From: Campylobacterota bacterium
GTDB lineage: Bacteria; Campylobacterota; Campylobacteria; Campylobacterales; Sulfurimonadaceae
Direction: 5' to 3'
NCBI GenBank assembly: GCA_013607635.1
Contig: VCAY01000009.1
Coordinates: 1-46,546, forward strand
Length of the DNA: 46,546 bases
Position 1 is the first letter of the stretch. Every line of letters begins with the position of its first letter. Position numbers and translations under genes: made by a program. The notes beneath the pieces are model-generated. The model did no database searches and was not told where the DNA came from. It saw only the letters and a program-made list of their open reading frames with translations. This document shows positions 1-46,546 of the stretch, one piece after another.

Positions 1-134
1 AAAAAGGTTTTTCACAACTTCATCTTTTTTTCTTCCCTCTGAGAACCACTTAGGGTTTTTAGAGGTGCCCTTATTTTGTTTGGAGATGTAAAATCTCTAG
101 TAAAGACCCCATTGGATCCTTGCAAAAGAGTTTT

Positions 135-156
135 AAAGAACCCATCAGGATTCTTT
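135..156 (-). terminator. hairpin at the 3' end of the nap operon, overlapping the last CDS stop codon
   Basis: Minus strand AAAGAATCC-TGAT-GGGTTCTTT followed by TTAAAA; the TGA stop of ORF 145..435 lies in the loop. Confidence 0.5.
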
Positions 157-435
157 AATGAGCGCCTCTCCTAGCTCCTCCTCAATCTGCGCTTGCATTT
201 TAGCCATCTCTAAGCGAATCGCATCCATGTAATGCTCAGGTAGATTATCTTGTTTTTTCCATACAACCTCATCCACACTGCCACCGTAATCCTCTGCAAA
301 CTCCTCCATTTTTTGTTGAAACTCCTGCATATCACCACAAAGAGCCACTCTATTGTCCGTCATATCTCGCAGTTCGATCATCCAGTTGTCCTGTGTATCG
401 TTTTCCAATACGGTTGCTTGAAATATTACGCTCAT
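145..435 (-). CDS. conserved hypothetical small protein at the end of the nap operon
   Basis: ORF 96 aa directly after napD on the same strand. Confidence 0.7.
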   Translation of the reverse strand: MSVIFQATVLENDTQDNWMIELRDMTDNRVALCGDMQEFQQKMEEFAEDYGGSVDEVVWKKQDNLPEHYMDAIRLEMAKMQAQIEEELGEALIKES

Positions 436-438
436 ACT

Positions 439-825
439 CTACCTTTTTGCATTGTCGAAGATCTCCGCAAACTCTTCAACATCTTTTTTCTTCATATCGC
501 CGTTGTAGATGATACGATCGATATCAACACTCTCATCATTGAGCATTTTTGGCACAGCGTGGGTATTTTCCAAAAATTCTATCTGTTCATCAAGCTCATC
601 CTCGCTGTATGCCATCTGCATATCTGCTGAAACAACATGGGGGATCGCCTCAATGACACGCAGTTTTTGCAACTCCTCTTTTACACCTTCACCCTCAATG
701 GTGATGATAATTCTCCCTTTTTCATCATGCATGTGATAGTCACACACTTCACAATTTTTCAGCGATTCTACAACCTCATCGAGGTATTTTGGTACTGTTT
801 GAGCTACTATACTTGAAATATTCAT
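439..825 (-). CDS. napD: periplasmic nitrate reductase maturation chaperone NapD
   Basis: N-terminal NapD-like MNISSIVAQ.P...; position in nap operon. Confidence 0.85.
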   Translation of the reverse strand: MNISSIVAQTVPKYLDEVVESLKNCEVCDYHMHDEKGRIIITIEGEGVKEELQKLRVIEAIPHVVSADMQMAYSEDELDEQIEFLENTHAVPKMLNDESVDIDRIIYNGDMKKKDVEEFAEIFDNAKR

Positions 826-834
826 AATAAACTC

Positions 835-1788
835 CTATTTAATTTTATATTGATTGATAAACAGATCATCACTGGCAACAAACAAGTTTGCCTCATCTAA
901 AAAAACGATCTTGGTTAATGTCATTTTATTGCCTCCAAATACTCCTTTTTGAGATTTTGTTGTTCTTAAAAACACAACGACATCATTGCGTTCATTACTA
1001 CTGTAAGCAACTAACTTTCCACTTGGTGAAAGTCCTACACTATAAACCAAAAAACCAGACTGTATGTGGTATGCACTGCCTAGGTGAGTGTCATAAACTA
1101 CAACGCGTCTGTCCTGACCGGCAGTTGCAATGATGCCGTTTTTATATGCCAAATCAAATACATTATCAAGGTTTTGCCCACTCAGTACTTTGTACTTTAC
1201 GCCATCTTTAGTGTAAACAAGTTTGATATCACCACTCTCATCTGCAACAGCTACCTTATCTTTTTGCTCATTAAGTGCAAAGTCTGAAAATTTCGACTGC
1301 GAGATCTGCACTCTGTATCTTTGTGATTTACTTTGCAGATCAAAGGCGATCAACTCATTACTTAGCAGTGCTAGCAAAACAGTGTCTTTATCCAAAAACT
1401 TCGCTTGAGCAATTGAGAGTTGCTCAGATGCATCGATGATATGGTGCATCTTCTTACCATCAAAGATATCAACGCGTCTAAAACCGGATTGTGCCTGTGA
1501 AAGAATGAGCAGTTGATCATCCATTATATCGATTGAGTAGATTTTAGACTCAACCATATCTCCCATAAAATCCTTGATCTTTGCAACAGTGATACGCTTA
1601 ATTTTTTTATGCGTTTGAAGATCAAAAATATCAACACTGCCTACATTGGTAGCAGCATAAAGTTTACCATCATCAATAAACATATCGGTTACACCACCAC
1701 TGCATTTATACTGCGCAGTAGGCATCTGCAACGGCTGTGCAAATGTTACATGTAACGATACCAACAATAAAATCAATAACTTCATCAT
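835..1788 (-). CDS. napL: NapL-type WD40/beta-propeller periplasmic protein
   Basis: Signal peptide and WD40-like repeats; located between napF and napD as in epsilonproteobacterial nap operons. Confidence 0.8.
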   Translation of the reverse strand: MMKLLILLLVSLHVTFAQPLQMPTAQYKCSGGVTDMFIDDGKLYAATNVGSVDIFDLQTHKKIKRITVAKIKDFMGDMVESKIYSIDIMDDQLLILSQAQSGFRRVDIFDGKKMHHIIDASEQLSIAQAKFLDKDTVLLALLSNELIAFDLQSKSQRYRVQISQSKFSDFALNEQKDKVAVADESGDIKLVYTKDGVKYKVLSGQNLDNVFDLAYKNGIIATAGQDRRVVVYDTHLGSAYHIQSGFLVYSVGLSPSGKLVAYSSNERNDVVVFLRTTKSQKGVFGGNKMTLTKIVFLDEANLFVASDDLFINQYKIK

Positions 1789-2267
1789 GCCGCACCCACC
1801 TCAATAGCATCAACCGGACACCTGCTTATGCAAAAGCCGCAGTTTGTACAGTTGGTGTTGATCTTTGGCATAAACATCGCTTGAAAATCTATGGCATTAT
1901 CGAGACAAGGATCTTTACACGAAAAGCACATCACACCCTCCCAACTGACACATTTATCTTGGTTGATCGATATTACAGCATCGATCTGATGACTTTGTAC
2001 TTGCAGATCAAGCACACCAAACGTACACGCTTTTACACACTCGTCACAAAAAGTACATCCACTTTGTGAAAAATCAAGACAAGGTGTTTTGTCTGCAGAG
2101 ATTTTGATGATCTGCTCTTCACAAACAGCCGCGCAACTGCCCTCGCAATGAACACACTCTTTGTGAAAAAGAGATACATCTGCATTGTATGGTGGTCGTA
2201 TCACAACATCCTCTTGCTTGCCTTGTGTTATACGAGCAAGAGAGCGAAAAAGCTCTCTTCTTTCCAT
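1785..2267 (-). CDS. napF: ferredoxin-type protein NapF
   Basis: Several 4Fe-4S motifs (CEGSCAAVC, CTFCDECVKAC, CTNCGFCISRCP); start MERRELFRSLAR preferred over the longer ORF start at 2321. Confidence 0.85.
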   Translation of the reverse strand: MERRELFRSLARITQGKQEDVVIRPPYNADVSLFHKECVHCEGSCAAVCEEQIIKISADKTPCLDFSQSGCTFCDECVKACTFGVLDLQVQSHQIDAVISINQDKCVSWEGVMCFSCKDPCLDNAIDFQAMFMPKINTNCTNCGFCISRCPVDAIEVGAA

Positions 2268-2268
2268 A

Positions 2269-2973
2269 TTAATGGTGCTCCCATACAGATTCTCCGGCTG
2301 ATGATTGTTCATTTGCAACATCTTTTGGTGTTACAATAGATTCCTTACCTACAGTATCAAGATCCTTTGTCATCACCTCATCCCAGTGCGATTTAAACGC
2401 ACCATCTTTACTGAGGTACTCAGGTTGGAATCTGTTTTCCGTAATCAGTTTTGCATCAGATTGTGGCGCATGACACTGTGAACAGTTCCATCTACCTTGG
2501 TAAAGCTTGTTTTTCTTCACGATAGCAACCTCATTTTTCAGGTTGTCAACCGCTTTTTCAAACTTTTTACCGTCCCATTTGTGTTTTGGACGCATATCCA
2601 TAAAATGTGACGGCGGAATCGGTGTTGCTCCCATAGAAGAAGCGATCTCTGGTATATGACAATTAAGACACTGGTTGCCATCTTTTCTTGTAATTGGCAA
2701 CATCCCCTCTGTATCGTGTGGGATCATCGGTGGAGCATCTTGGAACGCTCGTTGAAACTTTTGACTCGCACCCGCCGGTGCATCACTAAACTTAAATGTT
2801 GGTGGCACCGTGTCCTTTTCATGATACAAACTTGTATTTCTATAACTTAACTGTTCTTCAGTTATGGTTGGTGCCACCTTCTCTTGAGCCGTTGGAGCAG
2901 CATTTGAGCCACACCCTGTGAGCAAAAAAGAAGCAGCAACAAACCCAAGTATAGATTTCGTTAACATTTTCAT
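2269..2973 (-). CDS. napB: diheme cytochrome c subunit NapB with a lipobox-like signal
   Basis: Two CxxCH motifs (CLNCH, CSQCH); N-terminus ...ASFLLTGCGSN. Confidence 0.9.
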   Translation of the reverse strand: MKMLTKSILGFVAASFLLTGCGSNAAPTAQEKVAPTITEEQLSYRNTSLYHEKDTVPPTFKFSDAPAGASQKFQRAFQDAPPMIPHDTEGMLPITRKDGNQCLNCHIPEIASSMGATPIPPSHFMDMRPKHKWDGKKFEKAVDNLKNEVAIVKKNKLYQGRWNCSQCHAPQSDAKLITENRFQPEYLSKDGAFKSHWDEVMTKDLDTVGKESIVTPKDVANEQSSAGESVWEHH

Positions 2974-2982
2974 CTTTCTCTC

Positions 2983-3795
2983 CTATTTTTTATTTATATT
3001 TCGCAATGAGAAACCAAGAGCATCGTCGTTACACACTTCAATACATCTTGCGCAATTTGTACATTCCCCCGAAAGTACGGCCTTGCTCTCTTTGCCGACC
3101 ATGTGAAGCACCTGATGCTCAGGACACACCACTTTACACTGCATACATTCTGTACACTTCTCTTTGTCGTGACGAACACGAAAGAGGCTGAATTTACCAA
3201 GGAGTGAATAAAATCCGCCAAGTGGACAGATATGCCCACACCATCCATTCGTGACCACAAAAAGATCAAACAGGAATATAACAACAACTCCTGCCCATCC
3301 AAAACCTATGCCAAACGCTATGCCTCTGTGAACCATAGAGATGGGTGAGACAAACTCAAACGCCGCAACTCCAAGCAGTGCTGAGAGTATAAGACTAAGG
3401 AGTAAAACCCAATAGCGAAGGTTTCTTGATGCTGGCTGCTTTTTTTGCACCTTACTAACCTCAAGTTTCCTTCTGAGATAACCCGCTGCATCCGTTACCA
3501 TATTGATAGGACAAACCCAGCTGCAAAAGGATCGCCCTCCAATAAGAAAATAAAACAGAGTAACTATCAAAACACCGATGAGAATATCGGTAGCTACAAC
3601 GGCTCCCGCTGCCACCATCTGAGCAACAGCGAACGGATCACTTAAAGGGATTGTTTCAAACAACAAAGAACTGCTTAGGTTGCCTTGTAAAATCTTCCAT
3701 CCCCATAAGTTAGCACCGGCGTAAAGAACCAAGATAGCTACTTGTGTCAATCTTCTTAAAATAAGATAACGGTAGTTATTCCAGATGTAAGACAT
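2983..3795 (-). CDS. napH: quinol dehydrogenase membrane component NapH
   Basis: Multiple TM segments, FCSWVCPINM, and C-terminal 4Fe-4S motifs CTECMQCKVVCP / CTNCARCIEVC. Confidence 0.92.
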   Translation of the reverse strand: MSYIWNNYRYLILRRLTQVAILVLYAGANLWGWKILQGNLSSSLLFETIPLSDPFAVAQMVAAGAVVATDILIGVLIVTLFYFLIGGRSFCSWVCPINMVTDAAGYLRRKLEVSKVQKKQPASRNLRYWVLLLSLILSALLGVAAFEFVSPISMVHRGIAFGIGFGWAGVVVIFLFDLFVVTNGWCGHICPLGGFYSLLGKFSLFRVRHDKEKCTECMQCKVVCPEHQVLHMVGKESKAVLSGECTNCARCIEVCNDDALGFSLRNINKK

Positions 3796-4583
3796 TAGTA
3801 TAACCCCTCTAAGTCGCTATTGAGCGAATCGATCGCACTCTTTTTGTTGATCTGCGTCTCCGTTTTTATCGCTTTGGCATTTTGTACCCTTTTTTCATCT
3901 GCCTTATCCCATCCTTTGATGTAATGATCCCCCACTTCTCCTTGGGCAATCTCACGCGGCAGAACAAAAATAGCCGGTTTTTGCGTTACACATGCTTTTT
4001 CACATAAACCGCAACCTGTACAGCTATCACTGTGCACAGCTGGTTTGAGATAAGCATGCTTACCTGTACGTTCATTTTTTTGGTATTCGATCGTGATCGC
4101 TTCTCCTAAAAGTGGACAAGCACGGTAACATGCATCACACTGGATTCCCCAAAACGCAATGCAGTTCTCCTTATCGACCACTGCCAGACCCATTTGTGCT
4201 TTATTGATATCCAACACCCCATCACTCGATACACTCTCTTGATCAAGAGCACCCGTAGGACAAACTGGAACACAAGGGATATCAGTACACATGTAACAAG
4301 GAATATTGGTAGGAACAAAATAGGGTGTACCTATCGGTTTGTGATCACCCGGCTTTGCTAGCATGAGTGTATCATACGGGCAGGCCTCCACACACAAACC
4401 ACATTTGATACATGTACGAAGAAAATCATCCTCTTGCAGTGCACCGGGTGGGCGAAGCAGGAGCGATGAAGCCTTTGCCTCATCAACATAAGCACTCCAC
4501 ACAAATCCACCTAGTGCAGCAAGCCCGATCCCTCGAGCCATATCAAGGATAAATCTTCTTCTTGAACTCTCTTGTTCCATCAC
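3795..4583 (-). CDS. napG: ferredoxin-type protein NapG
   Basis: Twin-arginine signal SSRRRFILDMARGIG and four Fe-S clusters; adjacent to napH. Confidence 0.92.
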   Translation of the reverse strand: MMEQESSRRRFILDMARGIGLAALGGFVWSAYVDEAKASSLLLRPPGALQEDDFLRTCIKCGLCVEACPYDTLMLAKPGDHKPIGTPYFVPTNIPCYMCTDIPCVPVCPTGALDQESVSSDGVLDINKAQMGLAVVDKENCIAFWGIQCDACYRACPLLGEAITIEYQKNERTGKHAYLKPAVHSDSCTGCGLCEKACVTQKPAIFVLPREIAQGEVGDHYIKGWDKADEKRVQNAKAIKTETQINKKSAIDSLNSDLEGLY

Positions 4584-4598
4584 AACTATCCCTTTTGT

Positions 4599-7412
4599 TT
4601 ATGCTTTATAAATTTTGACTGCACATTTTTTAAAGTCTGTTTGTTTTGACATTGGACATGTCGCATCTAAACATACTTTATTGATAAACACACGCTCATC
4701 AAACCATGGTACAAAAACAAGTCCACGAGGAGGTCTGTTTCTTCCGCGTGTCTCAACTCTCGCTTTAACACGACCACGGCGTGATTCAACCCAACAAAGT
4801 CCACCTTGTTTGAGTCCTTTATCTTTTGCATCTTGAGGATGCATATAACAAAGTGCTTCAGGAACCGCACGGTAAAGTTCAGGTACACGCATCGTCATCG
4901 TTCCAGAGTGCCAATGCTCAAGCACACGACCTGTTGCTAACCAAGTATCGTACTGCGCATCTGGCATTTCCGGTGGATCCATATATGGACGTGCAAATAT
5001 TTTGGCTTTGTTTGACAAAGGTTTCTTTTTGCTGTCTGTTACATGTGTCAAGTCACCCTGTTTCAATGCTTTTGCAATTTTTCCGTAGAATGCAAACTCA
5101 TCATCTGTACCTTGTGCCGCTTTGGCTGCATAAGGGTCATATTTTACATTGAAACGCCATTGTGTCTCTTTACCATCAACAACAGGCCATTTAAGCCCTC
5201 TAACTTTATGGTAAATATCAAACGGTGCAAGGTCATGTCCATGTCCGCGACCAAATGCCGCATACTCTTCAAAGAGATATTTTTGAATAAAGAAACCATA
5301 CCCTTTAAATACTTTTCCATCAGAACCGACAACATTTCTACTGTCACCTTTACATTCAGAGTTATCGTACCCTTTTTGGATCGGATCGTTATCATCAAGT
5401 TTGTAAGAACGTGCAATTTTATTGGCAAAAAGGATCTCATACATTGTTGTATCACCTTTATAACCCATAGCGTACGCTTTTTTTCTTACATCTGGAAGTG
5501 GTTTTTTTCTTGGACCCGATGGTGGATATGCACCCCAAAGATCATCAACCGTAAAGCGTTTTGAAAGCTCTACCCACTGCCATGTATCACTCATCGCTTC
5601 ACCAACAGGAAGTACTTGTTGTCTCCAGTGTTGTGTACGGCGCTCTGCATTTCCGTAAGCTCCCCATTTTTCATAGATCATCGCTGAAGGGAGGATCAAG
5701 TCAGAAACTTTTGCCGAGATACCCGGATAACCATCAGATGTTACGATGAAGTTGTCCATCTCACGCGCTGCTTTGATCCAGTGTGATGCACTCGCACTGT
5801 CTTGGTATGGGTTACATACATTTACCCACGCAAATTTGATAAGCCCATCTTCGATATCTCTGTGGATCTTCATCATGTGTTGTTTACCAACGCCATTAAG
5901 TGTTCCCTCTGGGATCATCCATTTTTTCTCTGCAATTTTTCTGTGTAGTGGATTTTTCACCATCATATCAGCTGGCAAGCGGTGTGTAAATGTTCCAACC
6001 TCTCTCGCTGTACCACACGCAGACGGTTGACCCGTAAGTGAGAATGCTCCAGAACCTGGACGCGCTTGTTTATTGAGCATAAAGTGTACATTGTAAGCAA
6101 GTGTATTGTCCCATGATCCACGCGTATGCTGGTTCATACCCATTGTCCAGAAAGAGACAACTTTTCTATCTTTTTCAATATAAAGATCTGCTAAAGCTTG
6201 AAGTTTTGCTTTGAAATCTTCAATACTTTCATCAGGATTACCTTTGGCAACTTTCGCTACATAATCAAGTGTGTATGGTGCCAAAGATTTTTTATACTCT
6301 TCAAAAGAGATCTCCCAGTGACCAAGAGTACCACCGGTGTGCTTCATCACATCACCCGCTTTGTAACCGTAAGGCTCTAGTGCAGGTCCCTCTTTTTCTG
6401 AAACCACTTTACTCATCTCTTTGCTTACTGTTTCCATCTCTTTGGCACTGTATTTGCCATCTTTGAGTGATTTCTCACCCGCTCTTCTCATACCATAACC
6501 GATATTAACCGGTCCGGCTGCAAAAACAATATGCTTTTTGATAAAATCCCAATCGATCGCTTCAGGATGATTGTATACGATCTCTCTGGCGAGATAGTTC
6601 CAAATAGCAAGGTCGGTATTTGGTGAGAAAATGATCTCAATATCTGCCAAGTCTGATGTTCTGTGTGTATAAGTCTGAATAGATACAACTTTTACACGAT
6701 CAGGGTTTGAAAGTTTTCTATCTGTTACACGCGACCAAAGGATCGGGTGCATCTCAGCCATATTTGAACCCCAAGATACAACTGTATCGGTTAATTCGAT
6801 ATCATCATAACAACCAGAAGGCTCATCAATCCCAAATGTCTGATAAAAACCAACAACCGCCGAAGCCATACAGTGACGTGCATTTGGATCGATCGCATTC
6901 GATCTAAATCCCGCTTTCATCATCTTTTGCGCAGCGTAACCTTCCATAATTGTATACTGACCGGATGCAAAAATACCAACCCCTTCTGGTCCACTTTTTT
7001 TCAAAGCATATCTTATGTATTTTTCCATCTCATCAAAAGCACGTTTCCATGAGACAGGGGCAAACTTCCCTTTTTTGTCAAACTCCCCTTTGCTGTTTAC
7101 GCGCAATAACGGTTGTGTTAATCTGTCTGCCCCATACATGATCTTCGCGTTAAAATAACCTTTGATACAATTCAGACCACGATTTACCGGTGCTGCAGGG
7201 TCACCCTTGACCGCAACAATCTTGCCATTTTTTGTCGCCATCATAATACCACAACCGGTACCACAAAAACGACAAGCCGCTTTATCCCATCGCCATCCGA
7301 CTTCAGCTTCATTTGCCGCTGCCTGGATGTCTTGAGGAACACTCATTCCTATCGCTGCAGCTGCAGAAGCAGCTGCCGAGTTTTTCAGGAATTCTCTTCT
7401 TGAAAGTGACAT
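4599..7412 (-). CDS. napA: periplasmic nitrate reductase catalytic subunit NapA
   Basis: TAT signal [22 protein letters not shown]...NCIKG 4Fe-4S motif, molybdopterin oxidoreductase sequence, 937 aa. Confidence 0.97.
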
Positions 7413-7519
7413 CTTCCTCTCCTCCTATAATTTGAAAGTTAGTAGTTGTTTACCAACCTCATATCTGCAAAAGCATTTACTAACTTCTTGTATGGTAACA
7501 CTAAGTCAAAATAAATCTT

Positions 7520-7533
7520 TTGACTTATGTCAA
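7520..7533. promoter_or_regulatory. FNR/CRP-family binding-site candidate upstream of napA
   Basis: TTGAC-TTAT-GTCAA perfect dyad matching the FNR architecture TTGAY-N4-RTCAA; a third half-site AGTCAA lies just upstream. Confidence 0.7.
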
Positions 7534-7587
7534 GAATTTAAAAAAAGATAGCTAATTAGAAGAATTTAGAAAACCTGAAGAAAAGTT

Positions 7588-8595
7588 TTACGATTTTTGG
7601 CAACTTTTTGTGAGTTCAATAAGATCTTTTTTGAGTTTTTGCAGTTTCTTTGTTGATCGAATAAGATTTTCTGTCGATTCAATAACAATATCTTCACTGT
7701 TGTTTAAAAACTTCATACTCAGAGATTTATCTTTGAGATCATCAAGAATATCATCAAATTCATCAGTGATCTCTTCAAGCTTCGCCGATGCTTGCTGAGA
7801 CTGCGTAAGCGCTTCGTTGGAAAACTCCATCGCGCTATTGATCTTCTCGATGAAGCGGTTGATCATATCACTTACCTCTTTGATCTCCTCTTCACTCTCT
7901 TTAGTAACTTGCAAAGGCTCAAGCTTGTTGTTTTCTATACTATGTACAAGATTTTTGGAGTAGTTCATAAACTCATCTACATGCGCTTCAATCGCTTTGA
8001 GTTGCAGCAAAGCATACACCAAAAGCATCATCAGTACAAATGCTACAAGATACTGAAAAATTTTAATGTTGTGTGTTTTGGTTTCACTGTAAGTTGTGTA
8101 CATCCCTACAAGTTTATCTACCTCATCAAGCAACACGCTGTTTTGCTCATGGATTCTCTCAACGGTACCATGTAATTTTTGAGCATTTTTTGAACCATTT
8201 GCAACACTATAGAGCTTAAAATTTTCAATCTCTTGAGAAAAACTTTTCCACAAAGAGCGTACATGGGAGAGCTGTGATGCAATATCTCGTGTAGGAACAC
8301 CATAAAGCCCTTTGTGTGCATCTCCAAACTCTAAAATATTCAGCCCTTTTTCAAACGCATCTACAGCATTGTTGAGTTCACTAAAATCTTGTGTGTCACT
8401 GTAATAGGTATAAAAGATACTCTTTGTCATCTTTTGTGTTAACATTCTTTGCTTACCTGCAATGTTAATCATTAGCGCATCTTTAACGTTATTTTGATTC
8501 AAATAGATTGTTGTTGTAATACCACTAATCATTAAAACAATCAACAATGCACCAAGAACTTTGATCTTTGTACTGATTTTTGCAGACTTTTTCAT
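7588..8595 (-). CDS. PilJ/NarX-type nitrate-sensor domain membrane protein without an output domain
   Basis: N-terminal TM, INIAGKQRMLTQKMTKS PilJ-type P-box, second TM, coiled-coil C-terminus, no kinase or MCP signalling domain visible. Confidence 0.75.
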   Translation of the reverse strand: MKKSAKISTKIKVLGALLIVLMISGITTTIYLNQNNVKDALMINIAGKQRMLTQKMTKSIFYTYYSDTQDFSELNNAVDAFEKGLNILEFGDAHKGLYGVPTRDIASQLSHVRSLWKSFSQEIENFKLYSVANGSKNAQKLHGTVERIHEQNSVLLDEVDKLVGMYTTYSETKTHNIKIFQYLVAFVLMMLLVYALLQLKAIEAHVDEFMNYSKNLVHSIENNKLEPLQVTKESEEEIKEVSDMINRFIEKINSAMEFSNEALTQSQQASAKLEEITDEFDDILDDLKDKSLSMKFLNNSEDIVIESTENLIRSTKKLQKLKKDLIELTKSCQKS

Positions 8596-9260
8596 GACTC
8601 ATCTCCCATATAGATTGCTCTTAGCATCTCTTTATTTAAAATTTTTACTGTTGCATTGTTTATCTCAATGATCTCATTTCGAGTCAGTTTTTTTAAAACC
8701 CTCGATAAAGTCTCAGGCTGGATATGTAGCATAAAAGAGACCTCTTGGCGTTTGAGTTTGTTAAACATCTCAAGATCATCCATCAACATATAGGCAACTT
8801 TACTCGTTGCATTAAAAACAAGCTCACGATTAACAACACAATGCAATTGATGATTTTTTTGCAAAATTTCATTAATAAGCTTGTGGGTGATCTCGGGATG
8901 GTGCAAAAATCTCTCTTTAAATTGCAAATAATTGATCTCTAATAAAACACTATCCTCAGCAAACTCCGCATTAGCAAAACAGTGGATCGTTTCATTATCA
9001 AGTGTTGTAAGCTCAGAGATCAAAGTGTTTGGATAGATATGATACAAAAAAATCTCATTTTCATACTTGTCGATCTTATAAACCTTTAAAAGACCACTGA
9101 CAAGAAAAAAAAGTTTATTTTGCACATCATTTTCGTAATACAAAATCGCATCTTTGGGATGTTTGGTTACAACACAAATTTTGGCAAGTGCTTCAATATC
9201 CTCATCATTCAGTGAGGCGAAGAGATGTAGTTGTTTCAGATATTGTGTGATCAGTTCCAT
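8592..9260 (-). CDS. Crp/Fnr family transcriptional regulator
   Basis: cNMP-binding fold N-terminus and C-terminal HTH (VSFMLHIQPETLSRVLKKLTRNEII); 4-bp overlap with the PilJ gene. Confidence 0.85.
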   Translation of the reverse strand: MELITQYLKQLHLFASLNDEDIEALAKICVVTKHPKDAILYYENDVQNKLFFLVSGLLKVYKIDKYENEIFLYHIYPNTLISELTTLDNETIHCFANAEFAEDSVLLEINYLQFKERFLHHPEITHKLINEILQKNHQLHCVVNRELVFNATSKVAYMLMDDLEMFNKLKRQEVSFMLHIQPETLSRVLKKLTRNEIIEINNATVKILNKEMLRAIYMGDES

Positions 9261-9264
9261 GTTA

Positions 9265-10254
9265 CTACTCTTTTTTGAAGCGGATCATTTTAAACCTCTC
9301 ACCCATAAAGTTTGGCATGATGAGCATTTTCACTTTTTCAAGCTCTTGTTTGTAGATCTTCTCATCGGCATTTTTTTGCAGCATCTCTAAAAGCTCCAAA
9401 ATCCCCATATCAACAAGTGCCACCATCTGAGCTTTGAGCTCTACAAACTCCACTCCCGCCTCCTCATAAGCATCTTTAACATGTTCAAATGTCACATCGT
9501 AGGTGATGTCGGAGTTGCCAAAGAGTGCCTCCCTGTCAAGCCCATCCTCAAAAAACGGATACACCTCATGTTTGGCATAGATTCGCAGTGAAAAATCGGG
9601 TCTTGCCTGCATCTCTCCGTAATCAAAGCTCATAAACTCAAACTTTTTAGCAGCTTGTGTCATCTCTTTGGCAAACTCCTCATACCCAACAGCGATCTCA
9701 CCCTTTTCTTTGTGGTATTTTTTTGCTTTTTGTGCCACCCACTCATCCTCTACATCAAAGCTGATCTTATGAGCATCTACTCTAGCAGTATTGCCTTTAA
9801 AATAAAGCTCACAAGGAAATGCATCAAAGATCTCATTGGCGATAAAAAAAGCGTTGTCACATCTTAGTTCACGAAGAGATTTGTAGTGTTGCAGCTTGAC
9901 AACATCCCCAAAGCTCTCTTTGAAATAGTTTTTTTGAAACTCCTGCAAAGCATCAAAACGCTCAATGATCACAAACTGCAAGCTTGAAAGCAGTTCGGGT
10001 CGCAGGGTGTAGAGAAACTCACAAACATCTGCCAAAAAATAGCCATGGTGCGCACCTATCTCACACACCACACCATCCTCAGCCAAAAACCCCTCATCGA
10101 CAAGTGAGATGATATGCTTGGCGATTGTGCCGCCAAAAAACTTGCTTGTACTTACAGCGGTATAAAAATCACCCTCTTTACCGATGTTTTTATAAGTTGC
10201 ATAATAGCCGTTTTTTCCATAAAGCCACTCACCCATATATTCACTAAACTTCAT
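9265..10254 (-). CDS. SAM-dependent methyltransferase, MidA/NDUFAF7 family
   Basis: GDFYTAVSTSKFFGGTIAKHI, VCEIGAHHGYFLADV and NEIFDAFPCELY motifs. Confidence 0.8.
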   Translation of the reverse strand: MKFSEYMGEWLYGKNGYYATYKNIGKEGDFYTAVSTSKFFGGTIAKHIISLVDEGFLAEDGVVCEIGAHHGYFLADVCEFLYTLRPELLSSLQFVIIERFDALQEFQKNYFKESFGDVVKLQHYKSLRELRCDNAFFIANEIFDAFPCELYFKGNTARVDAHKISFDVEDEWVAQKAKKYHKEKGEIAVGYEEFAKEMTQAAKKFEFMSFDYGEMQARPDFSLRIYAKHEVYPFFEDGLDREALFGNSDITYDVTFEHVKDAYEEAGVEFVELKAQMVALVDMGILELLEMLQKNADEKIYKQELEKVKMLIMPNFMGERFKMIRFKKE

Positions 10255-11496
10255 CTACTCTCCGTTGTTTACATACATCTCATAAAGTGTCAGTAACTCT
10301 AACTGTTTATCGATCTCATAGATTTTTGTATCGATATTTTGAATCTTCAGCGAGTTTTGCAGTGTTTGCACATCATACTGCGTTTTATACCCCGTTTCAT
10401 AGAGTTGTGTCGTATCTTCTAAAAGCTTGGTATAAAGATCGATATTCTCTTTACTGAGGTTAATTTTCTTATTGAAGTTCTCAATATTGTGCATCACCTG
10501 CTCAAAAAGCTTGGTAAGTTCCCGTTTTTTATCCTCTTGAACCACTTGCGATTTAAGGTAATCAACTTTAACCGACTCGATATCACGAAATGTATTGATA
10601 TCAAGCGACATCGAAAATCTCACTCCATAGTCGTAATAATGCAATTCATTGGAGGTCTCGATCAGATTTCCACCAGCATAAAACTGCTGCCCCTCACTCT
10701 TTTGCCAGCTATACCCCGCTGTGAAGTTGATCTTTGGCAGGTATTTTGCCACGGTGACATTTTTATAGTAGCTGTTTTTTGTAACCTCTGCTTTTGTTTT
10801 TTTTAGGACAATATTGCTTTGCAAAAACTTATCAAGATCGATCAGTTCCAAATGTGGTATGGGTGCTTTTTGATACTCAAGATCACTCAGAGCTTCAAAT
10901 TGTGAAATCAGCTTTGCTTTGTTGTTTTGAATATCAAAAAGTGCCTCTTTGACAATATTTCGCTGGATGATCGCATTGTCCAAAAAACCGGAATCGAGTC
11001 TGCCGTTTAAAAACTCCTCTTTTTTCTGTGCTAAATTGATCTCGGAGTTTTGTATTTGCAGCTGTTGCCTTTGCTCTTGGAGTTGTGCTTTTTTAATCTG
11101 CATCAGTATCGCTATGGTATCTTTGATCATCTTTCGCTTGGCAACATCGATGCTATAGTTGTTGTAAATTTTTGAAGCATTGGCAAACTTGATGCCATAA
11201 TAGATCCCACCACTTTGAAAGATCGGTTGATCGATCTTGATGGCGGCATTTTGATTAACCTGCTCGTTGGTGTAGGGCTCAGATCTGGAGTAACTGTAGT
11301 TAAGCTGGATCGGTGCTATCCAAGAGTCTCTGAGTTTCGAGCTTTCAGCCTCGTTTTTCTCATAATCATACGAGAACTCTTTTTGTTGATACCCAGAGAT
11401 ATAGGCATCTAATGGCTGGTTATGGTCGTTTGCAAGTAAACTACAGCTTACTAACAGCCAACTCAAGAGCCCTAAAGCCTTCATCGATCTCCTCAT
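10255..11496 (-). CDS. TolC family outer membrane efflux protein
   Basis: Signal peptide, coiled-coil helices, repeated TolC-like domains; overlaps the 3' end of argD. Confidence 0.75.
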   Translation of the reverse strand: MRRSMKALGLLSWLLVSCSLLANDHNQPLDAYISGYQQKEFSYDYEKNEAESSKLRDSWIAPIQLNYSYSRSEPYTNEQVNQNAAIKIDQPIFQSGGIYYGIKFANASKIYNNYSIDVAKRKMIKDTIAILMQIKKAQLQEQRQQLQIQNSEINLAQKKEEFLNGRLDSGFLDNAIIQRNIVKEALFDIQNNKAKLISQFEALSDLEYQKAPIPHLELIDLDKFLQSNIVLKKTKAEVTKNSYYKNVTVAKYLPKINFTAGYSWQKSEGQQFYAGGNLIETSNELHYYDYGVRFSMSLDINTFRDIESVKVDYLKSQVVQEDKKRELTKLFEQVMHNIENFNKKINLSKENIDLYTKLLEDTTQLYETGYKTQYDVQTLQNSLKIQNIDTKIYEIDKQLELLTLYEMYVNNGE

Positions 11497-12622
11497 TTGT
11501 AATAGTAAGTGGCGGTAAAAACCGAAGCGTATTGCGACCCGCTTTGAGAACCATCACCCCTGCTTCTCTTGCATTATTAATAATTGCACTTAAAGTTTCG
11601 CTATTTTTAACCCGTAAACCACACATCATCCCAATGCCAACCTTGTCAATAAAGATATCCTCATATGCTTTATAAAACTGCTCTAATACAGTATCAAAGT
11701 AGCTTATCCCCTTGGCCAATGCGCCACTGGCTTCATACTCTTGTAAGATATCGATCACTTCACAAATGGCAGTAGTACTTAAAAAGTTCCCACCAAAAGT
11801 GGAACCATGATCCCCAGCACCAAGCACACCTTTTTTGCTTGTCATCACAACACCAACAGGCACACCACCGCCAACACCTTTGGCAAGCGAGATGATATCT
11901 GGCTCAATCTCATAAAGGTTTGAAGCTAAAAACTTTCCGGTTCGATACACCCCCGTTTGCACCTCATCGACAATGAGTAAAATATCTTTTTGCTTGAGTA
12001 GTTTGGCAAGTTGCTGCACTTTTTGCTTCTCAAGCGGCTGTACACCACCCTCACCTTGCACTAACTCAATCATCACCGCAACGGTATGATCATCTAAGAG
12101 TGATTCAATCTCATTGATATTTTTGGCATACACAAATCCATCGGGAAACGGTCCAAAATAGTTGTGCATCGATTCTTGTCCGGTAGCTTTGACTGTTGTG
12201 ATGGTACGTCCGTGAAAAGAGTGATCGAGTGTAATGATCTTATAGCGCTTTGGCACCCCATCTTTCTCACCATATTTTCGAGCAATCTTGATCGCCCCCT
12301 CGTTTGCTTCAGCCCCGCTGTTACCAAAGAAACACTGCATATCATACCCACTTGCTGCAACGATCTTTTGCGCCGCTTTTGCTTGAGGAGCGATGTAGTA
12401 AAGGTTGGATATATGGATCAGCTTCTTAGCTTGCTCACATAGTGCATTTGTAAGCCTTTCATTGCCGTGTCCCACACTTACCACAGCGATCCCTGAAGTA
12501 AAATCGATATACTCTTTGCCCTTAGCATCGGTGAGTCTTGCATTTTTTCCACTGACAAACTCTACATCTGCTCTTACATACGTTGGCAGTACATATTTTT
12601 GATCTAATTGTTTAATATCCAT
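11441..12622 (-). CDS. argD: acetylornithine aminotransferase family (class III PLP)
   Basis: GNSGAEANEGAIKIARK, HSFHGRT, LIVDEVQTGVYRTGK motifs. Confidence 0.92.
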   Translation of the reverse strand: MDIKQLDQKYVLPTYVRADVEFVSGKNARLTDAKGKEYIDFTSGIAVVSVGHGNERLTNALCEQAKKLIHISNLYYIAPQAKAAQKIVAASGYDMQCFFGNSGAEANEGAIKIARKYGEKDGVPKRYKIITLDHSFHGRTITTVKATGQESMHNYFGPFPDGFVYAKNINEIESLLDDHTVAVMIELVQGEGGVQPLEKQKVQQLAKLLKQKDILLIVDEVQTGVYRTGKFLASNLYEIEPDIISLAKGVGGGVPVGVVMTSKKGVLGAGDHGSTFGGNFLSTTAICEVIDILQEYEASGALAKGISYFDTVLEQFYKAYEDIFIDKVGIGMMCGLRVKNSETLSAIINNAREAGVMVLKAGRNTLRFLPPLTITNEEIDEGFRALELAVSKL

Positions 12623-12655
12623 CTTCTAACCCTTGATAAAGTGTGAAATTGTACT

Positions 12656-14395
12656 CTAAAGTAGTTTGATTTGTACTAAAACATCCTGATAGATCGCATT
12701 TTTTCCCTCATAGGAGTGCTTCGAGGATGTCAATTTATTCACACCCTCTGTGCCACTGTAGATAAGGACACAATCATCACGCAGATTCTCATCGATCGTT
12801 ACATGTAACGCTACACTGCCATGCTCAGATGACACCTCTACAAGATCACCCTCACTAAAGCCGTGTGAAGCGTTGATATGCAGATTTTTCTCACGATGAA
12901 ACTGTGAATTAAGACTCTTGGGACTCTTTGAAGTGATAAGGTGCAAATACCCCTCCTCAAGCGGATGCATCACCTCAAGTTCTTCTAAAAATATGAACTC
13001 CCCATCGTCTGTATCAAACCCCTCTCGATAAGGCACTTCCTCTCTATGCTCTACCATAAACGATCCATCGATCTTCTGCACACCAAAATTTTTAAAATGT
13101 TGCAAATACTCCTCTTGAGATTGTAACTCCACACCAAAAGCATCACAAAGATAGCGCGCAAGATCATACTCGCTAATCCCAATCTCACTTTGTTTTTGTT
13201 GTGGCATCGCCATAAGAGCATTGTGTGCGTAGGATGTTCTTATATCATCTTTTTCCAAAAATGTTTTTGCAGGGATTACAAGATCGGCTCTTTGACTCGT
13301 TTCGTTCTCCCACAAACCAAAATAGATCACATTTTGGGTATGCTCCATCGAGTCAAGCACTCTGTTGGTATCTGGCATCTGCGCTAACGGGTTTGCACCC
13401 TGGATGAAAACTGTTTCAAACTCATCAAACTTAGTATCAATTTTTGAGACTCTTTTTGCCTTGGTGTGAAACGGTGAGGTGATTGCCTCTTTGGAGTTGC
13501 CAAGATACGCCACACCACACCCCTCTTTACCAAAAAGCCCAAGCGCAACCGCAAACGCATCAATTGCGCGCATCACATCAGCTCCATCGCGGTACTTCTG
13601 CACACCGACACCACAAACTATGGCAACTTTTTGATCCTTTACAAGCTCTAATACATCACCAATATCACCAAGACTCAACCCCATCATATCGAGTGTTGCT
13701 TTGATGCGAATCCCTTGTGTAAGTTCATAGTAGTCCTCAAACTCACTCGCATACTCTTGCATAAACGCCTCATCACACGCACCCTCTATGTGTAAAAAAC
13801 GGGTTAATAGCATCGCAAAATAAAGATCGCTATGCGGTTTTAATTGCACATGCAGATCCGCCATCTTCGCTATCTTGGTTCTAACTGGATCGATAACGAT
13901 CATCTTCTTACCCTTAATGAGTGGCAAAATATGACTTGAGGTTACATGTGGGTTTCTCCCCCAAAAGATCACAACATCCGATTTGGCTATTTGGGAGAGG
14001 GGCATATTTTTATTTGAGCCTCTACCTTCAATGATGCCCGCCTCCCCTGCTCCATCACAAAGGTTTCCGTTTGTTAATATGTTGTCATTGGATGCAAAAA
14101 AATGATCCATCACCTCTTGCATCAGCCCAAAATTACCATGACTTCGGTAGTGCAAGAGTTGATGTTTGGGGGTTTGTTCTATGATATCTTTGAGTATTTC
14201 AAGTGCCTTTTCTAGTGAGATCTCCTCACCCTTGTAGCTTGGCTTTTCAATACGCTTAAAACTCTCATAATGATGAAGATGTGGACACAAAAAACCTTGT
14301 GTGTGTCCATTTTTTAATGGCTTTATGCCAGATTCATAAACAATCTCACACCCATCATAACAATCGAGCGGACACGCTGTTTTTATTTCACTCAT
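12656..14395 (-). CDS. molybdopterin oxidoreductase with N-terminal 4Fe-4S motif
   Basis: ACPLDCYDGC...FLCPH cluster motif, VIFWGRNPHVTSSH, C-terminal molydopterin dinucleotide-binding region. Confidence 0.85.
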   Translation of the reverse strand: MSEIKTACPLDCYDGCEIVYESGIKPLKNGHTQGFLCPHLHHYESFKRIEKPSYKGEEISLEKALEILKDIIEQTPKHQLLHYRSHGNFGLMQEVMDHFFASNDNILTNGNLCDGAGEAGIIEGRGSNKNMPLSQIAKSDVVIFWGRNPHVTSSHILPLIKGKKMIVIDPVRTKIAKMADLHVQLKPHSDLYFAMLLTRFLHIEGACDEAFMQEYASEFEDYYELTQGIRIKATLDMMGLSLGDIGDVLELVKDQKVAIVCGVGVQKYRDGADVMRAIDAFAVALGLFGKEGCGVAYLGNSKEAITSPFHTKAKRVSKIDTKFDEFETVFIQGANPLAQMPDTNRVLDSMEHTQNVIYFGLWENETSQRADLVIPAKTFLEKDDIRTSYAHNALMAMPQQKQSEIGISEYDLARYLCDAFGVELQSQEEYLQHFKNFGVQKIDGSFMVEHREEVPYREGFDTDDGEFIFLEELEVMHPLEEGYLHLITSKSPKSLNSQFHREKNLHINASHGFSEGDLVEVSSEHGSVALHVTIDENLRDDCVLIYSGTEGVNKLTSSKHSYEGKNAIYQDVLVQIKLL

Positions 14396-14396
14396 A

Positions 14397-15197
14397 TTAT
14401 TTCTCTTTTAGTTCAATTTTAACCAGTTTTGAAAACACTTTGGGTGCTTTTATAATCACTTGTACCATATATTTAGATATATTTTTTGTATCGGCTATCT
14501 GCAAAACTCTACTCACTTTGTATTTTGTTTTTTTACCATCAATATAGACACTTTTTTGCATAATGTTTTCCAATTCACTAGCATCAACATAAAATCTCAA
14601 AACAGCCTTCGATATATCTGCCACTTGCGCAAGCAATACACCGGGGGTTACCACTTGTCCCAAACTTACATTCAAAGAATACAAAAGGTAGTTTTTTGCT
14701 GTAAGATTTTTATCTTTAAGAATTTTTCGCAGTTGTATCTCTCTTAAACTAAGATCAGCAAGCTGCACTTTGAGGTTTGCTATCTCTTTTTTTGTAGCAA
14801 GATATTGATTACGACTTGCGACAAGATCATAAAACTCTCTATCTTTTTCTATTTGAGATTTTATCTTAAGTGCTTCTACCCTTTTATAATTTTGCTCTTT
14901 CTTTTGAAGCATAGCTTCGAGATTCAAAAGCATCTTCTCATTCACATCAATAATACTTTGAATGTAGGATATCTTTTCTTTTACCTGTGCATATTCCGCC
15001 TTATCAAGAGTATCATCAATCTTAATAAAAACCTCTTTGTGTAATTTATGCCCCAAAAGATTTTCATCAATATCTAAAATTTCACCCGTAACGTTTGAAC
15101 TTATTTTTTTTAACTCAATAGGCTCTACCTTCGCATAATACACCTCAGCATAGCTACTCATAAACAATAACAAAAGTGTCATTAAACATTTCATCAA
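14397..15197 (-). CDS. HlyD/RND-type periplasmic adaptor-like protein
   Basis: Signal peptide, barrel-sandwich and coiled-coil organisation; cognate transporter not seen nearby. Confidence 0.65.
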   Translation of the reverse strand: MMKCLMTLLLLFMSSYAEVYYAKVEPIELKKISSNVTGEILDIDENLLGHKLHKEVFIKIDDTLDKAEYAQVKEKISYIQSIIDVNEKMLLNLEAMLQKKEQNYKRVEALKIKSQIEKDREFYDLVASRNQYLATKKEIANLKVQLADLSLREIQLRKILKDKNLTAKNYLLYSLNVSLGQVVTPGVLLAQVADISKAVLRFYVDASELENIMQKSVYIDGKKTKYKVSRVLQIADTKNISKYMVQVIIKAPKVFSKLVKIELKEK

Positions 15198-15305
15198 CTT
15201 TCCTTACTAAGCAAGTGGATAATTCTAACATGAGTATCCTAAACATTTATACATATTTCACAAGAAATGTGCTAGTATTAGTAAAACTTTATCATGGAGT
15301 GTTCG

Positions 15306-16250
15306 ATGGCTTTTTTAGATAATGTCGATGCGGTCACAAATCTGGCAAAAAACAATGAACTGCAACTTCTCGTTTTTCGAGTTAGTAACGAAGAGGATTC
15401 AGCATACTATGCGATCAATGTCTTTAAAACTAGAGAAGTAGTGGAAGCCAAAAACCATTTTCTTACACAAATCCCCTCAGCACATCCGCTCCTTGAGGGT
15501 ACAATCATGTTACGAGGCTTGCAGATACCTATTTTAAACCTTCCAAAATGGCTTGATGTTTCACTCAGCAAAGAGGAAGTAGCACAGTCCAATATCTTAG
15601 TGTGCGACTTTAATGGTGTTATTATCGGTCTTCGTATTATGTCAGCTTACCGTGTTGTGAAGAAAAACTGGAATGAGATGCACGCACCCGATAGCTATAG
15701 ACTTAAAGATGAAGGTGTAGTTATCAACGATACGCGTTTAGAAGACGGCAGTCTTTGTTTGGTGCTTGATTATGAAAAACTTTTAGCAGATGTACTGCCT
15801 CAAGCACTTATTGATGTCAATAAAGAAGCCGAAACTCTTCATGGCTATACAATACCACAAAAACTTCGTGATGGAATTGTACTTATAGCAGAGGATTCAA
15901 AAACAGCACAAAAGCATCTAATACAGGTTTTTGATGCGGTCAATCTTAAAATGAAACTTTTTGACAACGGTAAAAAACTTATTGACTATATTGACTCCCT
16001 TGGAGAAAATGTAGACAATATTGCTGCAGTTATAACAGATATCGAGATGCCGGAGATGTCAGGTTTTACCGTTGTAAGCATACTTAAAAAGAACCCAATT
16101 ACCAGTAATATTCCAGTGATTGTCAACAGTTCTATGACGGGTGACAACAACAAAAGGGAGGCTGAATCACTTGGAGCTGACGGCTTTATCGACAAAACAA
16201 AAAGTCATAATGTGATTCCACTGATTATTTCGCTTATAGAAAAAGGGTAG
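15306..16250 (+). CDS. CheV-like chemotaxis protein (CheW + receiver domain)
   Basis: N-terminal CheW-like segment, C-terminal receiver with AVITDIEMPEMSGF; GGAG spaced before ATG 15306 (ORF track starts at 15294). Confidence 0.85.
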   Translation: MAFLDNVDAVTNLAKNNELQLLVFRVSNEEDSAYYAINVFKTREVVEAKNHFLTQIPSAHPLLEGTIMLRGLQIPILNLPKWLDVSLSKEEVAQSNILVCDFNGVIIGLRIMSAYRVVKKNWNEMHAPDSYRLKDEGVVINDTRLEDGSLCLVLDYEKLLADVLPQALIDVNKEAETLHGYTIPQKLRDGIVLIAEDSKTAQKHLIQVFDAVNLKMKLFDNGKKLIDYIDSLGENVDNIAAVITDIEMPEMSGFTVVSILKKNPITSNIPVIVNSSMTGDNNKREAESLGADGFIDKTKSHNVIPLIISLIEKG

Positions 16251-16265
16251 ATTTACAAAAAAGAA

Positions 16266-16295
16266 AAAGAGGAGGGGGAAGTTTTCCTCCTCTTT
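16266..16295. terminator. hairpin between convergent cheV-like and oadB genes
   Basis: AAAGAGGAGG ... CCTCCTCTTT 10-bp inverted repeat in a convergent intergenic region. Confidence 0.65.
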
Positions 16296-16305
16296 CGTCT
16301 CACAC

Positions 16306-17634
16306 TTAAGCAAAGAGTGAGATCAATACACCCGCTGCCACAGCTGAGCCGATAACTCCCGCAACATTAGGACCCATTGCGTGCATTAAAAGCATGTTGG
16401 TTTTGTCATACTCCATACCAACTTTGTTGGAAACACGAGCTGCCATAGGTACTGCAGAAACTCCGGCTGAACCGATGAGTGGATTGATCTTTGTTCCTGG
16501 GAAAAGGTTCATCAGTTTTGCCATAAGTACACCTGCTGCCGTTCCAACAGAAAACGCAATAACACCAAGCGCCATAATAAAGAGTGTCTCAGGTACTAAG
16601 AACTGATCTGCTGCAAGTTTAGAACCAACACCAATCCCCAAGAAAATTGTCACAATATTGATAAGCCCATTTTGTAGCGTATCGCTAAGACGCTCAACAA
16701 CACCCGATTCTTTTAAGAAGTTACCAAACATAAATGCACCAATCAGTGGCGTAGATTCTGGAAGCACCAAAATCGCGAGCATCAAAACAACAATAGGAAA
16801 AACAAGTTTCTCCATTCTGGAAACATGACGCAATGTTGACATCTTAATCTTGCGTTCTTGTTCGTTGGTAAGTGCTTTCATAATCGGAGGCTGGATGATC
16901 GGCACCATAGCCATGTAACTATACGATGCAACTGCGATCGCACCCAAAAGTTCTGGAGAGAGTTTTGTTGCGATAAAAATCGATGTTGGACCATCTGCTC
17001 CACCGATGATAGAGATCGCACTTGCTTGTTTGAGGGTAAAATCCACAAGCCCCATTTGTGAAAGTATAACCGCACCAACAAGTGTCCCAAAGATACCAAA
17101 CTGTGCAGCACCACCAAGGAGTGCTGTTTTAGGGTTTGATAGAAGTGGACCAAAATCTGTCATCGCCCCAACACCCATAAAGATGATGATAGGAAAAAGC
17201 TCGTTGGAGAGTCCTGCCTGATAGATAACCCCCAAAAACCCATGTGGACCAGCTATACCTGCAATAGGAATATTTGCCAACAATCCCCCAAAAGCGATAG
17301 GTAAGAGTAGTAACGGCTCAAAACCTTTTGCAATCGCAAGATAGAAGAGCAAAAACACAACACCAAACATAATGAGACGCCCTACCCCTTTTGAAAAATC
17401 GCTCATAGGTTTACCTGTAGCACTCATCTCATCAGCACGGGGGTGCATAAGAGCAACCACACCGGTTGTCTTTAAAAAATCAACAATCATAGTGCCCATA
17501 GGCTTTGATTTGTACGTCTCTTCCTGATGCATACTATTTACACTAGGCGCAGCTGCATGCTCAGAAGCAACGGCTGTTGACGTAAATGCAAAAAGCATCA
17601 TCAAAGCCGACAATTTCAATACAATACTTTTCAT
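16306..17634 (-). CDS. oadB: sodium-translocating decarboxylase subunit beta
   Basis: Polytopic protein with [23 protein letters not shown] and [14 protein letters not shown]. Confidence 0.93.
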
Positions 17635-17638
17635 CTGC

Positions 17639-19435
17639 TTATCCTATAACGGCTACGAGTTGACCTTCAACTACTTTATCGTTTGTAGCAACATTGATCG
17701 ACTTCACTACACCACCTTTAGGTGCAACAACATCGATCTCCATTTTCATAGACTCTAAAATCATGATCACATCACCCTCTTGAACACTTTGACCTGGATT
17801 AGCGATAATTTTCCAAACATTACCAGGTACGAGCGCTTTTACCTCTACACCCTCACCAACTGGTGCGTTTGGAGCAGGTGCTGCTGCTACACTCTCTCCA
17901 TCAACCGCTACAACTTGAACATCACCGCTACCCTCAGCAACCTGTACACTAAATTTTTGACCATCTACTACTACTGTATAATTTCCACTCATCTCTTTTT
18001 TCTCTCCCTTACAATCTTCTTCCATTTGAGATTTTTTTCTAACATTGAGTTCACCCTCACCTTTGAGGAATGCAATACCTTTTTCTTGACAAGCTGCTGC
18101 AATGAAGATATTTTCTTCTGTAATCTCAATATCTTCCTCTTTAAGAACATTGATCCAGTTCTCTAAAGATTTTGCCGGATCTGCATCAGCAAGATCGAGT
18201 GCTTTCTCTTTTGTCGGTAAAAGGTTTAGCTTCTCTGAAGCGATTTTTACAACTTCAGGATCTGGTTCAACCGGAGTTTTTCCAAAATATCCAAGTACCA
18301 TTCTTCCATACCCCGGAGCGATCGCTTTCCATGGACCTTGCATCACATTGTTAAGAGCCTGTTGGAAGTAAAATTGTGAAACAGGAGTTACAGATGTACC
18401 GTAACCACCTTTTTCCACAACCTCTTGCATCGCTGCAATCACCTCAGGGAATTTGTCCATAATCCCGTTATCACGCATCATCTGTGTATTTGCAGTAAGT
18501 GCACCGCCTGGCATAGGTGAAAATGGAATGATTGGTGAAACCATAGTCGCTTCAGGTGGTAAAAAATAATCATCCAAACACGCTTGAAGCTCTTTTTCGT
18601 AAGTGAGTACTTTGCCAATCTCAAGCCCACCAAGATCATAATCCATACCTTTTGTTGCATGTAACATCGTAAGCATATCTGGCTGACTTGTACCACCACT
18701 TACAGGAGATGCTGCAAGATCGATCCCATCAACACCCGCTTCAAGCGCTGCCATATACGCAGCAACCGAAACACCAGCAGTTTCATGTGTGTGAAGGCGA
18801 ATATGTGTATCGTCAGGTAGAAGATTTCTCGCCATTTTGATCGTTTCAAACACTTTTTGCGGGTTTGATGTACCACTTGCATCTTTAAAGCACACACTGT
18901 CGTAAGGGATACCGCTGTCTAAGATATCACGAAGTGTTTTTTCATAAAACTCAACCGTATGTGCTCCTTGGCAACCCGGTGGCAAGTCCATCATCGTTAC
19001 AACAACTTCATGCTTAAGACCATGATGTTTAATACGCTCAGCAGAATATTTTAAATTTTCAACATCATTTAGAGCATCAAAGTTACGAATAGTCGTAGTT
19101 CCGTGTTTTTTAAACATTTTGGCATGAAGATCGATAAGGTCTTTAGAACCGGTATCTAACATAACAGTATTGACACCACGCGCAAGTGTTTGCAGGTTTG
19201 CATCAGGTCCTACAATCTTGCGGAACTTATCCATCATCTCAAAAGCATCCTCTTTGAGATAAAAATAGAGTGATTGGAACCTTGCTCCACCACCAAACTC
19301 ATAGTGTGTTATACCAGCTGTTTTTGCTGCTTCAACTGCCGGAAAAAAGTCATCCATTAAAACACGACCACCAAAGACAGACTGAAAACCGTCTCTGAAA
19401 GTTGTATCCATAATATCAATAAATTTCTTAGCCAT
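17639..19435 (-). CDS. oadA: oxaloacetate decarboxylase / pyruvate carboxylase subunit B with biotinyl domain
   Basis: [19 protein letters not shown]-terminal biotinylation motif ESMKMEI. Confidence 0.93.
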
Positions 19436-19444
19436 CTAAAATCC

Positions 19445-19672
19445 TCAACCTTCTCTATGGTATTTGATCGCTGCCGTGATTGCTGCGACTATCTTTTTGT
19501 TATCTTGCTGCGACGACTGTGCTGGTGCACCGGGTTGCGGCTCGGGGAAAAATCTATGAATGATCTTTGACATAATGTTCATACAAGCGATCATAATGAT
19601 AAGGAAAACAAAAACAGTTCCCATACCAAGTATCATAAATTTCAACCCCTCAATTACGAGGTTAGTTTCCAT
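19445..19672 (-). CDS. oadG: oxaloacetate decarboxylase gamma chain-like protein
   Basis: 75 aa single-TM protein upstream of oadA, KKIVAAITAAIKYHR C-terminus. Confidence 0.75.
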   Translation of the reverse strand: METNLVIEGLKFMILGMGTVFVFLIIMIACMNIMSKIIHRFFPEPQPGAPAQSSQQDNKKIVAAITAAIKYHREG

Positions 19673-19849
19673 AAATTCACCTTTTTCTCCATAATGTGTC
19701 CTGCTAGTATAGTCAAAAGATGTTTAAACGAAGTTTTGAAATACCGCTACAACCATAAAATCAACTGTAGTGTTACTTTTCTTAAACTCAATTTGTTATA
19801 ATCCTTTTTTTGTTAGAATTATCTATTCAGTTTCTATATAGGATGTTTT

Positions 19850-20155
19850 ATGGTTTTAGGGATGTATGAACAAGATTTTGTAGCTTACTTTCTATTTGGT
19901 CTTATACTCAATTTTCTGTTTTCGATCATGTTTGGAGTTTATTTAAGCAAAAATATTGGAATGCAAGAGATGATCGAATCAAAAGGGGATAAACAACAAT
20001 CACCCCTTGTGACACTCAGCCTCTTTATCCCCTATGCAAAAATGCTCATAACACTCTACCGCGTAGCGATCTTACAGTTCTACTTTCTTAATAAAGGGTA
20101 CTCACATAAAGAGTTTTGGGTCTATATGACACATGAAAGAACAGAAAATGAATGA
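19850..20155 (+). CDS. hypothetical membrane protein
   Basis: 101 aa ORF with two hydrophobic segments. Confidence 0.6.
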   Translation: MVLGMYEQDFVAYFLFGLILNFLFSIMFGVYLSKNIGMQEMIESKGDKQQSPLVTLSLFIPYAKMLITLYRVAILQFYFLNKGYSHKEFWVYMTHERTENE

Positions 20156-20318
20156 TTTTAAACTTAAACTGCTACTTAGCATTTTAAGCGGTATCCTCTT
20201 TTCATTTATCTTTATCATCCTCGCTTTTGCAGTTCCGGCTAAAGAGAAAAAGCAGATGATCATAAAGAAACCACAGGGGAGACTCGAACAAATCTCTCAC
20301 GCACTCAAAAACAGATAA
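20133..20318 (+). CDS. hypothetical small membrane protein
   Basis: 61 aa ORF overlapping the preceding CDS, one TM; probable start ATG 20148. Confidence 0.5.
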   Translation: MKEQKMNDFKLKLLLSILSGILFSFIFIILAFAVPAKEKKQMIIKKPQGRLEQISHALKNR

Positions 20319-20355
20319 CCCCCGTCTAATCCGATTTAGAGAAATTCAAAAAAAG

Positions 20356-20391
20356 TTTCAATATGGGTGTTTCTTGGACACCCATTTGAAA
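20356..20391 (-). terminator. terminator downstream of htpG
   Basis: TTTCAA(T)ATGGGTGT-TTCTTGG-ACACCCATTTGAAA, 14 pairs with one bulge; minus-strand product is followed by a U run (CTTTTTTT). Confidence 0.8.
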
Positions 20392-20394
20392 AAA

Positions 20395-22287
20395 TTATAA
20401 TGCTTTTGTAATAATTCTATTGAGCTTTGTTACAAACCCTGCCATATCTTTGATCTCTTTGCCATCGAAGAGTTTTGCTTGATCAAGCAGTACATGTGCA
20501 GCATCAGCAATGAGATTTTGATCGCTTGAGTCTTTGAGTTTTTGGATAAGCTCGTGGTTTGGATTGATCGCCAAAATCGGTGCAGGCTCTTCAACATCAC
20601 CACCTTGTCCCATCTGCTTCATCATCTGTGCCATCATATAAGCCGGATCATCTTTATCTGCTTTAATGGCTACGGCAGACTCAACAAGCTCCGTATCTAC
20701 CTCAACGCTTTTTACTTCATCACCGAGAAGATCTTTAAGCTCTTTAGTAAAGCCTTCAAACTCTTTGGCTTTCTCCTCTTTTGCTTTTTTCTCCTCTTCA
20801 CTCTCTTCAAATTTTGCATCGTTGACATTAACAAACTTGTACTCTTTGTACTCAGTCACCATTGGGAAGATGATGGTGTCCACCTCTTCGTTTAGGATGA
20901 GCACATCGATGTTTCTTGCTTTAAATTTCTCAAGCACCGGAGCTTTTTTAAGCATCTCAACAGAAGATTTTGCCGTAATGTAGTAGATCTCTTTTTTCTC
21001 CCCATCTACATTTTTAACAAACTCCTCGATCGTTGTTTGCTCATCGGAGTTAAGTGTGTAGAACTTCATAAGCTCCAAGATCTTCTCACGGTTGGCAAAA
21101 TCGTTGTAAAGCCCCTCTTTAAGCACATTTCCAAACTCTTTAAAGAAAGTGTCATATTTTTGCGGCTCTTTTTTCATCATCTTAGCGAGTTCAGAAAGCA
21201 CCTTTTTAACCGATGCGTTTTTGATCTTCGCCATCACGGCGTTGCTTTGGAGAATCTCACGAGAGACATTAAGCGGCAGATCTTTTGAGTCGATCACACC
21301 GCGTAAAAAACGCATATATGTCGGCATCAACTCTTTTTCATCATCGGTGATAAAGACACGGTTGATATAAAGCTTAATACCCGGTTGATAATCAACTCTG
21401 TAGATATCCACAGGCGCTTTTGAAGGGATATAAAAGAGTGTCGTGTACTCAATGGCACCCTCAGCTTTGTTGTGCATCCAAGTAAGCGGCTCTTCACTTG
21501 AATGTGCGATCGTTTGGTAAAAATCTTTGTAGTCCTCATCTTTGAGCTCACTTTTTGGCACTGTCCAAAGGGCACTCGCTTTGTTGATCTGCTCATTTTT
21601 GATCTCTGTTTTGCTAGGTTCGATCTCTTTACCGTCATCATCTGTTTTGGCAGGGATATACTCCTCTTTATCCATAAAGATAGGAAATGGAATATGGTTG
21701 GAGTATTTTTTGACAATATTTTCAACTCTGTAACTCTCTGCATACTCTGTTGCATCATCGTTAAGGTAAAGCTTAATCTCAGTTCCGTGTGCATCTTTTT
21801 GTGCTTCTGTGATCTCAAACTCACCATCACCGCTACTTACCCATTTGTAAGCTTTCTCTTCACCCGCTTTTTTTGTTGTCACTTCCACTTTGTTAGCGAC
21901 CATAAATGCTGCGTAAAAACCAACACCAAACTGCCCAATGAGTTGTGAGTCTTGCTTTTGATCACCGCTTAAAGACTCCAAAAACGCTTTTGTTCCCGAT
22001 TTTGCAATCGTTCCAAGGTTATTGATAAGATCCTCTTCATTCATCCCTATACCGCTATCTTTGATGATCAAAGTTTTTTCATCTTTGTTTGGTACAAGGT
22101 CGATACGAGGGTTAAATGTTATATCTTTGTATTTATCATCGGTAAGTACCAACATATTGAGTTTATCAAGTGCATCGGAGGCATTGGAGATAAGCTCTCT
22201 TAAAAAAATCTCTTTATTTGAGTAAAGAGAATGGATCATTAAATGTAAAATCTGATTTGCTTCGGTTTGAAATTTATGTGTTGCCAT
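20395..22287 (-). CDS. htpG: molecular chaperone HtpG (Hsp90)
   Basis: MATHKFQTEANQILHLMIHSLYSNKEIFLRELISNASDALDKL; start at 22287 preferred over the ORF-track start. Confidence 0.97.
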   Translation of the reverse strand: MATHKFQTEANQILHLMIHSLYSNKEIFLRELISNASDALDKLNMLVLTDDKYKDITFNPRIDLVPNKDEKTLIIKDSGIGMNEEDLINNLGTIAKSGTKAFLESLSGDQKQDSQLIGQFGVGFYAAFMVANKVEVTTKKAGEEKAYKWVSSGDGEFEITEAQKDAHGTEIKLYLNDDATEYAESYRVENIVKKYSNHIPFPIFMDKEEYIPAKTDDDGKEIEPSKTEIKNEQINKASALWTVPKSELKDEDYKDFYQTIAHSSEEPLTWMHNKAEGAIEYTTLFYIPSKAPVDIYRVDYQPGIKLYINRVFITDDEKELMPTYMRFLRGVIDSKDLPLNVSREILQSNAVMAKIKNASVKKVLSELAKMMKKEPQKYDTFFKEFGNVLKEGLYNDFANREKILELMKFYTLNSDEQTTIEEFVKNVDGEKKEIYYITAKSSVEMLKKAPVLEKFKARNIDVLILNEEVDTIIFPMVTEYKEYKFVNVNDAKFEESEEEKKAKEEKAKEFEGFTKELKDLLGDEVKSVEVDTELVESAVAIKADKDDPAYMMAQMMKQMGQGGDVEEPAPILAINPNHELIQKLKDSSDQNLIADAAHVLLDQAKLFDGKEIKDMAGFVTKLNRIITKAL

Positions 22288-22569
22288 ATTGCATCCTTTA
22301 TAAAAATTTTTTGTAATATTACCAAAAAAATGCAAATAGATGCAACTATTATCAAATAACTTTAGTGAAATAGACTAAAGATTGCTTCTACATTTTTTTG
22401 CTATAATTGAAACTATAAAAAATATTGAGGGTACCTCTAACTATAACGATGATGGCATTGCCAAGTGGTATTTGGCAAAACATGTTTGTCACAGCGATGA
22501 GATTGAACGCTAAAAGTGTTCTTACAGCTTCAAAAGGTTATAATCCTTACCAAAAAAACAAGAGTATCA

Positions 22570-24524
22570 TGGCACTTATAGATCTACAAAATATATCTAA
22601 ACACTACTCGGCACAAAAGATTCTTACCGAAATTGACTTTCATGTCGATGAGGGTGAGCGGATCGTTATCATCGGGAAAAACGGCAGCGGTAAATCGACA
22701 CTGATGAAGATCATCAACGGCACCCTTGAAGCAGATGAAGGCAAACGGATCATCCAGCAAGATGTTGAAGTCAAGATGCTTGATCAGCGTCCAAAATTCC
22801 AAGAGGGGCACACAGTACGCCAAGCGGTTGAAGCGGGACTTGTCGAGATCAACAGAGCAAAAAAACGTTACGATGAGCTTACACACCTATTGGCAGAAGA
22901 TTTTGAGAACAAAACACTGCTAAGGGAACATGAACAACTCTCCAACTACATCGAACACCACAGCGCATGGAACCTTGATGACAAGATCGAGCGCATCATC
23001 CAACATTTTGATCTCAAACGCTACGAAAACAAGCCGATCGACTTACTTAGCGGTGGTGAGCAACGGCGTGTAGCACTCGCTTCACTGTTACTGCAAAAAC
23101 CAGACCTTTTGCTACTCGATGAGCCAACCAACCACCTCGATGTTTATATGGTGGAATTTTTAGAGGATCTGCTTTTAAAAGAAAAATTCACCCTTGTTTT
23201 TATCTCTCACGATCGTTACTTTATCGACCGCATCGCTACCAAATCGATCGAGGTGGAGGATTGTAAACTGCGTGAGTACAAAGGTGGATACAGCGACTAT
23301 CTGCGTCAAAAGGAGCAGTATCTGCAAAACCTCCAAAAACAGCATGAGAACCTCTTAAGCCTACTCAAGCGGGAAAACGAATGGTTTGCCAGAGGTGTCA
23401 AGGCAAGACTCAAGCGAAATGAAGGGCGCAAAGAGAGACTGATGCAGCTACGAGAGGCGGCAAAAACCAATCCCGCCAAGATTCGCAAAATGTCACTTGA
23501 ACTGCAGCGCGAAGCCAAACACTTTAACCGCCAAAAAAGCGTCAACAAACAAAAGATGCTCTTTGAGATCGAGTCGTTATATGTAACGCTTGGAGATAAG
23601 GAGCTTATCCACGATTTTAGTGCGAGGATACTCCAAAAAGATGTAATTGCCATTGTTGGACCAAACGGCAGTGGGAAATCCACCCTTTTAAAAATACTCC
23701 TTGGGCGCATAGAGCCAACTGCGGGCACGATCAAAAGGGGGGAGTTTACCATAGGTTATTTCGATCAACACCGAGAGATGCTTGATGATGATAAAAACCT
23801 CATAGAGACATTTTGTCCAAACGGCGGTGATCGTGTGCAGGTACAAGGGCGCGATATGCATGTGTACGGGTACCTTAAAAACTTCCTTTTTCCCAAAGAG
23901 TTTTTAGACAAAAAAATCGGTGTTTTAAGCGGTGGTGAGAAAAACCGTGTGGCGCTTGCCCTGCTTTTTACAAAAAAAGTGGATGTGCTGATCCTCGATG
24001 AGCCGACAAACGATCTTGATATACCGACTATCAACATCCTAGAGGAGCAACTCACCAACTTTGCCGGGGCTGTTATTTTGGTAAGTCACGACAGATATTT
24101 TGTCGATAAAATTGCCAAAAAACTCTTTATCTTTAAAAAAGATCATACCATCGAGGAGTCGTATCAGGCTTACAGTGAGTATCTTGAGCTTGAAAAAGAG
24201 CTGGGCGAGTTATATGTAATGGAGCAAGAAGCCACCTTGGCACAATCACAACCAAAACAAGAGAAAAAAGCAAAACCAAAACAACTCAAACTCACCTACA
24301 AAGAAAAAATTGCCTTAGAGAAACTGCCTCAAGAGATCGATGCACTCGAAGCACAGATTGGGCAAAAAAACAACTGCTTAGCTGACCCTGAGTGTTACGG
24401 TGAGGTAGGTCTAAGCCAGCTTGCCAAGGAGCTAGAAGCGCTTGAAGCTGAATATGAGCAAAAAGTGGAAGAGCTTTTAAATATTGAAGAGAAGGTAGAG
24501 GCGATCGAAAATGGCGCATCATAA
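22570..24524 (+). CDS. ABC-F family ATP-binding protein (Uup-like)
   Basis: Two ATPase cassettes (GKNGSGKST/LSGGEQRRVALA and GPNGSGKST/LSGGEKNRVALA), C-terminal coiled coil; ATG 22570 preferred. Confidence 0.92.
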
Positions 24525-24622
24525 ATATCAAAACACCACACCTTATCTTAAGCGGTATCGTCACTGCGATCAACATCGCTATCTATGTCGGGGTGGGAAG
24601 TTTTTGGATCTTGGCGATAAAC
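24512..24622 (+). pseudogene. 5' part of an interrupted small membrane-protein gene (hypothesis)
   Basis: Frame reads RIINIKTPHLILSGIVTAINIAIYVGVGSFWILAIN then stop; lacks an in-frame start unless one G is removed (ATGgCGCATC). Confidence 0.4.
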
Positions 24623-24658
24623 TAAGTAGATACCGTGCCACTTTTAAATCTTATTTTC

Positions 24659-24688
24659 TTGATTTTTAGAGGCATTATATGCTATAAT
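24659..24688 (+). promoter_or_regulatory. sigma70-type promoter candidate for the accessory operon
   Basis: TTGATT-N18-TATAAT with upstream TGC, 57 bp before the first ATG at 24745. Confidence 0.55.
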
Positions 24689-24744
24689 GTTCGTCGGATA
24701 GATAGTTGCCTATCATTTAGATTAATAATATTTTAGAAGTTAAA

Positions 24745-25020
24745 ATGAGAGTAAGTATGCTAATTAGTTTGTTGATAGTTTTAGCTATCAACTTTAGTGG
24801 TTGCGGTAATCAATCAAACCAAGAAGCAATCTATGAAAAGAAAAATGAAACTTTCTCGTTAGAAACAGAACCCAAATCATATAGAAAGTATGCTTTGGTT
24901 TCAAGTGGTAACATAGAGGTTAAAAAACTTTATCTGCAAATGGCGAAATTAAAGCAAGAAGTTTGTCTTTGGATATTTCAGGAAAAATTACATCATCAAA
25001 TAATCTTGACGGGTCATTAG
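24745..25020 (+). CDS. N-terminal fragment of an exported lipoprotein, frameshifted relative to the downstream ORF
   Basis: Lipobox INFSGCGNQ; frame lost after the A6 tract at 24922-24927; one added A gives continuous coding into ORF 24963..27131. Confidence 0.6.
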   Translation: MRVSMLISLLIVLAINFSGCGNQSNQEAIYEKKNETFSLETEPKSYRKYALVSSGNIEVKKLYLQMAKLKQEVCLWIFQEKLHHQIILTGH

Positions 25021-27131
25021 TTCGTTCATTTGATTATACAAGTCCATTAAATACTGATAACTATGTAGAGATTAGAGCCTTAAAAGTAGATGAATATCTC
25101 AATACAAACAATCTAAATGAATATTATTTACTCTCAAGCAGTGGTGAAGCTACACACAAAATCAAAGGTGAAGATGATAAAAGTATAGATAAAGAAAATA
25201 TAGAATTTATATTTAAAAATAATACCTGGACAATAAAAGGTGAAAATATAAATTTCAATCATACTTTAGTCGTACAAGGAGATTTAAATATAAAATCAAA
25301 TCATACATTTATAGCTGGTACTTTAATGGTTCAAGGGGATCTTAATGCAAGTGGTGAATTAAATATAAATACAGGAACACCATTTGAAAAGGCTTTAATA
25401 GTTGATAAAAATATTGAAGTTGATAAATTTGTAGCAATTGGTAGAGTTCACGGAAGTGGTACTTTTACAGCAAAAGGTGAAGTGAATATTTTAGGAAATG
25501 CTGAAATTGATGGGGATATAACTTTATGGGGTGATGCAAAAATTAACTTCTTAGATAATGTCTATAAATCTGCACTCTATGAAGCGCAGCAAGAAGCCAG
25601 TGAAAATAATACTACTATGATGCTAGTTCATTCACAGCTATTTTCAAATGCAAAAGGGAAAAATAGTGTAATACTTTTTACATTTGTAGAGGGAAATTAT
25701 ATACTAAATGAGAATATCATCAATCAGCTTTTAGATACAAATCAAACAGATGCATTCAAATTTAAATCATACCTATATGGTGCTACGATTGACTATGGGG
25801 CTCAGCTTCAAAAATTTGATGGATTGAGTCCATATTATCTAAACAAACACAAAATAGTTAAAAAATTATTATCTCAAGGCTATGAAGGTATAAAAATAAG
25901 TGAAAGTTTGGATATTGCTCCTTCAAATCTTTATCATACTTTTAAAGATAAAAATGGCAACATTATAGGAACATATCAAGTTTATTCTTTATCAAATCCT
26001 TTTAATGAAAATAATCTTACAGTTTTAACACAAACTCAAAGAGATGATGCAATATATGCTATTGATCATAAAGATGAAATAGAAGCAAATCAAGAAGTAG
26101 AAGCTAAAGAGAAACAAGCAGAGCAAAAGCAAGCTATCATTGATAATAATGACTTAAATCTTACAACTAAATCTGAAATGTTAAATGAGATAGAGGCATC
26201 TGAAAATAACGAGACCTCTATAAATAAAGAAGAGGTGAAAAAAGAAGCTACTCAAGATAGAGTTCAAGAGTGGGTTGAGTATAAAGATTTAGCTAGTGAT
26301 AAGCAAGTAATTGATGCTCAAGAGATAACTGTAGCAACTACTCAAACTCGTGGATGGTGGAAAAGAATTAGACGAGTTTTTAGACGAGTTTTTAGGGTTG
26401 TTACTTTTAGAGATTGTCATAAGAGGACTGAAAGAAAATTTATTTGGGGTGTTGACAGTGCTTCTGCATTTGAATCTAATGATAAGTGGGGTAAGAAGAT
26501 ACAACTAATGAATGATGCTTGGGAAAGCTGTACACCAACATCAGCTTCAATGATTTTAAATTATCATAGACTTAGAAAAGGAAAAAGTAGTTTGTACTAT
26601 AATGATGGGCATTGGGATAATTCTAAGTGGGCAAGTTTAATCAGATATTCTGCACCAAGAAATAATAATTACACAAAGAGAATCAGTAATAAATTTCATA
26701 CATCTCATAATTCTGGAACGGAAGTATGGCGATTGTATTGGACAGTCCCTTGGGTAATTACAACTGAACTTTGGAAAAATGGTACGTATGGGTATAGTTG
26801 GTCACACTACACTGCATTTTGGAATAGAACTTGGCATCATAACTTAGTGAAAAATTATACAAATAGAAACAATCCTATTATCTTTACTGCCTGGCAAAAT
26901 CATGGTAATTTAAAACAATTAGACAATAAATATTATTCTACTGGTAACCATAGTATGGTTGTAATAGGATACAAAAGAGATTATTATACTGGCAATTGTT
27001 GGAAAAAATTTTTACCTGAAAGAAAATGGCTTCTTGTAGATAGTACTTGGATGACAAGAGGGTATATAAGATTTGATATTAAATCCAATTATTGGAAATT
27101 TGGGACAATGACCTATGTACGTTCTTGGTAA
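24963..27131 (+). CDS. bactofilin-like beta-repeat region plus papain-like (C39-like) cysteine peptidase domain
   Basis: Repeats LVVQGDLNIKSN/LMVQGDLNASGELN/GDITLWG; C-terminal WESCTPTSASMILNYHR, GNHSMVVIGYK, KWLLVDSTW catalytic-type motifs. Confidence 0.7.
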   Translation: MSLDISGKITSSNNLDGSLVRSFDYTSPLNTDNYVEIRALKVDEYLNTNNLNEYYLLSSSGEATHKIKGEDDKSIDKENIEFIFKNNTWTIKGENINFNHTLVVQGDLNIKSNHTFIAGTLMVQGDLNASGELNINTGTPFEKALIVDKNIEVDKFVAIGRVHGSGTFTAKGEVNILGNAEIDGDITLWGDAKINFLDNVYKSALYEAQQEASENNTTMMLVHSQLFSNAKGKNSVILFTFVEGNYILNENIINQLLDTNQTDAFKFKSYLYGATIDYGAQLQKFDGLSPYYLNKHKIVKKLLSQGYEGIKISESLDIAPSNLYHTFKDKNGNIIGTYQVYSLSNPFNENNLTVLTQTQRDDAIYAIDHKDEIEANQEVEAKEKQAEQKQAIIDNNDLNLTTKSEMLNEIEASENNETSINKEEVKKEATQDRVQEWVEYKDLASDKQVIDAQEITVATTQTRGWWKRIRRVFRRVFRVVTFRDCHKRTERKFIWGVDSASAFESNDKWGKKIQLMNDAWESCTPTSASMILNYHRLRKGKSSLYYNDGHWDNSKWASLIRYSAPRNNNYTKRISNKFHTSHNSGTEVWRLYWTVPWVITTELWKNGTYGYSWSHYTAFWNRTWHHNLVKNYTNRNNPIIFTAWQNHGNLKQLDNKYYSTGNHSMVVIGYKRDYYTGNCWKKFLPERKWLLVDSTWMTRGYIRFDIKSNYWKFGTMTYVRSW

Positions 27132-28080
27132 AATATTTTTAAGTGTTTTTATAGTGTTTAGTTTGCTAGGTTGTGAACCATACAGCCCTGGCTACGATGA
27201 AAGAACTACAAAATTAATTTTAGTTAACGGCTTTTATATTGATAATAATCAATCAATACATATAAGGTATAATAAGAACACTAAACCATACATACACCAA
27301 TATAGTAAACTAGATGCAAATGCTTCCATATGGGAGCATTTATCAAATGATAATTTTAAAATCAATGATATCCAAGCAAATTTCAGAAATAACTATGTAG
27401 AAGTTATTCAAAAAGATAATATACTTTTTGAAAAATACTTACCTACCATTGATGATATAGCAATTAGTACAAATATAGAATTATCTTCAAACAAAATAGT
27501 TTACACTACATATCGAGATAAAATTAATTTTGGTTGGGATATGAAAACTTATATAGCTTCTATATATTCTAAGGATAAAAAATCAATTTATCATTTTTCG
27601 ATTGAAGATAAAGGTAGTTATTACAATATTTATTTAATTGATAGTTCACCATCTTATACACAAAATATATTGTATTATAATAATAAATATAACTTTATTA
27701 GAAAAAGAGACATTGAAGATTTTGATTATGGTAAATTTACAACATTTAGTATATCCACAAATGAAAAAGCGATGTTTTGCTATGAAGCAGCATATCAAGA
27801 TATACGATGTTTTATAAGAGATAGAAATAATAAAATAATTTCTCAAAAACTTTTTGGAGAAATTTATCCAAGAGAATATAAAAACATATACTATTCTATA
27901 GCATTAAGACAAGATGGAGGAGTAACTGCATTGGGAAGTTTAATATTTGATAATAATGATAATATGCATATATTTTATAATAATTTAGATAATGTAACTG
28001 GGAATTATTTTATGTATAGAATGTACAAAAAAGACAATCCAACAACACCACTATATGAACAAAAAATACCTTGGAAGTAG
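27115..28080 (+). CDS. exported lipoprotein, beta-propeller-like
   Basis: Lipobox FSLLGCEPY; NNDNMHIFYNN-type blades; paralogous to the next CDS at its C-terminus. Confidence 0.7.
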   Translation: MYVLGKIFLSVFIVFSLLGCEPYSPGYDERTTKLILVNGFYIDNNQSIHIRYNKNTKPYIHQYSKLDANASIWEHLSNDNFKINDIQANFRNNYVEVIQKDNILFEKYLPTIDDIAISTNIELSSNKIVYTTYRDKINFGWDMKTYIASIYSKDKKSIYHFSIEDKGSYYNIYLIDSSPSYTQNILYYNNKYNFIRKRDIEDFDYGKFTTFSISTNEKAMFCYEAAYQDIRCFIRDRNNKIISQKLFGEIYPREYKNIYYSIALRQDGGVTALGSLIFDNNDNMHIFYNNLDNVTGNYFMYRMYKKDNPTTPLYEQKIPWK

Positions 28081-28082
28081 CT
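28045..28082 (+). repeat. 38-bp direct repeat, copy 1
   Basis: ACACCACTATATGAACAAAAAATACCTTGGAAGTAGCT identical at 29099-29136. Confidence 0.95.
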
Positions 28083-28087
28083 TGGTA

Positions 28088-29134
28088 ATGAGATACATTA
28101 GTTTACTTTTAATGCTCTTTATTGTAATTGTTTTTAATGCTTGTGATAATCTTGATGAAGGTAGAAAGTTTTATAATTATACTTTTAATCTTGCTTCTCA
28201 AATTGTAAAGTATGATGATAAGTTATACTTTAGATATTATGAAAACAATAAAGATCAGCCTTTTAATGAAACCAATACAAGTTTATTATACGAATTTAAT
28301 GACCAAAATAAGAGTTGGTATCAAATTGCTTCAAAAAATGACACTAATGTATCAATTTTAAATGATTATACTATGTCTAAAATTCAAGATTTATATAATT
28401 TATTTGATGAAGAAAATATAATTAATACAACTCAATATATTGTTTTTAACGAAAACAAAGCCACAATCAAAGATATTGACACCAATGAAACAGTTGAAAG
28501 TATCACTTTACCTAGTGCTTATGAGGTGGCAAGTAACCTCTCTTTATCTATTGTAAATGGGGTATATAAAGTTGAATATAAGCCTTTTATTGAAACACAG
28601 TATGTCTGGAGTAAGAAGAGGTATATTATGTTTTTTGCTACCAATAAAGAGAGAAATTACTCTGGTGCAGGTGGTTACTATGACAGATATACAGGTTATT
28701 ATATATCTATATTAAAAAATGATAATAATAGCTGGGAATATGAACTTTTAGATACCAAACACAATTATAACATAGATGAACATAATATTGGTGGTCATAC
28801 ATATCTTTCTTTTGATGGGAAAGCTAGTATATATTATCAAGATGGCAAGTATATCACATTAAATGATAATAAAATTAGTATTAAAAAACTTTTTGGTCAA
28901 CTTTATAACAAAGAATTTGAAAATACTATTCATAGTATTTATAATTTTGGAAGTATGGAGATTTATAACGGAAATCATGGAACATATACATTCGATGAGA
29001 AAGGAAATATGCATCTATTTTATAATAAAAGAGAAGATATAATAAATAAAAATTATGATTATTTTTGGTATGCATATTTTGAAAAAGAAAATCCTAGTAC
29101 ACCACTATATGAACAAAAAATACCTTGGAAGTAG
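28088..29134 (+). CDS. exported lipoprotein, beta-propeller-like, paralog of the preceding CDS
   Basis: Lipobox IVFNACDN; DEKGNMHLFYNKRED; ends PLYEQKIPWK like the neighbour; start 28088 preferred over 28055. Confidence 0.7.
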   Translation: MRYISLLLMLFIVIVFNACDNLDEGRKFYNYTFNLASQIVKYDDKLYFRYYENNKDQPFNETNTSLLYEFNDQNKSWYQIASKNDTNVSILNDYTMSKIQDLYNLFDEENIINTTQYIVFNENKATIKDIDTNETVESITLPSAYEVASNLSLSIVNGVYKVEYKPFIETQYVWSKKRYIMFFATNKERNYSGAGGYYDRYTGYYISILKNDNNSWEYELLDTKHNYNIDEHNIGGHTYLSFDGKASIYYQDGKYITLNDNKISIKKLFGQLYNKEFENTIHSIYNFGSMEIYNGNHGTYTFDEKGNMHLFYNKREDIINKNYDYFWYAYFEKENPSTPLYEQKIPWK

Positions 29135-29136
29135 CT
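29099..29136 (+). repeat. 38-bp direct repeat, copy 2
   Basis: Identical to 28045-28082; spans the 3' CDS end, stop codon and spacer. Confidence 0.95.
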
Positions 29137-29487
29137 ATGAAACTATTTATCGGTGTTATAATATTGTTTAGCATTTTACATGCTCAAAACTATATATTTA
29201 ACAATAAACAAATCTCTCTTGAACAGATAAAAGAAAATATCTATAGAGATGAAAATAATAAAGAAGTTAGATTAAAAAACAACTTCTTTATTAAAATGCA
29301 AGTAGGTAAAAATATAAAACAATTAGCAAAGAAATATGATATTGATATAATCAAGAAATACTCTAAGCAGTTGTATTTAGTGAAAAGTACTTCTCAAAAT
29401 ATACTAGATTTGATACAGCAAATCAATGATGATGCAAACACACTCTATGCTTATCCTAATTTTAATAAAAAAATAGAGACTAGATGA
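29137..29487 (+). CDS. Sec-exported stand-alone subtilase-propeptide-like protein
   Basis: Signal peptide MKLFIGVIILFSILHA, then FIKMQVGKNIKQLAKKYDIDIIKKYSKQLYLVKSTSQNILDLIQQINDDANTLYAYPNF, resembling S8 N-terminal prodomains; overlaps the S8 gene by 4 bp. Confidence 0.6.
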   Translation: MKLFIGVIILFSILHAQNYIFNNKQISLEQIKENIYRDENNKEVRLKNNFFIKMQVGKNIKQLAKKYDIDIIKKYSKQLYLVKSTSQNILDLIQQINDDANTLYAYPNFNKKIETR

Positions 29488-30530
29488 AACTATTTGTATC
29501 TGCTCTAGTAATTCTATTTTTTGTTGCCTGTAATAAAAACACATCAGTAGAAGATGAACCTCTCTATCAAGAACAATGGGCTCTTCATTATGACAAAGCT
29601 TTCTATGATGCGTATGCCATCAATAAAGATGCACATATTCATGCAAGCAATAGTTTTAAAAACTACACAGGAAAAAACGTAAAAGTAGCTATTATTGATA
29701 TAGGATTTGATACTAATCATTTTGAATATAAAAATAATATTATAAAAACAATAAATAGCGCTGATGGTAGTTCCAATGTAGAATGTACAAATTCAAATGA
29801 GTGTTACCATGGAAGTGCAGTTACAGGCATAATAGCTTCAAACATAAACAATAAGGGGTTAAGAGGTATTGCTCCAGATGTAAAATTGATATTAATTAAA
29901 CTTGATTTAGCTGGATATGTAGGAGATGATGAAATATTAAATGCTTTACAATATGCACAAGATGAAAATGTAGATATTATAAATAATAGTTGGGGTACAG
30001 GAGATATTTCGCCAATTGTAAAAGAGAAAATAGATGATATGGCTACAAATGGCAGAGATGGGAAAGGTATAGTATTTGTTTTTGCAAGTGGGAATAAAGG
30101 GAAAGAAAATAATAAAGATGAATCTATGATAGATAGTGTTATAGGTGTTGGTTCAAGTGATGAAGAAAATTTAAGAGCTATCTATAGTAACTTTGGCAAT
30201 GGGTTAGATTTAGTAGCTCCCGGTGGATATAATTTAGGAATTACGACAACTTATGATAGTAATGATACAAATCATATAAGTGATTTTATGAAAGCGGAAG
30301 ATTATAAAAAATTTCAGGGTACTTCTGCATCTGCCCCAATAGTTACAGGAGCTATTGCATTATTATTGGAAAAAAATCCAAATCTTACAAGAGTCCAAAT
30401 TCAAGAAATATTAAATAAAACTTCAGATAAAATAGGTAATGTTGCGTATATAAATCATAGAAATAATTATTATGGTTATGGTAAATTAAATATAGACAAG
30501 ATGTTAAGTACAACAAATCGCAGAAACTAA
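29484..30530 (+). CDS. subtilisin-family (S8) serine protease lipoprotein
   Basis: Lipobox ILFFVACNK; VAIIDIGFDTNH, CYHGSAVTGIIA, INNSWGTG, FQGTSASAPIVTGAIALL catalytic motifs. Confidence 0.92.
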   Translation: MKLFVSALVILFFVACNKNTSVEDEPLYQEQWALHYDKAFYDAYAINKDAHIHASNSFKNYTGKNVKVAIIDIGFDTNHFEYKNNIIKTINSADGSSNVECTNSNECYHGSAVTGIIASNINNKGLRGIAPDVKLILIKLDLAGYVGDDEILNALQYAQDENVDIINNSWGTGDISPIVKEKIDDMATNGRDGKGIVFVFASGNKGKENNKDESMIDSVIGVGSSDEENLRAIYSNFGNGLDLVAPGGYNLGITTTYDSNDTNHISDFMKAEDYKKFQGTSASAPIVTGAIALLLEKNPNLTRVQIQEILNKTSDKIGNVAYINHRNNYYGYGKLNIDKMLSTTNRRN

Positions 30531-30646
30531 CAAGGCTACACTTGCGATATTTTATTACTTTGTAGGCTCAGGCTATCTACGTTTCTAAAGAGGTTTACAA
30601 ATACGGCGGTATCGTCACCACAATAACTTCTTCGCTTGTGCTATAA
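30508..30646 (+). pseudogene. 3' part of an interrupted small membrane-protein gene (hypothesis)
   Basis: VQQIAETNKATLAIFYYFVGSGY in one frame, continuing as YVSKEVYKYGGIVTTITSSLVL-stop after a one-base frame change near 30575. Confidence 0.4.
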
Positions 30647-30677
30647 TTGCGCTTATCAAACAGCAAGGTTATAGCAG

Positions 30678-32135
30678 GTGCAAAACAAACAAAAATTTAT
30701 ACTCAAACTCTTCCCTGAGATTATGATCAAAGGCTCAAGTGCCAAGCGTCAGATGGTTGGGCAGCTTTATGCAAATCTTACGAATATTTTAGAGAAGATT
30801 GATGCTGGCATAGAGGTTAAAAAACACTCCGACAAGATCGAGATCTATTCTCCCCTCTCCTGCTTGGAAGCTGTCAAACAAAAACTTACCAACACTTCTG
30901 GGATCGAGACTGTGCTTGAAGTAACACAGGTTGATAACATCACCACGCTCGATGCACTTAAAGTTGCCGTAGAAAAACTTGTTGCACCAAAACTTACCAA
31001 TAAAACTTTTGTTGTTCGTGCAAAACGAAGTGGAAAACACCCTTTTACCTCCATGGATATTGAACGGAGTGTGGGTGGATATCTTTTAGCGCACACGCAG
31101 GCAAAAAAAGTACAACTCAAAAATCCCGATATAACAGTAGAGTTTGAGCTGATCCAAGACCAGCTTAACCTTATCACCGCAAGATACTCAGGGCTCAGTG
31201 GCTTTCCTCTAGGAACACAAGGGGATATCCTCTCACTTATGTCTGGCGGATTTGACTCTACGATCGCCTCTTACCTTACGATGAAGCGGGGGATCAAAAC
31301 CCATTTTATCTTTTTTAATCTCGGTGGTATGGCGCATGAGATTGGTGTCAAACAGGTAGCATTTTACCTGTGGAGCAAGTTTGCTTCATCCCACAAAGTA
31401 AAATTTATCTCAATCCCTTTTGATGATGTTATCGGTGAGATATTTGCCTCTACACCTCCAACCTACATGGGGGTGATGCTCAAGCGCCTGATGCTACAAG
31501 CCAGTGAGCAGATCGCAGACAAGCTAGAGATCGATGCACTCTTAACGGGTGAGAGTGTTGCACAGGTTTCAAGCCAGACACTCAGAAACTTAGCCCTTAT
31601 CGATCAAGCAACCAACAAGCTGGTTCTTAGACCCCTTGCAACGATGAATAAGCCGGAGATCATTGCCCTTGCAGAGAAGATCGGTACACGCCATTTTGCA
31701 GAAAATATGCCCGAATATTGTGGTGTTATCTCACAAAACCCAATCACCCACGGCTCATTTAAGCGGATGGAAAAAGTAGCACAAAAGTTTAACTATGATG
31801 TTTTACAAAAAGCGGTTGATGATGCCAAGATTATCGACATCGACACTGTAGTAGATGATGTTAACCAACTTCAAGCTGTAGAGATTGTCAATGAGATCGA
31901 TCCCGATAAACACACCATCATAGATATAAGAACGGAAGGAAAAGAGCTGACAACAAAGGCTAAACAGATCGCCATACCGTTTCACAACCTCAAAAAAGAG
32001 TTTGAAAAACTACCGCAAAATAAAGAGTATCTGCTTTACTGCGACAAAGGTGTGATGAGTCAACTGCATGCGCAGTATCTTATAGATCATTACAAATGCG
32101 ACAATGTCAAAGTTTACAGACCCAAAGAGGACTAA
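30678..32135 (+). CDS. thiI: tRNA 4-thiouridine synthetase ThiI with C-terminal rhodanese domain
   Basis: THUMP-like N-terminus, SGGFDSTIASYL PP-loop, rhodanese LLYCDKGVMSQLHA; GTG start. Confidence 0.92.
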   Translation: MQNKQKFILKLFPEIMIKGSSAKRQMVGQLYANLTNILEKIDAGIEVKKHSDKIEIYSPLSCLEAVKQKLTNTSGIETVLEVTQVDNITTLDALKVAVEKLVAPKLTNKTFVVRAKRSGKHPFTSMDIERSVGGYLLAHTQAKKVQLKNPDITVEFELIQDQLNLITARYSGLSGFPLGTQGDILSLMSGGFDSTIASYLTMKRGIKTHFIFFNLGGMAHEIGVKQVAFYLWSKFASSHKVKFISIPFDDVIGEIFASTPPTYMGVMLKRLMLQASEQIADKLEIDALLTGESVAQVSSQTLRNLALIDQATNKLVLRPLATMNKPEIIALAEKIGTRHFAENMPEYCGVISQNPITHGSFKRMEKVAQKFNYDVLQKAVDDAKIIDIDTVVDDVNQLQAVEIVNEIDPDKHTIIDIRTEGKELTTKAKQIAIPFHNLKKEFEKLPQNKEYLLYCDKGVMSQLHAQYLIDHYKCDNVKVYRPKED

Positions 32136-32986
32136 TCCCCCCAGTTGAGCTTTTGTTTGAGTACATCAAAGTAGCTAAACTCCTCTCTGTGAAGCAGTTT
32201 AGCTCTTTTACTTGCCAGCTTTATGTGCAGGCTCTCCCCCTGCTCTAGCTCATGCATATCTTGCCCATCGATGATGATAAGCGCTTTTTTATCACTTGAT
32301 TGCATCTCGATCTGAAACTCCCCAGGCAGCACAACCGGTGTTTGTGTCAGTGAGTGGGGGCAAATGGGTGTGAGGGTAAACACTTCCGTCAGAGGAAACA
32401 GCACAGGACCACCTGCTGAGAGGTTATACGCAGTTGAGCCTGTCGGTGTTGCCACGATCACCCCATCACCGTAGTAGGTGTTAAAAGAGTTACCATCAAC
32501 AAGTGTTTCAATATGGATCATGTTAGAGATCGATGGGCGGGTAAGCACCACATCGTTAAAGGCATAGATGCTCACCTCCTCACCATTTTTTATGACACTT
32601 GCCTCTAACACGGCGCGCTCATCGATCCTAAACTTCCCGTTTGCAAGGTTTGCCACAAAAGTATCAAGCTCATCCATCCCAACATCGGCTAAAAAACCAA
32701 GATTGCCGGCATGGATCCCAAAAACAGGGATATCATAATCAAAACTGCGCCTCACAGCAGAGATGAGCGTTCCATCTCCGCCAAGAGTTACCAAAACATC
32801 ACACTGCTTGCACAAAAGGTCAAACTCCATCCCCATCACATCGATCATCCCACCGCTGATACTTTCGATATAAACATCGATGCCGTGCGACTCAAAGATC
32901 GATTTGAGCTCAAAAAAGCTGTCTTTGAGTTGTGGTGTTGATGGGCGAAGAATAACACCCACTTTTTTAATCGTTTTTCTTTTCAA
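32132..32986 (-). CDS. nadK: NAD kinase
   Basis: LVTLGGDGTLI, GNLGFLADV, VATPTGSTAYNLSAGGPV. Confidence 0.95.
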   Translation of the reverse strand: MKRKTIKKVGVILRPSTPQLKDSFFELKSIFESHGIDVYIESISGGMIDVMGMEFDLLCKQCDVLVTLGGDGTLISAVRRSFDYDIPVFGIHAGNLGFLADVGMDELDTFVANLANGKFRIDERAVLEASVIKNGEEVSIYAFNDVVLTRPSISNMIHIETLVDGNSFNTYYGDGVIVATPTGSTAYNLSAGGPVLFPLTEVFTLTPICPHSLTQTPVVLPGEFQIEMQSSDKKALIIIDGQDMHELEQGESLHIKLASKRAKLLHREEFSYFDVLKQKLNWGD

Positions 32987-33025
32987 ACATACTCTTTTAT
33001 CAATTTTTTTGATTATTATACACTA

Positions 33026-33044
33026 TTTCGCTATAATCGCGAAA
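33026..33044 (+). promoter_or_regulatory. -10 element of the aspS promoter embedded in a dyad
   Basis: TTTCGC-TATAATC-GCGAAA about 24 bp upstream of the aspS start. Confidence 0.5.
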
Positions 33045-33067
33045 ATATTTTTAGATAGGACTCTATA

Positions 33068-34825
33068 TTGAGAACTCATTACTGTACAGATTTAAACGAA
33101 TCAAATGTTGGAGAAGAGGTAACTGTCGTAGGTTGGGCTAACAGCTACCGCGACCATGGTGGGATCATTTTTATCGATCTTCGAGATAAAACGGGGCTGA
33201 TCCAGCTCACATGTGACCCAGAGGAGAGCCAAGAAGCGCACAAAGTGGCTGATAGCGTAAGAGACGAGTATGTGCTTATCGCTAAAGGGAAAGTACGCCT
33301 TCGCGGTGAAGGGCTGACCAATCCTCGCCTCAAAACAGGATCGATCGAGATCGTTGTTGATGAGCTTATTATTGAGAACAAATCAGCGCCACTGCCATTT
33401 GTGATTGGCGATAAAAAAGTTGGTGAGGAAACAACACTCAAGTACCGCTACTTAGAGCTAAGAGATCAGTCGATGTATGAGGCGTTTCGTCTTCGCTCAA
33501 AAGCGGCCATCGCTGCAAGAAACATCCTTGATGTAAACGGATTTTTAGAGGTTGAAACACCAATCCTTACAAAATCAACTCCAGAGGGTGCAAGAGACTA
33601 TCTTGTTCCATCCCGCGTACACAATGGTGAGTTTTACGCCCTTCCACAGTCTCCTCAGCTTTTCAAACAGCTTTTGATGGTTGGCGGGTTTGATAGATAT
33701 TTTCAGATCGCTAAATGTTTCCGCGATGAAGATCTGCGTGCCGATCGTCAGCCAGAGTTTACACAAATAGATGTTGAGATGAGTTTTTGTGATCAAGAGG
33801 ATGTGATCAAAATAGCAGAAGAGCTTATTGTTGCGATGTTTAAAGCGTGTGATATTGAAGTAAAAGCACCGTTTAAGCGTATGCCTTACAGCGAAGCGAT
33901 GGAGAAGTATGGTTCAGACAAGCCGGATCTTCGTTACGATCTTGCCATGGTTGATGTTATCGATATTTTTGAACGATGTGACAATGAGATCTTTACAAAT
34001 ATTGCAAAAAATCCAAAGAAAAACCGTATCAAAGCTTTGAAAGTTCCGGGTGCAGACTTGGTATTTTCTAAGCGTGAGATGAAATCGTTTGAAGATTTTG
34101 TACGCAAATTTGGTGCACAAGGGCTTGGGTACTTCCAGATGAAAGAGGATGGTCTTAAAGGTCCACTTATCAAGTTCTTTACAAAAGAAGACATTCAGCT
34201 ACTTATCGAGAGACTTGAGATGAAAGTCGGCGATGTGGTATTTTTTGGTGCAGGTGAGAGAAAAGTTGTTTGGGATTATATGGGAAGATTTAGAAACTTC
34301 ATCGCTGAACATGAGAAGATGAATCTTGTTGATCCTGATAAGTATGAGTTTGTATGGGTTGTTGACTTTCCAATGTTTGAGGTGGAAGATGGTCGCGTAA
34401 AAGCACTGCACCACCCATTTACCATGCCAAAAGATACTGACAAAGATGATGTTGAAGAGATTGAGTCGATCGCTTACGATATCGTTCTAAATGGTGTTGA
34501 GCTTGGTGGTGGATCGATTCGTATCCACAAAGAGGAAGTACAAGAGGAGATCTTTAAACTTCTTGGCATCAGCGAAGAGGAAGCAAGAGAGAAATTTGGC
34601 TTCTTGCTTGATGCTCTTAAATTTGGTGCGCCTCCACACGGCGGTTTTGCGATCGGTTTTGACAGACTTATGATGCTAATCACGAAAAAATCATCGATCC
34701 GTGATGTTATTGCATTCCCTAAAACACAAAAAGCATCATGTGTGCTCACAGATGCTCCTTCACCGGTTGACAATACACAACTAAGAGAGCTTCACATCAG
34801 ACTTCGTGAGCAAACAAAAGCGTAA
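33068..34825 (+). CDS. aspS: aspartyl-tRNA synthetase (bacterial type)
   Basis: Class II aaRS motifs, [51 protein letters not shown] start. Confidence 0.96.
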
Positions 34826-35394
34826 TGAAAAAACTATTTTTAATCATCGGTGCACCCGGTTCAGGTAAAACAACAGATGCCCAGCTTATCGCTAAAAACA
34901 ACGAGCAGATAACCCACTACTCTACTGGAGATATGCTTCGTGCAGAAGTGGCTTCAGGGAGTAAACGGGGCAAAGAGATAGAGAGCTACATCTCTCGTGG
35001 TGCTATTGTTCCCATTGAGATCGTAATTGAGACAATCGTTGGAGCGATCAAAAAAGCACCAACTGACTATATCATCATCGATGGTTACCCTCGAAGTGTT
35101 GAGCAGATGGTGGAGCTAGATAAGTATCTGCAAGATACGCCTGATCTCAAACTCACCAATGTAATCGAAGTTGAAGTAAGTGAAGAGACGGCAAAACAGA
35201 GGGTTCTTGGTCGCTCACGTGGCGCAGATGATAACAACGAAGTGTTTTACAACCGCATGAAAATCTACAATGAACCACTACAACAGATCCGCGATTTTTA
35301 CAATGAAAAAAATCTTCTTAAAGTGATCTCTGGAGAGGGAACGATTGAGGAGATCGTCTCTGAGATGGAAAGCTTTATTAAGGCAAGAATGTAG
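34825..35394 (+). CDS. adenylate kinase, short-LID type
   Basis: [23 protein letters not shown]; 189 aa; overlaps the aspS stop by one base. Confidence 0.85.
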
Positions 35395-35402
35395 CCACTA
35401 GA

Positions 35403-36343
<941 letters not shown>

Positions 36344-36428
36344 CTCTTTGCCTTTATAGTAATATTTTTGTGCAATTATACTTTGGATTCACTTATGTAT
36401 TGCTATAATAGAAAAAATAGATTTTGAG

Positions 36429-37181
36429 GTGCCCTTTAGGATGCAAACAATGAACTTTTATGCGGTGATCATCGGCACAGAGATCCTTAACGCTAGACGA
36501 GTCGATAAACACTTTAGCTTTTTACAAAAGGAGCTTGCAAAGTACAGGCATGAGCTTTTTGCCTCTTTTGTGATCAAAGATGATAAAGAGCTCATCACTC
36601 GCACTTACAAAATGATCCAAGCAGACCCTAACGGTGTGATGTTCTCCTTTGGAGGGATAGGCTCGACACCTGATGACCTCACACGAGAGATCGCTTCACA
36701 AGTTTTTAAAAACAGCCCCACTGTGGTGCATGAGAAATTTCAACAAGATATCATAGAGCGTTTTGGTGACGAAGCCTATCCCCATAGAATCCAGATGGCA
36801 GAGCTTCCTCCAGATGCCGATCTGATCAAAAATCCTATCAATAATATGTCGGGGTTTTCCCTTGATGATAGATACTTTTTTGTTCCGGGATTTCCATCGA
36901 TGGCACACCCAATGCTGCACAATGTGATCCAAACACACTTTTCTCAATCTACCACTAAATATAGAAAAACCCTCTATGCTTACACCAGTGAAAATACTTT
37001 GATCGATGTGATGCAAAAGGTTCCAAACAGTGTAGAACTCTCCTCTTTGCCAATATTTGTAGATGAAAAACCAAATGTTGAGATATCTGTCGCAGGAGCT
37101 GATCTTGACAAGGTTATAACCACTTTTAAGCACTTTACAGACGCTCTTGAGAAATTACAAATCAAATATAAATTAATGTAA
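36429..37181 (+). CDS. molybdopterin-binding domain protein (CinA/MoaB-like)
   Basis: VIIGTEILNARRVDKHF, FSFGGIGSTPDDLTREI; true start may be a downstream ATG. Confidence 0.85.
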   Translation: MPFRMQTMNFYAVIIGTEILNARRVDKHFSFLQKELAKYRHELFASFVIKDDKELITRTYKMIQADPNGVMFSFGGIGSTPDDLTREIASQVFKNSPTVVHEKFQQDIIERFGDEAYPHRIQMAELPPDADLIKNPINNMSGFSLDDRYFFVPGFPSMAHPMLHNVIQTHFSQSTTKYRKTLYAYTSENTLIDVMQKVPNSVELSSLPIFVDEKPNVEISVAGADLDKVITTFKHFTDALEKLQIKYKLM

Positions 37182-37225
37182 TTTCTCTAAAGACCGATAT
37201 ATCTGCAAATACAAGGAAATTTATT

Positions 37226-37354
37226 ATGATAGTTTGGTTATTGGTACTTTTTTTGCTTATTGTATTTGCATATATTGTGTACAGGGTGGTTTTTCTCTCC
37301 GAAGAGATAGAAACAGAAGATACCGCGGAGCACAATTACACCTTCAAACTATGA
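37226..37354 (+). CDS. small single-TM membrane protein (42 aa), not in the ORF track
   Basis: ATG at 37226 after ACAAGGAAAT; MIVWLLVLFLLIVFAYIVYRVVFLSEEIETEDTAEHNYTFKL. Confidence 0.6.
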   Translation: MIVWLLVLFLLIVFAYIVYRVVFLSEEIETEDTAEHNYTFKL

Positions 37355-37364
37355 GAGAAGTTAC

Positions 37365-37961
37365 ATGGCAATAGTAATGAACAATCACGTATTTAAGGGA
37401 CACCGCACTCTGCTTGGCAGTAAATTTGTAACCTATGGAGAGCTAGAGCTTTCAACAAGAACAAATCTGTTTCAAAAATCGGAAAGTTTTAACTGGGGGA
37501 GTAATGGTTCAGGGTCTTTACAGCTTGCTTTTGCCATGCTATACCAAATCACTACAGATGAAGAACTTTCTTCTAAATACGCTGCTAAGTATGCCCAAGA
37601 TGTTGTAAAACAACTCAACTCAAGAGACTGGGTTTTAAGCGCCTCCGAAGTCATAAAATGGATCAACGGCAACTGCGAGATCAAACCACAAGAGCAGCAA
37701 CAAACTCCAAATAAAGTAAAAAAAGCTCCTAAAAAACGCCAATCTAATATAGTTAAAGATATTTGCAAAGAGCTCAACATCACTCAAAAGCAACTTGCCG
37801 AGATACTTGAGATACCGGAGGGCACAGTCTCAAGCTGGGCGGTCAAAAATGAGATACCTAGACTTGGCAAAAAAGCGATTGAGTTTTATATCCAAAACCT
37901 CAAAAACCAAAAGATCGTTGACAGTTACAAAAATTTCATAGAGCTTCTGCAAGCTTCATAA
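37365..37961 (+). CDS. DUF6166-like domain fused to a C-terminal helix-turn-helix
   Basis: FKGHRTLLGSKFVTYGELELSTRT...FNWGSNGSGSLQLAFAMLYQ, then ITQKQLAEILEIPEGTVSSWAVKNEIP. Confidence 0.65.
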   Translation: MAIVMNNHVFKGHRTLLGSKFVTYGELELSTRTNLFQKSESFNWGSNGSGSLQLAFAMLYQITTDEELSSKYAAKYAQDVVKQLNSRDWVLSASEVIKWINGNCEIKPQEQQQTPNKVKKAPKKRQSNIVKDICKELNITQKQLAEILEIPEGTVSSWAVKNEIPRLGKKAIEFYIQNLKNQKIVDSYKNFIELLQAS

Positions 37962-37973
37962 AAAGGGAAAAGC

Positions 37974-38165
37974 GTGAAACCAAAAAACGAAGTCACAAGA
38001 AGCCTTTTGATAGACAAGCAAACATGGGATGATGCCATGAAATATTCAAGAGTAAGATACAAAATGAGCCTGAGCAAAGTGATAGAATCACTCTTGCAAG
38101 ATTGGCTGGCCAAAGAGAAGCGAAAACCACTCGACAACGAAAAACAGGGGAAGTTTTTCAATTAA
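37974..38165 (+). CDS. small ribbon-helix-helix-like protein
   Basis: 63 aa, TRSLLIDKQTWDDAMKYSRVRYKMSLSKVIESLLQDWL; GTG start, same strand as the DUF6166-HTH gene. Confidence 0.55.
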   Translation: MKPKNEVTRSLLIDKQTWDDAMKYSRVRYKMSLSKVIESLLQDWLAKEKRKPLDNEKQGKFFN

Positions 38166-38672
38166 CTATCTTGCATAGTCTGTGTTTTTTGGGGCATTTT
38201 CATCATAGTCTAAAAGCTCAAGTATTGTTTTTTTGTTCATTTTTCTTGCAAAATCTATTGCGCTAAACCCTTTGGAGTCCTTGGCGTATTGATTGGCACC
38301 ATGTTGCAAAAGGAGTTTAGCGATCTCTACTCGTCCATAACAAGCAGCAGCCATCAGAGGTGTAAAACCACTTTTTCTATTGGTTTGATTCACATCTCTG
38401 CCTTGCTCAATGAGGTAGTTAACCATCTCTTTATCATCGTAGGTGATTGCAATATCAAACACACTCACCCCCTCATCATCAAAGTCAAAAATATCAGCCC
38501 CAAACGCAACAAGCATCATCAAAGTATCAAAACTGCAACGCGCACGAATAGCACAGGCTAGCACACCCTCACCCGCTTCGTTGCAGTCTTGGATATCACC
38601 ACCGCTTTTAAAATAGTTTTTGAGCCCTAAATAATCATCATTTTTTAAAAGTTCGCTTAATTTATGATCCAT
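38166..38672 (-). CDS. ankyrin repeat protein
   Basis: Ankyrin units such as SGFTPLMAAACYGRVEIAKLLLQHGANQYAKDSKGFSAIDFA. Confidence 0.88.
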   Translation of the reverse strand: MDHKLSELLKNDDYLGLKNYFKSGGDIQDCNEAGEGVLACAIRARCSFDTLMMLVAFGADIFDFDDEGVSVFDIAITYDDKEMVNYLIEQGRDVNQTNRKSGFTPLMAAACYGRVEIAKLLLQHGANQYAKDSKGFSAIDFARKMNKKTILELLDYDENAPKNTDYAR

Positions 38673-38750
38673 AGGTGAAGTATAGTGTAAAACTTATTAG
38701 GAAAATTTAATTATAATTGCGTCCATAAATCAATTAAGCAGGAATTCATT

Positions 38751-39947
38751 ATGGAAGTTATAGAGACAACAGACGCTTTTAAAGCACTTATTGAAAACAT
38801 TAAAGCAACAGCGGGTTACAAAGACCCTTTGGCTTTTGGTATCGCCAGAGTAGATTTAGGTCAGCTTAACCCTGAAAAATCACTTCAAGCAACCTATCCG
38901 GTAGTAAACTGGAATGAAAACTTCGGCAGTGCGGCGATCTTTATTAAAGCACTTATAGAGCAAGGGATTGAGATCGACTTTAGCGCTGATGAACAGGTAT
39001 TTGAGATCAACTTAGAGTTTTTACAATCTTGTCTCAATGCATTTACACCTTATGCCGATGAGGCTTACGGTGATGCACACAAAAATATTCAGGTAGTTTC
39101 AGCACTTTACAACCAGATGATCAACGACGATTACAAAGATGGTGAGTTCAAAGTGTGCTTTATCTTCAATGATGCGCCACTACAAAGTGTTGAAGCAACA
39201 TACCTTAAACTCTATGCGATGAGTTTGGCAAAAGTTGAACTTCGCTCTATCAACCTTAATGGTGCTTTTGGTGCATTGCCAAATGTTGCATGGTCACACG
39301 GAAAGCCGATCGAGCTTGATTATCTAAGAGAGTTTGAGATCGAGCTTAAGCTCTCAGGTGATTATCCACACATAGACTTTGTAGATAAGTTCCCAAGATT
39401 CCTACAACACATCATCCCAGCTGACAATACGCGTATTTTAGATACTTCAAAAGTAAGATTTGGTGCGCAACTAGCCGCAGGAACTACAGTCATGCCAGGA
39501 GCTAGCTATATCAACTTCAATGCCGGAACTACAGGTGTAAGTATGGTTGAGGGGCGTATCAGCTCTTCTGCAATTGTTGGTAATGGCAGTGATGTTGGTG
39601 GTGGCGCATCGATCTTGGGTGTGCTTTCAGGAACAGACGGTAATCCTATCAGTGTTGGTAAAAACTGCCTTTTGGGTGCGAACTCTGTTTGTGGTATCCC
39701 ACTTGGTGATGGATGTATCATCGATGCAGGGATCGCAGTACTTGAAGGAACCAAATTTATTGTCGAGGATGAGGAGCTTGAGAAGATCAATGCTGCAAAT
39801 CCAGAGACTAACCTAGAGGGTGATTGGATCAAGGGTAAAGATCTTGCAGGGCTTAACGGTATCCACTTCCGTCAAGACTCTTTTACTGGTGAGATGGTCA
39901 TTCTTCGCTCAAAAAGAGAAGTAAAACTCAACGCTGATCTTCACTAA
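38751..39947 (+). CDS. dapD: 2,3,4,5-tetrahydropyridine-2,6-dicarboxylate N-succinyltransferase
   Basis: DapD-like left-handed beta-helix (PGASYINFNAGTTGVSMVEGRISSSAIVGNGSDVGGGASILGVLSG). Confidence 0.92.
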   Translation: MEVIETTDAFKALIENIKATAGYKDPLAFGIARVDLGQLNPEKSLQATYPVVNWNENFGSAAIFIKALIEQGIEIDFSADEQVFEINLEFLQSCLNAFTPYADEAYGDAHKNIQVVSALYNQMINDDYKDGEFKVCFIFNDAPLQSVEATYLKLYAMSLAKVELRSINLNGAFGALPNVAWSHGKPIELDYLREFEIELKLSGDYPHIDFVDKFPRFLQHIIPADNTRILDTSKVRFGAQLAAGTTVMPGASYINFNAGTTGVSMVEGRISSSAIVGNGSDVGGGASILGVLSGTDGNPISVGKNCLLGANSVCGIPLGDGCIIDAGIAVLEGTKFIVEDEELEKINAANPETNLEGDWIKGKDLAGLNGIHFRQDSFTGEMVILRSKREVKLNADLH

Positions 39948-39971
39948 TTATCTTTTCTCATACTACTTTTC

Positions 39972-39998
39972 TTCTTAGCACTACCATGGTGTTAAGAG
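39972..39998. other. hairpin downstream of dapD
   Basis: TTCTTAGCAC-TACCATG-GTGTTAAGAG: 10 pairs including wobbles; no clear U run. Confidence 0.4.
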
Positions 39999-40102
39999 GA
40001 GTCTATTATAAACATCACAAGCAATATATCATCTTTGCAGATAAACGCTACTTCGATACGAGCGCAAGACGGGATTCTTGGCACGCTTTTAGATATAAAA
40101 GC

Positions 40103-41491
40103 CTAAAAAGCTGAAGAGTCAAGAATATTCATACTCTCTAGCTTAAAAAGCATCGAGGCTTTGGGGTCAAAATCATCGAGCTCTTTTCCAAGCTCAAGTG
40201 TACTAAACACCGGTTTGGCAACGATATATCTACCCTCTTTTTCACCCTTTTTTGTTTTTACACCCCAAACATTTTGAAAAATCACCACCTGATCATTAAA
40301 AGTACCCACATACAAAGCAATATGTCCAGGTTTATAAAGAAGTGTACTAAAAGGTTTAGCCTGCTGTTTAATAATCTGTAGTTTTTGTGCATCACGCATC
40401 CCTTTAAGTGAGATCACTTTACCCACTTTACTTTGAGAGGACGAGTTTCTTGGTAACCACAATCCAAAAGGGGTAAAAAAATCGCGCAGTGTCGCAGAGC
40501 AATCACGTTGCTCATAGATACCGCCCCAACCGTACCTTCCTTTTTGCAACTCCCCAAGCACAGCATCTATACTCTTTTTTTCAAACTTCAAAAGGTGTGA
40601 TGAAGCGATCTTTTTAGATATGGCTGATCGATTATAGTATGGCTTATCCGCTTTATCTGCACTCACAGTTAGAACATAGTAGTTCTTTGCATCTTCATCG
40701 ATGAGTGGCAATACCATCCCCACTCTTGAATCAAAAAGATAATGCCCCTGTGCATCATTGATCGCTACACCATCTTTGAGTAAAAACACCTGTTTTGCCT
40801 TTTGCCAAATGTCGGTATATTTTTCATCAATGTAAGCGATATCTCTGCTTTTAAGCCATCCAAAACCAAAACTTGTCTCTACAAATACCCATTTTTTATC
40901 TGCTGAGTAGTGCGAGACAAACAGGGGCTTGTTCGCAGCGATCAAAGAGTTTTGCAAATAATCAAACGGATACCCCTCTCCAGCTTTTTTTGGATCGAGA
41001 AATAGAGGTTCATCTGTTGGCATAGCACGAAGATTGAGCGTTTTGAGTGTGATAGCGTTTTTATTGATAGTTCCGTAGCGTGAAAGGTTGCAGTTTTGTT
41101 TTTGTGAACGAAAAAAATCTTCCTCCAACGCTTGTAGTGTCATTGAGTAGCTGTTATTGGCATCAAAACTCTCAAATGCCCACATCGCTTCATCTGGGTC
41201 TATAGATATCTTTTGCAGATTCCAAACCCTAAAATAATCTTGAACAAAAGAATCAATATCCCCAATAGAGTGAGCATCTTGAAAAAAACTATAGGCAAAA
41301 GCCTCTTGGGGCAACTCCTCTAAGTCTCTAAGAGTCTTAGGTGCAGTTTTTTTTGTAAGCTTTTGTTGTGTAAGCGGCTCTTTAGATGCACAACCAACAA
41401 GCAACAAACAACACAAAGCAATACTAAAAGGTTTCAAGATCACACCCTTTTTATTGGTATCAATCAACATCCCCAAATCTTCCGACAACAC
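40103..41491 (-). CDS. SH3 domain / NlpC-P60 family lipoprotein
   Basis: Lipobox LLLVGCASK; GRYGWGGIYEQRDCSATLRDFFTPFG and KPGHIALYVG motifs; probable GTG start at 41443. Confidence 0.8.
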   Translation of the reverse strand: MLSEDLGMLIDTNKKGVILKPFSIALCCLLLVGCASKEPLTQQKLTKKTAPKTLRDLEELPQEAFAYSFFQDAHSIGDIDSFVQDYFRVWNLQKISIDPDEAMWAFESFDANNSYSMTLQALEEDFFRSQKQNCNLSRYGTINKNAITLKTLNLRAMPTDEPLFLDPKKAGEGYPFDYLQNSLIAANKPLFVSHYSADKKWVFVETSFGFGWLKSRDIAYIDEKYTDIWQKAKQVFLLKDGVAINDAQGHYLFDSRVGMVLPLIDEDAKNYYVLTVSADKADKPYYNRSAISKKIASSHLLKFEKKSIDAVLGELQKGRYGWGGIYEQRDCSATLRDFFTPFGLWLPRNSSSQSKVGKVISLKGMRDAQKLQIIKQQAKPFSTLLYKPGHIALYVGTFNDQVVIFQNVWGVKTKKGEKEGRYIVAKPVFSTLELGKELDDFDPKASMLFKLESMNILDSSAF

Positions 41492-42122
41492 GACCGATCA
41501 CTTCAATCTCATTTTCAGAGAGTGTTTGTGTATTGTAAACAGAATTGTCCGAGATCACATCGATCATCCCATCGATCCTTTTTTGGATCCTTTTGATAAA
41601 AAGTCCCGCTTCGGTTCTGATGGTGAAAATGCCCCCGCGATTGATATCTGTTTTACTGCGATTGATAAATACAATATCGTTATAGCTAAAAGTTGGCTCC
41701 ATCGAATCACCGCTAACATTGATCGCTTCAATATTTTTAAGTTCTCGCTCCCCTCCAAGCATAAAAACAAACTGTGAAGGCAACTCCAACTCCTCGATCT
41801 CCTCAAATTCATTCTCACTTCCGCCACCGGCACTCGCATTAATATCATTAAAATAGCGGATCATATAGTTGTTTGTTGCTTGAACCAAACTCTCCGGTGA
41901 CTGTCCATATAGCAGCCAGTTGATCGAAATACTGCGACTTGCACAAAAATCCAACAGCTCCGCAAAAGGCACCTTTTCCCTTTTTTTCATTGTAGCAAAG
42001 TTCATCTGTGAAATCCCAAGCACTTCCGCCACATCTTTATCAAACACTTTTTTGGGTGCAAACTCAGGTGAGAGTATACTTTTTATCTCTTCAACAATCT
42101 CAGAAAACTTATTCATAACCAA
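41460..42122 (-). CDS. CI/LexA-like regulator with S24 peptidase domain
   Basis: N-terminal HTH (VAEVLGISQMNFATMKKREKVPF), S24 SGDSMEPTFSYNDIVFI and FIKRIQKR. Confidence 0.85.
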   Translation of the reverse strand: MVMNKFSEIVEEIKSILSPEFAPKKVFDKDVAEVLGISQMNFATMKKREKVPFAELLDFCASRSISINWLLYGQSPESLVQATNNYMIRYFNDINASAGGGSENEFEEIEELELPSQFVFMLGGERELKNIEAINVSGDSMEPTFSYNDIVFINRSKTDINRGGIFTIRTEAGLFIKRIQKRIDGMIDVISDNSVYNTQTLSENEIEVIGRVVGRFGDVD

Positions 42123-42159
42123 CCCCTTTTTGAACTTATACCAAAGGCAAATCTTTGCA

Positions 42160-42177
42160 GGACTAACTGGTTAATCC
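42160..42177. promoter_or_regulatory. operator candidate upstream of the S24 regulator
   Basis: GGACTAAC-TG-GTTAATCC dyad with one mismatched pair; a second dyad GCAAA-TC-TTTGC at 42147-42158. Confidence 0.45.
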
Positions 42178-42261
42178 AAAAAGATTTAACGTAGCAAATG
42201 ATAGCATATCTTTTGTGGCATGGAAATTTTTAGATCTTGACAATAAGAGCAACAAGAGCTC

Positions 42262-43611
42262 TTACTTATACGCCTCTTTTAAAGAGTCAGCTATCAAAAA
42301 CGCCAACTCTAACGACTGGTCTGCATTTAAACGAGGGTCACAATGTGTGTGGTAACGGGAGCTTAAGTCCTCCTCAGTGACAGTAAAAGTACCACCGATA
42401 CACTCTGTTACATTTTTACCTGTCATCTCAAGGTGCACACCACCGGCATGTGTACCTTCAGCTTTATGTACTTGGAAGAACTGCTTCATTTCACTTAAAA
42501 TCGCATCGACAGGGCGTGTTTTGTAGTTATTTGATGATTTGATGGTGTTTCCATGCATAGGATCACACGACCACACCACTTGAAGCCCCTCTTTCTCGAT
42601 CGCACGAATAAGCGGTGGCAAACCATCTGCAACTTTATCTGCACCCATACGAACGATGATGTTTAGGCGACCTGCTTCATTGTCAGGATTGAGCGCATTG
42701 GCAAGTTTGACAAGCTCATCAGGGTCCATCGAAGGTCCTGCTTTGATACCGATAGGGTTTTTGATCCCTCGCATATACTCTACATGTGCACCGTCAAGCT
42801 GACGAGTTCTATCTCCGATCCATACCATGTGCGCCGCAACATTGTACCAATCACCCGTGATTGAGTCTTTTCTGCTAAATGCCTCTTCATAAGGCAGCAG
42901 CAGTGCTTCATGCGATGTGTAAAAATCTGTCTCTCGCAACGTTCTGTAACTTTTTGATGTCACACCACACGCTTCCATAAACTGCAAAGATCGCTCAATA
43001 TCATCGGCAAGTTTTTCATACTTCTGTGTCGCTTCACCCTGATGTGCAAAATCTAAAGTCCATTTATGTACCTGATGCAGATCAGCCAAACCACCTGAAG
43101 CAAAAGCACGAAGAAGGTTTTGTGTCGCTGCTGCTTGGTTGTACGCTCTTATCATTCGCTCTGGGTCTGGAACACGCGCCTCTTTGGAAAACTCAACCGA
43201 GTTGATGATATCACCACGGTAAGAATCAAGCGTGATATCTCCTTGTGTTTCAACATCGCTGGAGCGTGGTTTTGCAAACTGTCCACCGAGTCTTCCAACT
43301 TTGACCACAGGCAATCCTCCGGCATACGTCATCACCACTGCCATTTGCATAAGTGCTTTAAAAGTATCACGAATGTTATCTGCATGAAACTCGCTAAAAC
43401 TCTCAGCACAATCTCCACCTTGAAGCAAAAAAGCCCTCCCGTTTGCAACATTTGCAAGCTGTTCTTTAAGTGAGCGAACCTCACCCGCAAAAACAAGTGG
43501 CGGATAGTTTTTTAACTCCGACAAAACACCCTGCAATTTTGCTTGATCAGGGTAAGTTGGCTGTTGTAAAATCGGTTTTTCTCTCCAGCTTGATGGACTC
43601 CATTGACTCAT
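42262..43611 (-). CDS. class II 3-deoxy-7-phosphoheptulonate (DAHP) synthase
   Basis: [41 protein letters not shown]. Confidence 0.95.
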
Positions 43612-43788
43612 AATCTAGACCTTAAATAGTAAAATTTCGGGAATTTTACCAAAAATATGATTAAATTAAGTATACAAGCTTTTTTTATGTTAAGCTCTTG
43701 TATAATCGCACTAAGATTTAGGGGGTATTGTTTTGATAAAAGAAGATATTAAATCGTTGCTAACAATGAATATGGAAATAATATAACT

Positions 43789-44436
43789 ATGGATATCAAC
43801 TACTTTGACATTATTGCTGGCATCATCATCCTTTTGTTAGGGCTTAAAGGGATTATCAATGGTTTTTTTAAAGAGATTTTCGGTCTTATAGGGATCATTG
43901 GAGGGATTTTTGTTGCCTCAAGAGTTGGAGATGCAGTTGGAAAACATCTCAGTGATCTCATCTTTCACTTTTCAAACAGTTCTGCCGTTAGTTTTACAGG
44001 TTTCTTAGTCTCACTGGCACTATTTTGGATACTTATGATAACTATTGGAATAATTTTTCAAAAACTCAGTAAGCTTAGTGGTCTTGGAGCTATGGATAAA
44101 GTACTTGGCTTTTTTATAGGTTCTGGTAAGTTCTTTTTGATTGCTGCGGTCATTATTTTTGCTATTAGCAATGTAAAATCACTCAAACCTACTGTTGATG
44201 AGGCGATGCAAAACAGTATACTCTACCCTATTTTCGTTACTACTGGAGGGTTTATTATGAAGATTGACCCTGTTGAAAAAACTGTAGCGATAGAGCAACA
44301 AATCGATGCGGTTTCAAAGGGTATTGATACAACGACCAAAGAGATTGTCAACAAAACCATCAAAGAGAAAATCAACAAGACTGATCAAACAATTTCCAAT
44401 GCGCTACCAAAAGAAAAACATACAACAAACGAGTAA
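43789..44436 (+). CDS. cvpA: CvpA family membrane protein
   Basis: FDIIAGIIILLLGLKGIINGFFKEIFGLIGIIGGIFVASRVGD. Confidence 0.85.
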   Translation: MDINYFDIIAGIIILLLGLKGIINGFFKEIFGLIGIIGGIFVASRVGDAVGKHLSDLIFHFSNSSAVSFTGFLVSLALFWILMITIGIIFQKLSKLSGLGAMDKVLGFFIGSGKFFLIAAVIIFAISNVKSLKPTVDEAMQNSILYPIFVTTGGFIMKIDPVEKTVAIEQQIDAVSKGIDTTTKEIVNKTIKEKINKTDQTISNALPKEKHTTNE

Positions 44437-44441
44437 AAACG

Positions 44442-44936
44442 ATGTCGATAGATACAAATTTTCAAGACAGAACCATAGAATATAGCCAGCTACTTGATGA
44501 TTTTAAAGCGCTGATCAAAAAAAACAATCTTAAATTTACGATCCAGCGTGAAGTGATTTTAGAAACACTTTACAACTCAGATGAGCACCTCACACCAGAG
44601 GAGTTGCACAGAGTTATCCAGGAAAAATACCCTGAATTAAAAACAGGTATTGCAACAGTGTATCGTACACTTTCACTCTTGGAAGACTCCAACATTGTAA
44701 CATCGCTCTCTTTTGGTGCTGCCGGTAAAAAGTATGAACTTGGAGCAAAAGATCACCACGATCACCTTATATGTACTGCGTGTGGTAAAATCACCGAATT
44801 TGTTGATGAGCAGATCGAAAAGCGTCAACACTCCATTACTAAAGAGCTCGGATTTAAAATGGTAGATCACTCGATGCAAATATATGGTCTATGTAAAGAG
44901 TGCCAAGCAAACACAATTAAACTAAAAGGAAGATGA
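44442..44936 (+). CDS. fur: Fur family transcriptional regulator
   Basis: TIQREVILETLYNSDEHLTPEEL, GIATVYRTLSLLE, DHHDHLICTACGKI. Confidence 0.92.
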   Translation: MSIDTNFQDRTIEYSQLLDDFKALIKKNNLKFTIQREVILETLYNSDEHLTPEELHRVIQEKYPELKTGIATVYRTLSLLEDSNIVTSLSFGAAGKKYELGAKDHHDHLICTACGKITEFVDEQIEKRQHSITKELGFKMVDHSMQIYGLCKECQANTIKLKGR

Positions 44937-46457
44937 TTGATTTTTGATAATAAACTGATACAACAAAGAATAGAGAAAGCAAAACTTCTTAAAGAGTATG
45001 GTTTTAACCCTTATGCAAACAATTCTCAAAGAAACACAACGGTGGAGAAGTATATCAACGTCAATGGTGATATCTTTGAAAAAGAGAACAAACGCGATGC
45101 AAATCGCCACTACATCGTAAGCGGTCGCATCAAGTTTCTTCGTATCATGGGGAAAGCCTCTTTTGCCAAAATCGAAGATGAAAGCGGTATGTTGCAAGTT
45201 TATATTGCAAGAGACAACCTTCCGGAAGGTTTTTATAACAATATATTCAAAAAGAACATCGAAGTTGGTGATATTATCGAGGTGGGTGGCTACCCATTTG
45301 TTACGGGAAAAGGTGAACTTTCGTTACACGTAGATGATCTAAAGCTCCTAACAAAAGCTATCGCTCCACTTCCTGAGAAGTTTCACGGTATCACCGACAA
45401 AGAGGTACGCTATCGAAAACGCTACCTTGATCTTATTATGAACTCAGAAGTCAGACGCACATTTGCTATACGCTCCCGTGTGATCTCACTCACTCGAAGA
45501 TTTTTTGAAGAAAAAGGTTTCTTGGAAGTTGAAACACCGATGATGCACCCCATCGCCGGAGGAGCAAATGCAAAACCGTTTGTCACCCACCATAATGCAC
45601 TTGGAGTTGACAGATACCTTAGAATCGCACCGGAGCTTTACCTCAAACGCTTGATTGTCGGTGGTTTTGAAGCGGTTTTTGAGATCAACAGGAACTTCAG
45701 AAATGAGGGGATGGATGCTACACACAACCCTGAATTTACTTCGATTGAGTTTTACTGGGCATACAAAACATATAAAGACCTCATTGAGATCACCAAAGAG
45801 TATTTTCATTACCTTTTTAATCATCTTGATCTACCAACACTCCTTCCGTATGGCGATATGGAAGTAAACTTTGGGAACTTCCGTGAGATACCCCTTATCA
45901 AATCACTCTCAGAGATTGGCGGTGTTCCTGAAGATATTGTCTGTGACAAAGGGAAGATTTTGGAATATCTGCGTTCGAATAATCTTGAAGCAAATGAAGC
46001 GATGAACCTTGGTCAGCTTCAAGGGGAGCTTTTTGATGCGTTTGTTGAAGCAAAATTGATCGATCCAACTTTTATTACAGAGTATCCTGTCGAGATCTCT
46101 CCACTTGCAAGAAGAAGTGACGATAATCCGGCTATCACTGAGCGATTTGAGCTTTTCATTGCCGGTCGTGAGATCGCCAATGCGTTTAGTGAACTGAATG
46201 ATCCTGTAGATCAGCTAGAGCGTTTTGAAGCGCAGATGGATGCCAAAGCGTGTGGTGATGATGAAGCACATGAGATGGATAGTGACTTCGTTGAAGCGCT
46301 CAGTTACGGGATGGCTCCAACAGCCGGCCAAGGGATAGGGATCGACAGACTTGTGATGCTGCTTACCAATGAGCACAGCATCAGAGATGTATTGCTTTTC
46401 CCTGCTATGAAACCGTTACCGCAACAATGCGATAACAGTAATGAGGAGAATGCTTAA
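44937..46457 (+). CDS. lysS: lysyl-tRNA synthetase class II
   Basis: [54 protein letters not shown] start. Confidence 0.96.
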
Positions 46458-46546
46458 AATTCTCCGTTTGCACCATCACGGATCAATGTCTCCATAGTGT
46501 CTTTAACTTTTAATGCTACTTCTAGCATTTCAGGAGGAAGTTTTTT
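46454..46546 (-). CDS. partial CDS, C-terminus only, runs off the window
   Basis: Minus-strand frame [30 protein letters not shown]-stop, sharing TTAA with the lysS stop. Confidence 0.5.

Follow-up and report, generated by a model that had tools for sequence, protein, structure and literature searches.

Organization of the five-gene block

The DNA analyzed here, called the window, is a 46,546-nucleotide stretch of contig VCAY01000009.1 from a Campylobacterota bacterium of the Sulfurimonadaceae (assembly GCA_013607635.1). Positions 24745-30530 of its plus strand hold five co-oriented genes, g1 to g5, which overlap or almost abut (a 17-nt overlap of g1 with g2, a 4-nt overlap of g4 with g5 and a 2-nt gap between g3 and g4). 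An ABC-F ATPase gene ending at 24524 lies on their left and thiI, starting at 30678, on their right. All five genes begin with a hydrophobic export signal. The 5′ part of g1 (24745-25020) encodes a signal peptide with the lipobox SGC and runs out of frame past a deletion point; the body of the gene (24951-27131) encodes a bactofilin-like beta-solenoid, a charged helical and cationic linker, and a papain/C39-like C-terminal domain. The next two genes are paralogues and probable beta-propellers, g2 (27115-28080) encoding a lipoprotein and g3 (28091-29134) a lipoprotein-like protein with the lipobox FNAC. The product of g4 (29137-29487) is a putative exported, free-standing subtilase prodomain, of the fervidolysin-prodomain or ORF_2_N-like kind, with a C-terminal Arg. 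Finally, g5 (29484-30530) encodes an S8 subtilase lipoprotein with the lipobox VAC and the triad Asp72/His109/Ser281 but no prodomain in cis.

An earlier note on this DNA had described five overlapping or nearly abutting plus-strand genes, all with export signals, and these features were confirmed. Two of its four lipoboxes need qualification: NAC in g3 is non-canonical at position -2, and SGC in g1 lies in a frame other than that of the g1 body. The shared promoter that it proposed is plausible, the candidate being a sigma-70-like consensus match (TTGATT-18 nt-TGcTATAAT, extended TG; 24659-24688, plus strand); yet matches of this type number 60 in the DNA and 43.6 in shuffled DNA, close to chance frequency in an AT-rich stretch.

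The AT-richness described for the block was confirmed, and its composition judged foreign, on 306 kb of contigs from the 1.4-Mb draft genome to which the window belongs. The 277 genes in this sample have a GC content of 0.402 ± 0.038, and the block genes provide the five lowest values among them (g1, 0.304; g2, 0.244; g3, 0.252; g4, 0.234; g5, 0.296). Related blocks in two other genomes are AT-rich as well (GC 0.29 in L058 and 0.30 in L060). The contrast with the surroundings is nevertheless clear in the window only, because the short flanks of L058 are as AT-rich as its block and those of L060 are barely higher in GC.

The block lies between permuted remnants of a symporter gene

In three relatives (G091, G079 and G611) a DASS-family symporter gene (TIGR00785) comes directly after the ABC-F gene, and next in line is the gene corresponding to window positions 42262-43611. 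The block is absent at this site, as is the whole stretch from 24.6 to 42.2 kb. Remnants of the same symporter family border the block in the window. On the left, at 24511-24622 (plus strand), start codons are joined to the last ~23 codons; on the right, at 30531-30620 (plus strand), a frameshifted piece of the region before the C-terminus is found. Both sides carry the 13-bp direct repeat GCGGTATCGTCAC, at 24552-24564 and, inside the right remnant, at 30606-30618 (both plus strand). A simple insertion of the block into the symporter gene does not fit, because the remnants are permuted, the C-terminal piece lying left of the block and the preceding piece right of it. We regard the block as an operon that was probably gained by horizontal transfer.

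The segment that G091 and G079 lack at this place (window 24600-42250, ~17.7 kb) also includes thiI and an NAD kinase-like gene; within the genus, thiI was detected in only 19 of 41 genomes.

The five-gene order recurs at unrelated genomic sites

Relatives of g1 were sought in 399 genomes of the order and by scanning 84,980 species genomes, and were found exclusively in Campylobacterota. A Sulfurimonas metagenome-assembled genome (L058, JAMOMX010000395.1) carries the same five genes with almost identical overlaps. In Candidatus Thiovulum imperiosus (L038/L060), g1, two tandem lipoprotein genes, g4 and g5 follow one another in that order, the tandem lipoproteins in the g2/g3 slots having no pairwise similarity to g2 and g3 of the window. 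The five-slot order thus occurs in three genomes at unrelated sites, the conserved co-occurrence by which the earlier note had proposed to check its idea. A fourth copy is probably present in G197, split by assembly: one contig ends after g1 and a g2/g3-type lipoprotein gene, and another has g4-g5 near its end. Since the same cluster stands at other sites in two further genomes, the block appears to travel as a unit, and sequence comparison identifies it as a real mobile five-gene unit that is partly decayed in the window.

Single components were found as well. A g3 homologue, 45% identical to g3 of the window, stands as a lone gene in G019, and in G443 two g2-like genes stand in tandem. In Thiovulum, the second of the two lipoprotein genes (L060:12441-13661) is almost a copy of its neighbor, holds a run of N, and is a recent tandem duplication.

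Genes 4 and 5 probably encode a split prodomain and protease

The earlier note's assignment of g5 to the S8 proteases held firmly (PF00082, E 1e-53, 183 bits). The triad Asp72, His109 and Ser281 is conserved across 18 homologues. In its 348 residues there is little besides the catalytic domain, and since this domain begins soon after the lipobox there is no room for a prodomain in cis.

A separate propeptide-like partner had also been proposed, and the evidence for g4, of about 100 mature residues, bears this out. All matches of window g4 to prodomain families fall below the curated cut-offs (18.5 bits for Pfam ORF_2_N, cut-off 29.2), and ORF_2_N matches were obtained for 3 of 14 members of the g4 family (best E 4.5e-5). 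A profile search of 397 Campylobacterota genomes detected homologues of g4 in 33 of them. An S8 protease was adjacent or fused to the g4 homologue at every one of the 30 loci inspected, window included: downstream in 20, upstream in 6 (one with S8 genes on both sides) and fused in 4. A further g4-S8 fusion, in L057, has a Fervidolysin_NPro match above cut-off, an S8 domain and clear profile similarity to g4. Free-standing g4 proteins in the usual arrangement end in Arg (26/29) or Lys (2/29), some of them being close relatives and so not independent, and an aligned Arg is present at the junction of prodomain and catalytic domain in four of five fused forms. Distances between g4 proteins and between g5 proteins are correlated over 22 pairs (r 0.73; 0/5000 permutations), with a contribution from shared ancestry. 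Taken together, these comparisons make g4 very probably a prodomain partner of g5 encoded in trans. Because, by analogy with ORF2 of Aeromonas sobria, g4 should end in the P1 residue of the protease, g5 is likely to cut after Arg or Lys.

Since most g4-g5 pairs have no g1-g3 beside them, the pair is not bound to these genes.

A second class of g4 (L087, L088, L089, L091, L092 and L093) has the S8 gene upstream, a gene order closer to that of ORF2/ASP, and a terminal Arg in one of six members. Elsewhere, large lipoproteins that carry Ig-like or carboxypeptidase-regulatory domains adjoin the g4-g5 pairs of L055 (1430 residues; 1249-5541) and L043 (1073 residues; 2200-5421), and a tandem duplicate lipoprotein pair adjoins that of L049 (1539-4641), which suggests that the partner genes of g4-g5 pairs are exchangeable.

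Gene 1 is broken in the window

The signal peptide and lipobox of window g1 (24745-25020) are read in one frame and its body (open at 24951-27131) in another, whereas L058 g1 is a single frame of 807 residues. Alignment to L058 placed a net 28-nt deletion at 24930/24931 (plus strand), which shifts the frame and removes TDGPLADVHxN, a motif common to four g1 homologues, and ruled out a single-base homopolymer slip. Programmed frameshifting at the A6 run was rejected in favor of a deletion, since the gap takes out this conserved motif and nothing about the local RNA folding stands out (z -1.2). Real decay thus appears the likelier origin of the break on sequence grounds; an assembly error is conceivable.

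The domains named in the earlier note find sub-threshold matches in g1, to bactofilins (PF04519, 22.9 bits, cut-off 27.9) and to C39-like peptidases (PF13529, 17.4 bits, cut-off 24); its picture of one intact gene does not stand, the frames being split by the deletion. A g1 homologue in L039 similarly matches PF01640 below cut-off (21.7 against 26 bits). Candidate peptidase residues are Cys in SCTPTSAS, His in NHSMVVIGY and Asp in LLVDSTW; Cys and His are retained in four of the five homologues that reach this domain and lost in L062. Arg-Gly occurs in the linker of 5/6 homologues, and the Thiovulum linker is far less basic. The AlphaFold model of L058 g1, of low confidence overall (pLDDT 58, locally >85), has a beta-solenoid at about residues 68-296 and a poorly modeled C-terminal domain; Foldseek gave weak matches to solenoids.

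For g2 and g3, modeling is consistent with the propeller-like lipoproteins described earlier, in a weak form: the g3 model is all-beta at low confidence (pLDDT 64), and most of the structures that it matches best are beta-propellers, with low TM-scores. We regard the two genes as encoding probable paralogous beta-propeller lipoproteins.

Proposed mechanism and alternatives

We propose, with a probability of about 60%, that the block is an operon for a lipid-anchored protease of the surface or periplasm, whose core is a subtilase split into g4 and g5. The proposal builds on features drawn from genome comparison, namely the gene order, the mobility, the linkage and fusion of g4 with g5, the terminal Arg and the broken g1. 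All five products would be exported. The g4 protein would act as a secreted prodomain in trans, equivalent to a propeptide that is already cut; it would aid the folding of g5 and then block the active site, its C-terminal Arg occupying the S1 pocket. Removal or degradation of g4 would release free g5, and the active protease would cut after Arg or Lys at the cell surface or in the periplasm. The remaining genes would supply co-exported lipoprotein partners, two of them propeller-like and the third a beta-solenoid scaffold with a papain-like peptidase. Where g1 is intact, g5 would be expected to process it within the Arg-rich linker that leads to the papain-like domain, as in PrtP/PrcA. We hold this role of g1 as a substrate only tentatively; the idea is weakened by the far less basic linker of Thiovulum. 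The window copy would be incapable of the step, because its g1 is broken.

Among the alternatives, a degradative surface complex like dentilisin, although doubtful, survives best. Here g5 and its trans prodomain would digest environmental protein with no cascade within the operon, g2 and g3 would capture substrate or stabilize the complex, and g1 would be a scaffold whose papain-like domain serves as a second digestive enzyme. The position of a lipoprotein S8 protease beside upstream lipoproteins argues for this view, as do the frequency of propeller-like folds in binding proteins, the lack of g1 beside the majority of g4-g5 pairs, and the similarity of g5 to the PrtP equivalog NF033595, which is sub-threshold (69 bits against a cut-off of 300). 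However, no homology of g1-g3 to PrcA/PrcB was found (g1 and g3 had no match when scanned against NCBIfam), and the conservation of gene order and two-protease content across genera suggests a more specific coupling.

The proteolytic cascade envisaged in the earlier note is possible as an inference but unlikely in its full form, an autonomous mobile surface cascade of an undescribed kind in which g5, lipid-anchored next to its substrate, would cut the Arg-Gly linker of g1 and so free or activate the papain-like domain, with the propellers as receptors for targets or cargo.

The antagonistic role that the same note had considered received no specific support and is very improbable. In such an antagonistic or defense module g1 would be a surface toxin with a papain-like domain freed by g5, and g2 and g3 immunity or binding proteins; a mobile AT-rich island with tandem paralogous lipoproteins and two protease classes would suit it, and S8 members do occur among defense proteins. 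However, the only PADLOC matches were to a generic subtilase model and, weakly and for g5 of L058, to IetS, a secretion apparatus is absent, and there is no recognized immunity gene. No g1 relative was found in viral contigs or plasmid collections, which speaks against a phage or plasmid origin.

Least probable of all is that unrelated AT-rich genes gathered by chance beside a secreted protease of the ordinary kind. This could account for g2/g3-type and g1-type genes found away from g4-g5 but is already disfavored, since three genomes share the order and the overlaps at sites that are unrelated.

Relation to known systems

The operon centered on a split subtilase, which we prefer, is only in part new. 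As an undescribed system, the claim of the earlier note stands for the five-gene set as far as a literature search, thin on subscription journals, could find, and falls for the core mechanism, which has a precedent in ASP/ORF2. The block would thus be a newly named mobile lipoprotein-protease module of environmental Campylobacterota. To our knowledge, ASP/ORF2 is the main known case of a prodomain encoded in trans. Within one phylum, the prodomain described here occurs both as a separate protein and fused to its protease, with a conserved terminal Arg that resembles a ready-cut propeptide.

For its N-terminal part, g1 resembles bactofilins, beta-solenoid ice-binding proteins and ComZ in general repeat fold, according to the weak Pfam and Foldseek matches. 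It differs from them in that intact g1 is a predicted exported lipoprotein with a C-terminal papain-like domain, and its matches lie below the family cut-offs.

In Aeromonas sobria, ORF2 is an external chaperone and inhibitor of the protease ASP and places its C-terminal Lys at the catalytic center of ASP (PMC5638518). Both systems have a protease without its own propeptide beside a separate exported partner, which ends in Lys in ORF2 and in Arg in g4, and g4 weakly resembles Pfam ORF_2_N. The differences lie in gene order, orf2 being downstream of asp whereas g4 is upstream of g5 here and in most loci (the reverse in a minority), and in size: ORF2 should have more than one domain, since the name ORF_2_N denotes an N-terminal domain, while g4 is a small protein, and g5, unlike ASP, is a compact lipoprotein with little outside the catalytic domain.

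A lipoprotein subtilase with lipoprotein partners has its closest precedent in dentilisin of Treponema denticola (PrcB-PrcA-PrtP). PrtP is encoded with two lipoproteins, and cleavage of PrcA was reported to depend on PrtP, although it persisted in a Ser447Ala PrtP mutant (PMC8167434). Like the block, this is a lipoprotein operon ending in a lipoprotein S8 protease that is linked to the processing of a partner lipoprotein. In contrast to g5, PrtP has a prodomain in cis (propeptide residues 19-158; PMC8167434), and dentilisin has neither a papain-like partner nor a separate prodomain gene.

Fervidolysin-type subtilases combine a prodomain of the same kind as g4 (PF22148) with the S8 domain in one chain, and Campylobacterota themselves contain homologues in this fused form (L057, L081-L083 and L085). 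The block departs from them in that its prodomain is a separate gene product and its protease carries a lipobox. The series of split and fused forms yields a testable prediction of specificity, and it may represent the evolutionary steps from a propeptide to a separate chaperone-inhibitor.
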